The notes under the pieces are model-generated. The model saw nothing but the letters and a program-made list of their open reading frames with translations, had not been told where the DNA came from and did not search any database. Positions 1 through 64,000 of a DNA stretch of 64,000 nt are shown piece after piece. Each line of letters begins with the position of its first letter. Positions within the stretch are counted from its first letter, which is position 1. This stretch comes from a virus. The position numbers and the translations under genes are program-made. Location: IMG/VR virus record IMGVR_UViG_3300042356_000177, positions 1 to 64,000 of that record. One strand, 5' to 3'.

Positions 1-903
1 AGTCTCAGAACACCATGGGCAAAGTTTAATAATGCAACTACAGATGGATTAGAGTGGAATACCTTCACTGTGATTGCCGGTAGGCCTGCCAGTGGTAAGA
101 CTCTTATTGCAGAACAAATTGTAAGAGAGTCCTTTCCTCTTAACCCCGGTGAGAACTTTAGAGTCCTGCAATTCCAATTTGAGATGCTAGCAAGAACTTC
201 TGCAATACGTGAGTATTCCAGTGTGATTGGTAGATCTTACAAGTACTTATGTAGTGCTGACGGAAAACTTTCAGGTGATGATTTACAAAAATGTTATGAT
301 TACGCAAAAGCCAAAATAAAGTATCCCATAGACGTAGTAGAAAGGCCTTGTACCGTAGAAGAGTTCAAGCAAATTATAGGGGAATACATGATGGACCATG
401 CACACTATGATTCTGATGATAATCTGATTTTTACAAAAGCTCTGATTACTATAGATCACTCTGTACTATTTAAGAACGGACCTACGGAAAAGTCTAAGCA
501 GGACATGCTAGCAAACCTAGGTGAAGCAATTACATCTCTTAAAAGACAGTGGCCGGTAGCATTTGTACTCTTGAGTCAGCTCAATAGAAATATTGACAAC
601 CCTGAGAGAAGTGAAGATGGTAAATATGGTAATTACGTGCTTGAGTCTGATATATTTGGTTCTGATGCAATTCTGCAGCATGCTGATACTGTCATAGGAA
701 TTAATAGACCTGGTAAACAGAAAATTAGATTCTATGGACCTGATAGGTATGTGATTGATGATGACAAGATCTTAGTACTACACTTTCTTAAATCAAGAAA
801 TGGTGAGACTGGATTATGTTTCTTCAAGGCTGAATTTGAAAAGATGATGATTGCAGAGATGATTACACCTCCACAACAGGAGAAAAGACTAACAACAAAA
901 TAG
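1..903 (+). CDS. dnaB: Replicative DNA helicase, DnaB/gp4 family (5' end cut off by window)
   Basis: RecA-fold hexameric helicase that would unwind phage DNA at the fork. The reading frame is open from base 1, so the N-terminus lies outside the window. A first GTG can be read at 70 but sits inside the conserved core and is not the true start. Walker A (AGRPASGKT) is at 76-102. The Walker B strand reads LITIDHS, and a downstream LLSQLNR matches the DnaB-family motif that follows Walker B. Only the C-terminal ATPase domain is present here; the primase-interacting N-terminal domain cannot be assessed. It is followed after 6 bases by the next gene in the same direction, and the replication genes downstream (Sak4-like, SSB-like, primase) fit the role. 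The family assignment is firm; the exact subfamily is not. Confidence 0.88.
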   Translation, partial: SLRTPWAKFNNATTDGLEWNTFTVIAGRPASGKTLIAEQIVRESFPLNPGENFRVLQFQFEMLARTSAIREYSSVIGRSYKYLCSADGKLSGDDLQKCYDYAKAKIKYPIDVVERPCTVEEFKQIIGEYMMDHAHYDSDDNLIFTKALITIDHSVLFKNGPTEKSKQDMLANLGEAITSLKRQWPVAFVLLSQLNRNIDNPERSEDGKYGNYVLESDIFGSDAILQHADTVIGINRPGKQKIRFYGPDRYVIDDDKILVLHFLKSRNGETGLCFFKAEFEKMMIAEMITPPQQEKRLTTK

Positions 904-909
904 TAAATT

Positions 910-1434
910 ATGAGTTTAACAACAAAACCTACAATCAACAGGCAAGAAAAGACTGAGGAACTGTATGCGTTTCATGAATGGAAATTCAAGTTACTAGGTG
1001 AAGACAACCCAGTATTCATCCCCAAGTGTGCTTATGTGCCTAAATTTATGTCAGAGCAGCATATTGGATTCTTTCTTAGTGAACTTAAGAAAGGCAAGGA
1101 TATCTATACTGAGTTTACAAGTATTGACCTAGACCCTGAAGATCCTACCAGAACTCTTTACAAGTGGAGATTCAATCCCCATTATGAAGAAGAGTATGAG
1201 AAGACTGAACCAGCAGCTAATGGTCATTTCAGATATCTTGTCCCTGTATCAGAGTTGATTAAGATTGAAATGGAACAAGCAGTAGAGGTAAGTGAGTTCC
1301 CAGACTTTGATGAGATCATGGATCCAGATCTAGATGCTCCGTTGAGTCAAATTACAATGAGAGATCTTGCAGCTATCATGCTTAAAAAGCCGGTAAGTAA
1401 CAAGAAATGGTTAAATGACATCATTAATTCTTAA
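910..1434 (+). CDS. Conserved hypothetical protein in replication operon
   Basis: I do not recognise a family for this 174-residue protein. It has no signal peptide or membrane segment. The first 60 residues are mixed charge (WKFKLLGEDN, then a run ending in FFLSELKKGKD). The middle contains an acidic stretch, and the last 30 residues (SQITMRDLAAIMLKKPVSNK) look like a compact helical tail. ATG at 910 follows the helicase stop by 6 bases, and the next gene begins 3 bases after its stop, so it is certainly co-transcribed with dnaB and the Sak4-like gene. A helicase loader or adaptor would fit the location, but that is a guess from context only. Confidence 0.75.
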   Translation: MSLTTKPTINRQEKTEELYAFHEWKFKLLGEDNPVFIPKCAYVPKFMSEQHIGFFLSELKKGKDIYTEFTSIDLDPEDPTRTLYKWRFNPHYEEEYEKTEPAANGHFRYLVPVSELIKIEMEQAVEVSEFPDFDEIMDPDLDAPLSQITMRDLAAIMLKKPVSNKKWLNDIINS

Positions 1435-1437
1435 GTC

Positions 1438-2163
1438 ATGGGAATAACATTGCCAACTGTAAAAATTAAGGGGGACAGAGTGAACCCTAAGAGAATATTA
1501 ATTTATTCTAAGCCAAAGACTGGTAAAACCACAGCGTATGCTGGTCTTGATAACAATCTGATTTTTGATTTAGAAAACGGAACTGATTACATTGATGCTC
1601 TTAAGATTAAGATCACTACTCTTCAAGAACTGCTAGATGCCGGTAAAGCTATTAAGGAAGCAGGAAGACCATATGATTATGTTACCATAGATACTGTAAC
1701 TGCATTAGAGGAAATGATTATGCCATTGGCTATCAAACTCTACAGACAGACTCCAATGGGTAAGAACTTTGATGGTGACACTGTAGTTACTTTAGCTAAT
1801 GGTGCAGGATATTTATATATCCGTCAAGCATTCTTCCAAGTATTGGATTTTATTGATACATTAGCGCCCACAATTATCTTATCAGGTCATATCAAAGACA
1901 AACAAGTTGATGATAAAGGTGAACTAGTTATGTCTGCCAACATTGACTTAACTGGTAAGATTAAATCAATGATTTGTGCACAGGCTGATGCTATTGGTTA
2001 TATGTATAGAAAAGGTAATAAGACCATTCTTACATTCAAAACCAATGATGAAGTCACTTGTGGTGCAAGACCAGAGCATCTTAGAAATGAGGAGATAGTA
2101 ATAACAGAGATGATTGACGGAGTCCTTAAGACAACTTGGGACAAGGTATTTATTAACAAATAA
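1438..2163 (+). CDS. RecA-like ATPase, Sak4-type recombination/annealing protein
   Basis: A 241-residue P-loop ATPase resembling the Sak4/AAA_24 group of phage RecA-core proteins. Walker A is the variant SKPKTGKTT near residues 25-33, followed by a strand and an acidic LIFDLENGTDYID. A Walker B-like YDYVTIDTVTALEE lies near residues 80-93, and an LSGHIKDKQ segment near residue 145 matches the position of the third conserved block. Sak4 proteins are single-strand annealing proteins whose activity depends on a cognate SSB, and the next gene, 11 bases downstream, looks like that SSB. Alternatives are another ASCE ATPase such as a helicase accessory. The ATPase call is firm and the Sak4 call is fairly firm. 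Confidence 0.8.
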   Translation: MGITLPTVKIKGDRVNPKRILIYSKPKTGKTTAYAGLDNNLIFDLENGTDYIDALKIKITTLQELLDAGKAIKEAGRPYDYVTIDTVTALEEMIMPLAIKLYRQTPMGKNFDGDTVVTLANGAGYLYIRQAFFQVLDFIDTLAPTIILSGHIKDKQVDDKGELVMSANIDLTGKIKSMICAQADAIGYMYRKGNKTILTFKTNDEVTCGARPEHLRNEEIVITEMIDGVLKTTWDKVFINK

Positions 2164-2174
2164 AACAAAGAAAG

Positions 2175-2852
2175 ATGGCTTTAAGCACAACAGATTTGGG
2201 CAAAGAAGGTGGAGGACTACCTAAAACATTTGCACCGGGAAACCACGCACTACAAATTAACAGTGTGTATTTAGAAGATTTCAAATTCATTCCAGATGCA
2301 GTGCATCTCATGATGAACATGGAGACTGAACCTATTGAAGGGTTTGAAGGATTTATGATTGACAAAGATGATGCAAGCAAGGGTCACTATGCAGGTCAGA
2401 TTGGTAGAGTTAAGGCTAGCCAATATGCATTTGCTGATGGTGAGACTAAGTCAGGTATCAAGATTCAGAGAGATAGATCTATCATGATGTTCTTGCAGAA
2501 CTTATGTAAGACTTTGGGAATCAATGATTGGTTCTTGGCCCAGGATAATAAGCATGACACAATCCAGGAGTTTGTAAATGCATTCAACACCACAGCTCCT
2601 TTTAAAGATAAGTATCTTGAGTTCTGTATTGCTGGTAAAGAATATGAAGGTAAAACTGGTTACACTAATTACGATATGTGGTTGCCAAAAGGTTCTAAAG
2701 ATGGTTATGCCTATGCAGCTAAAGGCTCTAAGGTAGTGCCTTACAATGAGGCAGATCATCTTAAGAAACTAGAAGTAAAACCCGTTGTGGGATTCGGTGA
2801 TGATGATTTGGATATTCCAACTAGATCATCTTCAGACTTCAGTCTTGACTAA
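2175..2852 (+). CDS. Probable single-stranded DNA-binding protein
   Basis: A 225-residue soluble protein. The body is rich in beta-type segments (HALQINSVYLEDF, then VHLMMNMETEPI), consistent with an OB fold. The last 20 residues are an acidic, low-complexity tail (FGDDDLDIPTRSS) of the kind SSBs use to dock partners. It lies directly after the Sak4-like ATPase and before the primase, the usual place for SSB-like proteins of crAss-like phages. No single diagnostic motif is visible, so the call rests on composition, tail and context. The start is clear: an A/G-rich leader (AAAGAAAG) precedes ATG 2175. A hairpin terminator follows the stop codon. Confidence 0.6.
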   Translation: MALSTTDLGKEGGGLPKTFAPGNHALQINSVYLEDFKFIPDAVHLMMNMETEPIEGFEGFMIDKDDASKGHYAGQIGRVKASQYAFADGETKSGIKIQRDRSIMMFLQNLCKTLGINDWFLAQDNKHDTIQEFVNAFNTTAPFKDKYLEFCIAGKEYEGKTGYTNYDMWLPKGSKDGYAYAAKGSKVVPYNEADHLKKLEVKPVVGFGDDDLDIPTRSSSDFSLD

Positions 2853-2870
2853 GCATAGCAGCTTATAGTT

Positions 2871-2899
2871 AAAGGGGAGTCTAAGGGTTCCCCTTTTCT
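2871..2899 (+). terminator. Hairpin terminator after SSB-like gene
   Basis: The arm AAAGGGGA (2871-2878) pairs with TCCCCTTT (2889-2896) across a 10-base loop and runs into TTTTCT. It lies 18 bases after the SSB-like stop codon and 17 bases before the primase start, so it likely separates two transcription units. Confidence 0.7.
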
Positions 2900-2915
2900 A
2901 TTAAATTTACAAATT

Positions 2916-3911
2916 ATGATATCTACAAGAACAATTATCGGGGGTATAGAAGATGTACCAAGAGAATGGATATTTGAATACTATCTCAATCTCAAGGAAA
3001 GACTAACAGGTCAAGATGTAAAGATTTTATCTGCATTTAATTCTAGTGATAAAGTACCATCCATGTTTGTCTATTTTGACACCATGAGTGGACAGTACAA
3101 GTTCAAAGATTTCTCTTCAGGTCATCAGGGTGATGCAATTCATTTAGTAACATCCTTGTTTAATCTTGGAACATTTGCTCATACAGTCAATAAAATTGTG
3201 GCTGATTATGCTGCCTATCTCAAGGATAATAACATTACTGCAACTACAGAGCATCAGTTTCATGATAAGTTTAAGGTTACTGACTATGAGATCAGACACT
3301 GGACTAATCTAGATGAGGCCTATTGGATGGGTTACAAGATAGGTTCTAAGTTATTAGAGCACTACAATGTTGCTCCGTTAGAGTTCTTCACTATGGAGAA
3401 GACAGAACTAGATGGTACTGTAACTTCTATGACCTTTAATAGAAAGTATGTCTATGGTTATTTCCGGAAAGATGGTTCTTTATACAAGATCTACATGCCC
3501 AAGAATCCAGAGAAGAAGTTTATCAAAGTTGAGAATTATACACAGGGTTCTGATCAGTTAACCTCTAGCAGTTGTGATGCTTTGATTATTACTTCATCTC
3601 TCAAAGATTTAATGGCATTTAGGAAACTTGGAATAAAAGGTTATCAATCAATTGCTCCTGACAGTGAGAACAGTATGATTACTAAAACTGGTATGCACAT
3701 ATTGAAGCAAAGATTTGGTAAGGTGATCGTCTTGTTTGACAATGATGAACCGGGTATAGCAGCAGCTAAGAAGTATCAGGAAAACTATGGAGTTAGCTAT
3801 GTAGTGCTTGATATGGAGAAGGATTTATCTGATTCAGTCAAGGCTCATGGTCTTATTAAAGTCAAGGAAAAATTAGTATCTTTATTAGATGAGTTGGACA
3901 TTTCAAGGTAA
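2916..3911 (+). CDS. DNA primase-like protein with Toprim domain
   Basis: A 331-residue protein, probably synthesising primers with the DnaB helicase upstream. Residues 1-90 (including KFKDFSSGHQGDAIHLV) resemble the primase N-terminal domain of Bacteroidota phages, in which the zinc-binding cysteines of classical CHC2 domains are absent. A Toprim-like domain covers roughly residues 215-320. Its second block, VIVLFDNDEPG (residues 270-280), has the DxD metal-binding signature. The first block reads DALIITSSLKDLM near residue 221, where canonical Toprim enzymes carry a catalytic Glu; here that position is Thr/Ser. The gene follows a terminator and overlaps the next by 23 bases. A primase role is likely from family and context, although the missing Glu leaves catalysis open. 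Confidence 0.75.
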   Translation: MISTRTIIGGIEDVPREWIFEYYLNLKERLTGQDVKILSAFNSSDKVPSMFVYFDTMSGQYKFKDFSSGHQGDAIHLVTSLFNLGTFAHTVNKIVADYAAYLKDNNITATTEHQFHDKFKVTDYEIRHWTNLDEAYWMGYKIGSKLLEHYNVAPLEFFTMEKTELDGTVTSMTFNRKYVYGYFRKDGSLYKIYMPKNPEKKFIKVENYTQGSDQLTSSSCDALIITSSLKDLMAFRKLGIKGYQSIAPDSENSMITKTGMHILKQRFGKVIVLFDNDEPGIAAAKKYQENYGVSYVVLDMEKDLSDSVKAHGLIKVKEKLVSLLDELDISR

Positions 3912-4314
3912 AGAGTTTGATGAATTCTGCATCCCAGATGGTGGTGTAGGTTTTATCTACATGATGACTGCCATTATAGATGGTAAGTCAATTGCATATA
4001 TTGGTAAGAAGAACTTCTTTGCTAATATCAAGAGGAAAATGGGTAAGAAAGCATTAGCTATGAGCACTGATAAAAGGCTCAAGAAGTATACGCGGGAACT
4101 TAAACCAGATTTCATGAGATATTACAGCAGTAATAAGATTCTCAAAGATGCTCACAAAGCAGAAGTACAAATCAAGAGAGAGATTCTCAGGATATGCTAT
4201 TCAGCCACAGAGCTTACATACCAGGAAGTAAAGCACCAGTTTCAATATGAAGTGCTTGAGAAAGAAGAATTCCTAAATGGGAATATCTTAGGTAGGTTTT
4301 ATAAAACAAAGTAA
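3889..4314 (+). CDS. SegE-like GIY-YIG endonuclease
   Basis: A 141-residue protein of the 'putative endonuclease SegE-like, GIY-YIG' type. The two signature halves appear as GFIYMMT (about residue 20) and SIAYIGKKNFF (about residue 38), followed by a basic stretch with conserved aromatic and Arg residues (MRYYSSNK) and a C-terminal Glu-rich helix. Members cut DNA as single-strand or double-strand nucleases and include free-standing homing enzymes of T-even phages. ATG 3889 lies inside the primase end (23-base overlap, different frame), which suggests translational coupling. It is intact. Whether it acts as a selfish homing enzyme or in phage recombination cannot be told from sequence. Confidence 0.78.
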   Translation: MSWTFQGKEFDEFCIPDGGVGFIYMMTAIIDGKSIAYIGKKNFFANIKRKMGKKALAMSTDKRLKKYTRELKPDFMRYYSSNKILKDAHKAEVQIKREILRICYSATELTYQEVKHQFQYEVLEKEEFLNGNILGRFYKTK

Positions 4315-4315
4315 T

Positions 4316-4486
4316 ATGCGTTCAAAAGAAAAAGCAGATGAATTGTATAACAATTCACTAAAACTTTACGGCCAAGAAAAAGCTAAGAAAGAAGCATTGA
4401 ACTCTGCTCATGCTGCTAAAGCTCTTGCCCCTATGGACCGTTGGGAATATTGGGGAAGAGTTGTAAATCACATAATTTCAAGATAA
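4316..4486 (+). CDS. Small 56-residue protein between SegE-like and DUF6878 genes
   Basis: A short frame that fits exactly between its neighbours: ATG 4316 is one base after the SegE stop codon and TAA 4484-4486 is two bases before the best start of the next gene. The product is a Lys/Ala-rich helical segment (residues 1-38, including KAKKEALNSAHAAKAL) followed by an aromatic end (DRWEYWGRVVNHI). I do not recognise a family. The tight packing and ordinary codon use support a real gene, although it is small and could be non-coding spacer by chance. Confidence 0.55.
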   Translation: MRSKEKADELYNNSLKLYGQEKAKKEALNSAHAAKALAPMDRWEYWGRVVNHIISR

Positions 4487-4488
4487 GT

Positions 4489-4890
4489 ATGACAGAAATG
4501 GAAGTTACCAGCCTCTTATTGAAGCTGGCTGACCTTGGTGTGACCGGGGTTAAAGTAAGATATGAAGGTGGAGGAGACTCAGGTGCTATTGAATGGATAT
4601 ACTATACAACAAGTCCCTGTGAGAATCCACATGATGTAGATGACTTAGTTGATGAATGGGGAGGTGATTCTGCAGATTTGAGAAGCTTGACTTCTGAATT
4701 ATGTGATGATTTAGAATCTTTTGCCAATAATAGAATTTTAGATGATCTTGAAGATTGGTGGAATAATGATGGTGGTTATGGAGAACTATCAATCTGTGTG
4801 CCTTCAGGACAGTACAAAGTCAACAATGTTATTAGAGTAACTCAAGAGTTCTTGCATGAAGGAGATTTATTAAGTAAAGCTGATGAGTAA
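4489..4890 (+). CDS. DUF6878 family protein
   Basis: About 133 residues from ATG 4489 (MTEMEVTSLL...). A longer reading from TTG 4441 would overlap the 56-residue gene and adds nothing conserved, so 4489 is preferred. The central GVKVRYEGGGDSGAIEWI and the later WWNNDGGYGELSICV match the DUF6878 pattern (a GxGDSGxIE block, then a W..x.GGxGE block), a family of unknown function found in phages and on mobile elements. It ends in an ATG overlap with the DUF6915 gene (shared base 4890), and the two are often neighbours. No catalytic residues can be named. Confidence 0.72.
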   Translation: MTEMEVTSLLLKLADLGVTGVKVRYEGGGDSGAIEWIYYTTSPCENPHDVDDLVDEWGGDSADLRSLTSELCDDLESFANNRILDDLEDWWNNDGGYGELSICVPSGQYKVNNVIRVTQEFLHEGDLLSKADE

Positions 4891-5231
4891 TGGCACATCC
4901 TTGGGAACATTCAAAATCATCAGCTAGAAAGTTTGGAGGTGTACCTGAAGATTACCATCACATTCATGAGTGGTTTGATGCTACTAAAGCATGGATAGCC
5001 CATAGTAAGCATAGGATGTTTAGACATCATGCTGAAGGTATCTTTGAATGTGAGAAGGTATTTGGTGTATCTTTTGTCAACTCTGCTGGTAAAACTGTAT
5101 ACACAAGATATGTTGCAGAACAGCATGTCAAGGAGGATTGTAATAATTATATCCCTAGTGCTAAAGAATGGGTGGATAACATTAATACACCTACAGAATG
5201 GATGATTAAAACACTTAAAATAGAAGACTGA
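4890..5231 (+). CDS. DUF6915 family protein
   Basis: A 113-residue protein that starts MAHPWEHSKSSARKFGG and contains IHEWFDATKA, FRHHAEGIFECEKVFG and AEQHVKEDC...IPSAKEWV. These blocks correspond to the DUF6915 family as I recall it: an N-terminal MAHP..H, central RHHAEGIF, and a late EQHV.ED. The several conserved histidines (HEWF, RHHAEGIF, EQHV) suggest a metal site, but no activity is known. It overlaps both neighbours by one base (4890 and 5231), so translation is coupled through DUF6878, DUF6915 and the next unknown gene. Confidence 0.75.
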   Translation: MAHPWEHSKSSARKFGGVPEDYHHIHEWFDATKAWIAHSKHRMFRHHAEGIFECEKVFGVSFVNSAGKTVYTRYVAEQHVKEDCNNYIPSAKEWVDNINTPTEWMIKTLKIED

Positions 5232-5623
5232 TGATTTTAAACAGACAAGAAGCAAGTAATATCTTAAAGATGTTACAGTCAGAAGATCAAGACAACATGA
5301 CTATAGCTTTCCAGGCTATTGATGCTCACACATTTAGTACAAAAGAAATTGGATATCTTATTTATTTCTACAAGTTTAGTAAATATGATAAGGCTGCTTG
5401 GGAAAATCATGCTCCGAAGTCTTACAAAATTTTGGACAAGTTTGTAAATATGAATGAGCCTCTTACTTATGGTAAGGGTCTGACAATTATGATTGAAAAG
5501 AAAACTAAGCCTGAGATTATTGAGCTGTTCTTAGAAGGACATGTAGCTGAATTAACTCGGATGTTAGGAACTATGGGTTACCCCGTAGAGAGTTTAGAGA
5601 TTAACATAAATCTAAAGAAATGA
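5231..5623 (+). CDS. Hypothetical 130-residue protein
   Basis: Not recognised. It is a soluble, probably all-helical protein with HEAT/ARM-like spacing of helices (EASNILKMLQSEDQ, AFQAIDAHTF, IGYLIYFYKFSK). It shares base 5231 with the DUF6915 gene and overlaps the VWA gene by 4 bases (ATGA), so it is translated as part of the cluster leading into the VWA/MoxR pair. It could be an adaptor for that pair, which is an inference from gene order alone. Confidence 0.7.
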   Translation: MILNRQEASNILKMLQSEDQDNMTIAFQAIDAHTFSTKEIGYLIYFYKFSKYDKAAWENHAPKSYKILDKFVNMNEPLTYGKGLTIMIEKKTKPEIIELFLEGHVAELTRMLGTMGYPVESLEININLKK

Positions 5624-6846
5624 GTAAACATGATTCACTGGGTAAAGCCAGCAAAGAGCTAATGTGGAAAGAACCCTTCTATGGTTTCTTTCTGATTATG
5701 CTAAACAAGATTTGGACTAATAGAGTTCCAACGGCAGGCGTAAGTAAGAATGGTATTAACTACCAACTTGCTATCAATGAAGATTTCTGGGAGAAATTAC
5801 CAGAAGCACATCACATAGGTTTACTAAAGCATGAGTTATTGCACATTGCTTTCTTCCACCTGAGTCAAGTATTTAAGTTTCCAGATCACAAGATGGCAAA
5901 CATAGCTATGGACATGGAGATCAATCAGTACATTGATGATGAATATTTACCTGAAGGTGGTATTGACATCAAAGACTATGATGACATGAATCTTGACCTT
6001 AAAGCTGGTTGCCGTTATTATTATGACAAGCTTAAACAAGCTCAGGAAGAGAAAAAACAGAATGGTACATGTGGTTCTCCTAATATGGATAAACTACTGG
6101 ATGGTCTAGAACAAGGACAATGTACCGTAGTTATAGGTGGTCCTGGCGGTGATAAAGAAGTAGAGATTCCAGAACATGCTACATGGGAAGAATTTGAAGA
6201 TTTATCTGAAGCAGAGCAAAAGTTGATTGAACAACAAGTTCAAAGAATTCTTACTAATGCTGCAGAACAAACTGTAAAGAAGAGAGGTACTGTACCGGGT
6301 AATATCCAACAGCTACTTGACAAACTTCAAAATTTGGAAAAGCCTAAGTTTGACTGGCGTGGTTATGTCAGAAGATTCACAGGTACATCTACTAAAGTTT
6401 TTACAAAGAAGCTTAGAAGAAAAGAGAATAGAAGATATTCTGACAATCCAGGTCTGAAGATTAAGATGAGACAACACATGTTGTTGGCTATTGATACTTC
6501 AGGTTCTGTAAGTGACACTGAACTCAAAGAGTTTATGGGTGAGATTTATCACATTCATAAGTGTGGGGTTGACGTTACTATTATCCAGTGTGATACAACA
6601 ATTAAATCTATTGAACCGTTTGATCCCAAGAAAGATCTTACAGTTCATGGAAGAGGTGGGACTGAATTTGATCCCGTCCTAGAATATTATAATGCCAATC
6701 TAAGAAAGTATACAAGTCTTGTATATTTTACAGATGGTGAGTGTTACTCATCTGTGCAACCAAAAGCACCAGTATTATGGGTGCTGTCTGAACGGTCAAG
6801 TATGAATGATAGCCTTCCGGGCAAAGTGATTAAGTTAGAACTCTAA
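5620..6846 (+). CDS. Metallopeptidase-like plus VWA domain protein (DUF2201/VWA_2 type)
   Basis: A 408-residue, two-domain protein. The N-terminal third has HELLH (residues 71-75) inside a helix (GLLKHELLHIAFF), the zincin-like block of DUF2201-type putative metallopeptidases. The C-terminal third is a von Willebrand A-type fold: DTSGS at residues 292-296 is the DxSxS metal-ion site, followed by GRGGTEFDP (the MIDAS Thr) and VYFTDGE (the MIDAS Asp). The middle is charged and Gln-rich. Proteins of this kind pair with MoxR AAA+ ATPases to remodel or metallate a client, and the MoxR-type gene follows 11 bases downstream. The client in this phage is unknown. All key residues are present. Confidence 0.82.
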   Translation: MSKHDSLGKASKELMWKEPFYGFFLIMLNKIWTNRVPTAGVSKNGINYQLAINEDFWEKLPEAHHIGLLKHELLHIAFFHLSQVFKFPDHKMANIAMDMEINQYIDDEYLPEGGIDIKDYDDMNLDLKAGCRYYYDKLKQAQEEKKQNGTCGSPNMDKLLDGLEQGQCTVVIGGPGGDKEVEIPEHATWEEFEDLSEAEQKLIEQQVQRILTNAAEQTVKKRGTVPGNIQQLLDKLQNLEKPKFDWRGYVRRFTGTSTKVFTKKLRRKENRRYSDNPGLKIKMRQHMLLAIDTSGSVSDTELKEFMGEIYHIHKCGVDVTIIQCDTTIKSIEPFDPKKDLTVHGRGGTEFDPVLEYYNANLRKYTSLVYFTDGECYSSVQPKAPVLWVLSERSSMNDSLPGKVIKLEL

Positions 6847-6857
6847 AAAGAAAAGTT

Positions 6858-8033
6858 ATGAGCCAAGTACAATTGAATATTGATGAATTAAAAGGATTTT
6901 TGGGACACATGGTTAGAAATAACCAGTTCATTCAAGCTCAGGGCAAAGTTCCTGTAGCTGTAAATATTGAGGGTGATGCAGGTTTGGGTAAGACTTCTTC
7001 CCTAATGCAGCTCGCTGTTGAGATGGATATGGCTGTAATTAAGCTAAACTTGAGCCAGATAGAAGAGTTGGGTGACCTTGTAGGTTTCCCATTCAAAGAA
7101 TTTGAGATTGAGAATAAAGAAGGTGCAAAGAAATGGGTTCAAGAAACTTTACTTGAGACATATGTCAAGAATGGATTTAGACCTACTAGTCAAAGTAGAA
7201 TGTCTCATGCTGCTCCTGAATGGATTCAGGGTCAACAAGAAGGTGGTTTCCTAATCCTTGATGACTACACTCGTGCAGACCAAAGATTTATGCAAGCCAC
7301 TATGGAGTTAATAGACCGTCAAGAGTATATCTCTTGGAAGCTACCTAAGAACTGGCATATCGTCTTGACTACTAATCCAGACAATGGTGACTATAATGTA
7401 ACTAGTCTTGACATTGCTCAGAAGACCAGATTTATCTCTACTGAGGTAAAATTCTGTGAGAAAGTGTGGGCACGTTGGGCAGAGTCTGTTGGTATTGACG
7501 GTAGATGTATCAACTTCTTGTTGATGAATCCTGAGATAGTAACTACATCTGTTAATCCAAGAGCTATTACTACCTTCTTTAACTCTATCAGCTCTATTAC
7601 TAAGTTTGAGGATGAGTTGCCAGTTATTCAAATGATTGGTGAAGGTTCTGTAGGTCCAGAAGTATCATCTTTGTTCACTATGTTCATTAATAATCAGATG
7701 GATAGAATCATTGCACCAAGTGACGTGATTAACAATCCTAATGAGGCTTATGTTATTGGTCAGTTGAACTCTGTAATTGGTACAGGAGATGATTTCCGTG
7801 CTGATATTTCTAGTGTGATGGCTACACGTTTGATCAACTTTTGTTTGGTGCATTCACAAGATAAAGCAGTTCCAGATGCAATGATTAATCGTGTGATTAA
7901 ACTACTTACAGACTGTGATTCATTCTCTGATGACTTGAAGTATTTCATGGTTAAAGAGATTGTCAATGGAAACAAAGCCAAATGGCAAAAACTAATGATG
8001 AACAGTGCGGTAGTCAAGATGGCTGTCAAGTAA
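6858..8033 (+). CDS. MoxR-type AAA+ ATPase
   Basis: A 391-residue AAA+ protein. Walker A EGDAGLGKT is at residues 38-46, Walker B is in GGFLILDDYTRAD (about residues 127-139, with DD instead of DE), and a sensor-1 segment LTTNPDNGD is near residue 171, followed by TRF at the expected arginine position. The order and the 'VA domain gene just upstream' arrangement are typical of MoxR/VWA pairs, which act as ring-shaped chaperones or chelatase-like machines on a partner held by the VWA protein. The gene is the last of its unit, since two hairpins follow within 90 bases. The ATPase call is firm; its target is unknown. Confidence 0.85.
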   Translation: MSQVQLNIDELKGFLGHMVRNNQFIQAQGKVPVAVNIEGDAGLGKTSSLMQLAVEMDMAVIKLNLSQIEELGDLVGFPFKEFEIENKEGAKKWVQETLLETYVKNGFRPTSQSRMSHAAPEWIQGQQEGGFLILDDYTRADQRFMQATMELIDRQEYISWKLPKNWHIVLTTNPDNGDYNVTSLDIAQKTRFISTEVKFCEKVWARWAESVGIDGRCINFLLMNPEIVTTSVNPRAITTFFNSISSITKFEDELPVIQMIGEGSVGPEVSSLFTMFINNQMDRIIAPSDVINNPNEAYVIGQLNSVIGTGDDFRADISSVMATRLINFCLVHSQDKAVPDAMINRVIKLLTDCDSFSDDLKYFMVKEIVNGNKAKWQKLMMNSAVVKMAVK

Positions 8034-8047
8034 AACAAGCGTAGAGC

Positions 8048-8068
8048 AGTTCCCCTCTAAAAGGAACT
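8048..8068 (+). terminator. Small hairpin after MoxR gene (possible terminator)
   Basis: AGTTCC (8048-8053) pairs with GGAACT (8063-8068) across a 9-base loop, then TCTTACT follows. It lies 14 bases after the MoxR stop codon. The T run is weak, so the terminator call is tentative. Confidence 0.35.
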
Positions 8069-8089
8069 TCTTACTAATTCAAAACAATG

Positions 8090-8115
8090 ATAAGGCGGGG
8101 TAAAACTCGCCTTAT
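8090..8115 (+). terminator. Second hairpin before the 381-residue gene
   Basis: The perfect 8-base stem ATAAGGCG (8090-8097) / CGCCTTAT (8108-8115) has a 10-base loop. It is followed by ACAATTTAATAAAG rather than a T run, and then ATG 8131. It could be a terminator or a leader hairpin for the next gene. The 97-base spacer 8034-8130 holds only these two hairpins. Confidence 0.45.
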
Positions 8116-8130
8116 ACAATTTAATAAAGT

Positions 8131-9276
8131 ATGGAAACATTTTTAAAATTCAGTATTGATCTGGAAGATGGCAGTTTTTGGCATTCAAAGAAACATGAAG
8201 ACTATAAGATTTCAGTTGGTATAGATGCTGTAGACGGTACTTATGATGGTGTTAAAAAGTTTGAGGCTAAGCGTGTATGTGATCTTCAGCAAGGTGATAA
8301 GTTATTCTTTGCTACTGGAGTTACTATACCAAGAGTAAAACTAAAGAATATCTATAATGAGTTTGGTGCTAAGTCTGTTAGAGATATAGATCAAGCTGAT
8401 AAGGTTATCATTGGTCATAAGACTGATGATGCACTATGTGATTATAGCTGGTCTTATAAAGTAACAACAGAAGGTTTCAAGAACTTCATTGAAGCCTTAG
8501 AGCCTGATGTAAATATTGATACTTATTACTTACAAAAGGTAAGAGATGCTTTAGAGTTCTACCAAAATGAATATGTTGTGATAGATAGCTACAGTTCGGC
8601 AAGGTTGCTAACTGATGCTGTAGTACCTAATTCTTTATCTAATGAAGATTGTAAGGGTAGTAATCCTTTTTACTATATCAAAGCAGACCGTGTAGAAGAA
8701 TACAAGTCTTATCAAGGTGCAGATATTTATCATGAAGATTCTTTACTTAAGTATATCAATGGTACAGATGCTGTTACTATAGATGAGACTATGTACAATA
8801 CACTCTGCGGGATGTTTAATAGCGGTGACACAGACAATACTGTATTGGCAATGGAGATTATGGCTAACTCAAATTACTTTGAGAGTCTAGTTTATATTCT
8901 TATGTTGTTTGAAGAATATGGTAGTAGAATCAGTGATCAAAGAAGTAGAAACCACGTCAACTTCAAGGGTCTATGTTCTTATCTAGGTATTAGTCCTAAT
9001 TATATTAGTAAAGATGATGTTGTATCGGGTCTACTCCAAAAAGATGCAGTTACTATAGAGAACATGAGTATAGTAATAAAGAAGTATCATGATGAGGTTT
9101 CAAATCGTGGTGACTCAACCTACTTTAAAGTACAAGCTGTGACTTTCAATGATAAGATTTCTCAGATACTTGAGAAGCAGTTAGTCAAGAGAGTAGAAGT
9201 ATTTACACTAATTAAAAAAGAAGAAGATGCCATTGAGCCTCAACACGCTGAACTCGGATCTAGTCCAGTTCTATAA
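8131..9276 (+). CDS. Conserved hypothetical protein, 381 residues
   Basis: I do not recognise a family. The protein is soluble, acidic and without repeats, membrane segments or Cys clusters. The first 60 residues alternate polar and hydrophobic residues (ETFLKFSIDLEDGSFW), suggesting a beta domain. Residues 200-380 are helical, with an LDLF-like core (YFESLVYILMLFEEYGS). It begins a new unit after two hairpins and its 3' end overlaps the nuclease gene by 50 bases, so the two are probably translated together. The neighbourhood suggests a DNA-metabolism role but no activity can be assigned. Confidence 0.7.
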   Translation: METFLKFSIDLEDGSFWHSKKHEDYKISVGIDAVDGTYDGVKKFEAKRVCDLQQGDKLFFATGVTIPRVKLKNIYNEFGAKSVRDIDQADKVIIGHKTDDALCDYSWSYKVTTEGFKNFIEALEPDVNIDTYYLQKVRDALEFYQNEYVVIDSYSSARLLTDAVVPNSLSNEDCKGSNPFYYIKADRVEEYKSYQGADIYHEDSLLKYINGTDAVTIDETMYNTLCGMFNSGDTDNTVLAMEIMANSNYFESLVYILMLFEEYGSRISDQRSRNHVNFKGLCSYLGISPNYISKDDVVSGLLQKDAVTIENMSIVIKKYHDEVSNRGDSTYFKVQAVTFNDKISQILEKQLVKRVEVFTLIKKEEDAIEPQHAELGSSPVL

Positions 9277-10249
9277 TGAGAAGTTTTATTTTAGCTACTC
9301 AGGCATAAATAAGCTTTTACAATCCCCAAAATGGTTCTACAACCATTACATTCTCAAGCAAAAAGAAGATAGTACAGATACCCACCTCATAGCAGGTAGG
9401 GTACTGCACTGTCTATTACTTGAGCCAGATAAATTTGATGACCAGTTTGTAATGATGCCCGGGAAAATTCCCACGGCAAGCAACAAAGTAATTTTAGAAC
9501 ATATTTTCTATCATAATTACTTGCCATTACAAAATGAATCATTAACTTTGGAGGACTTCCCTACAGATATACTCAATCAGCTACTCTCAAACAATCTCTA
9601 TCAAGCACTTAAAACAGACGCACAGAGAATTGATAAGATACTTACAGATGATAACAAGGTATATTTTGATTTCCTCAAAGTTAAAGAACAAGGTAAAACA
9701 GTTATTGACGCTTCTGTAAAGTCAAAGGCAGAAGAATCACTAATTAGCCTCAAAGCAAGTGACATGGCAATGGGGCTGTTACAACTAGGACATGACAACT
9801 CCAATGGTGTAACTGTTTACAATGAGGTAGCACTCAAAACAGAACTTACAGATTTTAAATTTGGTCTAAAAGGTTTTGCTGATAGTATAGTAGTGGATGA
9901 AAACACTAAGACTATCTTCATTAGTGACCTTAAGACAACCAGCAAATCTATTCAAAGCTTCCCAGACACAGTAGACTTCTACCGCTATGATATTCAAGCG
10001 GCCATCTACTGCATTATGGGGTTCAACAATCTGATTAAAGAAAAAGCTGATGCTAATGAATGGAAAATTGTGTTTACATTTATTGTAATTGATAAGTATA
10101 ACCAGGTTTATCCATTCCAAGTTTCAGAGGAAACGCTAAGTATGTGGATGGAGAGTTTTTCTGAGCTTCTTAATGTGTTGAACTATCATTATGAGCAGAA
10201 AGACTATACCTTACCTTACAACTTAGCAATTGGTAATGTAAAATTGTAG
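9227..10249 (+). CDS. PD-(D/E)XK nuclease, DUF3799/RecE-C/Cas4-like
   Basis: A 340-residue nuclease of the PDDEXK group. An N-terminal segment FSYSGINKLLQSPKWFYNHY and HLIAGRVLHCLLLEP (the conserved His-containing helix) match DUF3799/RecE C-terminal nucleases. The active-site run is GFAD (Asp 219), then DLK (Asp 234, Lys 236), followed by a helical YRYDIQAAIYCI (Q-containing motif near residues 247-258). Such enzymes resect DNA 5' to 3', and one is typically paired with an annealing protein, here possibly the Sak4-like protein. ATG 9227 overlaps the previous gene by 50 bases after an A-rich leader; no later ATG precedes the conserved start, so the overlap is probably real. Confidence 0.8.
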   Translation: MPLSLNTLNSDLVQFYNEKFYFSYSGINKLLQSPKWFYNHYILKQKEDSTDTHLIAGRVLHCLLLEPDKFDDQFVMMPGKIPTASNKVILEHIFYHNYLPLQNESLTLEDFPTDILNQLLSNNLYQALKTDAQRIDKILTDDNKVYFDFLKVKEQGKTVIDASVKSKAEESLISLKASDMAMGLLQLGHDNSNGVTVYNEVALKTELTDFKFGLKGFADSIVVDENTKTIFISDLKTTSKSIQSFPDTVDFYRYDIQAAIYCIMGFNNLIKEKADANEWKIVFTFIVIDKYNQVYPFQVSEETLSMWMESFSELLNVLNYHYEQKDYTLPYNLAIGNVKL

Positions 10250-10254
10250 AATGT

Positions 10255-10821
10255 ATGTTAATAGAAGCGCTTCATACGGAATATTTCCAAAAGTCCAAGG
10301 TGTTATTTTATCCGCTCCTTGGAATTAAAAGAGGTTGTCCTGCTATACCTGACCAGACATATTTGTCTTGGGAAGGGTATATGACACCCGAGGATAAAAA
10401 ATTAATAACTGTCTATTCAAAGAGAACAGATGCTGAGTATCTGACATTTGAGAAGAATACATTACTAGGCCACAAGAGGGTCTGTGATTATATTCCTTTG
10501 CCAGATGATCAAGTTCTGATATCTTTTGACTTTTCTGATTTAACAAATGATTGGAACCATTTTATCAATGGTCAGTACAGTAAGATGAATCCTGATTTAA
10601 AGCGCAAAATTAGAGATCACTTTAACAAAAATAGTAGCACTCATGTCTACGTAGACAGTTACATGTTTCCAGAGAAGTATTTTAGCTTGTATGCTAATCT
10701 ACTTGGTGTAAATGAAGAGTTGCTAAGAGAAGTTGGTGAACTATGTAGTAAACCAGACCTAGAAAAAGAAAACCTAATGGCGGAAGTGATCAATTTGGAA
10801 AACAGAGAAATTCTAGGTTAA
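10255..10821 (+). CDS. Hypothetical protein, 188 residues
   Basis: Not recognised. It begins MLIEALHTEYFQKSKVLFYPLLGI and has a central SWEGYMTPEDKKLI segment and a KYFSLYANLLG block in the last third. It has no membrane segments, Cys pairs or nucleotide-binding motifs. The start at 10255 is 5 bases after the nuclease stop; an overlapping ATG at 10251 belongs to another frame. It is probably co-transcribed with the nuclease gene and the next small gene. Confidence 0.7.
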   Translation: MLIEALHTEYFQKSKVLFYPLLGIKRGCPAIPDQTYLSWEGYMTPEDKKLITVYSKRTDAEYLTFEKNTLLGHKRVCDYIPLPDDQVLISFDFSDLTNDWNHFINGQYSKMNPDLKRKIRDHFNKNSSTHVYVDSYMFPEKYFSLYANLLGVNEELLREVGELCSKPDLEKENLMAEVINLENREILG

Positions 10822-10847
10822 TTTGTATTAATTAAAAAACCAACAGT

Positions 10848-11228
10848 ATGAGTAAAGTAAATGGTGGCAACATGTATGTTGTCAAATCATCATGGAATGA
10901 GGGAGAAACTTTTAGATTGATCCCTGTAACAGATGACTGTCCCTATGTAGAATGTATTTTTGATCCAGCTACCAAGGTATTTGTTATTATCAGTAAACTT
11001 AGCAAGACAACATTGCACATGTTGCCTAAGCTAGATGAGAACGGTGATCCGTCTCCACTGAAAACTAAGAGAGCCAATGGTAGAACGGTTAAGGAAGAAA
11101 GAAAGACTATTGAGACTTTCCAAGAGTACTATGTTGAAGACATAGATGCTATTAAGTCTTTGGTAGAGTTCTTTGCAATTAACCACAAAGACATGGATTG
11201 GAAATCATTCCTAGAAGTTAAGAAATAG
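10848..11228 (+). CDS. Hypothetical protein, 126 residues
   Basis: Not assigned to a family. A compact protein with a beta-rich first half (TFRLIPVTDDCPYVECIF, KVFVIISKLSKTT) and a helical C-terminus (DAIKSLVEFFAINHKD). I associate similar sequences with crAss-like replication regions from memory, without a known function. It is the last gene of its unit: a clear terminator follows 20 bases after the stop. Confidence 0.7.
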   Translation: MSKVNGGNMYVVKSSWNEGETFRLIPVTDDCPYVECIFDPATKVFVIISKLSKTTLHMLPKLDENGDPSPLKTKRANGRTVKEERKTIETFQEYYVEDIDAIKSLVEFFAINHKDMDWKSFLEVKK

Positions 11229-11248
11229 CCCTGTCAGGCAGTTGATGA

Positions 11249-11285
11249 GGGGAGGTAGTTGTCAAGTTCTATCTCCCCTTTTCTT
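11249..11285 (+). terminator. Strong hairpin terminator upstream of polymerase gene
   Basis: GGGGAGGTAG (11249-11258) pairs with CTATCTCCCC (11269-11278), with one G-T pair, then TTTTCTT follows. It ends the previous unit. It also argues against starting the polymerase at ATG 11242, which would put the terminator inside the coding sequence. Confidence 0.8.
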
Positions 11286-11301
11286 ATGTAAAAAATTGAG
11301 T

Positions 11302-13293
11302 ATGAGAACACATTGGGTAATGGACTATGAGACTATTAGTAATTGTTTCATTGGAGTATTTGAAAGCGTAAAAGATGAGAGCACAGAAGTATTTGTTGTG
11401 CATGATTTGCAGAATGACATAGATGAGCTTATAGTATTCTTAGAGAGAAGCATTACCCTGGATGAGTGGCATGTTAGTTTCAATGGTCTTGGCTTTGACA
11501 GTCAGATTACTGAATATATCCTGCGGAACTCTGATCAGCTTAGAGAGATGGGTGGATGTGAGATTGCTGAATGGCTCTATGGTAAAGCACAACATATTAT
11601 TCAGAGTCAAGATGAAGGTAACTTTCTAGAGTTTAGTCCTAAAGACATTCAGATAAATCAGGTAGATGTATTTAAACTGAACCATTGGGATAACCCAGCT
11701 AAAAGATCAAGCCTGAAGTGGATTCAGTATACTATGGATTGGCACAACATTGTTGATATGCCTATACACCATAGTTCTGAGATAACAACCTTTGAGCAGA
11801 TAGAAGAAGTGATTCACTATTGTAAGAATGATGTTAAGTCTACTAAGGCTATCATGAAGCTTAGTAAGAAGCATATTGAGCTCCGCAAGACTTTGACAGA
11901 TGAGTACAACATTAATCTGTTCTCTGCATCTGAACCAAGGATCTCTAAAGAATTGTTTCTGCATTTCCTAAGTGAGAAGACCGGAATAAAAAAGTATGAG
12001 CTTAAACAGCTTAGAACTAAGCGTGATCAGATTATAGTCAAGGATATTATTCTGGACTATGTAAAATTTAACACTGCTACGTTTCAGAAGCTACTTAGTA
12101 AGTTTAATGAAGCTATAGTACTTCCTGAAGAAACTAAAGATGGATTTAAGTATTCTATTCAGTACAAAGGTGTAAAAACTGACTTTGGTCTTGGTGGTAT
12201 TCATGGTGCCAGGACAGGTAAAGTTTACAAGTCTACTGAAGAGATGGTTATCATGACTTCAGATGTTGTCAGTTATTATCCTAATCTTGCTATTAGAAAT
12301 AAGTGGGCTCCTGCTCATTTACCTAAAGAAGAATTCTGTGAACAGTATGAGTGGTTCTTTGATGAGAGAAAAAAGATCAGTAAGAAAGACATCAGAAACT
12401 ATGTATACAAGATCATTCTGAATTCAACCTATGGTTTGAGTAATGATGAGAATAGTTTCCTATATGATCCGGAGTTCACTATGCGTATTACTATTAATGG
12501 TCAGTTGAGTCTGGCTATGCTATATGAGATGCTTACTGAAGGAATACCTGGTTCTATACCTCTGATGCAGAATACAGATGGTCTTGAGACTATAATACCA
12601 AGAGGTTATGAAGAGAAGTACTATGAGATCTGTAAGCAATGGGAAGTGATTACCAATCTGCAGTTAGAGCATGATAAGTATGATAAGATTATTCTAGGTG
12701 ATGTAAATAATTATATTGCGGTAAACATGCCAAAGCAAGTTGATTATGATACTATACTTGGAATAAGAAATGACAATCCACATTACCCTACAAAAAGAGT
12801 AATGCCTGGCGTATATGAGTACAGTGCTGTAAAGTGTAAAGGTAGATTTGAGTTTGCTGATTTGGCTCTGCATAAAAACAAGAGTCATCTAGTTGTAGCC
12901 AGAGGTATCTTCTATTACTTTGTCCATGGTGTTGACCCTAGAGACTTCTTGCAATCTCAAACTAACATCTTTGATTTCTGTGCAGGTAAAAAGATCCGCG
13001 GGGACTGGAAGTTCATCAAAGAGCATATTGATAATGGTGAGCACAAGAAAGAAGAACTACAAAAGACTATCAGATACTATATGTCTAATAGCGGATGTAA
13101 GATTATGAAAGAGAATTATGCAGATGGACGTAGTGCACAGACAGAAGCCGGTAAGTATTTACAGACCGTCTTTATTGATTATGTAGAAAAAGACATCAAA
13201 GACTATGATTTAAACTATGATTACTATCTAGAAAAGATTATGAAGGAGATTCATAAACTTGAACCGTTTATAAACCAATTAAGTTTATTCTAA
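11302..13293 (+). CDS. Family B DNA polymerase with 3'-5' exonuclease
   Basis: Phage replicative polymerase of about 663 residues from ATG 11302. An upstream ATG at 11242 is rejected because a terminator lies between. Exo I is DYETI near residue 8, Exo II the FNGLGFD block, and Exo III YCKNDVKST, so the proofreading exonuclease appears intact. Polymerase motif A is DVVSYYP (residues 321-327), motif B KIILNSTYG (370-378), and motif C QNTDGLE (423-429). In motif C the first Asp of the canonical DTD is Asn while the catalytic second Asp is kept, a variant also seen in other phage B polymerases. It overlaps the DUF932 gene by one base (TAATG). Confidence 0.9.
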   Translation: MRTHWVMDYETISNCFIGVFESVKDESTEVFVVHDLQNDIDELIVFLERSITLDEWHVSFNGLGFDSQITEYILRNSDQLREMGGCEIAEWLYGKAQHIIQSQDEGNFLEFSPKDIQINQVDVFKLNHWDNPAKRSSLKWIQYTMDWHNIVDMPIHHSSEITTFEQIEEVIHYCKNDVKSTKAIMKLSKKHIELRKTLTDEYNINLFSASEPRISKELFLHFLSEKTGIKKYELKQLRTKRDQIIVKDIILDYVKFNTATFQKLLSKFNEAIVLPEETKDGFKYSIQYKGVKTDFGLGGIHGARTGKVYKSTEEMVIMTSDVVSYYPNLAIRNKWAPAHLPKEEFCEQYEWFFDERKKISKKDIRNYVYKIILNSTYGLSNDENSFLYDPEFTMRITINGQLSLAMLYEMLTEGIPGSIPLMQNTDGLETIIPRGYEEKYYEICKQWEVITNLQLEHDKYDKIILGDVNNYIAVNMPKQVDYDTILGIRNDNPHYPTKRVMPGVYEYSAVKCKGRFEFADLALHKNKSHLVVARGIFYYFVHGVDPRDFLQSQTNIFDFCAGKKIRGDWKFIKEHIDNGEHKKEELQKTIRYYMSNSGCKIMKENYADGRSAQTEAGKYLQTVFIDYVEKDIKDYDLNYDYYLEKIMKEIHKLEPFINQLSLF

Positions 13294-14420
13294 TGCCAAG
13301 AAAAATTCAAGACATCACCAGAGCTACTCTGGAAGCTGTTCCGTTGCCAGTTCACGCTGCCACTTACACAGTTATTTCACACAAATCAATAATGGATTAT
13401 GCCCTTGCAGAGATTGCTGCAATGGGTTTCACTGTACATAGTGAAGAATATAGAGCTACCCATGATGGGCAAATTGCTCAAGGTATCTACCAGCTGAATT
13501 ACAATTCAGACCCGGAGATGTCCCTTATGTTTGCATGGACAAACAGTTACAATAAACAAATTAGATTTAAATGTGCCGTAGGTGGTTATGTGCACGCTAA
13601 TCAAACCGTCATGTTATGTGGTGAGATTGGTACATATGCAAGAAAGCACACAGGTACTGCAGATGCAGATACAATTGCTATGATGCAGAATCACCTGACT
13701 AATGCACAGATGTACTATGATAACCTAGTTGCTGATAAAGAAGCTATGAAAACTGTTTCTATGACTTCTAGACAGCAAGCTGAGATTCTCGGGGTACTCT
13801 TTGCAGAGTATGAGATCTTGACTACTGAGCAAGCTAGTATCATCCGTCAGCAGATGGATAAGCCAAGCTTCTTCTATAATGGTGGTAAGGATACACTATG
13901 GTCTTTCTATAACCATGCTACCGTAGCATTGCAACAGTCTCACCCAAGAACTTGGATGGAGGATCAGCGCATGCTACACTGGTTCATTAGTAATGAGTTC
14001 AACTTAGGTCAAGTTCTTGTAGCACCAATTACACCAGCAGTAGAGATTACTGTACCTATGGTAGATCCATTAAATGCTATTCCTAATCAGACTAACATCT
14101 TAGACCAGATTGCTGAGATAGAATCTACGCTTATGGCTGATGATGATGTATGGTCTGAAGTGGAAGAAATAACTGATGATATTATTGTTCCTATACAAGA
14201 ACCGGATGTAATTGAATACACTGATCCTGCAGGTAATACTTTTGAAGCTATTGACTTCCACAATGCTGTAACAGCAGAAGAAGTTATAGAAGAAGAGGTA
14301 GTTGTAGTAGCACCGGAAAGAGTTAAGTTCTCAGTAGACAATACTGAAGAACCAGAACTTGATTTTGATTTGAATTTTGAAGATGACTCAGAGAATAACT
14401 CTGATCAATTCTTCTTATAA
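13293..14420 (+). CDS. DUF932-type phage protein
   Basis: A 375-residue protein of the DUF932 (phage/plasmid-like) family. The conserved core reads LMFAWTNSYNKQIRFKCAVG and continues through GYVHANQ and CGEIGTYARKHTGTAD (about residues 75-130), with an internal QQAEILGVLFAEYE block. The last 100 residues are an acidic, low-complexity tail rich in Glu, Asp and Val. The family's function is not established; members occur beside replication and recombination genes, as here, immediately after DNA polymerase (shared base 13293). It is the last gene on the + strand before the convergent terminator. Confidence 0.78.
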   Translation: MPRKIQDITRATLEAVPLPVHAATYTVISHKSIMDYALAEIAAMGFTVHSEEYRATHDGQIAQGIYQLNYNSDPEMSLMFAWTNSYNKQIRFKCAVGGYVHANQTVMLCGEIGTYARKHTGTADADTIAMMQNHLTNAQMYYDNLVADKEAMKTVSMTSRQQAEILGVLFAEYEILTTEQASIIRQQMDKPSFFYNGGKDTLWSFYNHATVALQQSHPRTWMEDQRMLHWFISNEFNLGQVLVAPITPAVEITVPMVDPLNAIPNQTNILDQIAEIESTLMADDDVWSEVEEITDDIIVPIQEPDVIEYTDPAGNTFEAIDFHNAVTAEEVIEEEVVVVAPERVKFSVDNTEEPELDFDLNFEDDSENNSDQFFL

Positions 14421-14426
14421 ACCTTT

Positions 14427-14470
14427 GGGGGAAAGAATGGCTAACGCTGTTCTTTCCCCCTTTTTTTTTT
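14427..14470 (+). terminator. Strong terminator at the convergence of the two gene blocks
   Basis: An 11-base perfect stem, GGGGGAAAGAA (14427-14437) with TTCTTTCCCCC (14450-14460), has a 12-base loop and is followed by ten T residues (14461-14470). It is a canonical terminator for the + strand. Read from the - strand the same hairpin lies just after the last virion gene but lacks a trailing T run, so it would be a weaker stop in that direction. Confidence 0.9.
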
Positions 14471-14471
14471 C

Positions 14472-17400
14472 TTACTGCGGTGGTCTACTACTGTATTTCT
14501 CCATGTTCTTAATTAGAGTTTCAGCGTCTCCAGTTCTACCTGACAAACCAAATGTTGCCATAAAGTGAGTAATTACTTTTGGTGCACCCTCTTGTTGCCA
14601 AGAATATGGTCCAGTATCTTTCTTATAGTAAGCACTGTCATTCCCCATAAGCATACTCGCTAAGTCATCAATAATCTTTACATACATTTTAAGAGTAGAA
14701 CCAAATGCTGGTGAAGTTACACCAATGAACTTAGCATATTCATTCAACCCTAATCCTGGTATAGGCATAAAGGTAGAGGTCTCTTGTTTCACACCCATCA
14801 TCAAAAACAACATGTGGTTTACCATATAACCTCTGAGTTGGAAATCAGGAGTAAATGCTGGTCCTGATCTAGCGCGGATCTTTTCCCATCTAGCTTCATC
14901 ATCATCATCATATCCAAAGAGTAATAGAATTCCAAGTACTGCAAGTAACACAGATACTCCTTCTCCTATAGTTCTTTTAAGATCCACCTTTTCTTGGGCT
15001 GTCATATAAAGATATGCATCTGATTTATACGTGAGCATTTTCTTAAGTGCAGCAAGCGCACCTATATAATAACCGCGGGTAGGTTTTCCTAATGCCCAAT
15101 CATATCTGTAACCACCTACGTTTCCTGACTTGGTATCCATACCAAATCTATTCACAAAACCTGGTGTAGCCCATTTACGCATAAAGAAAAATAATCTATA
15201 GGCTAGGTATTTGTTTCCTTCAGCTTGACCAAATGAATCATAAGCACCATATAGTCTTCTTGATACTGCTTGGAACTGGTTGCGGAATTGTTTAAACTTC
15301 ATGGCTTTAGAGATAATTAACTCTTGGCCTTCTTGTAGTTGTGATGCTTCTCTGATACTGTTCTTTGCTTTAAGATCTTCTACAGACATAGAGTACTTAT
15401 CTGCAATTTCTTGTAGAGTTTCTCCTGGAATATATTCATGAGTAATCTCTCTATTTCCCCATTCAGGATCAATACCCTGTTTAAGCGTGATGATACCATT
15501 CTCATCTAGCTCCCACGCATCAATGTATCTGATAGGTACTACACCGCTAGCTGTTTTCATGTCCAAGTATTTATGGTGCATGAATCCTCCAAACAACTGC
15601 ATAGCAGCTTCCATTTCCCCAAACTTTCTGAAGTCATACATCCATGATCCATCAAGTAAGTCTTTTGCCATTGTTCTTGTGATAGATCTACCGTGCTCTT
15701 CTTTAGCTTTAAAGAATGGGTCAAATCTTTGAATCAACTGAACTGATAAACTCTGACCACCTTTCGTGTAAATACCTGTAGTAGCCCACTCAATCATTGT
15801 CTTTTTTACCCACGGTTGTGCAGTAAAATAAGATTGTAAACTGACGTACTCACCTCCAGTAGATTCAATAATATTCTGCATAACCTGACCATACCTATTC
15901 TTTAAATCTGAAGGTATGTTTACTGCTAGTGTTGCTCTACCGGCAGCTTTGGTCATACCATTAATCAGTTTATGTAACCATGGGTTAGACTCTTCTACAC
16001 CTACTACTTGTCTACCATGATAGGTTCTTTCAAACAAGGCTCTGAATTGTTCAAGTCTATTATAAGTAATACTCTTACCGGCACCCGCAGGTTTTAATTT
16101 CCCTGTAAGCTTGGCTACTTTCTTGTCAAACTTATTAGGTTGTTTCAGTGGGTTGTCTTCAAGTGTCTCAAGAATACCTTTAGCTAAGTCAACTGTATCA
16201 ATTAACTTAGTTTGCATCTTAGCAGATGTCTGGTATCTCATTAGGTTATCAATGATATTTGGAGATACCTCATTGATAGGAATGTTATACAATCCTGATA
16301 TAGGGATATAAGACAACTGGTTACCTTGAAGGTCAGTAGTTACAAGCTGTTGATTCACATCAAAGTTTGCATTAGACTCATACTCATCAGCTTTAAGTTT
16401 TCTGTTTAAGATAGATTTATCTAACTGATACCTGATACTACCTCTAAGGACTTCTAAGTTATTCTTATACTTACCACCTTGTATACTTTCTAAGGTTCCA
16501 CTTACACCAAATCTTGGCATATCATTCCAAAGCTTAGATCCTCTAGGTAGATCTTCCTGGTTTTTGTGATGGAACTCCTTGAGAAGCTCAATTAATTTAA
16601 ACTGAGAACTGTTGGCGTTTTTCATTGCCAAGTATTCTTGGTTCACATACTTGTCACTAACAGCACTATTAGGATCATTAAGATCATACGGCCTTGGCAA
16701 GAATTGGTATTCATTGTCCACATATATGCCAACATAATCATCCCAGTTAGCGCCAAGAGGGATAGTTCTAAATTCATCTTTTACTTGGTATTTAGAGTGA
16801 CGTGCATTAGGCTTACCTCTGAACTCTATATCTTTTCCAGTAATCCTATCTTTAACTTTAGTAATAACTAGATGCTCAGGGTTAGAAGGTACGGATACAG
16901 AATAAGCCATTAGTCTTTCATATACTGTAGATTGTTTAGCCTTTCTTTTACCCTTCTGTTTCTCATACTTAGTTTTAGTAACATGATTAGCAGTAAACCA
17001 GTTGCTAAACTTTTTGTCTTTCTCTAAGAGTTCTACTATCTGGTCACCATTAATAAAGTCATTAGCATCTGCAGATTTTACTTCCGGGAGACCCATCTTA
17101 ACCAAATAGTGGTTAAGTGCATCCATGTAATATTCTGTAGGTACCTTAGATGATAACTCAGATAGTCTATTAAAGATACCTGTCATCTCTGCATGTTCAG
17201 TAGCAGTAAGTCCTCCTGATTGCATATCACTGAGCTTTACAAATCTCTTTGTTTCTGCCGGGCTCAGTTTTTCATTAGTCTCAACCTTTTCACGGTATGC
17301 TTCAAGCTCATCTAACTGTTCTCTAGTTAAACCTAACTTAGAGTTGTAACTGTTTTTAAAATCATTGATCTTTTGTTGAAGCTCTTTGACCATCTTTAAT

Positions 17401-20400
17401 CTGTCAACTCCAAGTTCAGACGGCACCGGTTGGTTCTTTTCATCCTTAAATGCATATATCAATTCAAAGATATCCCCATAGGCTTCACTAAGATTAAAAG
17501 TCTCTTTAGCAGCTACGTTTTGTTTAGCTTGAAGTACCTTAAGTCTTTCAATGTCTTTTACTTTAGCATCATAGTATTCCTGAGCATAAACAAGCATGAT
17601 GTTTTGTTTATCCCACTCACTCATGCGTTTTTTCCATTCAGGGCCATCTCTCTTTACACCTTCTGCATCAAGTAGATTTGCAAATTCATTGTATGCTCTT
17701 TCTAAAGAACCCGGTACCTCTACAAACTCATAGTACTTTCTGTTCTTATCACGGTATTCACGGAGAAGCATAGCCTTACTTAAGTCATATCTTCCTGTAG
17801 CAGGGTCATCAAACTTAGGTGTACCATCTATATAGTTAAGCTCAAAGAGTTGTTGATATCCTTTCCAAGCAGCTTGTGCTGTAGAGTAACTCTCAAATCT
17901 TTCCATCTCATTTGAGTACTTGTCCGTCTCTGCGGCAAAGTTATCTAGTGCAGTTTGTCTATCTATCCATGCTAATCTACCTATAGGAGTATCAAAGACT
18001 TCATCAGCTTTGTATACTTCAGGTAAGAACATATCATATAGATAATCAATTGAGAGCTTTCTAAGTTCTGCTGCGCTATCTTTAATCTTATCTCTGTCAC
18101 CAGTTTCTTTGGCTTCTTCAAACTTATGTGCTAGCTCTGCTCTATCAGCACGGTAACCCTTGTGCTCATTCTGCAGTGTGTAAACCTTTACTCTTTCACC
18201 TTCACCTTTTGAGTTTACATGGAATACCTCATCTTCAAATGTAGTAAGCTCAAGTATCTGCCGCGTCTTATTAGGATTGTAACCCACAGCTTTAAGTAAT
18301 GGCTCAAGCTTTTGTCTAAATACTTCAGATGAATCCATCACTTCTTGCATGGCATTGGTCTCAATGTCATTTACAAATATTGCAAAGGCACCTACTATAG
18401 GATCATTACTAGATGTGTAAGCCTCAAGCATTCTATTGAACCAAGAAGCATCTGCTTCCGTACCAGATAGTAATCCCCGGATTCTTTCTTCAGTGATTCT
18501 GTATTTTCTAAAGTGATCAATAAAAGCACCAACTCCTTGTGCACTAAGATTCTTATCTTTAAGTGCATTTATTTCCTCATCTGTGATTGTATTACTTACA
18601 ATTCTCTCATAGAGGTCATCTATCTCAGCTTCTGATAGGCGCGCGCTAAGCTGGTCAAGATTCTGTTTAAGCTCTTTATTTACAAAGTCATTCATATACT
18701 GAGTATACTCTTTGTAGAATTCTGTAGCTCTCTCAAACTTAATCTTAGTGATTAGATTTTTAGATCTCTGAATAGTTGTATTTGTCTGACTTAACATCTG
18801 AGCAAACGGATTGTCTGTCTTCATTGCAAAGTCACGTACAAGCAAGTCATCTGTATCTTTAATCAACTCACCATAGGCAGTAACTGTACTATTAAAGACA
18901 GCCAAGAGTTTTTCACCTTGACGGGAAGTATACTCACCACTTCTAATAAGATCATTCAAACTGTCATAGATGTTATCCATAACATTGTTAATAACTGAGA
19001 AGCTATAGACAACAGTTGTTGCCTGTAAAGTGAGCTCCTGTAATCTTCTGATTTCTGCATCTACAGTATCATCAACTATCTGAGCTCTACTTCTTTTTGC
19101 AGATATCTGTACGGTCTGGAACTTTCTAACACTGGCCTGAACATCTTTAATCAAACGCTGACCTTCATTCTCAAACATGGCTTTTTCCAAGACCTTGTAC
19201 TGAGGACTCTTTTTACTTACTCTTTTAGCAACATCTAACACCTCTTTATTTCTAAAGAAGAAGTCATTGATTATTGCTATCATAGCATCAGCACTAATAT
19301 TTTTAGCAAGGTCCTTACTAGTATTATCTAACTTGTTGATACGGGCTTTCTCTGCTCTGGCAAACTGGGCTACCTCCTCATCAGTCATCTTACTAGCAAT
19401 CTCAAAGCTTTGGGTTAATACCTTTTGTGCTAATTGATCTAGTGTAGTATTAGCATTTATGTCAGCAACATCTACTCTACCAAAGATACCTTTAAGGGCC
19501 TGCTTGATTGCGTACAGTAAGTTTCTAATAAATCTAGAGAAGCCGTCTGTTTCAATCTCTTGTCTTATTTGGTTGGTTGCTCTCTTACTTAATGCATGTA
19601 CTAGCATCTCTTCTTTATACAGAACGCTTCCCTCTGGTAGTTCAGGATAGAGTCTAGCCATTTTCTCTTTAAGCATCTGACCTTCATCTGTACCCATAAG
19701 TTGGTCATACAAGTTATCAAATAGCCTAGAGTTATCTCTTCTAATTGCAGCTATGAGGGGATGGGAAAATTCATGTAGTGCTGTATCTAATGTAAGACCT
19801 CCTTCTATAAAGTACACTGTACCGGCATAATAGAATGCTGGCTCACCATTATATTTGATAGGAGAATTTTTTAGAATCCTAGAAGCTTCCTCCCGGGTGA
19901 TTTGTTGGTAAGGAGTCTTCATAGACTCAGATAATTTCTGAGCAAAGATAGTACCTAGTACAGCTGATCTTTCTATGTCCATGTCACTCTTGACACCCAT
20001 ATTCATGGGACCTTCACCATATGCATATACTAGGTCTTCATTGATGTGAGCCTGGTTATCCATAATAAGTTCCGCCCATACCATGTTGGTAAGTGGATCT
20101 AAAGCATCAGATACCAATGTTAAGCCATCCGCTTTAAGCGTTTCTCCTAGCTCAATCACAGCGTTCTTCAGTACCCCGCTTTTCTTATATTCATCAGGTA
20201 TATTTGCAAAGTTGATTACAGCATAATTACCGCTAAGACCATATGAAATGTCCCCAACTCTGATACCGTCCACCATAACTGGCACGCTCTCATTGTTCTC
20301 ACCGTAATATTCAGTCTGACTCAAATCTATATTCTCAAATACATTAAGTCCAGTAGGGTCATTAACAAACCTTCTAAAGCCCTCAATATCTTGTTCTGAA

Positions 20401-21473
20401 CCTAGTATGTGGATTTGCTCAGGTTCAAATACTAATAACTCTTTAATATTACCAAGTTGATTGTTGACACTATCATATCCAAATTTTTCATTTAAAAGAT
20501 CAGAAATGGATTTTGTAATAACAGGGAAATTGTTTGCAATATCTATATACTTTCTATTAGTGTTTCTGTTTAAAGTATCACTATCAACACCCAACATTTC
20601 TGCAACTACACTATAATAACTTGAAGGCATAAATTTTGGATCTTTTTCCTTAAGCTTCTTTACTATGTCATTATAAGTCTCTCCGTATTTTTTAAATGTT
20701 TTTTTTACGTTTACTATAACAGGTATACTATACTTTCTTGACATAGAATATCCTTGGGACTTTCTTTTAAAGTCTTTCCATGCTTCTTCCCATTGCTCTT
20801 CAGTAAAATTACGTTCTTCCCAATTAGAATAATCTGGATCAGTTAATATGTTATTTTTATCTTCAAGAAACTCTTCTCTAAGTTCTACTATACTAACATT
20901 TTTTCTAAAATAAAAGTAAAACCCATCTCCAAGAAATAAACCATCACCTTGATTAATTCTTTCTTTAAGAAATCCTTCAGATACTATATCCCCATTGTAA
21001 GCATCATGATAAACAATATCTTTTACAGTGCTTTCAGGAAAGATACTATTTAGATAAGCAGTGTATTGTTCTTGTGTACCTATGGTAACTAGTTCTGGAT
21101 TATTATCAAAGAGTTCTTTTACACCTTCTTTAGGCTCCTCTCTCATAAAAGAAGCTATGTCATCTTCATTAGAAGCTTCTCTCTTTTGCATGAGCAACTT
21201 AGTCTCCTGCTCATCAATTAACCCGTCTAATACTGAGAAGAGCAGTTCATTAGGTTCAGCTCTATATATAACATTCCCGTTTACTTTTTTGTCAGATACA
21301 CTGTATAGTAGTTCACCTGGTGTAGGTGCTAGACCATAAGTTCTTTTGGCAAACTCAGTTAGTCTAAGATTAGCATCATCAAATCTTTGGAAGTCTTGAA
21401 TTACTCTTACGTCACTAATGATGTTTTCAGCCTTAAGCATATCAAGGCTGTTCATCTTACTACTACACTCCAT
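14472..21473 (-). CDS. Giant virion protein with ART-like, HExxH peptidase-like and LysM segments (2,333 aa)
   Basis: The last gene of the virion block, and a 'polyvalent-protein'-like giant. Residues 150-365 resemble the ADP-ribosyltransferase-fold domain of phage polyvalent proteins: VYHDAYNGD, GDGFYFYF, then FEPEQIHILGSEQDIEGF. A zincin-like HEFSH is at residues 567-571. Residues 600-1,900 are mainly helical, with coiled-coil stretches. A LysM-like segment (GETLQEIADKYSMSVEDLKA) lies near residues 2,010-2,055, and one hydrophobic helix (VLLAVLGILLLFGY) lies near 2,166-2,180. Injected phage giants often carry peptidoglycan-binding and membrane segments, so delivery with the genome is plausible. 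The start at 21473 overlaps the polymerase stop (TAATG). The named segments are pattern matches; the whole protein is not assigned. Confidence 0.72.
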   Translation of the reverse strand: MECSSKMNSLDMLKAENIISDVRVIQDFQRFDDANLRLTEFAKRTYGLAPTPGELLYSVSDKKVNGNVIYRAEPNELLFSVLDGLIDEQETKLLMQKREASNEDDIASFMREEPKEGVKELFDNNPELVTIGTQEQYTAYLNSIFPESTVKDIVYHDAYNGDIVSEGFLKERINQGDGLFLGDGFYFYFRKNVSIVELREEFLEDKNNILTDPDYSNWEERNFTEEQWEEAWKDFKRKSQGYSMSRKYSIPVIVNVKKTFKKYGETYNDIVKKLKEKDPKFMPSSYYSVVAEMLGVDSDTLNRNTNRKYIDIANNFPVITKSISDLLNEKFGYDSVNNQLGNIKELLVFEPEQIHILGSEQDIEGFRRFVNDPTGLNVFENIDLSQTEYYGENNESVPVMVDGIRVGDISYGLSGNYAVINFANIPDEYKKSGVLKNAVIELGETLKADGLTLVSDALDPLTNMVWAELIMDNQAHINEDLVYAYGEGPMNMGVKSDMDIERSAVLGTIFAQKLSESMKTPYQQITREEASRILKNSPIKYNGEPAFYYAGTVYFIEGGLTLDTALHEFSHPLIAAIRRDNSRLFDNLYDQLMGTDEGQMLKEKMARLYPELPEGSVLYKEEMLVHALSKRATNQIRQEIETDGFSRFIRNLLYAIKQALKGIFGRVDVADINANTTLDQLAQKVLTQSFEIASKMTDEEVAQFARAEKARINKLDNTSKDLAKNISADAMIAIINDFFFRNKEVLDVAKRVSKKSPQYKVLEKAMFENEGQRLIKDVQASVRKFQTVQISAKRSRAQIVDDTVDAEIRRLQELTLQATTVVYSFSVINNVMDNIYDSLNDLIRSGEYTSRQGEKLLAVFNSTVTAYGELIKDTDDLLVRDFAMKTDNPFAQMLSQTNTTIQRSKNLITKIKFERATEFYKEYTQYMNDFVNKELKQNLDQLSARLSEAEIDDLYERIVSNTITDEEINALKDKNLSAQGVGAFIDHFRKYRITEERIRGLLSGTEADASWFNRMLEAYTSSNDPIVGAFAIFVNDIETNAMQEVMDSSEVFRQKLEPLLKAVGYNPNKTRQILELTTFEDEVFHVNSKGEGERVKVYTLQNEHKGYRADRAELAHKFEEAKETGDRDKIKDSAAELRKLSIDYLYDMFLPEVYKADEVFDTPIGRLAWIDRQTALDNFAAETDKYSNEMERFESYSTAQAAWKGYQQLFELNYIDGTPKFDDPATGRYDLSKAMLLREYRDKNRKYYEFVEVPGSLERAYNEFANLLDAEGVKRDGPEWKKRMSEWDKQNIMLVYAQEYYDAKVKDIERLKVLQAKQNVAAKETFNLSEAYGDIFELIYAFKDEKNQPVPSELGVDRLKMVKELQQKINDFKNSYNSKLGLTREQLDELEAYREKVETNEKLSPAETKRFVKLSDMQSGGLTATEHAEMTGIFNRLSELSSKVPTEYYMDALNHYLVKMGLPEVKSADANDFINGDQIVELLEKDKKFSNWFTANHVTKTKYEKQKGKRKAKQSTVYERLMAYSVSVPSNPEHLVITKVKDRITGKDIEFRGKPNARHSKYQVKDEFRTIPLGANWDDYVGIYVDNEYQFLPRPYDLNDPNSAVSDKYVNQEYLAMKNANSSQFKLIELLKEFHHKNQEDLPRGSKLWNDMPRFGVSGTLESIQGGKYKNNLEVLRGSIRYQLDKSILNRKLKADEYESNANFDVNQQLVTTDLQGNQLSYIPISGLYNIPINEVSPNIIDNLMRYQTSAKMQTKLIDTVDLAKGILETLEDNPLKQPNKFDKKVAKLTGKLKPAGAGKSITYNRLEQFRALFERTYHGRQVVGVEESNPWLHKLINGMTKAAGRATLAVNIPSDLKNRYGQVMQNIIESTGGEYVSLQSYFTAQPWVKKTMIEWATTGIYTKGGQSLSVQLIQRFDPFFKAKEEHGRSITRTMAKDLLDGSWMYDFRKFGEMEAAMQLFGGFMHHKYLDMKTASGVVPIRYIDAWELDENGIITLKQGIDPEWGNREITHEYIPGETLQEIADKYSMSVEDLKAKNSIREASQLQEGQELIISKAMKFKQFRNQFQAVSRRLYGAYDSFGQAEGNKYLAYRLFFFMRKWATPGFVNRFGMDTKSGNVGGYRYDWALGKPTRGYYIGALAALKKMLTYKSDAYLYMTAQEKVDLKRTIGEGVSVLLAVLGILLLFGYDDDDEARWEKIRARSGPAFTPDFQLRGYMVNHMLFLMMGVKQETSTFMPIPGLGLNEYAKFIGVTSPAFGSTLKMYVKIIDDLASMLMGNDSAYYKKDTGPYSWQQEGAPKVITHFMATFGLSGRTGDAETLIKNMEKYSSRPPQ

Positions 21474-24400
21474 TATATCTTACATTTAAAGGGATTATTC
21501 TCCTCATCAAAATTAAACTCTATTTCAGCATCACTGATACCTTGTTCTTCCGCTATCATCTCTACAACTTCTGCATACATGGTAGAACCCGGATTCACAT
21601 ATCCAAACTCCTCATAGAGTCTTTTACTTAAATATACAAATAATTCTTTAGGCATCAAGCGTACATCACCAAATCCAGTCTTAGGGAATGCTATCTTAAC
21701 ACCTCTAGACAAGTCATGTTGTATCTCCTCTATAGCATCCTCAAACAATCCTTTTACTGCAAAAAACGCCTTAGATTTTACTCCTGTAAAGTTATCATTT
21801 AATGCTAAATTAGAAGTAGGGAAAAGTATAGTCATTGACTCATCAATCTTACTCAGTCTTGATTGACCTTCAAAGATCTTTGTTTTATCTGTCATCAAAG
21901 CTCTTGGTGAGTTAGCTACAAAAACAATATCTGGATGTTTAGCAACCATCTCCTTATATTCTTCTTCTGAATCTAAATAAATATAAAGATTAGGTGTATT
22001 GGTAGCTTTTATATAGTTGCTTCTTGGCTCCTTTTTCTTCCTTGCTTCTTTTGGACGTGGGATATTCTCAAGATCATTTACAAAGAAAAGCTCTTTAAAT
22101 CTGCTCTTCTCTGAATTAAGCATGTTGTTTTGATTAATAAACAGATTAAAAAATCTATTTAGTAAAGTATCAACTTTTTCTTCATCATCAAGAATATCCA
22201 TGAACATGTCACCTTGATCTCTCATGAGGTCAGTATACAATTCTAAAGGAACTACATTATTGAAGTTCATCTTAGTTTTGTTAAGTCCAGTTTGCATCAA
22301 AGACATCAATGGCATTCTTGAGAAGAAATCACTTATTAATTTGTTTTCTTCTGGATCAGCTACTTTAACTACTCCTGGATTAGCAAGGTCAGCAAAGTTC
22401 TTATTATAAAGATTAGACAAAGAGTTGGTAAAGTCCTTCTCATTCAGATACAAGTTAAATACACTTTCTGTAGAGTTAGTATCTAGCATTAGTCTGCTAA
22501 GTACCGGATATTCTTTTTTAAGTTTTCCTCCGTACACCTCTTCATCTCTTTGCATTAACTCTTTGAATTTAACAGCATATGCATTCTCTGGATCTTTAAA
22601 CATCTTATGAGGATTGTAAGTGTTATCCAGGGCCTTCATAGCTAGTATCTTCTCATAAGCATATCTTGCTTGAGCAACTTTATCTAACTCAGGTTTAGTA
22701 ATCTTTATTCCTCTTAGCTCACTGTTAAATTCAGCAGTCTTACTAATCTCTTCTGTAGAGTAAATAGATCTCAGGTATTCTCTCTCAGCTACAAAAGCAT
22801 AATACTCTGCTATGTTAGTAGTTCCATTAGACTTAAAGTATGATGAATCTAGTGCGTATAAGCCTCTATCTTCATATGAACCCTCAAACTCAGAACCTTC
22901 TTTCCATAAACCATACTCAAAGTCTTGACGCAACTGCATCTCATCAATGTAAAGAGTGTCCTGACCTTGATCATTTTTCTTTACATAAGCACCAAACTTC
23001 AAGTTGTCTACTAGATTTACAGGAATTTTTGTGCTTGTGTTGTAACCTTTGTAAGCTGGACCTAGATTAAACTTTCTCAATGCATTCTGAAGAAGCATAC
23101 TCACTAGATCATTTCTAAAGGTTCCAATCATTTGTGCAATTTTCCCTGACCCAAAAGTATTGTCTACATTGCTTTTGAACATTTTAAGATTTGTAACAAT
23201 CCATTCAGATAAATTAGGGTGATATCTTAATGGCATCAAAGGTTGCAGCAAAGCTAGTATAAGATCATTATTATACATTGCACTAGTTACCGAGTCATAC
23301 CTTAAGGCTGTTCTTAAATCTTGGTCAATCTTAGTATCATCTTCAAGATCTTTTCTTGCAGACTCAGTTAATTCTACATCAGCACCCGTTGAATCAGTTT
23401 TTGTATCAGGGTTTGAGTTTATCTTTAATTTTGTAAGACCTTCAATCTGTTGTTCTATCTCTAGGAAGTGCAAGAACATAAGTTGAGATAATCCACTATA
23501 CTTTATTTTATTGGCAGCTGTCTGAGCCTTTTTTACTAGTTTTTCTAGTTCAGCTTCTAACGGCATTCTTCCGTTTTTGTCAAAAAATTCAGCTTCAATC
23601 TTACCCTGACGCACTTGAGAATTTTTAATAAGCTCTAACATTTCTGCCTCATTGAAGTTTCTATCTTTTTCTCCAAAGTATTTATCTGAAAGAGCACGTC
23701 TCTGAGCATAGTATTTATCACTAGTTATAGGAGTATCAAATGCTTTTTTCATTACACGGTAAGCAGCATCCTTCTTTACATTGCTTTTTGAATCAGATTT
23801 TTTACCAAGTGGTTCAGCAAATGTACTATTACCTTGTCTTTGTTCTTTTACATACTCTCTAACTAGTGGTTGTGAAACAAAGAAGATAGCTTCTTTTACA
23901 GGTACCCCAGCTTTAATTAGGTATAGCGTTGTTGAAGCAAGCTCATAGTTTCCTTGGATAAAGAAGATCCATGCATCTTTCTCAACATCCACCCATCCAT
24001 TGATAGACTGGGAGAACAAGTCAGCTACTTTGTGTACATTATCTACATCATATCTACTAGCTATTGATATTACTTCATCACCATCTTTATTAATTGTAGT
24101 GTGGTGTCTAAGGAGTAACTCCATCTTTCTTGGTGTCTTACTTTTACCCTGCAGGTATGTAGCCGGCATCTTAGCATCTAATGAATTCATGATTACATTA
24201 AATGTGTTTTCTATAGCTCCAAGACCAAGGGTTTTCTTACCAATCTCATTAGACTCATGCTTGTATATGTTGTATCCAGATTCTAGAACACGCGTAGGAC
24301 TAATGACCTTTTTAACTGTCTTTACCCCATTCTCATCTACGTTTTTGTAGTTTGGTGAATCAGAAGACATGTTCTTATAAGGGTCATACTCCATCACATA

Positions 24401-27400
24401 TTGAGCAAGCTCATCTGCAATTGGCTTTAGAATATAAGTACCGTTTGGTCTAATCAATGAAGGGTAGTTCTGTGGAAGCTCAAGAATGTTTTTGATGTCT
24501 TCTATGAGTTCATTCTCTAATGCAGCTTTCTGAGCTTTGATAATCTCAGTGTGAGACTCTTTATTCTTTCTAGCTTCAGCTACGGCATCTTTTAGAATCT
24601 GAATGCTCTCTTCTTTAGTTTTACCTTTTTTAAGTAGTCTACCTTTTACAGTACCGTCCTCAGATATGTTGGGCATAAACGTAGTCAACTTATCAATATC
24701 AAAGTCAGCTCCTGATTTAGCAACAATCTCAGATGGTGGTATAATAATATTCCCGGCTTCTGGTGGAAGGAAGTGATACACCTCCATAAATTCCATAGAG
24801 TTAAGACCCTGTACTGGAATTCTCACAGCAGCCATAGTTACTGCTTGTCTGTTAGTACCTTTATCTAACCAAGAGTCTTCTTTAATCATTTCATTGAGAC
24901 GGTCAATAGTACCAATCTCTTCTCCATCATTATGCTCTAGGTTCAACAGATAGTTAAAGTCACCTTGTAAGGCAACCATAACTTTCATAGCTGCTGTAGT
25001 ACCGTCTGTTGTTGTAGTAACTTTTGGTTTTCTACCTGCAATGACATCTTTTAGATACTGTATCTCATCTCTAAGAGCTTGTTGATGGGTAGGAGTCCAA
25101 TAAGCTGACTGTTCCTCTTGTATCCTTTCTTTAGTTTTTAAAGCTGCCTTTAGACTTTCCTTACTTGCATTTTTGTATAATGCATCAAGGTCAATAATTT
25201 TTCTATGGTATGTTGGCAGGAAGTTAGACCCTTTGTATTTTTTCTTCTGTGCTTCTGTAGCATTAGTAAGATCAGCAATAGGACTTCCAAACACTCCTTC
25301 ATACATAGCAGCAGATACCTGAACCAATGGCTCACCTTTTACTTTCTGCTTGATGATTTTCTTGTTGATTACAGATAGTAACAACTTCTCAATCTTCGGT
25401 GCTTCAGGGTGTAGTGATAAGTCATTTCTCAATGAACCATCTTCAGTTACATCTATAAAGCCTTCAATCAAGTGGTCACCCAATGTGTCATCTCTCTCAA
25501 GTTCCTGGCGAATAAGTTCAGCTAGTTTTTCTGTGCTCTTTTTATCTCTAGGTGTATAGACAAGTTTACCATCTACGGTCTTCTCATCATAACCAATCTT
25601 CTCTAGTAATTCTACTTTAAGAATATTAGTGTACTCAAAGACATTATCAATGTAGCGCTTTACTTTATCACTAGTAATCTGAGTCTCATCAGTAGACTGT
25701 ATTACACCTCTCTCATAAAGACCCTCAAGGATCAACTTACGTAACTGAGTAGAGAAGATAGACTTCTCTTTATATGTACTGTTAAGTTCTGTCTGATTCT
25801 TCAAGAACTCAGAGAATACTTTATTTACTGTAAACTTAGAGTCTTTAATTAGATCACCATTTTCATCAAAGATAGTATCACCCTTTCCGTCTGGTGCAAT
25901 GTGTCCTACTTTAGAACCTGACTGAAAGACTACATAGTCTACATTGTCCTTCATCATCTTGTCATGTAGCGCAGATAGTTTTGCTGATCCTGTTACAGAA
26001 GGAATAAGTGGGGCTAATGAGAACTTATGGAATGATGTAACAGACAAACCTTTTGTGTCTATGTTTCCAAAGTACTGTAACTTATAAGGTGGGAAGTATT
26101 CAATGATATCTTCTACTGATAGCTTATCACCGTTTACAATTCTTTTATATAGCTCTTCTTGTTCATCAGTCCAGTTACCCTCCAAAGTCTTAAGCATGCG
26201 GTAAGACTCTAGAGTAACATGTCCCTGACCATCACCTTCTTCCATGCCTAAGTATGCCTTAGCTTCAGTTTCTGAAAGCTTCTTAGCATAGTCTTTTTTG
26301 TTCTTAATAGTCTTGTTATCCTTAAGACGGGTTAAGATATCTTGATAAAGAGTTTCTTTGTACTCATCATACATGATTGAGTTAAGCGTTTTCTCTTTAA
26401 TGATAGCTGTGTGTATTCTACCATCATAGTTTCTAATGTTATACCCTTTCTTCTGAGCATAAAGTCTAGGGAAGAGTGAGCTGTTGATATAGTCTCTTGC
26501 TCTTTGGTCAGCTCTAAAACCTCTTCCTGGAGCTGTCATACCTGCATTACGCTTATGGAACTCTTCTTTCTCATGGTTATACTGAGCTAAGTCTCCGTAA
26601 GTAAGAATCACTGACTCATAGTTATGAATCCAAGAGTTGTATGTATAGGCTTTAATTAAGATTTCATCAACTTGCTTTCTTGTCAAACCTTCTTGTGTAG
26701 CAACCTCAGTCAAAGCTGGATCAACATATCTAGCTTTACTTAAAACATCTAGATTGATTTTAGTTTGCTTGTCAAAATAGTTATCTACATCATTTTTTAA
26801 AGCTTGATACAGATCATCATTTTCATCTAAAGCCTCAAGTAAATCTCCATCTATATCATAAAGCATTTCTTTAGTGTCTTCAGTAAGAACATCATCAAAT
26901 GCTGTAAATACTTCACCTGCCATTACAATAGTCCCGTCTTTCTTTCTGACTTTTCTATTGTAACCAGCCCAGTTCTTCATCTGCAATTCTGTATCTGTGA
27001 TACTATCATCTTTGAGATTAGCTTTAAATCTCTGGATTCTTTCAAGCTCACCAGCTACATAACCTTTGATAATATCAAATGCTTCTAGTTCACCCTCACC
27101 TCTACGGGCAGGACGGAAATCAGCAATGTCTACATAAAGATAGTCTGTTTCTTTTCCTGGATTATCAAAGTTAGCAGTGTCTACTTTTCTAGCTCTGATA
27201 CCTTGAGCCATAGACTTAGATGCGTGACGCATGAACTCCTGAACACCACGTAACAACATAGTATTCATTTCTTGTAGGAACTTAGTAGTTGCATCAGCAG
27301 AACTTGTAGATACACCATCTTCTGGAGTTAAGCTACCTTCTTCTAATACCTGAGTACCCGCTACGTTGATTACTTCTAGCTCATTAAATCCTTCATCACT

Positions 27401-30400
27401 TACTCTTCTTCTCTCTCCAAACTTGCTATTCATTGGATCCATATAGAAGATAGAGTTCATATTAACACTATGCTTGATATGTGGATTGTTTGAATCTCTC
27501 AACCAACGCATGTGTCTGAAGTCACCATCTACATCAAACTCTTGCTCATCTTCATCAATCAGATACTTAAAGCTTTTTGCCTTGTTTAGGGCACCCATTG
27601 TACGGGTAAGTGTACTGTCTAAGAAGTGTTCCCAAACACGGTTTCTCTCAGGACTAAGTACACTAAAGTTAGCATAGTTATCAGAGAACTTAATGTTTAT
27701 CTCAGCTAATTCTCTTAGTCTTGTTCTTACATCCTCTGCATTCTCAGCACTCTCTCTTAAGTCTTCAGGTAAACCATCCATCAAGTACTTAATAGGATTA
27801 CGGCTGAACTCTTTAGCAGCTGCTACTTTTTTAAGATCATCTGACTTAGCAGCTTTGTTGATCATCTTGAGCAAGCTGAAGATATAATCTACTCCATACA
27901 CTTTTGCAAAACCAGACTTTTCCATCATAGCGCTGATCTCAGCACTTGTTCTATCTAAGGTAATTCCAAGAGCTTCAAGAAACTCAAATGATCTTTTAAA
28001 ATCAAATTTATCACCTTTACTAAATTCAGAAATAATCAAATCAATGTCTAATATGTTTGATAACTTATCCTTGGTGATAAAATTATTAGGAGAAGGGTCA
28101 GCTAGTTGGAAGTTAGCAGACCATACTTTGAATACAGCATAAACATCAAAGTTTGCATTTACTATACTAGATGAGAACTCTGTTTTATCAGGGATACCTT
28201 CCTCTAATGAAGCTACTTGTCTTTTAGTAATGTTCAATTGTACATATGGGATTCTTGGCTTTTTAAAATCTTGCCAAAATCTTGTTGTAGTATTGAACTC
28301 AGCTGTACTTTTATAGGATTCGCTTGATAGAGGATTATGTAACATCTCCATCAGTTGGTTAAACTCTGGATAGTTTTTTGAATATTCCATCAGCTTAACA
28401 TAGATTTCCTCATCAGTGAGTGAACCGGCAAGTGTTCTTGCTAGCTTATTCCACATGATATCTTTAGACTCAAGGATATCAAAACCTAGTTTATCCTGTA
28501 CTCTAGTAAAGGTACCGTCTTTATTTTTGTCTACTTTGAAGATACTTGAGATAAGCATTAGGGTATCTTCTGAAGCTAGTTCTTTAGATGATTTAGTATT
28601 ACCTTCTGTAGATGGGATAATCTGACCTACAGAATCTATAGCAGCTTCATCTTCATCTACTTCTACATAGGTATCTTTTAATACATTAAATCTTGTGTTA
28701 TTAATATGGTAAGCAACAAGACCTTTCTTTTCTTTACCTTTTAGAGAAATATCTATGTCTCCAAAATTGTCTACCATTTTGCTTAAGAGCAAGACATTAT
28801 CAGAAAGTACAGCTTGAGTATCTAGATCTGGAGTATCACTTTGTCTATTCTCAGAAGCTAGTTCTTTGAGTTCTCTTTGAGCTATGTCTCTTTTAAGTAT
28901 TAGCCTTTCAAGTATTTTTGCATAAGTTTTTTCTCTATTTAAACCATCATTCAAAATTCTTGAAACACCAGCTGTTGTTTTAAAATACGCGTTATAGTCT
29001 AAGAAAACATCCGCCATGATACTATCCATTGCATCTACGGCTCTCTTAGAGTCATCAATGGTAAATGGACTGTAGTTTTTACTTTCAGATTTTATAACTT
29101 CAATAGCTTTAGATCTGTTGAGTACATTGAACTCAGGCATTACATTTTCTATAGCCGGAGTAAGATGGTTGATGTCACCTTTGTACAATGCATCAAAGTA
29201 TCCTTTTACTTCAGCTATGTCTCTTGGTCTAGTGAGGTCTCTCTTTGTAAGCTTACCAAATAGTAATCTTATGGCTCTTGCAATTCTATCAAAGATTCTT
29301 CCAATGATACCTTTAGGCTTAGTCTTACCAAGCATGAAGTCTCTGAAGTCTTCCGCTATTGCTTCTTCTATATCTATGAATTCTGCATTAGCCCACTTAG
29401 GAGACTTTCTCATTGCTTCATATAGTGCCGTCTTCTCATCTATACTCAAGTACAACTGAGAGAATGCATGCCATGCTTCGTGATAAAGGTCAACAGATGT
29501 ACCACCATCAGCTTGATTTAATGTAATACCTGCACGTGACCATGTTGCAAATGCATCAGAGTTTAGTATCTCAGTAATTACAGTAACAGGAATAAGCAGG
29601 TTACCCTCTTTATCTTTTGCTGTAGACAAAGGGGAATTACTCCACCAGTTGTCAGCTCTCTTTTTATCCGCTTCAGTAACAAAGTATTTATCAAAGAAAG
29701 ATGCTACACTCATTGATCTATTAAAGCCACTGAAATTAATAGCACTCTCACTTAATATTTTTCTGTCTTCCTCTGAAAGAACTTCTTTTGTTTTAGCAAC
29801 CGTTTTAGCTGCAGTTTTTGATGGAGTTGCTTTAGTCTTAAATCTAGCCTTGAACTTAGTTTCCTTTGAACGTCTATCTGGGGCAGCCTTTTTACCTTTA
29901 GCAAACTTATTTACAGGCTTAGACATTTCTTTAGTCCACCAATCTTTTGGTGCTACTACTTTAGTCTCAAGACCTAATCTAGCAGCAGCTTTTGTAGCAG
30001 CTTCTTCAATACCTGTCTGACCTGTGGTAATAACATTTGTAATTTCTAATTTAAGATTACTAGATTCTACAACAGCTTTAAGAGTATTGTACATAAAATT
30101 ATCTAGTACATCTTGAGTATAACCTTTTAGTGCAGTAATATCTCCACCTGTAATAGTAAGCACTCCGCCTGGGGATGCATTAATTTGAATTACTAGATTA
30201 TTAATAGCAGCTGGTGTTAATTCAAGCTTCCCACCACGTTTACTAAAGGTTTGAGGAAAGTATGGTTTACCAGTGCTATCTACTGCATTCTGTGTAACTG
30301 TATTAGAACCACCTGTAACATTTGCAGGATTGAATGCTAGCACTAAGTCTGCCATAGCAATTACAGCTTGCTTTACTGGAGCATATCCTGCAGTCTTGTG

Positions 30401-32380
30401 CTCTGAGAAAGTAATCTTTCCAATGTTTTCCGTTACATCTTCCTCTTCTGTTGTATCCTTTTCAGCAGTCTTTGTAATCTTACCTTTCACTGCCGGTGCT
30501 TCTTCTTCCTTCTCTTCTATCTCTATATCAGAAAGAACATCAGTTGGAATAGCATAACTCAAATAAGCATTGCGGGCTTGTATATATGGAGCAGACTCTT
30601 GAGTGTATAGAATTTTAATAAAGGGTTTAATAAAAGTAAAGTAGTCAACTTCTTTTGTTGTTATCTTATCTCCATTAATCTCATAGTCTATGAAATCTTT
30701 ATTTACATAGTCTGAAGAGTAATTTAAAGGTGCACTGAATGTATCTCTTGTTCCTTTAATCTGTTCCTTAAGAGCTTCTCTTAGTATTTCATCTGAACCT
30801 TCTTCTTCAAGATCTAGATACATACCGTTTATACTAATCTCTAAAGTTTCTATACCATCAATTATAGGAAGATTTATATAGACTGGAGTGACCTTATATC
30901 CCGCTCCTAATGTAGGATTTGGTCCTAAGAATATCTTAGCAAAGTCTCTTCTTTGTTTTGCACTTAATGTCTTACCTCCTTTAAGCTTGGCATCTGTAAA
31001 AAGTACATTCACAATCTTATCAATAAGATCTTCAGGCATGTTTGCTCTTTGCAGATATACACGGTCAGAAGGATTCCCATTCTTTAAAGTAATGTAAGTC
31101 AAACCCGCACCTTCACCCTTGATATTATCTGTATGCATTTCACCTATGTCTTCTGACTTAATTGAAGTCTCTGACATATCTATAAATTTAGCCTCAACAA
31201 TACCAAAGGTTCCTCCTGTAATAGGTAGTAGTATAGGTTCACCTGTACGGCTTAGAGTTTTTTCTCTAAGAAGATAGAGATCATTCACTTCCTTTTCTAT
31301 TCTTTCTTCTTGCCTTTTTACTATATAGTCATACTGAGATTGAGTAAATTCAATACCTTTAGCTTCAGCGTCTGCTTTGGCCCTGTCAGCAATCTCTTTA
31401 GGAGACACAAGTACTGTGGCATAATTATCTTTGTTAGTTAACAGAAGCTTTCCTGTTTTCTTATCTACAGTAACTTTTCTAAATCCTTGAAGTACTGGTC
31501 TTCCTCCTGACTCTTGGTCAGTAATATTACCCTCTTCATCAAAGTAAAGTATATTACCTTCAGTATCAGACATTACAGCATTAACACCCTCAGCATGTAA
31601 TCTTCTAAAGGGAACACCATTAATAATCTTATTCTCAGCATAGTTCTTTTGAGTAGAGTCATCAAAGTATTGGATGTCAATATCCTCACTTGGAATAGCT
31701 TGAATCATTATAGGAATACCACGGTAAAGTACTTCATCACCTTTTGATGTACCGCTTTGTACAGCAGCAACAATCTCACGGATAACTTTATAAGCCATCA
31801 CTTGAGACTCATCAATTATAGCATTTCTCTCTTCATCTGTAGCACCTTCTGGATTGATAGGAATAAACTCTTGACCAGTAAGTGTCCATGCAGATATAGG
31901 TTTTCTTCTACCAGTTGCGGCACTCCACATCAATACTTCATTAATGATCATGGCAATGTCATTAATAACCTTCATACGACCTTTAGCCATATTGGAAACC
32001 TTGATGGCAGCCTCTACATATTTCTTAGATACCTTAGCTGTTGTAAGAAATTTGGATACTGTATTGGTATCTTCAAAATCCTTAGACATCTGCATGATAT
32101 CCATATGGGACTCCTTTAATTTACGAGTCTTAAGAATATAACTTTTAACATCCTCTCTTAAAGCTACCTGTAGATAGATATCAGGAACAGCTTGTATAGT
32201 AAGTATTGTTTTCTGTACTGAATCTGGGTCAGAAGTGTCTACCATATCATCATAAAGATCTTTCATGTATGATGATATGTCAAAAGCAGGGACAGACGGG
32301 TTGTCCATTCCTACTTTTAATTCCTCATAGATATCAGTATATATATTGAGTACCTGCTTTTCAGTTATTTTACAAGCCAT
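21473..32380 (-). CDS. Virion RNA polymerase of crAss-like type, giant multidomain (3,635 aa)
   Basis: DNA-dependent RNA polymerase thought to be packaged and injected to transcribe early genes. The key evidence is SGADFDIDKL: DFDID at residues 2,559-2,563 (bases 24692-24706) is the metal-binding catalytic motif of the crAss-like virion polymerase, related to QDE-1-type two-barrel enzymes. Extra regions can be seen. Residues about 775-815 (VITTGQTGIEEAATKAAARL, then APKDWW) look like the cpYpsA/SLOG nucleotide-binding pattern. HEAWH at 967-971 is zincin-like. The end (about 3,540-3,600; IAFPKTGFGDV, then LYEEFGYVNPG) resembles a domain often found with that SLOG pattern. At 3,635 residues it is longer than the roughly 2,200-residue phi14:2 enzyme. 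It overlaps the 2,650-residue gene by 11 bases. Confidence 0.85.
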   Translation of the reverse strand: MACKITEKQVLNIYTDIYEELKVGMDNPSVPAFDISSYMKDLYDDMVDTSDPDSVQKTILTIQAVPDIYLQVALREDVKSYILKTRKLKESHMDIMQMSKDFEDTNTVSKFLTTAKVSKKYVEAAIKVSNMAKGRMKVINDIAMIINEVLMWSAATGRRKPISAWTLTGQEFIPINPEGATDEERNAIIDESQVMAYKVIREIVAAVQSGTSKGDEVLYRGIPIMIQAIPSEDIDIQYFDDSTQKNYAENKIINGVPFRRLHAEGVNAVMSDTEGNILYFDEEGNITDQESGGRPVLQGFRKVTVDKKTGKLLLTNKDNYATVLVSPKEIADRAKADAEAKGIEFTQSQYDYIVKRQEERIEKEVNDLYLLREKTLSRTGEPILLPITGGTFGIVEAKFIDMSETSIKSEDIGEMHTDNIKGEGAGLTYITLKNGNPSDRVYLQRANMPEDLIDKIVNVLFTDAKLKGGKTLSAKQRRDFAKIFLGPNPTLGAGYKVTPVYINLPIIDGIETLEISINGMYLDLEEEGSDEILREALKEQIKGTRDTFSAPLNYSSDYVNKDFIDYEINGDKITTKEVDYFTFIKPFIKILYTQESAPYIQARNAYLSYAIPTDVLSDIEIEEKEEEAPAVKGKITKTAEKDTTEEEDVTENIGKITFSEHKTAGYAPVKQAVIAMADLVLAFNPANVTGGSNTVTQNAVDSTGKPYFPQTFSKRGGKLELTPAAINNLVIQINASPGGVLTITGGDITALKGYTQDVLDNFMYNTLKAVVESSNLKLEITNVITTGQTGIEEAATKAAARLGLETKVVAPKDWWTKEMSKPVNKFAKGKKAAPDRRSKETKFKARFKTKATPSKTAAKTVAKTKEVLSEEDRKILSESAINFSGFNRSMSVASFFDKYFVTEADKKRADNWWSNSPLSTAKDKEGNLLIPVTVITEILNSDAFATWSRAGITLNQADGGTSVDLYHEAWHAFSQLYLSIDEKTALYEAMRKSPKWANAEFIDIEEAIAEDFRDFMLGKTKPKGIIGRIFDRIARAIRLLFGKLTKRDLTRPRDIAEVKGYFDALYKGDINHLTPAIENVMPEFNVLNRSKAIEVIKSESKNYSPFTIDDSKRAVDAMDSIMADVFLDYNAYFKTTAGVSRILNDGLNREKTYAKILERLILKRDIAQRELKELASENRQSDTPDLDTQAVLSDNVLLLSKMVDNFGDIDISLKGKEKKGLVAYHINNTRFNVLKDTYVEVDEDEAAIDSVGQIIPSTEGNTKSSKELASEDTLMLISSIFKVDKNKDGTFTRVQDKLGFDILESKDIMWNKLARTLAGSLTDEEIYVKLMEYSKNYPEFNQLMEMLHNPLSSESYKSTAEFNTTTRFWQDFKKPRIPYVQLNITKRQVASLEEGIPDKTEFSSSIVNANFDVYAVFKVWSANFQLADPSPNNFITKDKLSNILDIDLIISEFSKGDKFDFKRSFEFLEALGITLDRTSAEISAMMEKSGFAKVYGVDYIFSLLKMINKAAKSDDLKKVAAAKEFSRNPIKYLMDGLPEDLRESAENAEDVRTRLRELAEINIKFSDNYANFSVLSPERNRVWEHFLDSTLTRTMGALNKAKSFKYLIDEDEQEFDVDGDFRHMRWLRDSNNPHIKHSVNMNSIFYMDPMNSKFGERRRVSDEGFNELEVINVAGTQVLEEGSLTPEDGVSTSSADATTKFLQEMNTMLLRGVQEFMRHASKSMAQGIRARKVDTANFDNPGKETDYLYVDIADFRPARRGEGELEAFDIIKGYVAGELERIQRFKANLKDDSITDTELQMKNWAGYNRKVRKKDGTIVMAGEVFTAFDDVLTEDTKEMLYDIDGDLLEALDENDDLYQALKNDVDNYFDKQTKINLDVLSKARYVDPALTEVATQEGLTRKQVDEILIKAYTYNSWIHNYESVILTYGDLAQYNHEKEEFHKRNAGMTAPGRGFRADQRARDYINSSLFPRLYAQKKGYNIRNYDGRIHTAIIKEKTLNSIMYDEYKETLYQDILTRLKDNKTIKNKKDYAKKLSETEAKAYLGMEEGDGQGHVTLESYRMLKTLEGNWTDEQEELYKRIVNGDKLSVEDIIEYFPPYKLQYFGNIDTKGLSVTSFHKFSLAPLIPSVTGSAKLSALHDKMMKDNVDYVVFQSGSKVGHIAPDGKGDTIFDENGDLIKDSKFTVNKVFSEFLKNQTELNSTYKEKSIFSTQLRKLILEGLYERGVIQSTDETQITSDKVKRYIDNVFEYTNILKVELLEKIGYDEKTVDGKLVYTPRDKKSTEKLAELIRQELERDDTLGDHLIEGFIDVTEDGSLRNDLSLHPEAPKIEKLLLSVINKKIIKQKVKGEPLVQVSAAMYEGVFGSPIADLTNATEAQKKKYKGSNFLPTYHRKIIDLDALYKNASKESLKAALKTKERIQEEQSAYWTPTHQQALRDEIQYLKDVIAGRKPKVTTTTDGTTAAMKVMVALQGDFNYLLNLEHNDGEEIGTIDRLNEMIKEDSWLDKGTNRQAVTMAAVRIPVQGLNSMEFMEVYHFLPPEAGNIIIPPSEIVAKSGADFDIDKLTTFMPNISEDGTVKGRLLKKGKTKEESIQILKDAVAEARKNKESHTEIIKAQKAALENELIEDIKNILELPQNYPSLIRPNGTYILKPIADELAQYVMEYDPYKNMSSDSPNYKNVDENGVKTVKKVISPTRVLESGYNIYKHESNEIGKKTLGLGAIENTFNVIMNSLDAKMPATYLQGKSKTPRKMELLLRHHTTINKDGDEVISIASRYDVDNVHKVADLFSQSINGWVDVEKDAWIFFIQGNYELASTTLYLIKAGVPVKEAIFFVSQPLVREYVKEQRQGNSTFAEPLGKKSDSKSNVKKDAAYRVMKKAFDTPITSDKYYAQRRALSDKYFGEKDRNFNEAEMLELIKNSQVRQGKIEAEFFDKNGRMPLEAELEKLVKKAQTAANKIKYSGLSQLMFLHFLEIEQQIEGLTKLKINSNPDTKTDSTGADVELTESARKDLEDDTKIDQDLRTALRYDSVTSAMYNNDLILALLQPLMPLRYHPNLSEWIVTNLKMFKSNVDNTFGSGKIAQMIGTFRNDLVSMLLQNALRKFNLGPAYKGYNTSTKIPVNLVDNLKFGAYVKKNDQGQDTLYIDEMQLRQDFEYGLWKEGSEFEGSYEDRGLYALDSSYFKSNGTTNIAEYYAFVAEREYLRSIYSTEEISKTAEFNSELRGIKITKPELDKVAQARYAYEKILAMKALDNTYNPHKMFKDPENAYAVKFKELMQRDEEVYGGKLKKEYPVLSRLMLDTNSTESVFNLYLNEKDFTNSLSNLYNKNFADLANPGVVKVADPEENKLISDFFSRMPLMSLMQTGLNKTKMNFNNVVPLELYTDLMRDQGDMFMDILDDEEKVDTLLNRFFNLFINQNNMLNSEKSRFKELFFVNDLENIPRPKEARKKKEPRSNYIKATNTPNLYIYLDSEEEYKEMVAKHPDIVFVANSPRALMTDKTKIFEGQSRLSKIDESMTILFPTSNLALNDNFTGVKSKAFFAVKGLFEDAIEEIQHDLSRGVKIAFPKTGFGDVRLMPKELFVYLSKRLYEEFGYVNPGSTMYAEVVEMIAEEQGISDAEIEFNFDEENNPFKCKI

Positions 32381-35300
32381 CTTGAGAACCTTTTAATTTA
32401 CATTTTTTATTTTCCTCTGCCATCTGAGCTCTACGTTCTTCTCTAGTCATTTTACTAGTTTCCCCAATGGCATTATTTATCACAGTCTCATCATTAAGTA
32501 CATCAGCAATTGTTTCTGGCGTCTCTTGTGCTGACTCTTCAGTTTCATCAGTAATATCAACATCTCCTTGCTCTTCATCCATGTTTTCACTGTACATTTT
32601 GTAGTTCTTTTGTAAAGTTTTCAATGAGACTACCTTTTCCTCTTCTGAACCTAGAGGTACTATAGTGTACTCTCCTTCATTGATGTTAGTTACCTCTACT
32701 ATCTCTGTAAATTTACCTCTTTTACCTATAAGATAAGTACCCACTTCAATAGTATTTTTCTCAATTTTGGCCCCTAATTCAAGCTTACGTTTATCACGTA
32801 GTTCAGTAAGTATATTAGGATCTCCTATTGATATTAGTCCATCTTGAATTTGAGTTAAGAAATCTGCATAGATCTCATCAATTGTTTCAGCTGTAGCATT
32901 CTCAAATGCTTCTTCTATGTCTACAATACTGATGCCTTCATTCTCTTCATCTAGTATGTCATTTAACTCTTGAGTAGTCTTACCTGTTAGTCCACGTGTT
33001 ACAGCTTTCTTAAGATCATCTACATCTTTGGCTTTTCTTCCTGGTGCAGCTTTTGCTCCAGGAACTTCCCCTGGTTGTCTTCTGATAGCGTCCTGAATAA
33101 TAGATTCATCTTCATTTTCTTGTAACTCTCTTTGGAGCTCTTTGGTTTCTGCTGGCTGTTGCTTCTTGACTTTTCCATTCTGAGTGTATTCTAGGTTCTT
33201 AATATAATTTAACACAATTCCCAATTGAGCAACACCCTTTTCTATTGGTGTTGTAAGTTTTGATTCTGCTGCATATTGTATTTTCAATGTTTCAAATGCT
33301 TCTTTAGCCTTTTGAACATAAGCTGTGAATCTATCTGTGTCTTCTCTCTTCAAAGATGATGGGTCAGAGATAAGCATGTCAAACTTCTCAGGATATCCTT
33401 CATCAAGGATATCATTCATAGCTTGTAGTACTTCACCTTCTAGTAGTTTCATCTTTTCAAGATCAGCATCTTCCTCATCTTTACCTTTAGAATTGTCAAA
33501 TGTACTTGACATACTTTGTAAAGCTTGAATAAGATTCTTATCTCTTGTGTTTACATCTTTGTTAGTATCCTGCAGATCATCTCTTCTACCATTAAGAAGC
33601 TCAATCTTATTTCTAAGACCCATTGCTTTGGTTATCAATGGAGTCATTTGAATGTTTTCAGGATCTGTTTTTGCAAGCTTGTCTGCTTGTTTTTCTAACT
33701 TAGCAAGGTCTTTTTCAAGATCATTAATTTGTTTAGAAATATCAGAAAGAGCTTTATCATTAACTCTATAAGTTAAAGACTTAACTCCACCCTTAGTGTT
33801 TCTAGAAATTCTATAAGGGACACCGTTTATTAGGGCTTCTGTTTTACCTTCATTGACAAACTCAATTTCATAGATCTGACCAGCTACTACTGGGTCACCA
33901 AAGACATCACTACCCTTAACTCTAACAGTTGATACACCTCCATCATTAAGAGTCTGATCACTATTAGCATTGATAGGGTATACACTATTTTCTGTTTCAA
34001 CAGCAAAGTCACCACCTTGATGCGGGAAAGTAACTAGTGAACCAAGTATACCATTAAAGAGTACTTGCTTACCTACATTGTCTTTGAGCAATGCTGACTT
34101 AGGTTTGTACTCTACAATATCAGTAGGCTCTTGTTCTTCCTCTTCAGTCTCCCCTAAAGCGGCTAGTTCTTGTCCCCCAACAGTTATTTCTAGGTCCAAA
34201 TCTGGATAACTGACTTTTATGTCTATTCCTGATTTTCCATTTTTACCAACTTTTACTTCATATACTCTTATTTCTGTGGCTCCTTCAAGATTTTCTAAAT
34301 GATCTTGGTCAGTTATAGCATATTCTTCTATAAATTCAGCAGGTGTCATTATCCTACCTCCTTTAGTAATTCTTTTTCCATCAGGAGAAAACTCAGAATA
34401 TTTAGTAACTTTTAATTCATCTTTTTCAGTAGTTTCTCCTTTATAAGTGGTACCTCTAGCATTTGTTCCTTCAGCCCTTCTAGCTTCTATGTCTACTGCA
34501 GCATCAGTAGTTGTCTTTTTCTTTTTACTTTTCTTTGTTTTAGCTGTACCTTCACCACCTTCAGCAGGTGCCATAGTCTTAAGTGGTAGATAGTTGTTTA
34601 CTTCTTCTACTGGCTCAAGTTCAATAAGCATTGTTTCTTTATCAGCAATTGGTGGTAGCTTAAGTGACTTGATATAACCATCCTCTCCATCTAGTACTAC
34701 TTCAAATGGTAGTAGGAAGATACCTTCAGGCATCTCTCCTGACATATTGTTAAAGGCATTCCTATAGAAGGTCTGTTGAATACTATAGTCTGGTCTCTTA
34801 CTATATCTATCTTGAGAACCTTTAGCTGTATACTTATCAGTATTGAAAACAACTTCAACATCTCTTGATTCATTAGGACCATCAATTGTAACCAATCCAG
34901 TAACCACACCTCTTTTTGAAGCTCCGTAAGTTTCTTTAATAGTAATACCCTCTATTCCATCCATTCTTTCATCAGCATCCTCAAAGCTATCAAATCCTGT
35001 TTTCTTCCAGTCAATAATATCTTTGCTGATAGAGATGCCTTTACTGTCAGTTCCTTTAGCAAGTAAGTCTACCTCAGTATCTGCTTTAGGATTAAAGTTT
35101 TTCCAACGATTTGTAGTACCCGTCTTCATGTCAATGATAATAAACTTACCATCAACCTTGAATCCAAGTAAGTCCATCTCACCTACAATACCACGTTTTT
35201 TACCATCTTTAGTCACATAGTCTTTATCAAAGACAAGCATGTTCTCAGAAATGACAACCATGTTGTTATCACGTATCTGATTAGCAAAGCGGTTTAAGAT

Positions 35301-38300
35301 ATCTAATAAAGACTTGAATGCTTCAGGAGACATGTTAGCAGGTTTAGTAATTTTCTCACCCATGAAAAAATCACGTCCAAGTTTATCTACTGTTGTTCCT
35401 GCTATTGCACTACCTATATTAGCTAATTCATTTATAGCAGCTTTGATATTGGCGGTTGTAAACTCTTTACCAGTGGCTTTTTTCTTACCTTTTTGTACAG
35501 GAATAAATACTTCTCTAAGCATTTGCAACTTCTTCTCACTACCAAATCTGTCAATTGTTTTTTGCTTATAGTAGTTCTGCAGTAAGTCCGTAAGCTTAGT
35601 AACTTTTTGCTCTAGAGTTTTTTCATCACCATCTTTAATATATAAATCCAGTTCAGTAAGCAAACTATCAATTGGACTAGATTGAATTCTACCAGTTTGT
35701 TTATTTACTATAGGCTTCATTCCATTATAAAGATACTCTTCATAGTCAGGATTAATCTCTTTAAGAACTTCATAAAGCTCTTGAGTTACTCTTGCAGCAT
35801 ATTCACCATCTTCATAGTCAATACCTTCTAATCTTCTACCTATTGTATTACCTGCACTGTCTCTATAAACAGTGACTTCACCCTGACGGTCAAGTACATT
35901 TCTCTTAAGAACCTGAGCAACTCTTTCAGCTTCTGGTTTAATAGGAGTAATGGATCTTCTAAAGGCTAAGTAACCTCTGAGGTTTTTAAGGTCTTCAATT
36001 GCAAAAGCTACTTCTTTTTTTGTAAGTGTTACCTCTTTGTTTGTTTTAGGGTCAGTCCTTGTTTTCTTATTTACAAGTATTTGAAGAGCATCTACATCTA
36101 TTTGAAGTTGTTCAAATGTGGACTCAGAAAGTTCTTCTGGTGTACGCTTGTTCATTCTAAGAGTAGGAGCCTCTTCAAGAATAAACTCTACTTCTTCTTC
36201 AGCACCTATTTGAGAATTAGCATATTCTTTTACTACAGCTTGAGCTTCAGGAGTCTTTAACCAATTCTCTCTGATTTTTGCTTTAGTAGCTGCATCTTCA
36301 CCAGCATACTTTCTCTTTTTAGCATAGGTATCAAACAAAGGTTGCAGTTCATCTTGTAGTTCTTTAGGAAGACTGTCCCATGGTGTGTCTACTGTAATAG
36401 CAGGCTTAGCTGGTTGACCAGTTCTAGCATCAGTTACAGAGGTAGCTTTAGCACCTTTCTCTTTGTACTTCTCAAGAATTTCTGCAAAGATCTTTTCATA
36501 GTCTGCATTGATCTTAGCTACAATCTCTTGATACTCTATATAAACTGGTTGTTCTTTAATTACTATATCTTCTGTAGTATCTCCTTCTGGTGTAGTTTCA
36601 CCAATCTCATCCTGAATAGCTTTGATTTCTTTAGCTAATAGAGTGCTTGCTACATAACGTCCATAGTATGCAGTATAGAAATTGTTCTTTTCTTGTACAT
36701 CACCAGACTTAGTCTTCTCATCAAAGAATTCTTGTGGAGTTTCTTTATTGTATTCTTTGGCTTTTTTCTTTCCAGCTCTGTCTTTGGAAAGAGCTAGTAC
36801 GTTTATGTTGTATACTTCTAATAGCTCAAGATCTTTAAGTTCTGTTGCTATAGTTTCTAACAGATTGTCTATGTCTTCATCTGTTTTTACAGCATTGTCA
36901 TCTAAGCGTTCCTTTAAGTTAGTAAGAGTATCAAGTCTTTCTTGTAATTCAGGTGATACTTCAGGTGTAGCTTCATCCTTTTTAAGGGCCGCATATTCTG
37001 CTTCTGTATAACCAATAGCTGCTTTAAGCTTATCATCATAGTCAACCTTAGCTTTAGCTAGTTTACCAGCTTTCTCTTCTTCAGCTTTATCTAACTCTTC
37101 TTTGAGTTGTTCATCTACAGTAGCTTTGTTTCCGGCAGGTTTTCTAGATTGGATATCTGCTAGCTTCAAGAATAACTCAGCATACTGCTGATACATCACA
37201 CTTCCTTGTTTGACTACTCTCTTATTTACAACATCTTCAAACTGAGTGGGAAGGTTTGTTTTGTCTTCTATCCAGTCTGCAAACTCATTAAGGTCTACAT
37301 AGATGCCTTTATCCGCTAATGCTTGTAATAGGTCATTGTATTCTTTCTGCTCTATGGTGTTATTCACCATGTCTTTGAAATACTCAGTCTTATTGTTATA
37401 CATCTCAGTCATCCAGGAAAGATTTCTGTTGACATGTATAGCAAATTCTACAGGATCTTGAAGTACATTGATGTATTTTACCAATGCTTGATTCTCATGA
37501 TCTAACTTATGCAAGTCAATCAACTGAGTTATTGCATAGTCAATACCATCTATCTCTCCTTCTTCCTGAAGTTTATTCATGAGTTTTGTAAACTCTACAT
37601 TGGAACCAGATAGATTAAGTAAGTACTGTGTAGTTACTTCTTTTAGGTCATTAATCAAATCAGTTGCAAGTACATCAAACTCTTCTTCAAATCTTTTTAC
37701 TGACTCAACCCGAGCTTGGTCTTCAGGTAGACCACTATCCATTAGCTCTTGCTTACGCATTTGAATTCCTTGCTTTTCAATTACAGTAATCTGTACAGCG
37801 CTAAGGGCTTTTTGGAAATTAGTAAGGTCTTCAAGTTGTTGCTTCTTCTGGTTTAGTTCTTTAGATGCTTTATCTCCGCTACCCTCAAGTACTTTAATTT
37901 CACTCTGAAGCAACTCAAACTCATTTGCTAAACGTTGCTTGTCAAGCAATGGCATGATTGCAGAAGTAGGTATATTGGAGAACTGACTAATCTGTCCAAA
38001 AGTATCTGTGATAGCTGCAATTCTTTCTAGGTTTCTGTCAAATGACTCTCCCATGAATAATTGAGCATTAACACCCACTTCCCAAGCACTATGTAATAAG
38101 GCAGCTTTGTTATAGTCATCAGAGTCTTTGTCAAATAGATTAAGATCTATAGGGTTCTTTCCTAGTTTTTTATTAATATAATTGTAGCGTCTCTCCATTC
38201 TCTTGGCTCTACCTACAATAGTATCTACACGTTGAATAGCTTTTACACCTTCTCCATCTGCAAGACCAAGTGCATCTTCTACATCTTTCGGAGCCATCTG

Positions 38301-40322
38301 TTGGTAGCTCTTAATTTGATCTACAAAATATTTCATTGTTCCTGTACTCAAGACTGTCTGCATTTGAGTAATAAAAGCAGCATCTCTCTGATCCATATAT
38401 TCAGCAGAAGTACTAGTCTTATCATCAGCTACCTTAGCCGCTAATGATTGAGTACCATAGTTAAAGTATCTATGTTTAAAAAACTCTTTAGGGTCTTTGT
38501 AAATAGTATTAAGAGTATCAACAAGTTCTTTTCCTGACTGACCTCTACCCTCTACATACTTATCATACTCACCGGCATATTTGTAGTATTTATTGTATCC
38601 AATCTGCATGTATTTAGGTAGAGCATTCAAAGGTCCTGCTAGAGAACCCATTACAAAACCAGAAGCAAAAGTTTCAAAACCTTGAGCACTAAACTGTTTA
38701 CCTATTGCAGTTTTAAGAATAGCCTTAGAGTAATCAAAGTTAGCTTTAGAAGGGTCATTATAGGCAGCTATATAAGACTTCTGTAGATACTCCGATATAA
38801 CATCTTGTGCATTTTCCTGAACACCCTCTGTAACGTTTCTTTTGAAATAGCTCATTGCAAACTTGCCATAGGTTCCTGGGCTTTTTAAAGCCTTGAGAGA
38901 ATTGACAAAACTGTTTTTAACTAATTCAAAACCTTTCTTAGGGTTAAGTAGAATACTGTGAGTACCAAAGTCAGCAATATCATCTGTATAACCAGCCAAT
39001 CCACGGAACACACCACCTCTCATTACATTAGGAATAACCAACTTGTTAGAGTAGTTAATCAACATAGTGTTATATAGAGTAGCATCTGAACCAGCTTTTC
39101 TAGCTACATCCCTAAACTCTCTTTGCTTTTGATCATCAGGTGCTACTCCAAACTTAGCATAGTGAGCATCATACATTTCTTTGTATGTGTTATTTTCTAC
39201 AAACCCACCTTCCAGTCTTCCTTCAGAAAGCGCCATGTTGATGTTCTTCACATCATTGTAGAATCCACCAAATGTATTTGTAGCTCTAGCTAGTCTTGTT
39301 ATGTTGTTTGCATTGTTTAAAGCTGCTGATACAGCATTGGTAGTATTATCAAACGGGTTAAAGAAGTTACCTACTGTTTTAGAAGCTTCATTATATAATC
39401 TTCTGGCTTCACTCATCTCATCTAATCTTCTAAGATTAGCCGCAAGAGTAGCCCCTTGTCTACCCATTTGAAATAAAGCTTTTGGTACAGCAGCAAGTCC
39501 TTTAATAGCTCCTATTGCACCTCCTACAAATGAACCTCCAGCTGCTCCTTGTGGTCCACCTGCGGCACCAATCACCCCACCAATAATAGCTTCTTCAGTA
39601 ATTGCTTCTAAAATAATACCGGCTGTATATGAAAAGCTGTTAAGTGTATTTGTGATGAAAGAACCTATACCACCTTTACTTGAGTATCCTATAGCATTGT
39701 ATTCTTCATATGCTTTAGCTTCTTCAATGTCTTGTCCAAAGTCCCCGGTAAATATACCTCCATAACTTTTAGGGTTAGCAATAAAACCTCTAGAGAACAA
39801 CGGCCATGCAGCTGATGTCAACCATCTTGCTGTGTCATCAAGTCCTGTTGTTCCAGCATTAAACAGTGCTTCATTATTTATCTCAGGGTTAAATCCAATT
39901 CTATCAAACGTCTCTTGACCATAGGCTTTATATCTAGCTCTATGTGCTCCTGCCGCAGAAGAATCATATGCTTGAATTTTAGCATATGCGTTGTTATCTT
40001 CAAAAGACTGTAAACTTTTATTAATACTTGCAAAGTCAGCATTAGCTTTCTCTTTTGCTGACATTAAACCTGTTTGATTAGGTTTGTTAGTATAAGGTGC
40101 TAATCCTGTTATATTATCTTTAATAGGATAAGTTGAGTTATCAAGACTCTTTACTTCTGGATATGCCTGTCTTAAAGGAGAAGATTTGTATACAGGTGTA
40201 ACATTACCCATAGGATTTTTACCTCCAAATGGTAAGAAATTATCAATATCAGTGCTACCTTGATTAATCATTTGAGCACCTCCAGAAATATCTTCTGGTT
40301 CTGGTGTTTGATTTTCAGCCAT
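32370..40322 (-). CDS. Giant virion protein with Gly/Ala-rich hydrophobic region and PD-(D/E)XK-like segment (2,650 aa)
   Basis: Translated just before the RNA polymerase (11-base overlap). Residues about 237-285 form a long Gly/Ala-rich hydrophobic stretch (IIGGVIGAAGGPQGAAGGSF and beyond) of the glycine-zipper kind found in membrane-entering ejection proteins. A segment near residues 1,714-1,733, GEMDLLGF followed by IIIDMKTG, matches the D...DxK core of PD-(D/E)XK nucleases. The remainder is charged, largely helical, with long Lys/Glu coiled-coil regions (about residues 1,090-1,400 and 2,220-2,350). Neighbouring giants suggest co-packaging with the polymerase. The nuclease fold call is moderate; a purely structural role is possible. 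Confidence 0.7.
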   Translation of the reverse strand: MAENQTPEPEDISGGAQMINQGSTDIDNFLPFGGKNPMGNVTPVYKSSPLRQAYPEVKSLDNSTYPIKDNITGLAPYTNKPNQTGLMSAKEKANADFASINKSLQSFEDNNAYAKIQAYDSSAAGAHRARYKAYGQETFDRIGFNPEINNEALFNAGTTGLDDTARWLTSAAWPLFSRGFIANPKSYGGIFTGDFGQDIEEAKAYEEYNAIGYSSKGGIGSFITNTLNSFSYTAGIILEAITEEAIIGGVIGAAGGPQGAAGGSFVGGAIGAIKGLAAVPKALFQMGRQGATLAANLRRLDEMSEARRLYNEASKTVGNFFNPFDNTTNAVSAALNNANNITRLARATNTFGGFYNDVKNINMALSEGRLEGGFVENNTYKEMYDAHYAKFGVAPDDQKQREFRDVARKAGSDATLYNTMLINYSNKLVIPNVMRGGVFRGLAGYTDDIADFGTHSILLNPKKGFELVKNSFVNSLKALKSPGTYGKFAMSYFKRNVTEGVQENAQDVISEYLQKSYIAAYNDPSKANFDYSKAILKTAIGKQFSAQGFETFASGFVMGSLAGPLNALPKYMQIGYNKYYKYAGEYDKYVEGRGQSGKELVDTLNTIYKDPKEFFKHRYFNYGTQSLAAKVADDKTSTSAEYMDQRDAAFITQMQTVLSTGTMKYFVDQIKSYQQMAPKDVEDALGLADGEGVKAIQRVDTIVGRAKRMERRYNYINKKLGKNPIDLNLFDKDSDDYNKAALLHSAWEVGVNAQLFMGESFDRNLERIAAITDTFGQISQFSNIPTSAIMPLLDKQRLANEFELLQSEIKVLEGSGDKASKELNQKKQQLEDLTNFQKALSAVQITVIEKQGIQMRKQELMDSGLPEDQARVESVKRFEEEFDVLATDLINDLKEVTTQYLLNLSGSNVEFTKLMNKLQEEGEIDGIDYAITQLIDLHKLDHENQALVKYINVLQDPVEFAIHVNRNLSWMTEMYNNKTEYFKDMVNNTIEQKEYNDLLQALADKGIYVDLNEFADWIEDKTNLPTQFEDVVNKRVVKQGSVMYQQYAELFLKLADIQSRKPAGNKATVDEQLKEELDKAEEEKAGKLAKAKVDYDDKLKAAIGYTEAEYAALKKDEATPEVSPELQERLDTLTNLKERLDDNAVKTDEDIDNLLETIATELKDLELLEVYNINVLALSKDRAGKKKAKEYNKETPQEFFDEKTKSGDVQEKNNFYTAYYGRYVASTLLAKEIKAIQDEIGETTPEGDTTEDIVIKEQPVYIEYQEIVAKINADYEKIFAEILEKYKEKGAKATSVTDARTGQPAKPAITVDTPWDSLPKELQDELQPLFDTYAKKRKYAGEDAATKAKIRENWLKTPEAQAVVKEYANSQIGAEEEVEFILEEAPTLRMNKRTPEELSESTFEQLQIDVDALQILVNKKTRTDPKTNKEVTLTKKEVAFAIEDLKNLRGYLAFRRSITPIKPEAERVAQVLKRNVLDRQGEVTVYRDSAGNTIGRRLEGIDYEDGEYAARVTQELYEVLKEINPDYEEYLYNGMKPIVNKQTGRIQSSPIDSLLTELDLYIKDGDEKTLEQKVTKLTDLLQNYYKQKTIDRFGSEKKLQMLREVFIPVQKGKKKATGKEFTTANIKAAINELANIGSAIAGTTVDKLGRDFFMGEKITKPANMSPEAFKSLLDILNRFANQIRDNNMVVISENMLVFDKDYVTKDGKKRGIVGEMDLLGFKVDGKFIIIDMKTGTTNRWKNFNPKADTEVDLLAKGTDSKGISISKDIIDWKKTGFDSFEDADERMDGIEGITIKETYGASKRGVVTGLVTIDGPNESRDVEVVFNTDKYTAKGSQDRYSKRPDYSIQQTFYRNAFNNMSGEMPEGIFLLPFEVVLDGEDGYIKSLKLPPIADKETMLIELEPVEEVNNYLPLKTMAPAEGGEGTAKTKKSKKKKTTTDAAVDIEARRAEGTNARGTTYKGETTEKDELKVTKYSEFSPDGKRITKGGRIMTPAEFIEEYAITDQDHLENLEGATEIRVYEVKVGKNGKSGIDIKVSYPDLDLEITVGGQELAALGETEEEEQEPTDIVEYKPKSALLKDNVGKQVLFNGILGSLVTFPHQGGDFAVETENSVYPINANSDQTLNDGGVSTVRVKGSDVFGDPVVAGQIYEIEFVNEGKTEALINGVPYRISRNTKGGVKSLTYRVNDKALSDISKQINDLEKDLAKLEKQADKLAKTDPENIQMTPLITKAMGLRNKIELLNGRRDDLQDTNKDVNTRDKNLIQALQSMSSTFDNSKGKDEEDADLEKMKLLEGEVLQAMNDILDEGYPEKFDMLISDPSSLKREDTDRFTAYVQKAKEAFETLKIQYAAESKLTTPIEKGVAQLGIVLNYIKNLEYTQNGKVKKQQPAETKELQRELQENEDESIIQDAIRRQPGEVPGAKAAPGRKAKDVDDLKKAVTRGLTGKTTQELNDILDEENEGISIVDIEEAFENATAETIDEIYADFLTQIQDGLISIGDPNILTELRDKRKLELGAKIEKNTIEVGTYLIGKRGKFTEIVEVTNINEGEYTIVPLGSEEEKVVSLKTLQKNYKMYSENMDEEQGDVDITDETEESAQETPETIADVLNDETVINNAIGETSKMTREERRAQMAEENKKCKLKGSQDGL

Positions 40323-40334
40323 TATAGTTTTGTA

Positions 40335-43300
40335 TTACCTATTAAACATAGATTGGTTCTTATTCCTGATAGTTGGATTCATCCTCCAGTCATTCATATT
40401 AGTCTGAGATCTTTGACTCAACATAAAACGCATTTTTACCAAAGCCTCATCAAGGTTTTTACCAAACTGTCTATAGTCCATTGTCTTTTCCTCAACATAC
40501 TTTTCACCAGTATAATCATCATAAGTAACTGTACTAAATGTAATACTGTAGTCGGCAGGACCTCCTTTAGTTTTTTTAACTATGTATCCACCACCACCCA
40601 TTGGATCTTCATATTCAATCTTTCCAAGTGCATTAAGTACACCTTCAGCCGGACTTGTTTTGTTATCCATAAACAAATCATTCTTCCATGCTGTTCTTGG
40701 TCCTGCAATTGCTAAACCGTTAGTCACAATTCTTCTAGCTTGAGACTCTGATATCATCTTTGGTGCTTTGTCAGTTCCAATAAGATCCATTGCTTTAAGA
40801 GTCTCATATGTAGGGTAAACAATCATTGCACCAGTTCCCCTGTGTTCATTGGCAATCTGAGCTTGATACAACCCAAAGTCAGTCCCCTTTCCTTTTCCAA
40901 TTTGAGATTGTAAACCTCTTAATATCATGTCAGTAACCTGTGCTCTAAATTTTGGATTTTCTCCATCATCACTATCTGATTCAGGTTCAAATCCAGATCT
41001 TGTAGTACCATCCCAAGAAACTCTAAACATCTCTTGATTGTAAAGCCAGTTAGATTTACCTAGATCCTGGTTCATCATTTGTTGAAATGCATTGTAACCA
41101 AAAGTACCTATGACATCTGTATTTACTTCTTGACCTGAATAGTCAGTTGCAGCTAATGAATACTTACTACCTTCTGAACCAAAGTCAATAAGATTACTCT
41201 TAGATAACATCTTTGTTGAAACAATGTCTTTTGATAAAGAACTTGATATGGTTTGATAAGTCTGAGTTAATACATCATCCCAGTTGTTTTGATTATAGGT
41301 AAAGCTTTTAATTACAGAGTTTATATCTTTTTTTGTACCAGCTCCATACCGTTCTTCAGATGATAGCTTTTCCCCAGACTCACGTTTTTTATTAATACGT
41401 TTAGCTTCTTCTTGTGTGGCTAAGATTTCTTTTCTTAATGCTACATACTGTTCTTTAGGCATGTTATGCATTAAGTCTCTCTTCATAAAGACATCAATGT
41501 TAGTAGGAGTTAAAGCTCCAGCTTGAAACATTGTATTGATATTATACTTTTGGTTGTTAGAGAAAGTTCCTTTCTGTTCTGAATCTCTAGATTCAAACAT
41601 ATCACCAAAACCTCTAACAGAATAATCTCTTGCCTCAACCCATATCTCACGTTCAGGACCCTGAACAATGTTTCTAGCAAAAGTCTTAAATAGATTTTCA
41701 CTCAAGGGATTACCATTATTGTAGTATAGGTTAATTAAACTCTTACTATTTTTATCAGTAAACGGTAAACTACCGCTCATAGCTTGTGTGAGTATGTTTT
41801 TATTATGGGATTCTATAAGTTCATCACTTTCTTTACCCATAATCAAAATATCCATATTTACGTTTTCTGGACTCACTAAAAGATTTGTTGCATTCTGGTC
41901 ACCAAGGGCATGTCTTTCCAAAAGAAATGCATCAGCTTTAGCTTTAACAGCTTTCAAAGACTTTGAATCTAAACTAGCTACATATGCTGCAGGATTTTCT
42001 TTCCATAACTTTAAAGCAGCTTCTGTTGTTTTTCTCTTTGATATCTCCAATGAGCTTCCTAATACACCTAACTTACGTTTGTTATAATCAACCATGGCAT
42101 TAAACCAAGGCTCAGTAGACGTCCTGTCAGAAACAACTTGTTTAGTTTCAGGATCAATATGTACATTTTTAAATGAAGCATCTGTATCCCATGAGAACGG
42201 AGTAAGGATATTAGCCATTCTCTCTTTTGTTATTTTACTTGTAGATTCACTATCACTTAAGATTTGAGCTACTGTATTTAACCAAGATGAACCATAATCC
42301 ATTGCTTGTTCTTCTTCAACTCTTGCATTTTCTTCAGGAGCTGAAGTAGGATCTGTAGTACCACCGGATGCACCCGCACCACGTTTAACACTTGTTTGTT
42401 GATACTTAGGATTTTTTATAATTGTTCCAGTTTCATTATCAAAAAGGTAGTACTGAGTCTTTAGACCTTCTTCAATGGCCATCTTATTATAGTCAATCTC
42501 TTGTTGCTTTTTCTGTAGTGATTGTCTATTAGCTTGTCTTACACTCTCTAAAGCAAATTGATCTGCAGTCATCTTTGTTTCATGACCCATGTAGGCAAAG
42601 AGATTAGCTGATTCTATAATATCTTGATCCATTAATATAGCCGCTGTTCCTACATCTACCTTAGATCTGAGAGACTCAATATCTAATTGGTCATCAGGTG
42701 TATATCCTGAAGTAGTCATTGTAGATGAGCCATTAGAAACTTGTGTTTCTATATCATCAGCTCTGCTTTCAACAGCTTGATAAATGCCTTGTGCTTTCTG
42801 TAACTGAGCTAGATAATCAAAGGTCATTGGATTATCATTACCTGTTTGAGTAGCTATTTTACCATCCGCTATGTTATTGCTAGTAACAGTTACTTTTTCA
42901 GTTGCCTGATCTTTTTTTCTACGGACATACTCTTGAATAGTTTTATTCTGTTGATTAAGATATGCTCTTTCAGCAGCACCTTCATCACCTTTAAACTCAC
43001 TATCTCTTGTAGAGGCAACATAGTCCTTTCTATTTACAATAGCTTGTACTCTATATACATCAGCCATTCTTGGATCATTTGCTACACTGGCTTCAAACAA
43101 AGAAGTAAGTGGTGCCACTAGAACCTGACCATTCTTTTCTCTGATTAAGTATCTACCGTCATCAGACATATGTTCCGTAGTTATATCACCGTAATCTTTT
43201 GCAAGCTTCTGAAACTCTTTCATTGAGTTTACATAAGGTGTATAAGTCGCATTACCAAAAGTTAAAGATTCTTCATCAGATACTTTCTTAAAGTCTTCTC

Positions 43301-43745
43301 TCATGTAATCCATATACCGGATACCAGTATCCCAGTACATTCCCTGGTCTTCTTTATTTTTAGAATTTTTAAGAGCAAGTCCCCGTTGTCTATCTGTAAC
43401 GTAATTCTTGGTCCACGCCATGTCTTTCATAAGAAGATCATCAGTGTAGAAAGGCTTGAATACTTGCGTAGCTTGTTGTACATTTTGGTCAAGTGACAAG
43501 TCTAATCCAGATACTCTTTTTAAATTAAAGTCTATCTGTTTCAATAACTCATCTTTCTTTTCAATGTTATTCTCACGGGTCAAGTCAGCATAGAAATACT
43601 GACCATAAATATTGTTTATTGCTTTCCAGTTAGAATCATACTGAGTTTGCTTTGTCTGGAGAACATTACCATAAAAGTTCAAGTCCGGTTGAAAGGGTTG
43701 AAACTCTGGTATATAATCTGTGACGCCTTGTAAATACGTTGCCAT
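40335..43745 (-). CDS. Conserved virion (cargo-type) protein, 1,136 aa
   Basis: Begins MATYLQGVTDYIPEFQPFQP, and I associate the run that follows (NNIEKKDELLKQIDFNLKRV, then SGLDLSLDQNVQQA and DMAWTKN) from memory with a family of large virion proteins in Bacteroidota phages. It has no signal peptide or membrane segment; it is mostly helical, with a Gln/Lys-rich coiled region near residues 400-430 and a beta-rich C-terminus. It sits between the giant proteins and the 1,862-residue protein, the position of cargo or inner proteins in crAss-like genomes. The exact role (capsid cargo, ejection protein) is not established. It is preceded by the longest spacer of the block. Confidence 0.72.
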   Translation of the reverse strand: MATYLQGVTDYIPEFQPFQPDLNFYGNVLQTKQTQYDSNWKAINNIYGQYFYADLTRENNIEKKDELLKQIDFNLKRVSGLDLSLDQNVQQATQVFKPFYTDDLLMKDMAWTKNYVTDRQRGLALKNSKNKEDQGMYWDTGIRYMDYMREDFKKVSDEESLTFGNATYTPYVNSMKEFQKLAKDYGDITTEHMSDDGRYLIREKNGQVLVAPLTSLFEASVANDPRMADVYRVQAIVNRKDYVASTRDSEFKGDEGAAERAYLNQQNKTIQEYVRRKKDQATEKVTVTSNNIADGKIATQTGNDNPMTFDYLAQLQKAQGIYQAVESRADDIETQVSNGSSTMTTSGYTPDDQLDIESLRSKVDVGTAAILMDQDIIESANLFAYMGHETKMTADQFALESVRQANRQSLQKKQQEIDYNKMAIEEGLKTQYYLFDNETGTIIKNPKYQQTSVKRGAGASGGTTDPTSAPEENARVEEEQAMDYGSSWLNTVAQILSDSESTSKITKERMANILTPFSWDTDASFKNVHIDPETKQVVSDRTSTEPWFNAMVDYNKRKLGVLGSSLEISKRKTTEAALKLWKENPAAYVASLDSKSLKAVKAKADAFLLERHALGDQNATNLLVSPENVNMDILIMGKESDELIESHNKNILTQAMSGSLPFTDKNSKSLINLYYNNGNPLSENLFKTFARNIVQGPEREIWVEARDYSVRGFGDMFESRDSEQKGTFSNNQKYNINTMFQAGALTPTNIDVFMKRDLMHNMPKEQYVALRKEILATQEEAKRINKKRESGEKLSSEERYGAGTKKDINSVIKSFTYNQNNWDDVLTQTYQTISSSLSKDIVSTKMLSKSNLIDFGSEGSKYSLAATDYSGQEVNTDVIGTFGYNAFQQMMNQDLGKSNWLYNQEMFRVSWDGTTRSGFEPESDSDDGENPKFRAQVTDMILRGLQSQIGKGKGTDFGLYQAQIANEHRGTGAMIVYPTYETLKAMDLIGTDKAPKMISESQARRIVTNGLAIAGPRTAWKNDLFMDNKTSPAEGVLNALGKIEYEDPMGGGGYIVKKTKGGPADYSITFSTVTYDDYTGEKYVEEKTMDYRQFGKNLDEALVKMRFMLSQRSQTNMNDWRMNPTIRNKNQSMFNR

Positions 43746-43808
43746 GCTTTAGTATTCTTTGTATTGTAAAAATATCAAAATTTTATAAGTTTAATAAACC
43801 TAAGAAGT
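43746..43808 (-). other. 63-base AT-rich spacer in the virion block
   Basis: The largest untranslated gap in the virion block. Read on the - strand it is nearly all A and T, with an AGGTTTATTAAACTT imperfect inverted repeat, and ends in AAAG before the ATG of the 1,136-residue gene. No convincing Bacteroidota sigma promoter is visible. It may hold a late promoter for the downstream genes, but this is not demonstrated. Confidence 0.25.
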
Positions 43809-46800
43809 TTACATGATCAGTGGGGGCATTAAACTTGGACCCATTACAAATATTCCACCACGTGCCATATTATCATAATGAGACATTATTGCTTCTGACG
43901 GATCATTAGCAGACATACCTTGAGATTGTTTCCATGCTAGTAATGCATACTTAGCAGCAGCATCTGCATCACCCGTAGCTTTAAAAGCTTCATCATAGTA
44001 ATCACCATATTTCTTAGCAACTGTAGGATCTTGTTCTTTACCTTTTTTGAAATTAAGTCTACCCCCAATTGATGGATCAACAGCGTACTGTGGATACAAT
44101 TGATTGAGAGCATCAGTCTTCCAACGGTTAGTAATAGCGTTAGTGTACTGGTTAAGAAGGTTACCTCTTAGAGCACGCTTACTATTGTCATACTGTTGAT
44201 TCATAATTGTATTAGCATCATATAGACCTTTAGTCTGACCAAGGTTATACTCTTGAGCTTTATTAGCTACATCAGCTTGCATTGGTGCAAATTGGTTAGC
44301 TATCTCTACGTTAGCTTTGTCATATTGATTAGCTGTATCAGAAGCTCCTTTAGCTAACTCTCCTTGAAGACCACTTAATCTAGAAGCAGCTAGTGAAGAG
44401 TTAGGAGATAGCTTAGCCATAGTATCCCCAAGAATTCTAGCTTGCTCTGATTGTGCAGCTATAGCTCTTGTTGGATCTAAGAATGTAGGCTCCGGCATCA
44501 TAGGATTATACTTAGGTGCCCAAGGATAATACTTCTTAACACCCATAAGATCACCAAATGCTCCTGCTGTCTTGATAGTATCTTGTAACCACCATGGAGC
44601 ATACTGAGGAACAGGTACATTTACATCTTCTTCTGTTTCAGTGTCAGTAGTTTCCTCTTCCTGTTCTTGTTGTTCAGCTTCATACTCTGGATTATATTCA
44701 AAGCCCATTGCATCAAAGTGATCAAACCCTGATATCAAGTCATTACCACCTGCTTCAGGAGTTCTGAATGTACCTTCATCTAACCTCTCCATAGCAGTTG
44801 TCACATCTTTGTAACGTGTCTTATAGAAATTAGCATCTAGTAATTCAGCATCATCTGCTGGTGCTGCAACACCTAAGAAGTTTAAATACTCTCTTCTTAC
44901 ACTAGCTTTTTGAGTTGGGTCATTATATATCTTTTCTATTTCAGCAAATGCTCTTTCATCATCTGCACCCATACCTTTCAATTGCTCATATAGGTAACGC
45001 TTCTCATAGTCTTCTGGAGTAAACCCTGCTACAAATGACCCGGTACCTGTTAGTTTTCCTGACGCATCTTTTTTAGAGTAACCTATTGTTGCACTTTGCT
45101 TAGTTACCTTGTATTTATCAGTACCAAAATCTTTGTTAGAGTTAAGTGCTTTACTTAAGATAATTCTTTCATTGAATGGTAAGCTAAGATTACCTAGTAG
45201 TTTAATTGGACCACCAGCTGGGTCACCTTCAATTGTCCCATTATCAATTTCTCTTGCAATAATTGCATTAGCTTGTTCTAGTAGTTTCTTATTCTCTTCA
45301 GACTGTGATGCAAAATCTGCTGCAGTTTGCTGTTTAGTTGCACTAGAAGCAGAGGGTTTAAGATCATACTTAGTTACCTTTCTATAAGTACCGTCTTCTT
45401 GTAATTCAAAGTCTCCCGGTTTTTTACCTCTGGTAAATTTCTCTACTATACGGGCATCTTCTGGTAATTGATCTTCAGTATAGATTCTTTGTTTTACTTC
45501 ACCTTTGGTTTGGTATCTGTCAAGAAATCCCCCATAAGCCATCTGATAAGGATGGCTGTAGCTAAAAGGCATATCATAGCCTCCCATCTGCATACCATAG
45601 GCAGCCATTGGCATTTGTTCACATGGTGTACAAACTTTCTGAAGTCTTCCTTGTACAATAGCATCTTTCATACATGGACAATTTTCTGTTGATTTTTGCA
45701 TACGTTGCAGTTTTTCTTCAGGAGTATACTGACTTTTTTGAGGAATACTACCAGGTTGAAGAACATCTTGTATATCATTCCAGTTATACATCTGCTCTTC
45801 AGTCATTGGACCAGCTCCAGAAGGAAGGAATTCATTGTCTTCACCTTTTCTGTTATAGTACTTATTCATTGTTTTAATGTACTCCTCCATAGCTGGATCA
45901 GATCTTTGTATTATTCCATTCTGAGCCATTGGCATTTGTTTACTCATTCCTTGTTGTTGAGCACCTTGCATTTGTTGCATTACTGATTGCACTATACCGG
46001 CAGCTTCTTCTTGAGGTACACCTAACTGCATGAAGATTTGCATTACAGCTTCTGGCTGTATTTGACTTTGAATTAACTGTGCAGCTACTTCTTCAGGTTG
46101 AGCTCCTTGTTGAAGAGCTTGTTCTACCTGTTGCATTACTTGTTGCATTTGATCAACACCACCTTCCTGTGCTTTAGCCAAACCGCCCTCTCTTCTTAAT
46201 CCTCTTACCCAAGCTGGTGAATTACTATTACTAGTTACAGGTAATGCTATTCTACCATCACTTTGTTTATAAAAATTAAGCAATTGGTTTTCACTCAATC
46301 CCATATTAAACCAAGGCTCATTAGCGTAGCCATGTTTAACAGCATGATTCATATCATTACTATAGTCTCTAAGATCTGGATTTGAATTGTTATTAAAATA
46401 CTTAGAAGCATCAATATCTTTTGTTCTTTCATAGAATGCTTGATTAGCTGCATCAAGTTCTTCTTGTGGTCTATTATATGGGTCATAAGTATTAACACCT
46501 TCTTGAGCTCTTCTCAATCTACGCATACCACCATATCTCATCATTCCTTCAGGACTCATTCCCATTTCTTCTGGGCTAGCCATCATACCTTCTTGAGAAG
46601 CCATAGCCATTTGTTGTTCTGGCATCATACCTGGTTGTGCCATTCCTTGTGGTGGCATTCCTTGCTGACCCATAACTTGTTGAGCCATCTGCTGAGTCTC
46701 TTCTTCTTTAGGTATGATATCTTCTTCTTTGATACCCATAGCTTCCATATATGGTTTAGCTGCTACAGGGATACCTTGCGGGAATCCTTTTTTAGATTCT

Positions 46801-49397
46801 TGTGCTAATGCTAGAGCTCCAAGTTTAATGTTGAAGTTCTTAATCATTTGTTCTGCAGTCTTTCTACTTACTACATCTGAATCTGGATCTTCAAGAATCT
46901 TGCGGTATTCATTAATGTCATACTGCTTAGCTAACTCAGCCGGAGTATAACCACCCTTCTTAGGTTTTTTATTGAACATCTTAAGAATCTTAGGATCACT
47001 AATTCTCATAGATTTAGTATCACTAAAGATAAACGTATCATCTGGAAGATTAAGTGGAGTACCACCTTCATAATGACGCTTGCCACCAATCTCATAGTGT
47101 TCTGGAAAGCCATCTCCATTAAGATCTCCATATGCCGTTTCACCTTTTTCAGCTTCTAGATTAGCTTCATCTCTTGGTACAGGTTTAAGTGTATCTGCTA
47201 TCTCAGGTTTCTTTCTGCCAATGTATTGATTGATATCTGATCCACCCATAGCTGTTGGGAAAATACCCAAAGAGTAATCTACCTGTTGTCCTGTTTTACC
47301 TTTTGGTCCTCCCATCTTCATGTGAGGTACACCACCGTATTTACTTTGCCAGTTCTGTCCCTCTAAGTCTTCTTGAAATAAACCAGAGTTAGGATTGTAG
47401 TTACCATGCTTTCTCTGGGCTTGTGCCATATTCAAATCATCAGAAGTCTGGTTCTGGTATCCATAGAAATTCTTTAGATTCTTTCTTTCAAGTCCAGCAG
47501 TAAGTCCTTTTAACATTGGATTAGCTGCATTCAAAAAGTTAGTACCATTAAAGTACTTTTCTTCATCTACTTGAAAACGTGGATCACCTTGTTCAAGTTG
47601 ATCCTCTTGACCAACTTTGCTACCCCATTGTTCTCTTAATTCTGGTTCATATTTATCCCAAACTTCTTTTGCAGTCTTTGGTTTAAATTCAATAGGTGGT
47701 TCTTGATTATTTACAGAAGATCCATTTACGTTACCTTGGTATGTTTGTAAACCATATTCAGCTCTTTTTTGTGCTGAAGAAAAGAATCCTGCTACTTTAG
47801 GCCAAAAGTCACCCTTTTGTTTTTGACTATTATTTCCAAATTTATCTTGAGCCCAATCATTTTTTCTATCCGTTTTTCTGCCAGCTCTATCGTACTGTCT
47901 TAAGTCCTGTCTAGCATTTCTCATTTCTTGTTTGCTATAAGGATTAAGATTAAGATCTTTTAACTCCTTGCCTGACTGACGTAAGTATGCTGGATTTAAA
48001 TATGACATCTCAAGTTGTTTCTGAGAAGTAACTGGTCTACCTAATGCATCTACTGCACTACCTGGACTCCCAACTTTACCTGCACCTACACCTGCCCCAG
48101 TACCTGAAGCACCATTAAGTTTAGGAGTAAACGTATAACGCTTGTGACCAAAACCTAATCTTTCTTTTTCTACATCAAAGCCTGACATTTTACTTGGGTC
48201 AAAAGATCCCTTAAATGCATTTCCTAAATAATTCATAGGACCTGACATAGTATACTTCTTACCAAAGATTGCATTGTTAGGAATCAAGGCATCCCATACA
48301 TTATTAGTAGAGTAGGGTTGATAGTTATAGTTTGTATTATTACCACTACCTTTTCCACCTTTTATTTTATCAGCTACTTCTTTGTAGTTCATACCTTCAC
48401 GGTATTCACCTACATTGACACCTAATGCTTTCAGATGCTCATACAATTCTTTGTTGTCTGGATTCTCTGTATCTTCTGCCTTTTGTGCCATATCAGCACC
48501 TCGGCTAAAACTAGTAACACCCCTCTTATCTGTATTAAGGTCTTCTAATAATTTATTAAACTGATAGCCATACTGTGCTTTAGTTAACTCAGGTATAGAA
48601 GGGTCATAACCACCATTGATAAACTTATTTAAGTCATAACCAGTCATACCACCAAACTGTGATCCCCCATATGCAAAAGGTTGTTGTCCTTGCATTGTTG
48701 GTGATGCTTGAGACATGTTCTTAAACTGCTGCTCTAATAAAGATAAGGTAGCTTCATTCTTAAGGTTAGTTGTAAAGTCCTCAGATCTCTTAAGCGCACC
48801 GTCATATATATCAGCAGTGTTCTTACCTTGACCATTTCCGGCATCACCCATTTGTTTCTTAGCAAGCTTTAAAGCTTTCTTTACAAAACTTCTATGTTGA
48901 GCACCACCATATTTAGCTTCAGGTTGTTCTTCTTCTGTTTGTGTATCATCACCATACAGAAGATCATTCATGAACTCTTCATCTTCTATAACATACTCAT
49001 CATCTCTTAACTGCTGTTGACGTTCTTCTTCTTCTTGAATCAACTGCTCCTGCATTGTCAAATCATCTACCGGAGGTAGTGATTGTGCTAATTCTTCATC
49101 TGTAGGTACAGCTTCTTCAGGTTGAGCCATGCTTACAGCAGCATTAATAATCTGTGCTGCCGCTTCCTCACCATAAGACTGAACAAGAGATTGGTATATC
49201 TGCTGAGGATCTTGCCCTTGACCTTCTGGTGGGGGCATGATTAATCCTGCAACTTGCATTACAACTTGTTGCATGTCTGGCTGTTGAGCTTGTTGTTGTT
49301 CCATACCCATCTGGGCTTTCTTTAAGAACTGAGACATTTGGTTATGGTATTGACCTTGTCCGTCTTCTGCTTTGTAAACTCTTACTCTTCTTTTCAT
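43809..49397 (-). CDS. Large Gln/Met-rich virion protein with KAQxG peptides (1,862 aa)
   Basis: A cargo-type virion protein. It carries five LxKAQxG-like peptides: residues 27-31, 273-277, 963-967, 1,075-1,079 and 1,157-1,161. It contains a conserved block that I recognise from other Bacteroidota phage virion proteins (HYEIGGKRHYEGGTPLNLP, then FIFSDTKSM and YTPAELAKQYD, near residues 770-850). Two Gln/Met-rich low-complexity parts lie at about 33-80 and 910-960, and a repeated Gln/Met-rich helical element lies at about 1,080-1,155. Near the C-terminus lies a helical LDPTRAIAAQSEQARIL block. No enzymatic motif is visible. A 12-base palindrome sits just before its ATG. Its function is unknown; multiple weak repeats suggest a scaffold or multivalent binding protein. 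Confidence 0.72.
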   Translation of the reverse strand: MKRRVRVYKAEDGQGQYHNQMSQFLKKAQMGMEQQQAQQPDMQQVVMQVAGLIMPPPEGQGQDPQQIYQSLVQSYGEEAAAQIINAAVSMAQPEEAVPTDEELAQSLPPVDDLTMQEQLIQEEEERQQQLRDDEYVIEDEEFMNDLLYGDDTQTEEEQPEAKYGGAQHRSFVKKALKLAKKQMGDAGNGQGKNTADIYDGALKRSEDFTTNLKNEATLSLLEQQFKNMSQASPTMQGQQPFAYGGSQFGGMTGYDLNKFINGGYDPSIPELTKAQYGYQFNKLLEDLNTDKRGVTSFSRGADMAQKAEDTENPDNKELYEHLKALGVNVGEYREGMNYKEVADKIKGGKGSGNNTNYNYQPYSTNNVWDALIPNNAIFGKKYTMSGPMNYLGNAFKGSFDPSKMSGFDVEKERLGFGHKRYTFTPKLNGASGTGAGVGAGKVGSPGSAVDALGRPVTSQKQLEMSYLNPAYLRQSGKELKDLNLNPYSKQEMRNARQDLRQYDRAGRKTDRKNDWAQDKFGNNSQKQKGDFWPKVAGFFSSAQKRAEYGLQTYQGNVNGSSVNNQEPPIEFKPKTAKEVWDKYEPELREQWGSKVGQEDQLEQGDPRFQVDEEKYFNGTNFLNAANPMLKGLTAGLERKNLKNFYGYQNQTSDDLNMAQAQRKHGNYNPNSGLFQEDLEGQNWQSKYGGVPHMKMGGPKGKTGQQVDYSLGIFPTAMGGSDINQYIGRKKPEIADTLKPVPRDEANLEAEKGETAYGDLNGDGFPEHYEIGGKRHYEGGTPLNLPDDTFIFSDTKSMRISDPKILKMFNKKPKKGGYTPAELAKQYDINEYRKILEDPDSDVVSRKTAEQMIKNFNIKLGALALAQESKKGFPQGIPVAAKPYMEAMGIKEEDIIPKEEETQQMAQQVMGQQGMPPQGMAQPGMMPEQQMAMASQEGMMASPEEMGMSPEGMMRYGGMRRLRRAQEGVNTYDPYNRPQEELDAANQAFYERTKDIDASKYFNNNSNPDLRDYSNDMNHAVKHGYANEPWFNMGLSENQLLNFYKQSDGRIALPVTSNSNSPAWVRGLRREGGLAKAQEGGVDQMQQVMQQVEQALQQGAQPEEVAAQLIQSQIQPEAVMQIFMQLGVPQEEAAGIVQSVMQQMQGAQQQGMSKQMPMAQNGIIQRSDPAMEEYIKTMNKYYNRKGEDNEFLPSGAGPMTEEQMYNWNDIQDVLQPGSIPQKSQYTPEEKLQRMQKSTENCPCMKDAIVQGRLQKVCTPCEQMPMAAYGMQMGGYDMPFSYSHPYQMAYGGFLDRYQTKGEVKQRIYTEDQLPEDARIVEKFTRGKKPGDFELQEDGTYRKVTKYDLKPSASSATKQQTAADFASQSEENKKLLEQANAIIAREIDNGTIEGDPAGGPIKLLGNLSLPFNERIILSKALNSNKDFGTDKYKVTKQSATIGYSKKDASGKLTGTGSFVAGFTPEDYEKRYLYEQLKGMGADDERAFAEIEKIYNDPTQKASVRREYLNFLGVAAPADDAELLDANFYKTRYKDVTTAMERLDEGTFRTPEAGGNDLISGFDHFDAMGFEYNPEYEAEQQEQEEETTDTETEEDVNVPVPQYAPWWLQDTIKTAGAFGDLMGVKKYYPWAPKYNPMMPEPTFLDPTRAIAAQSEQARILGDTMAKLSPNSSLAASRLSGLQGELAKGASDTANQYDKANVEIANQFAPMQADVANKAQEYNLGQTKGLYDANTIMNQQYDNSKRALRGNLLNQYTNAITNRWKTDALNQLYPQYAVDPSIGGRLNFKKGKEQDPTVAKKYGDYYDEAFKATGDADAAAKYALLAWKQSQGMSANDPSEAIMSHYDNMARGGIFVMGPSLMPPLIM

Positions 49398-49398
49398 A

Positions 49399-49410
49399 AT
49401 AGCATGCTAT
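49399..49410. promoter_or_regulatory. 12-base perfect palindrome just upstream of the 1,862-residue gene
   Basis: ATAGCATGCTAT is its own reverse complement and ends one base before the ATG (49397) of the gene transcribed leftward. It could bind a dimeric regulator, or fold at the start of the mRNA and affect initiation. It may also be coincidence. The surrounding spacer 49398-49434 is AT-rich. Confidence 0.3.
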
Positions 49411-49434
49411 ATACTAAATATACTTATTTTAAAT

Positions 49435-52400
49435 TTATCTAGTAAACTTTTTAAGTTTACCTATGTTCTTTGGGAAACCACCTTTTTTGAACTCAGCATC
49501 TGTAGCTCCTGCACTTAATGCACCGACACCTATTACAGCTGGTACACCCATCCACGCACTGTTTAATACACCAGCAACTTTTTCTGACCATCTTTTTCTA
49601 ACCTCTTTTAAAAATGCAGATCTTTCTGTTTGCGTTAAATTTTTCTCAAGTTCTGTAGTATTTGCAAAACCTTTTTCTTTAGCAAGAGTTTCCCTTACAT
49701 TCTTTAGTTCAGATTCCCAAATAATATCATAGTCATCAGCCACATGTCCTTCAGTCTTTATACGCTTAAACCAATCCTGTCCAAACTTTTCTACCATTTC
49801 TGGTGTTACTTTAGCATCTTCTGCTAAGTTGTTTGCTGAAATAAGTTGATCTCTTGCATTTAGGTGTCTAACTTGTTGTTCCCACTCTCTTGCTTCATAC
49901 TCACCAATATCATCGGTTACACCCAGTTTAGGATAATTAGTATATACACCTCTATTTTTACCAAAAGGAACTGAGGCAATATTTGGATTACGCCAACCTT
50001 TAATTAAAGGTGCCATATTACTTGTATAACCAGCAGGAGAATACAAGTGATTATTTTCATGAATCAAAGTAGTTATGGGATTCTCTGCAGTTTTTGATAT
50101 ATCTACTGTAGGATATCTCCATAAGTTTTGTAATCCTTTTGGTCTCTGTTCTCCCATAATATTTGGACTAAGGGATGCATTCAAATTATACTTTGTATTT
50201 TCAGCTTCAGAAATTATTTTTTTCACATCAGCTTTAACTTGTTCAGCTGTTTCTCCAGTATTGGCCATTCTCTTTTTTAAATAGTCCTCCGACTGCAATC
50301 TAGCAATAGTCTTTTTTCTTACGTCTTCTACATGTGCTTGATCTAATCCAGTTTTACCAGCAGCACCACGTTGACCTGAAATTGAGTACTGTAAGTTTGA
50401 TCTTGTTGGTATTAGACCCATACCACCAGGTTTTTTTAAATCATTTAATGCTCTAAAAGTTTTAAAAGCAGTTTTGCCTAAAGGTGCTACTCCTAGTGCT
50501 CCCCATAAACTATTTCCTATACCTTCCCAAACATCACCTTTTTTAAAGTCTTTATATGCTTGATGAAAGTCACCTTGAGGTTTAAGTGCAGTGTAGGCCA
50601 TTTCTGCTGTTAACGCATTTCCTGCAGTTAACCATGGCATTGATGATATAGGAGCATAATTTAGTGTAGCACCAAGTACACCTCCTGCAAACGGCTGAGC
50701 ACCAATCATTGCTGGTGCATACCACAAAGGATTTCTAGAAACAGCACCCATGTTAGACTTAACTCTTGCTCTTCTATATTTATCAGCTTCTTCTTCTGTC
50801 ATGTAAACTGTCTTTCCAGCTAATTCACTTGCAGATACTCTTTTAGTAATTACCTCTCCAGTATTTGGATCAGTCCCTGCGGGTACTTCAATGCCAAATT
50901 CATAGTCTACGGTATTACCATTTTCATCTTGGCCAAGCTCGGTGGCCATGTAATTTTCATTAGCACTAATTTGTACCGGCACTTTTCCTTTCTGCCAGTC
51001 TTTTTCTATTTTACTTTGTGGTGCATAGTATTTATCATTGAATTGCTGATTAGTTAATTTTCTGTAATCGCCAATTCTGCTAATCTCATTAACATCTTCC
51101 TCTGTAGGATCTATTGCTAAATCTTTGTAAGCATCATCTGCTCCAAGTTTAACAAGACTGTTAGTCTTAGGATTCCATCCCCATTTACCACTTCTTAGTT
51201 TCTGAAGAACTTGTGCTCCATACTCTAAGCTACCATTATCATTTGGAGATACAGAAGTAATGTTGGCACCATAACTATCAATAAAACGTCTATCTCTAGC
51301 AAGAGTAATGATATCATTGTCTTTCCATTTACCAATTAGACTTGTATCATTGACCATATTACCATCTTTGTCTAAGTATGATGGTATGTAATCTTCACCA
51401 TAAGCATAATAGCTTCTTACATTCTTATCTATGTCTTTAAAGTCTGTGTTATAGATTTTTTCTAAGCCTTCTTTGGTACCAAGCTTTTTAGTGTTTACTA
51501 AATAGTCAATAGCTTTTTCTTTACTCCAACCTTTATCAAGCATAAGATCTTGCAGAGTTTGTTTAGTCTGATACGCATGTTGTTCATCAGCACCTTTAAT
51601 AACATCAGCAAACTCTGTATCAATTAAATTTTTGTCACCTATACCAAGTTTATTTACTATCTCATTTGTTCTAAGACCATTCTTTACAATCCTAGTTTCA
51701 ATCTCAGTTTTTGGGTAAAGGTTTACCTTTCCATTTTCTTTATCTGTAGTAATAAGATATCCTTGTTCTTTTAAGCTCTTTACATAGTTAGGATCTTTTT
51801 TTTGTCTTTCTTCAAATTGATAAATTGGAATAGTTTGTAATGGTTCTATCTTATCATGCTTACCAGCTTTGTCAAAGTTTGCTTGTCTTTCTGCCAATGT
51901 CTTTTGCCAAATATCTTCACTCAACTTTTCATTCTGAACTCTTAGCTCATTAGCTTTATTCATGACATTATCATAAGCTGCAGCTCTATTCCATGCAGCT
52001 GTAAGAAGAGGATCATGATTTACTGTACCTACGTTAAGATCAAAGGCATCTGTTCCAGGCTGAACCACATTTGGAGTTACAGGTTCTGTACCTGACATAA
52101 TAGAAGTAGCTGTCTCTATAGGTTGGTTTGGATCTTTCTTTCTTTTGTTCTTACCAAACTGAGCTTTTGGAAGTTCCTCTACTATATACCCACCTTGCTT
52201 GTATTGTTCTATCTCATCATCATCTAAATCAAGATAGATACCATCAGAAGTCCCACCATATTCAAGGGTTGGACCATAGTTATATCTACGCATTACTTCT
52301 TCTTCAGATAGCTTATTTCCTGTCTCAGGTTCATATCCTGGTAAATAACCTCTAGGTGTTCCAGATTGTTGTTGTTTTTCTTTATAGTCCCAGTCTACTC

Positions 52401-53259
52401 CAGGGCCAGTTATAACAGGTGCGTCAACTACATAGTTTTTATCATTAGCTTTAATAGCATCTAATCTAATTTTTTCTTCTGACTCTTCTTTTTTCTTAGG
52501 AAATTTAGTACCAAGTGGATATACTACTTTAGCTTTAATCATTGGTGTAAAGCCAGTAGCAGACTTATTAAAATCAGTATCTGGATTAAATGATTGTTCA
52601 GCTTGTTTCTTAGCCATGTTCATTAATAAACTTGCATCAAGCCCGACTCTTAGCGGTGTTTTTTTAAAAGGTCTACCTTCAATACCTGCCTCAGCTCCAT
52701 AGAATAAATTTAGATTACCTGCAGTTTTCTCACTAGTTTCATAAGCAGCTGGTCCTGTAACAAAAGAATTTTGTCTTAAGTTAATTCCACCTGATGGACC
52801 AGCATATCCGCGCCATGCTCCTACAGGCCAGTTATGCTTTAGGTAAGCATCTGCACTTCTATTAGCAAACTCCCATCTTGGATTTGCTTTTGCTTGAAAG
52901 TTTAAACCTTGTGTTGGGTCCCAACCGGCACCCACATCTAATTGTGTAGTAGGAGCAAAAGCTCCCGCACCCATTGAACTTGGTCTATATCTAAATTTAT
53001 ATCCAGCATTTATACTAGGTAATGCAGTTCCATTTAATGGTAAACCTGCTGTAAGAGAAAGACTGTTTGCAATCCGTGGATCTCTTGAACCTCCAATAGG
53101 CCTACTTGCCCCAATTAAAAACTCAGGATCATATTCACCATAAACACTACTAGCTAACTGTGCTTGGTTTGCATTAAGACTAAAAGGAGATGCTTCTAAT
53201 GTAATCTTGTTCTTACCATATTGCGCTTTAGGTAAGCCTGTTATCTTGAACTTTGCCAT
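49435..53259 (-). CDS. Virion protein with N-terminal beta-barrel-like region and C-terminal HExxH domain (1,274 aa)
   Basis: Begins MAKFKITGLPKAQYG, with one KAQ peptide at residues 11-15 and a second at 365-369. Residues about 17-255 alternate hydrophobic and polar residues in many short strands with Gly/aromatic ends (LSLTAGLPL, INAGYKFRYRP, LNLFYGAEAGIE, LRVGLDASL), the look of an outer-membrane beta-barrel. Residues about 349-371 hold the module DEIEQYKQGGYIVEELPKAQ. A hydrophobic stretch lies near 840-900. The C-terminal part has HENNH at 1,067-1,071 and a later EAREWEQQ with KVTPEMVEKF, paralleled in the next protein, suggesting a peptidase-like fold. A last hydrophobic helix (VPAVIGVGALSAGA) sits near residue 1,240. 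Its role is unknown. Confidence 0.72.
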   Translation of the reverse strand: MAKFKITGLPKAQYGKNKITLEASPFSLNANQAQLASSVYGEYDPEFLIGASRPIGGSRDPRIANSLSLTAGLPLNGTALPSINAGYKFRYRPSSMGAGAFAPTTQLDVGAGWDPTQGLNFQAKANPRWEFANRSADAYLKHNWPVGAWRGYAGPSGGINLRQNSFVTGPAAYETSEKTAGNLNLFYGAEAGIEGRPFKKTPLRVGLDASLLMNMAKKQAEQSFNPDTDFNKSATGFTPMIKAKVVYPLGTKFPKKKEESEEKIRLDAIKANDKNYVVDAPVITGPGVDWDYKEKQQQSGTPRGYLPGYEPETGNKLSEEEVMRRYNYGPTLEYGGTSDGIYLDLDDDEIEQYKQGGYIVEELPKAQFGKNKRKKDPNQPIETATSIMSGTEPVTPNVVQPGTDAFDLNVGTVNHDPLLTAAWNRAAAYDNVMNKANELRVQNEKLSEDIWQKTLAERQANFDKAGKHDKIEPLQTIPIYQFEERQKKDPNYVKSLKEQGYLITTDKENGKVNLYPKTEIETRIVKNGLRTNEIVNKLGIGDKNLIDTEFADVIKGADEQHAYQTKQTLQDLMLDKGWSKEKAIDYLVNTKKLGTKEGLEKIYNTDFKDIDKNVRSYYAYGEDYIPSYLDKDGNMVNDTSLIGKWKDNDIITLARDRRFIDSYGANITSVSPNDNGSLEYGAQVLQKLRSGKWGWNPKTNSLVKLGADDAYKDLAIDPTEEDVNEISRIGDYRKLTNQQFNDKYYAPQSKIEKDWQKGKVPVQISANENYMATELGQDENGNTVDYEFGIEVPAGTDPNTGEVITKRVSASELAGKTVYMTEEEADKYRRARVKSNMGAVSRNPLWYAPAMIGAQPFAGGVLGATLNYAPISSMPWLTAGNALTAEMAYTALKPQGDFHQAYKDFKKGDVWEGIGNSLWGALGVAPLGKTAFKTFRALNDLKKPGGMGLIPTRSNLQYSISGQRGAAGKTGLDQAHVEDVRKKTIARLQSEDYLKKRMANTGETAEQVKADVKKIISEAENTKYNLNASLSPNIMGEQRPKGLQNLWRYPTVDISKTAENPITTLIHENNHLYSPAGYTSNMAPLIKGWRNPNIASVPFGKNRGVYTNYPKLGVTDDIGEYEAREWEQQVRHLNARDQLISANNLAEDAKVTPEMVEKFGQDWFKRIKTEGHVADDYDIIWESELKNVRETLAKEKGFANTTELEKNLTQTERSAFLKEVRKRWSEKVAGVLNSAWMGVPAVIGVGALSAGATDAEFKKGGFPKNIGKLKKFTR

Positions 53260-53261
53260 TG

Positions 53262-56180
53262 TTATATTCTTTCAAGTTTGTATCCTAGTTTTCTTAAGTA
53301 AGCTTCTTGCTCTGGAGTTAAGTCTACTTCCTGGCCCATAGTCATACCTCCTAGTTTAGCCATGTTTAATTGGTCACCAGAAGAGTTATCATTCTTAGAA
53401 ATGGTATTTAACATTTCCATAATTTGCTCATCCGAGTATATATCTTTTAACTGGTTTAAAGGATGGAAACCTTCCTTTTCTTCAGTACCATAATTCATAT
53501 TTTGTAACATCTCATATATCTCAGGAGTTACTTCTTGCGTAAAGGGATCATATGTACCTGACTCTTTTGCCGTAGCTCTGATGGCATTAAGACGGGCCCT
53601 GACCTCAGTTGGCTCTGATACATAGTCTATCCAATCCTGTTCTTTTTGTAGATATCCTGAATCCTTGAGAATTAGTTGTTGCCAATCAGGAGAATAATCT
53701 TTCCACCTAGGAGTGTTATTAAGAGTTGGTGTAGCATTTTGAATATAATTTATATCAGCTTGAGGAATTAATCTATTTACACTTGTAGTGTAATCAGGTC
53801 TATCAATTGAATGACTTAGTTCATGACCCGATAAATCTGCTACACCCGCTCCATATGGAAGAATAACAATTTGTCCATTATTGCTCATTGAGAAACCCCC
53901 AGTACGGGGTTCATCTTCAGGTTGTTTTTCAAAAAGTAGATTTGGAATTGTATTAAAATTCTTTATTCTTTGTTCACCTATTTTAGATTCATCTTTGCTT
54001 ATAGAATTAGCTAACATTTTTTTATACATTGGAGAATTCATCCAACCTTCATGAAAACTTAGTCCTTTATCATAAAGTTGTTTTGCGTTAGCAACATCAT
54101 TACCTTGCATTTGAGAATCATCTGTTTCAAACCAGTAGTCAAATGTTGCTTTTTCCATAGAACTCCTAAGTTGTTTTTCAGACTTCTTAGGATCCATACC
54201 ACCTGCAACATTTGCTACATGTTGACTTTGTCTTTGATTTTCATAAGGGCTTAAATTATCCAATCTAGCAACTTGAAAGGGAGTTGCCTTAACTGCATTT
54301 TTGTTTAAGTTCTTTGTTCTTTCTCCTTTTGGATCTTTAATTGGTTCAAAATAAAAACCTGTGCTGCTATTTTTAATAAGCCACTTACCATCCTCTTTAA
54401 CATATATACTATTAGGTCTATCAGGATGGACATAGTAAGTATTACCATAGTTACCTTGAGTCACACCAAATGATTTACCATTCTGAGCTTTAACAAGCCC
54501 ACCTTTTTTATAACCTCTCATTGATTTTTGATCAAGAGGTACACGTTTGTAATTCTTACCACCTACATTTTCATAACCTACAATTACTTGTTTACGTCCT
54601 TTTATATAAGGTGTTCCATCAGAATAATATCCATAGTCTACTACTTCCTTGTAGATAGGTATTTTACTACTTATGTCTTCTGCCTCAATTGTTGTAGGCT
54701 TATTTACTGGCATACCTAAGTTCAATGGAGTAATCTCGTTAGCTGATGCAGGAATTCCAGAGTCAAGTGGTCTAACTTTTAATTCTGGTATAGGTTCTTG
54801 ATAAGTTACTTTAACTTTAGGTTTATCAAACATTGGGAAAGCATAATCTCCTCCTGCATAGCCACTTGGTTCCATTCTTATTCTTGATCTTGGACCAATA
54901 TAATCATCATCTGATGTAGAATTATCTCTTTTAAAAGTGTGTATAAAATTACCATAAACATCTTCAGGATAAGCACCTCTAGCAATAGTGTTCAAACCTT
55001 TATTTGAAGCATTGAATATTTGTAAGCTATCATTATAAGCCAATAGTCTTGGATCATTAAGAGAGCTAACAGTTATTCCTCTCTGAGCATGTATTAATCC
55101 TTGACCACCACACTTATGACATGTAGTAACATCATCACCACCATCTGCAGCATCCCATTTCCAACCACACTTTTTACATGTTACTTTCTTAGTAAGTAAA
55201 GCACCACCTGCTTTATAGTCATTCAACTCTTCTACTATGTACCCACCATCTTTATACTGCTGTATTTCTTCTGGTGTAAGTTCTGTTTCTATATAGTTCT
55301 CATTAGGTGTGTACTGGAATCTATTGATGTCAGGATTAAATGTAAGGTTGCTTGAGTTAGATCTATCACTAAGGTAATGGTCTTTTACTTCCATCCATGT
55401 AGTATCCCCGGGTTTCATTCCAGGTTTACCTGACTTAAGAAATACTCCTGTGTTAGGATTAACACTAAAGCCGTGGTACATTTGGTCATACTCATCAGGT
55501 TGCCACCATGGGTTTGTTTCTAATGCTTGATTAAAGTTCTGTGGTTTACCCAATGCATCCCACATACCATAATGGTCATAATCATTAGAGTTACCGTAAG
55601 TATAGTTTTCACCCGGTCTTCTATTTTCAGGAGCTGTATTAGAATAATCTAAGAACTGCTGATAGTCTTCCGGATCATTTTCAGTTCTTATTGGATTAAA
55701 TTCTCTTGGTGTTTCCTCTACTTCTGGTTCATTAGAAACATATGGGTTGTAGTTATACGGTGTTCCGCCTTCTTGATAATGTTTAGCCTTTGGATGATAG
55801 ATCTTTTTCTTCTTAGACTTAGGTTTCTTAAATAAAGGTGACTCATGAAACAGATAGTTAGTAGCTTCTAAGTCTCTTGAATACTTCTTAGATTTTAAGC
55901 CACCTCCTTTTTTCATCTGCGGATATTCATCTACATATTCTGCACCTTGAAACTTATAGTCTTGGCCAGGGTACATCATTTGCTGTTGACCATTAGAACC
56001 TACACCCAGTACAGGATAGTTTACTCCCTGCATAGTAATATCATTCCCCGGGATTCTCGTGTTCTGTCCAGGGTATTTCCATTGACCCATAGGGTCTAGT
56101 ATAATATCTTTTGGTTTAGATATACTCTTAGGAGCTTTAGAAGCTTTAGTATCTTTAGATAAGGAGCGCTTATTATACAT
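53262..56180 (-). CDS. Virion protein with zinc ribbon, KAQ/GGY peptides and HExxH domain (972 aa)
   Basis: A paralogue-like neighbour of the 1,274-residue protein. Residues 296-325 contain EEIQQYKDGGYIVEEL, close to the neighbour's module. It is followed by a zinc-ribbon pattern CKKC (335-338) and CHKC (354-357), then KAQ-type peptides at 364-368 (HAQRG) and 564-568 (KAQNG). A peptidase-like HELSH at 786-790 (DLSGHELSHSIDR) and a later YVSEPTEVRARL give a zincin-like arrangement. It ends with LTPEQEAYLRKLGYKLERI. The N-terminus is Lys/Gly/Pro-rich and probably flexible. The start overlaps the muzzle gene's stop at 56180. A structural or DNA-ejection peptidase role is possible but inferred. 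Confidence 0.75.
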   Translation of the reverse strand: MYNKRSLSKDTKASKAPKSISKPKDIILDPMGQWKYPGQNTRIPGNDITMQGVNYPVLGVGSNGQQQMMYPGQDYKFQGAEYVDEYPQMKKGGGLKSKKYSRDLEATNYLFHESPLFKKPKSKKKKIYHPKAKHYQEGGTPYNYNPYVSNEPEVEETPREFNPIRTENDPEDYQQFLDYSNTAPENRRPGENYTYGNSNDYDHYGMWDALGKPQNFNQALETNPWWQPDEYDQMYHGFSVNPNTGVFLKSGKPGMKPGDTTWMEVKDHYLSDRSNSSNLTFNPDINRFQYTPNENYIETELTPEEIQQYKDGGYIVEELNDYKAGGALLTKKVTCKKCGWKWDAADGGDDVTTCHKCGGQGLIHAQRGITVSSLNDPRLLAYNDSLQIFNASNKGLNTIARGAYPEDVYGNFIHTFKRDNSTSDDDYIGPRSRIRMEPSGYAGGDYAFPMFDKPKVKVTYQEPIPELKVRPLDSGIPASANEITPLNLGMPVNKPTTIEAEDISSKIPIYKEVVDYGYYSDGTPYIKGRKQVIVGYENVGGKNYKRVPLDQKSMRGYKKGGLVKAQNGKSFGVTQGNYGNTYYVHPDRPNSIYVKEDGKWLIKNSSTGFYFEPIKDPKGERTKNLNKNAVKATPFQVARLDNLSPYENQRQSQHVANVAGGMDPKKSEKQLRSSMEKATFDYWFETDDSQMQGNDVANAKQLYDKGLSFHEGWMNSPMYKKMLANSISKDESKIGEQRIKNFNTIPNLLFEKQPEDEPRTGGFSMSNNGQIVILPYGAGVADLSGHELSHSIDRPDYTTSVNRLIPQADINYIQNATPTLNNTPRWKDYSPDWQQLILKDSGYLQKEQDWIDYVSEPTEVRARLNAIRATAKESGTYDPFTQEVTPEIYEMLQNMNYGTEEKEGFHPLNQLKDIYSDEQIMEMLNTISKNDNSSGDQLNMAKLGGMTMGQEVDLTPEQEAYLRKLGYKLERI

Positions 56181-59100
56181 TATCTTGGTGATATTATGTT
56201 CTTACTGTTTACTATCTTGAGTACCATGTTCGTATTACCTGAGACAGATCTGGATAAATTTAAGAAATTAATATAATGTCTGAACTTTTTTCTTTGTAGT
56301 TCAGGCTTTAAGTAATCCAGATTTGCCGGATTTAATGACTTGATATATCCGTTAGGTTCTGTTAACCATAGGAACTCTTCAGTGTAGGGTCCTTGTAAAA
56401 CAGTAGTACCTGGAATAACTGGTCCTGTTGGAGGATAGTTAGATCCTGTAGGGAATTCACCACGGTCTCTTGTAATGTCCCAGAACTGATTAAATCTATA
56501 CTTGTTCTCTTCTTTAGAGAATAAGATATCTATAGAGTTAAGATTAACCTGTGGATACTGCAGACTTAGTGTCACATTGTTCTTAGGGAAGATATTAAGA
56601 TTAAGATATCCTGAAACTTGTTCTGCATTAAATACTACGGCTCCGTCAAAGTTAAAGTCAAGTACCTGAAACTGGTCAACACAGTTATAGTCAGAACGTT
56701 TATAGCATTCTAAAATATATTCTATACTTCTCTTAGTAACTACAGTCTGTCCTGTAATAATAGGAAACTCTATTTCAAAAGGTTTGTCCTCCCCATAGTA
56801 TGTACAGTATGATGTACATGATTGATTATGTGTCCACAAGGTTCCCTTCTGCGTACTTAAAAAGTTTGTCTTTGTTGGTATAAGTAAATCCGGGTGCCAG
56901 TCATGGAATGAAATAAAGAACTGAGACTTTGGATCATAACTTACTGTCCAAGATGCATCATCAAAGAAATCAGGGTGACCCACTTGAATTGGAACCTTAC
57001 CTATTCTAAATGTATTAAACAGTTCATCATATGTTATCTGACCTCTAAACTGCTCTTTAAGTCTGTAATCTTTCTTACAGAAATAGACAATAGAGTTTTG
57101 ACTGTCATAGATTGATTGACATCCTATTCCGGCTACCGGATTGTTTAGATGCGGATAGTCTGGAAAGTCTTCTGTAAGCTTGTAAGGCATGAAAATAGTA
57201 AACCACCACTTAAGACCATTCTGTGATATCTCATTCAATCCATCAGCATAAGTAAAGACCTTACCTTGGTTTTGTGACATATAGAATAAACCGGCTGGTG
57301 TGGATATTACACTTCTGCTACTTTGTGATGAACCATACTCATATGGTTTATCCGCTATTACAATAGCCTGTGGTGTTTGTGCAAACACTACACCGTCTCC
57401 CAAAGTTACTTTAGTACCAGACATTGTTTCAAGTTGATCATTACCCTGGAATACTAATGGGCTAGAGTTCTTAAATGTTATGAAGACACCCGTCTTTGCA
57501 AAGTTCTTTACTCCTGATATATTATCGGTGAAATCCTTATAGTTATTAGTAAGGAATAATGACCATGTATCTATTGAAGCCTCCTCATTCTGTGGTAAAG
57601 AATACAAGATTCTATTTGGATAATAGGTGTAGCAAAGCTTAGCTACTGCTGGGTTGTAATACCTTGACTGTAAGTTACCCTGTGAGAAGTACTGAGTAAA
57701 TAGTTTTGATATACTCAATGAGTAATCATATCTATAGTAGTTACCTCTCTGAATAATATCAGGGTTCATGTTAAATAAAGTCTTTAGATCCGTAAACTCA
57801 TATGGATTGTAAAACTTCTGCCACTGTTCATCCCCTGCTATTCTAAAGTCTACTATTACATCACTCTCAACAAAGAAGTCTCTGACAGATGAAGTAGCTA
57901 AATAGAAGTAAGATTCTTTTACTCCGCATATACCTGGTGTATCTCCAGAGTTGTCATTAGAATAATTGTATCCCTGTGGTGGAAGTAAACCTGCCAACCA
58001 TGCTGTTGTTGCTGGTGGAGCATGATCTAAATTATAGAAGCCTCTTGGTAAGACTCCAGTACCCGGCATAATACCATTGACGTTAGTAAGCCATGTAGTA
58101 GGATCTGTAAACAAAGTACTTACTTCATACCGTGCAGAGTTCATCCAGAATCTAGGTTCAGGAAGCATCTGACGGTTTAAATAATTAAACTCTACACCAT
58201 CTGGCTGGCCATACAACCAATCATAGAAGAAGAACATTGTGTTCTTTTCTGTGTATCTATTGATATAAGTATCACCATTGAACAAAGATATAGTAGGAGG
58301 CAGTACTTTTAATTTAAGCTGGTATTGGAAAGGTTCATTATAGTAATTGTATCCTGTACAGAAAGTACTAGTTACAGTAATATCTACATCTGGAATATCT
58401 TGTTCACAAGGTGTAATTGGGATTAACTTAATTGAATCTAGTTGACCATACTGGTTTTGAATTCTATACTTTAATCCTGCATAGTGACTTGCTATATTTG
58501 TATTAAAACTTTCATTATTATGTTTGTCATCAAATAGGTTTCCACCTGCCGGTAAGGATGGTGCAGGAGCCAATTGATTATTAATTGCAGTTCCTATAGT
58601 TACTAAAGATGTATCTGCATAACCTGACACAGAAGTTGAGTCAGTAATATAATCAGGGCCCGTATCATTGTCATCACCATCTACTGTACGTATTACAAAA
58701 GTTGTTTGTCTTTTAAGGTTGTTGATTCTATAATACTTCTGTTCCCCGTCAAAATACGGTTTTGCATCCTGAATTGAATCCTTTAAGTAAAATGAATCTT
58801 CTATTTTAAAACGGAAATCTGAGTTACAAGCTTGGGCTACAAAAGTATCATAGAACCCATGCGCCTGTAGTTGCAGAGCATATTGTCTAAATGGAAGTAG
58901 TGCATAGATAATATCTAATGTAATACTAGCCCCTTCAGAGAAATAATACAACAAAGGATTTAATACACCTACTAGAGATAAAGCTGTTTGTAAAGGTGAA
59001 CCTTTGAAGTACTGAAACTTTGATACATCTGAAGTTTGACTTGGTGGCGTATAGTAACCTCCACGGAAAAAACCGCCCTCATCATTAAAGTTATCGTAGA

Positions 59101-61822
59101 TATCTGACAAGGATGTACCATCAGGATCAAATGCTTCATCCCATGAGCCTCCATCATTCCAGTAATTAGACCAAGCCTCATTATAAACTGCTAATGGCCC
59201 TGATGCTGGAGTAGGTGGGTTTGCAGTAGGATCACCTTCTGTCCCTACAAAGTCATCAGTATTATCATCTGTACCATTCTCTGTGTATTCATCTTCTTCA
59301 GTAACTCCAGCATTACCTTCTAAGTCTGACCAGTCACCACTACCAGATCCAGTTTGTGAACCAAATATAGGACTCCAGGCACCAAAGAAGTTAAAGCTCA
59401 TGTCACCACTACCTCCTCCAATTTCTTCTTGTTCATAGTCTGGTCCAAACTTTCTTGTGTATCCAGGTCCAGAATTTGTTGTATGTCTTTGACCAAGTAA
59501 AGATATGAGAGCTTCCACAGCACCACCCATAAATGATAGATAAGCAGCATAGTTACTTATAAGTTTATTCTGTGGATGTTTCTCAGGTTGTACAAAACTC
59601 TGTGTAGCAGTGCCTCTGATATTACCGTATATCTTTAACTCTGGAGTAGATATATAAGGATTCTTAAAGTTAGTATCTGGTGAATGAAACGTCATGATGT
59701 TTTTAGGCATATCATTCAGTTTCACATTCACGCGTTCACCTTCATCATCCACTACTCTTATGTAAGGATCATTAATCTGGTTACCCGGATTAAGTACTCC
59801 ATATTCCTGGCTATTCTGTGGATTTGGAGGTTTGATTGTATTAAATGGATGGTTAGGATAAAGACCTCTTCTTCTACTTGAGTTGTTTGTATCCTGTCCA
59901 TTAATGTTATAAGGGCGCATGTTATTCAACATTCCCTTAGCTACTATACTTTTGTTACCTTCTCTTGAACCTCTTAAGATTTCATACCCTACAATATTGG
60001 GGATGTCTTGACCATTATTATCTTTTGGGCAAATGATACCATTAAACTCTACACCCATGATTCTGATGTAGGTATCCCCGTTTGATGTATTCTTTCTAAA
60101 GTGAGAAAGTGCTGCCGCTTGTCCAGCATTACCTACACCTGTATCTGGAAACTTGTGATGTCTGATTGGTTTACCACATAGATCATAGTCTATATTAGTT
60201 TCATTTGTCCAGCAATGTACAGTTGAGTTCCAGATATTAGGTTGTTTGTCAGGATATCTTTCAGTAGATTCCCAATAACCCATTTGACCTCTTGCAACAA
60301 CTTGACCACCGTCTGGTAAAAACTCAGCTCCTGGTCCAAATGCTGGAGGTTGTGATGTTATTGAAGCTGTGTTATATACTTCAAAGATTCTTTCAGGATC
60401 AAACAAAGTATTTGGTCCTGTGGCAAGATCTGTCTCAGCCACTTCTTGTCCAGTACATGGAACAATATAATCTTTTTTTGGCGCTCTACCTGGAATATGA
60501 TATGCTGCAGATTTATCTCCGGTGTTATAGACCCATCTAATAAAGAATGCATATACCTCATCGCGTAAGTAACTTGGCTTGTATCCTCCTTTAGTATAAT
60601 AGTCAGAGGGATATTCTACAGATACCCAATTAGTTTTAATCAGGTTAGCTAACGGCTGGTAGTTAAAATCAAACTTTGTAGTAGGTCCTACTTTTAATAA
60701 GTAATTGTTTACTTCAAGGATTTGATCTGATGTTTCATATACCGGTGTTTGTATAGGTAACTGCTCAAGCGGGTATGCTGGAATATCTTCTTTGATTTGA
60801 TCTAAATAGATCTTTGTAGTACTAGTAGAATATATACCTACCTGTTTTGCAACAGCAGCTTGATTCACTGTAGCTACTATGATTAGTATGAACTCATCAA
60901 AGTGTACTTGATCTGCTTGTATGTCAATCTCTAGGGCACCTGTAGTTTCATTGTTATACCAAATTGGCTGTACGTTGCTGGGTGAGAAGAAGTCTGTTAC
61001 TTTAGTTCCTTGAATAGCATAGGCTATTAAAGCCATGTAAGAACCATTTCTTAAATTACCTCCAGCTTTTCCTGGGGATACTTGTATACAAGGTGTCTGC
61101 ATTAGACGTGATAGTCTAAGCTCATCACAGTCTAATGCAGAAGTATCTACACATGTAATACAATCATAAAGTCCTGGGCAGCCTATAGGCCATACATCAG
61201 GTTCTGTTTGTTGACAACCATTATCTGTATGGCATAGTTGTTTCCATGCAACACCAGGCCATTGAATTGTGCTTGGTCCATTAGAGTATTGATTATTACC
61301 TACCCATTGATAGTCATTAGTTGGCCAAGTTTGTGGGTCACCAATATTCATATAGCGGTCTGGATTTTTTCCATCCGCCCAATACACTTGCCAAGAACAA
61401 TCATTTACTTTTCTTGCTGCTCCCGTAATCAAGTTCCATTTGCTAAATGCTAAACAAGTGTCTTGTACAATTATTCTATAATTACAACTTGATTCTTCAA
61501 GTAAACCAATCTCACATCCCGTTATAAGGTTAGAGGCTTCACTCTGATAAACTACAGTAAATAGAATCCACTTATCACTAAATAAATGTATAGTACCTAT
61601 GATGTACTTAATTCCTGTTAATGTAGCACCTGCTTCTGTACAATAAACATTTCCGGGTTCATTAGATAAACTGCCGGCATCACCTTCTCTTGTGTTGTTA
61701 GTAGCGTTACGCGCATGCGTCCACATACCTTCTGCTACAAATGACGGATCAAGATCTTTATTGAGACCTTTAACAAAAGTGTTTAATTGATTCTGATCAA
61801 TACCTTGTGATTCTTTAGCCAT
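56180..61822 (-). CDS. Muzzle/stabilization-type tail protein of crAss-like phages (1,880 aa)
   Basis: The N-terminal TFVKGLNKDLDPSFVAEG matches the 'stabilization protein' start known from crAss-like phages (a variant of VKGMNKDLHPS), and later parts (VGYEILRGSREGNKSIVAKG, RGQITYDELFNTFRIGK, SFHDWHPD) agree with what I recall of that family. In crAss001 the corresponding protein forms the muzzle at the tail tip. The first 240 residues are rich in Cys (CHTDNGC, GCPGLYDCITC). An acidic, Gly/Ser-rich linker (about 807-927) divides the chain into two halves. It lies next to two ring-type proteins as in known genomes. A tail-tip role is well supported by synteny; structural details are inferred. 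Confidence 0.82.
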   Translation of the reverse strand: MAKESQGIDQNQLNTFVKGLNKDLDPSFVAEGMWTHARNATNNTREGDAGSLSNEPGNVYCTEAGATLTGIKYIIGTIHLFSDKWILFTVVYQSEASNLITGCEIGLLEESSCNYRIIVQDTCLAFSKWNLITGAARKVNDCSWQVYWADGKNPDRYMNIGDPQTWPTNDYQWVGNNQYSNGPSTIQWPGVAWKQLCHTDNGCQQTEPDVWPIGCPGLYDCITCVDTSALDCDELRLSRLMQTPCIQVSPGKAGGNLRNGSYMALIAYAIQGTKVTDFFSPSNVQPIWYNNETTGALEIDIQADQVHFDEFILIIVATVNQAAVAKQVGIYSTSTTKIYLDQIKEDIPAYPLEQLPIQTPVYETSDQILEVNNYLLKVGPTTKFDFNYQPLANLIKTNWVSVEYPSDYYTKGGYKPSYLRDEVYAFFIRWVYNTGDKSAAYHIPGRAPKKDYIVPCTGQEVAETDLATGPNTLFDPERIFEVYNTASITSQPPAFGPGAEFLPDGGQVVARGQMGYWESTERYPDKQPNIWNSTVHCWTNETNIDYDLCGKPIRHHKFPDTGVGNAGQAAALSHFRKNTSNGDTYIRIMGVEFNGIICPKDNNGQDIPNIVGYEILRGSREGNKSIVAKGMLNNMRPYNINGQDTNNSSRRRGLYPNHPFNTIKPPNPQNSQEYGVLNPGNQINDPYIRVVDDEGERVNVKLNDMPKNIMTFHSPDTNFKNPYISTPELKIYGNIRGTATQSFVQPEKHPQNKLISNYAAYLSFMGGAVEALISLLGQRHTTNSGPGYTRKFGPDYEQEEIGGGSGDMSFNFFGAWSPIFGSQTGSGSGDWSDLEGNAGVTEEDEYTENGTDDNTDDFVGTEGDPTANPPTPASGPLAVYNEAWSNYWNDGGSWDEAFDPDGTSLSDIYDNFNDEGGFFRGGYYTPPSQTSDVSKFQYFKGSPLQTALSLVGVLNPLLYYFSEGASITLDIIYALLPFRQYALQLQAHGFYDTFVAQACNSDFRFKIEDSFYLKDSIQDAKPYFDGEQKYYRINNLKRQTTFVIRTVDGDDNDTGPDYITDSTSVSGYADTSLVTIGTAINNQLAPAPSLPAGGNLFDDKHNNESFNTNIASHYAGLKYRIQNQYGQLDSIKLIPITPCEQDIPDVDITVTSTFCTGYNYYNEPFQYQLKLKVLPPTISLFNGDTYINRYTEKNTMFFFYDWLYGQPDGVEFNYLNRQMLPEPRFWMNSARYEVSTLFTDPTTWLTNVNGIMPGTGVLPRGFYNLDHAPPATTAWLAGLLPPQGYNYSNDNSGDTPGICGVKESYFYLATSSVRDFFVESDVIVDFRIAGDEQWQKFYNPYEFTDLKTLFNMNPDIIQRGNYYRYDYSLSISKLFTQYFSQGNLQSRYYNPAVAKLCYTYYPNRILYSLPQNEEASIDTWSLFLTNNYKDFTDNISGVKNFAKTGVFITFKNSSPLVFQGNDQLETMSGTKVTLGDGVVFAQTPQAIVIADKPYEYGSSQSSRSVISTPAGLFYMSQNQGKVFTYADGLNEISQNGLKWWFTIFMPYKLTEDFPDYPHLNNPVAGIGCQSIYDSQNSIVYFCKKDYRLKEQFRGQITYDELFNTFRIGKVPIQVGHPDFFDDASWTVSYDPKSQFFISFHDWHPDLLIPTKTNFLSTQKGTLWTHNQSCTSYCTYYGEDKPFEIEFPIITGQTVVTKRSIEYILECYKRSDYNCVDQFQVLDFNFDGAVVFNAEQVSGYLNLNIFPKNNVTLSLQYPQVNLNSIDILFSKEENKYRFNQFWDITRDRGEFPTGSNYPPTGPVIPGTTVLQGPYTEEFLWLTEPNGYIKSLNPANLDYLKPELQRKKFRHYINFLNLSRSVSGNTNMVLKIVNSKNIISPR

Positions 61823-61823
61823 A

Positions 61824-62864
61824 TCATATTACTCTTGATCCTGTATAATATCTAAAATAAGCTGGGTCAATAGGATGACTCTTAAACATGTCATAGTACT
61901 TACCATATTGTGCTTTACGGTTAGCCCACCACAGCCTTTTCATTTCTTCAAAGTTTGGAGTATTCACTAAAGTAAGCGCTTGATTTCTTGCTGCCCTTAC
62001 TCTAGGCTCTATAAGCTGAATTCTTTGTGACACATCTTCACCATTCATGAAGAGGTTCTCTAGTATTCTTTGTTTCAAAGCATACTCATAGTAATCATTA
62101 AGAAGATCATGATCTGGAACCATTAAGTTACCATCATCATCTTCCATCTGGCCTTGAAAGTTTAGATATACTTTCCCTGTTTGAAATGTAGTGAATAGAA
62201 AACCATTTTTAAGCCAACCTTCATTTGGAGCATTCCAGTAAAGATTAGGACACTGACAATCTATATTCTGACTAGGCTTCATTCTTAAAGGGATAAGCAC
62301 CCTAAATGTACGAGTTACTCCAGGCTTTACAACTTGGATTAACTCATACTGGTCACCTTTACAGTTCATAAACACGCGTGGTCTTATACATGTATTACCA
62401 AAAGGACTATTAGGGTCATACTCTCCCGGAAGATAATTGTCTGGTGGTCTTACGGCACCAGAACAAGCCGCTGTATGATTACAGGGATTAGCATTACAAG
62501 TAGAACAGTTTACTGTAGGTGCTGCACAAACATCAGGATTTGCAGGAACCTCTCTGTAAGGAACCTCTTGAATGTTAGTTCCGCCCATATCATTGCCTAC
62601 AGCAACTGAATATTCTCCACACACTAATGCATAATTAAATGTATAGAAGTCATCTGGTAGTTTTACTTTACCATGTTCTACATCTAATATCACTTCTTTG
62701 GTTTGATTGATTCTTAAGCCCAAATCATAGTTAAGTCTTCTAGCAACTTTAATAAGGGTTTGCGGATCAATCATGTTCTCCAATGAGAATACCTGAAAGT
62801 CTACAAGAACATCATTGAGTAACTCATCAAATGTTCTGTATTTGAATGTGTAGTTAAAGTCCAT
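61824..62864 (-). CDS. Neck/tail ring-type structural protein (346 aa)
   Basis: Located just upstream (in transcription order) of the muzzle protein, as ring proteins are in crAss-like genomes. The start MDFNYTFKYRTFDELLNDVL and DPQTLIKVARRLNYDLGLRI look helical, then the chain becomes beta-rich. Residues about 111-136 carry a striking Cys cluster (VCAAPTVNCSTCNANPCN, followed by HTAAC) and IDCQC later; the Cys count is unusual for a phage neck protein. A Zn site or disulfides are possible. It shares its first base with the stop of the 223-residue gene. Naming it ring protein 1 or 2 would be guesswork. Confidence 0.7.
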   Translation of the reverse strand: MDFNYTFKYRTFDELLNDVLVDFQVFSLENMIDPQTLIKVARRLNYDLGLRINQTKEVILDVEHGKVKLPDDFYTFNYALVCGEYSVAVGNDMGGTNIQEVPYREVPANPDVCAAPTVNCSTCNANPCNHTAACSGAVRPPDNYLPGEYDPNSPFGNTCIRPRVFMNCKGDQYELIQVVKPGVTRTFRVLIPLRMKPSQNIDCQCPNLYWNAPNEGWLKNGFLFTTFQTGKVYLNFQGQMEDDDGNLMVPDHDLLNDYYEYALKQRILENLFMNGEDVSQRIQLIEPRVRAARNQALTLVNTPNFEEMKRLWWANRKAQYGKYYDMFKSHPIDPAYFRYYTGSRVI

Positions 62865-63535
62865 TATCTAAGTATGTTTTGATTATCATCAGAACCATCA
62901 ACTGGTATTCCCATGGTAATTGTAAATTCTTTAATTACATACTGCTCAATCTCTGAAAAAATATAGTCAGGAAATGGCAATGGTAAAGTTTGTTTAAGAT
63001 CGCAAGACTGTGGTGAAGGGCAAAGAAAATCAGAAGTGTTTCCTTCAAAGATAGCTTCTATTCTTACAGCATCCCAATCTACATTAGGTACATACAAGTA
63101 CCCATCTAAGTACCAGAAGTACGGTCTCTTATTATATTTGAATGTTGTGGTCTTTGCCATAGATGCAAAGGTAGGTCTCTCTGTCTTGAACAACTGTGTA
63201 GTTCCATCTATAGAACTTACCAAGCGTATAACAGGACCCATAGCTCCATCAAACAAAGTGGGCAACTTTTCTTTACTTCTTTTGAAATAACATCCAGAAT
63301 AAACCCCAGTACAACCTGCTTCTACTTTATCAACATCTATAAGCTCTACATAGGGTAATACAGAAAACAATGAACTGATCTTCATCAATCTGTATTGGTT
63401 GTCTTCTCTCTTAAGAAGAGTCTTTCCGTATTTACTTATAGCAAAGTAGATATTCCTATCAGTTAGGAAGGCATCCTCCTTTACAGCTTTAAGTGCGGCT
63501 CTGACTCTTGTTATTGCTTCTCCAACAGTTGTCAT
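62864..63535 (-). CDS. Neck/ring-type structural protein (223 aa)
   Basis: A 223-residue protein with a helical N-terminus (TTVGEAITRVRAALKAVKED, FLTDRNIYFAI) typical of tail-adaptor or ring proteins of podoviruses and crAss-like phages, then a beta-rich part with two Cys-containing loops (VEAGCTGVYSGCYF and LCPSPQSCD). It overlaps its neighbours by one and four bases (62864 and 63532-63535) and has the size of a connector ring subunit. Function is inferred from size, position and N-terminal pattern; I cannot confirm which ring. Confidence 0.7.
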   Translation of the reverse strand: MTTVGEAITRVRAALKAVKEDAFLTDRNIYFAISKYGKTLLKREDNQYRLMKISSLFSVLPYVELIDVDKVEAGCTGVYSGCYFKRSKEKLPTLFDGAMGPVIRLVSSIDGTTQLFKTERPTFASMAKTTTFKYNKRPYFWYLDGYLYVPNVDWDAVRIEAIFEGNTSDFLCPSPQSCDLKQTLPLPFPDYIFSEIEQYVIKEFTITMGIPVDGSDDNQNILR

Positions 63536-64000
63536 AGATCAAATTCATTATATGTATTCAACTGAGCATTTTGCTCTTTTATGTTCATGTTTTTTAAAGT
63601 AATAGCTGTGTATAGTTTCCTGAGTTTCTTTGTTGCATCAACCTGAACATACATGTTCCAGTTCTCAGGATACGCTTTAGCTACAGCTCTTTTAAAATTC
63701 CTGCATGCAGTAAAGCTCCAACATTCTCTGAAGGCAAACTTGTACTTACTTGCATAACTTGTATAAAATATCTTAGCTAGCTTACCATCTGTTTCCCAAT
63801 TGTTATTGCTAACAGCTATACCATACTTTCTAGACTTAGCATAGTCTATATTTCTACCGCCACTACTTTGACAGGTAGCAATAAATATCATACCTAGTCC
63901 CTCTGGTAACTGTACACCATCTCTTGTTTCAATTACAGTTTCCCAAAGTGTTTCATTGAAGCTTTTAATTAATTCTCTTATCTGAGCTTCACTGATGTTT
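63532..64000 (-). CDS. Small virion-block protein, possibly HU/IHF-like (5' end cut off)
   Basis: The frame is open to the window edge, so the true start is beyond base 64000. An internal ATG at 63891 is not the start. The visible N-terminal part (RELIKSFNETLWETVIE, then DGVQLPEGLGMIFIATC) resembles the helix plus VxLPGFG-like turn of HU/IHF DNA-binding proteins. The rest (WETDGKLAKIFYTSYASKYK, then FRECWSFTACRNF, ending in KLRKLYT) is basic. A gene of this kind next to ring proteins is something I recall from crAss-like genomes. The HU-like call is tentative; a head-tail connector role is equally possible. Confidence 0.55.
   Translation of the reverse strand, partial: NISEAQIRELIKSFNETLWETVIETRDGVQLPEGLGMIFIATCQSSGGRNIDYAKSRKYGIAVSNNNWETDGKLAKIFYTSYASKYKFAFRECWSFTACRNFKRAVAKAYPENWNMYVQVDATKKLRKLYTAITLKNMNIKEQNAQLNTYNEFDL

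Follow-up and report, generated by a model that had tools for sequence, protein, structure and literature searches.

A predicted crassvirus virion RNA polymerase with a conserved zincin-like domain in the same chain

We analysed a window of 64,000 nucleotides (positions 1 to 64,000 of record IMGVR_UViG_3300042356_000177), whose source record is a 68,478-base virus contig, a fragment ending before TerL. The protein under study, P0001, is encoded on the minus strand (32380→21473) by a reading frame that starts with ATG and runs as a single frame without a break. The length of 3,635 residues and the position of the DFDID motif at residues 2559–2563, both given in the initial annotation, were confirmed; DFDID occurs once in P0001, and HEAWH at residues 967–971 is its sole HExxH. 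The genes and features of the locus are as follows.

56180..61822, minus strand: crassvirus muzzle-type virion protein of 1,880 aa, leading the cargo operon (homology)
32370..40322, minus strand: P0002, 2,650-aa upstream cargo protein, with a PD-(D/E)XK-like region that corresponds to crAss001 gp47 1564–1918
21473..32380, minus strand: P0001, predicted virion RNA polymerase of 3,635 aa, phi14:2 gp66 type (ORF and homology)
30431..32380, minus strand: N-terminal alpha/beta region, residues 1–650 (model and alignments of relatives)
29936..30418, minus strand: tentative SLOG-like Rossmann domain, residues 655–815 (weak profile and fold matches; 13 of 18 relatives)
29156..29605, minus strand: zincin-like metallopeptidase domain, residues 926–1075 (motifs and alignment)
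29468..29482, minus strand: HEAWH, residues 967–971 (motif)
29351..29368, minus strand: EExxAE (EEAIAE in P0001), residues 1005–1010, predicted third zinc ligand (alignment)
23084..28924, minus strand: counterpart of the crassvirus RNA polymerase proteins of phi14:2 (gp66) and cr108_1, residues 1153–3099 (alignment)
25526..26263, minus strand: conserved stretch with K2100 and K2119, aligned with gp66, residues 2040–2285, predicted DPBB-B (alignment)
24602..24853, minus strand: catalytic Asp triad stretch, residues 2510–2593, DPBB-A by homology (alignment)
24692..24706, minus strand: DFDID, residues 2559–2563 (aligned with gp66 D1361/D1363/D1365)
23831..24034, minus strand: bridge helix/trigger-loop stretch, residues 2783–2850 (alignment; K2801 corresponds to gp66 K1615)
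14472..21473, minus strand: P0003, downstream cargo protein of 2,333 aa, homologous to phi14:2 gp65 and crAss001 gp49; carries a LysM domain and an HEFSH of its own

The cargo block is ordered as the muzzle-type protein, further cargo proteins, P0002, P0001 and P0003, and is convergent with a replication block encoding a DnaB-like helicase, primase, DNA polymerase and exonuclease. P0001 lies after the muzzle gene and before the gp65/gp49-type gene, as in the phi14:2 layout. Residues 1677–1739 of P0002 form a PD-(D/E)XK nuclease-like stretch, weak in Pfam and also matched in the gp47-like protein of cr128_1, which is a candidate for an injected nuclease. In P0003, a LysM domain (2016–2054), a conserved HExxH of its own and a hydrophobic segment near 2160–2185 (by eye) suggest envelope or peptidoglycan contact in ejection; a LysM domain was detected neither in crAss001 gp49 nor in phi14:2 gp65. 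An ADP-ribosyltransferase suspected by eye in P0003 was not confirmed on checking. The 2,007-aa gp65/gp49-type protein of cr1_1 (L033 19630-25653) contains an ART-PolyVal Pfam domain (E 5.8e-10).

Seven of 12 related contigs contained crassvirus-type TerL and MCP. The TerL of a relative with an approximately 73%-identical polymerase, compared with 50,697 phage records, matched crassviruses and their kin only. The MCP and muzzle protein were closest to those of Leptolyngbya phage Lbo-JY46, the epsilon phage csAssE-Sib and Cellulophaga phages phi4:1/phi17:2. In a small TerL tree, three relatives formed one clade (100/100) whose placement is unsure, as long branches meet. Because this tree could not place the clade, the P0001 phage is best described, on sequence grounds, as a member of Crassvirales or a close sister, and membership of the order rests on the relatives since the record is without its own TerL. 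Crassviruses are thought to infect Bacteroidetes. Lbo-JY46 (PP438436.1; L075/L076), recorded from a cyanobacterium, has an MCP match of 30% over 99% and a muzzle nearest to that of the P0001 clade. No polymerase homologue was detected in Lbo-JY46, and the polymerase profile gave nothing convincing when searched against csAssE-Sib, phi4:1 and Lbo-JY46. A species-genome scan returned only one contaminant-like 3.5-kb contig from a Bifidobacterium breve-titled bin, which was useless as a host clue.

The initial annotation had assigned P0001 to the phi14:2-type virion RNA polymerases, and comparison with PDB 6vr4 by both sequence and profile upholds this assignment. A phmmer search of P0001 against all PDB chains gave one match up to E=10, namely, 6vr4 (phi14:2 gp66; E=1.2e-21), consisting of three collinear stretches, one of which spans DFDID; a profile built from 18 relatives matched 6vr4 at E=1.5e-30. 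The three to four collinear stretches shared by the two proteins cover DPBB-B, DFDID and the trigger loop. With 6vr4 chain numbering equal to gp66+14, DFDID of P0001 aligned with D1361/D1363/D1365 of gp66, in which GSDFDID was found at residue 1359, and K2801 aligned, in both sequence and profile alignments, with K1615, the trigger-loop lysine of gp66 (PMC8713982). Since the motif and its surroundings are kept in 26 viral-contig relatives and in all 59 non-redundant relatives, and are homologous to the solved gp66 structure, a chance occurrence of DFDID is excluded. With 6vr4 as the sole PDB sequence match up to E=10, no T7-like single-subunit polymerase domain of the N4-like kind was found, and tblastn of the P0001 core against 50,697 phage records gave matches in crassviruses only. 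Pfam and PHROGs searches of P0001 gave no useful match.

The AlphaFold model of the core (residues 1880–3050, with 18 relatives) was poor, with a mean pLDDT of 56.6 and a pTM of 0.36, and Foldseek against the PDB gave no meaningful match for this low-confidence model. The two-barrel (DPBB) fold of P0001 is therefore predicted from sequence homology to 6vr4, which extends across the conserved core. In the related contig L135 (4625-15021), the polymerase frame shifts at the P0001-equivalent residue 2286, between the predicted barrels. We rejected a polymerase split between barrels in this contig, because the two frames abut at this point with zero residues lost; the change of frame is most likely an assembly frameshift error.

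As initially annotated, P0001 is far longer than the phi14:2 enzyme: gp66 comprises 2,180 aa, a difference of ~1,450 aa, and relative to it P0001 has ~1,074 extra residues before the conserved core and ~270 extra after, consistent with the more than 1,000 extra N-terminal residues and the C-terminal extension already described. The claim that this length is exceptional did not hold. Annotated single crassvirus or crass-related ORFs at the same position encode 4,551 aa in cr1_1, 4,491 aa (as annotated) in cr4_1 and 4,419 aa in Fpv20, and the relatives of P0001 span 3,126–4,739 aa (wide-set ORFs uncut at both ends, with the frameshifted L135 excluded). Crassvirus RNA polymerases of up to about 6,000 aa have been reviewed (PMC10136315). 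Next to these sequences, 3,635 residues is an ordinary length. The Fpv20 protein (L080 14469-27728) contains GLDYDID at ~3238 and an HExxH at 4197, C-terminal of that motif; the polymerase profile gave no detection in it, and it is possibly a rearranged relative.

For residues 1–650 of P0001, no reliable homologue was found outside the clade. Residues 655–815 were predicted by AlphaFold, with good confidence, to alternate between strand and helix. The best-ranked Pfam family for the members was cpYpsA SLOG, a weak match (best E 0.004), and a viral fold search returned cpYpsA-related SLOG proteins at E 0.06–0.19; the stretch was absent from 5 of the 18 relatives. What stands of the SLOG-like pattern in the initial annotation is a tentative, weakly matched and clade-specific domain.

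The zincin-like part, also proposed earlier to lie in the same chain, was borne out by HEAWH and EEAIAE, which provide the HExxH and downstream Glu of a zincin metallopeptidase and are conserved across relatives. In each of the 66 relatives that retain an intact 5′ end, HE[ASG][WY]H followed by EExxAE was found 1,414–1,679 residues N-terminal of the Asp triad, as counted by hand from the ORF table among 80 wide-set relatives, a set that overlaps the first 26 relatives and contains near-duplicates. The domain was also aligned across crassviruses: crAss001 gp47 (HEAFH at 2157), cr128_1 (2146), cr108_1 (1525) and cr1_1 (2001). A Pfam search of P0001 gave no zincin family match. The AlphaFold model of residues 1–1190 had a mean pLDDT of 67.6, and Foldseek of this model against the PDB gave generic Rossmann-type matches only. 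This domain was not found in the main texts searched on crassviruses, and may already be described in subscription papers. The moderate confidence of the model at the zincin (pLDDT about 56–77) would suit a structural remnant rather than a peptidase, but 52 of 52 aligned relatives covering the site share both His residues, the Glu and EExxAE without change (one extra row with differing letters at 967–968 is a gap-edge row), and distant crassviruses retain them, so that we regard a remnant as rather unlikely. The probable role of the zincin is that of a peptidase at work while the phage enters or shortly afterwards.

To place the N-terminal part of P0001, we compared the protein with known systems. 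The polymerase gp66 (PDB 6VR4; Steigviridae) resembles P0001 in its collinear stretches, DFDID, trigger-loop lysine, neighbours and gene order, but does not carry a zincin in its shorter chain; gp66 begins about where the zincin ends, its residue 119 being aligned with P0001 ~1153. The closest annotated match, at about 25% identity by tblastn, is the polymerase of cr108_1 (Steigviridae, Pipoluvirus), which, as in P0001, has the zincin (HESFH) and polymerase in one chain. This polymerase appears split into 2,967 and 792 aa, and the record annotates the halves as separate hypothetical proteins. Rfam detected a group I intron at the split (RF00028, E=1.6e-20; NC_055878.1, L030 16822-17117), located inside the DxDxD catalytic codons. 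When the flanks were joined at U/.../G (locus L030, 16821/17117), KAGSDYDIDKMY was restored in frame, giving GSDYDID and a spliced chain of about 3,764 aa (length from coordinates). In contrast to P0001, cr108_1 has this intron, and the SLOG-like match was not detected. The 4,551-aa protein of cr1_1 (Suoliviridae) likewise has HEAFH (2001) and DFDVD (~3445) in a single chain, but is ~900 residues longer, with more pre-zincin sequence. In crAss001, gp47 has the nuclease-like region and zincin, gp50 is the polymerase and gp49 is the P0003 counterpart, but the zincin is encoded by a separate gene on the opposite strand.

Of these proteins, crAss001 gp47 holds both the nuclease-like region of P0002 (1564–1918) and the zincin of P0001 (2146–2233). 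A correspondence of P0001 residues ~420–1000 with gp47 1591–2100 (accuracy about 0.5) was rejected, since that gp47 stretch matches the P0002 nuclease far better. The gene boundary lies before the zincin in P0001 and after it in crAss001 and cr128_1, and there is none between zincin and polymerase in cr1_1. Because the boundary precedes the zincin in P0001, zincin and polymerase would be made as one chain. The presence of the zincin in crAss001, cr128_1, cr108_1 and cr1_1 points to an ancestral domain order with a shifted boundary and not to a new fusion; from sequence comparison, this order was likely nuclease, zincin, polymerase and gp49/gp65-type protein. The excess of P0001 over gp66 would then be explained largely by the shift of the gene boundary, plus a clade-specific N-terminal stretch.

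The initial annotation had instead suggested a fusion of the polymerase with other injected functions. On a rival reading of this kind, unrelated injected effectors (SLOG, zincin) would recently have been joined to a gp66-like polymerase in this phage group alone, forming the N-terminal third, as might be supposed from gp66 without an upstream zincin, phi14:2 g067 in which no HExxH was found, and the SLOG-like stretch in only 13 of 18 relatives. However, the zincin is found ahead of the polymerase in cr108_1 and cr1_1 and as the last part of gp47 in crAss001 and of its cr128_1 counterpart, and therefore predates the P0001 group; the domain is conserved among crassviruses, and other members carry it either in the polymerase chain or as the C-terminal part of the cargo protein upstream. 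A recent fusion is thus improbable, being largely refuted for the zincin, with the SLOG-like part alone fitting.

Taken together, the best explanation, to which we assign a probability of about 0.88, is that P0001 is a packaged two-barrel polymerase of an uncultured crAss-like phage, with a zincin-bearing N-terminus in one chain. Crassvirus polymerases are packaged with gp45–gp50 cargo and ejected partly unfolded (PMC10172136), and virion polymerases fused to large proteins are known in crAss-like and N4-related phages (PMC10770324). P0001 would be stored in the capsid alongside the giant cargo proteins P0002 and P0003, be ejected through the tail partly unfolded, refold in the host and transcribe early phage genes without the host polymerase. 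D2559/D2561/D2563 would bind the catalytic Mg2+, with K2801 as the predicted trigger-loop lysine. The first ~1,100 residues would correspond to that portion of the ancestral crassvirus order which holds the zincin, and the zincin may process giant cargo chains or attack a host protein. Within the predicted DPBB-B stretch, K2100 and K2119 do not vary across the 18-sequence alignment. An inactive homologue retained as a structural or ejection protein, a role in which giant cargo proteins often serve (PMC10172136), is highly improbable, as the Asp triad is invariant in 59 of 59 diverse non-redundant relatives and K2801 is retained in 57, despite divergence down to about 31–35% identity. This conservation of the catalytic Asp triad and trigger-loop lysine argues for P0001 being probably an active enzyme.

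A polymerase that carries a zincin is also known from N4, whose ejected gp50 (~3,500 aa) has an HExxH zincin in its chain (PMC12633501, PMC5512222). Its polymerase is an unrelated single-subunit enzyme, however, and the zincin follows the polymerase, so that the resemblance is one of working only. Among injected polyvalent proteins no domain is commoner than the zincin, whose presumed role is the processing of multidomain chains (PMC5512222), and N4-like polymerases invariably come fused to one (PMC5512222; N4 gp50 structure, PMC12633501). The zincin of P0001 may have the same class of role. We tentatively propose, as a doubtful possibility, that the zincin travelling with crassvirus polymerases processes the injected giant chains in the host and frees the active polymerase, N4-like phages having independently come to act alike.

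P0001 belongs, by sequence, to an enzyme family already known and appears as a real virion RNA polymerase of the crassvirus kind, whose chain also holds a conserved zincin. With it, the phi14:2-type polymerase now reaches into a large uncultured clade (197 viral-contig matches). The zincin-like domain accompanies the polymerase across crassvirus families, either in the same chain or at the end of a neighbouring cargo protein, so that what a protease-like domain does in delivering the polymerase can be tested directly. If the proposed processing is true, crassviruses and N4-like phages, whose polymerases are unrelated, would have arrived at the same solution independently.
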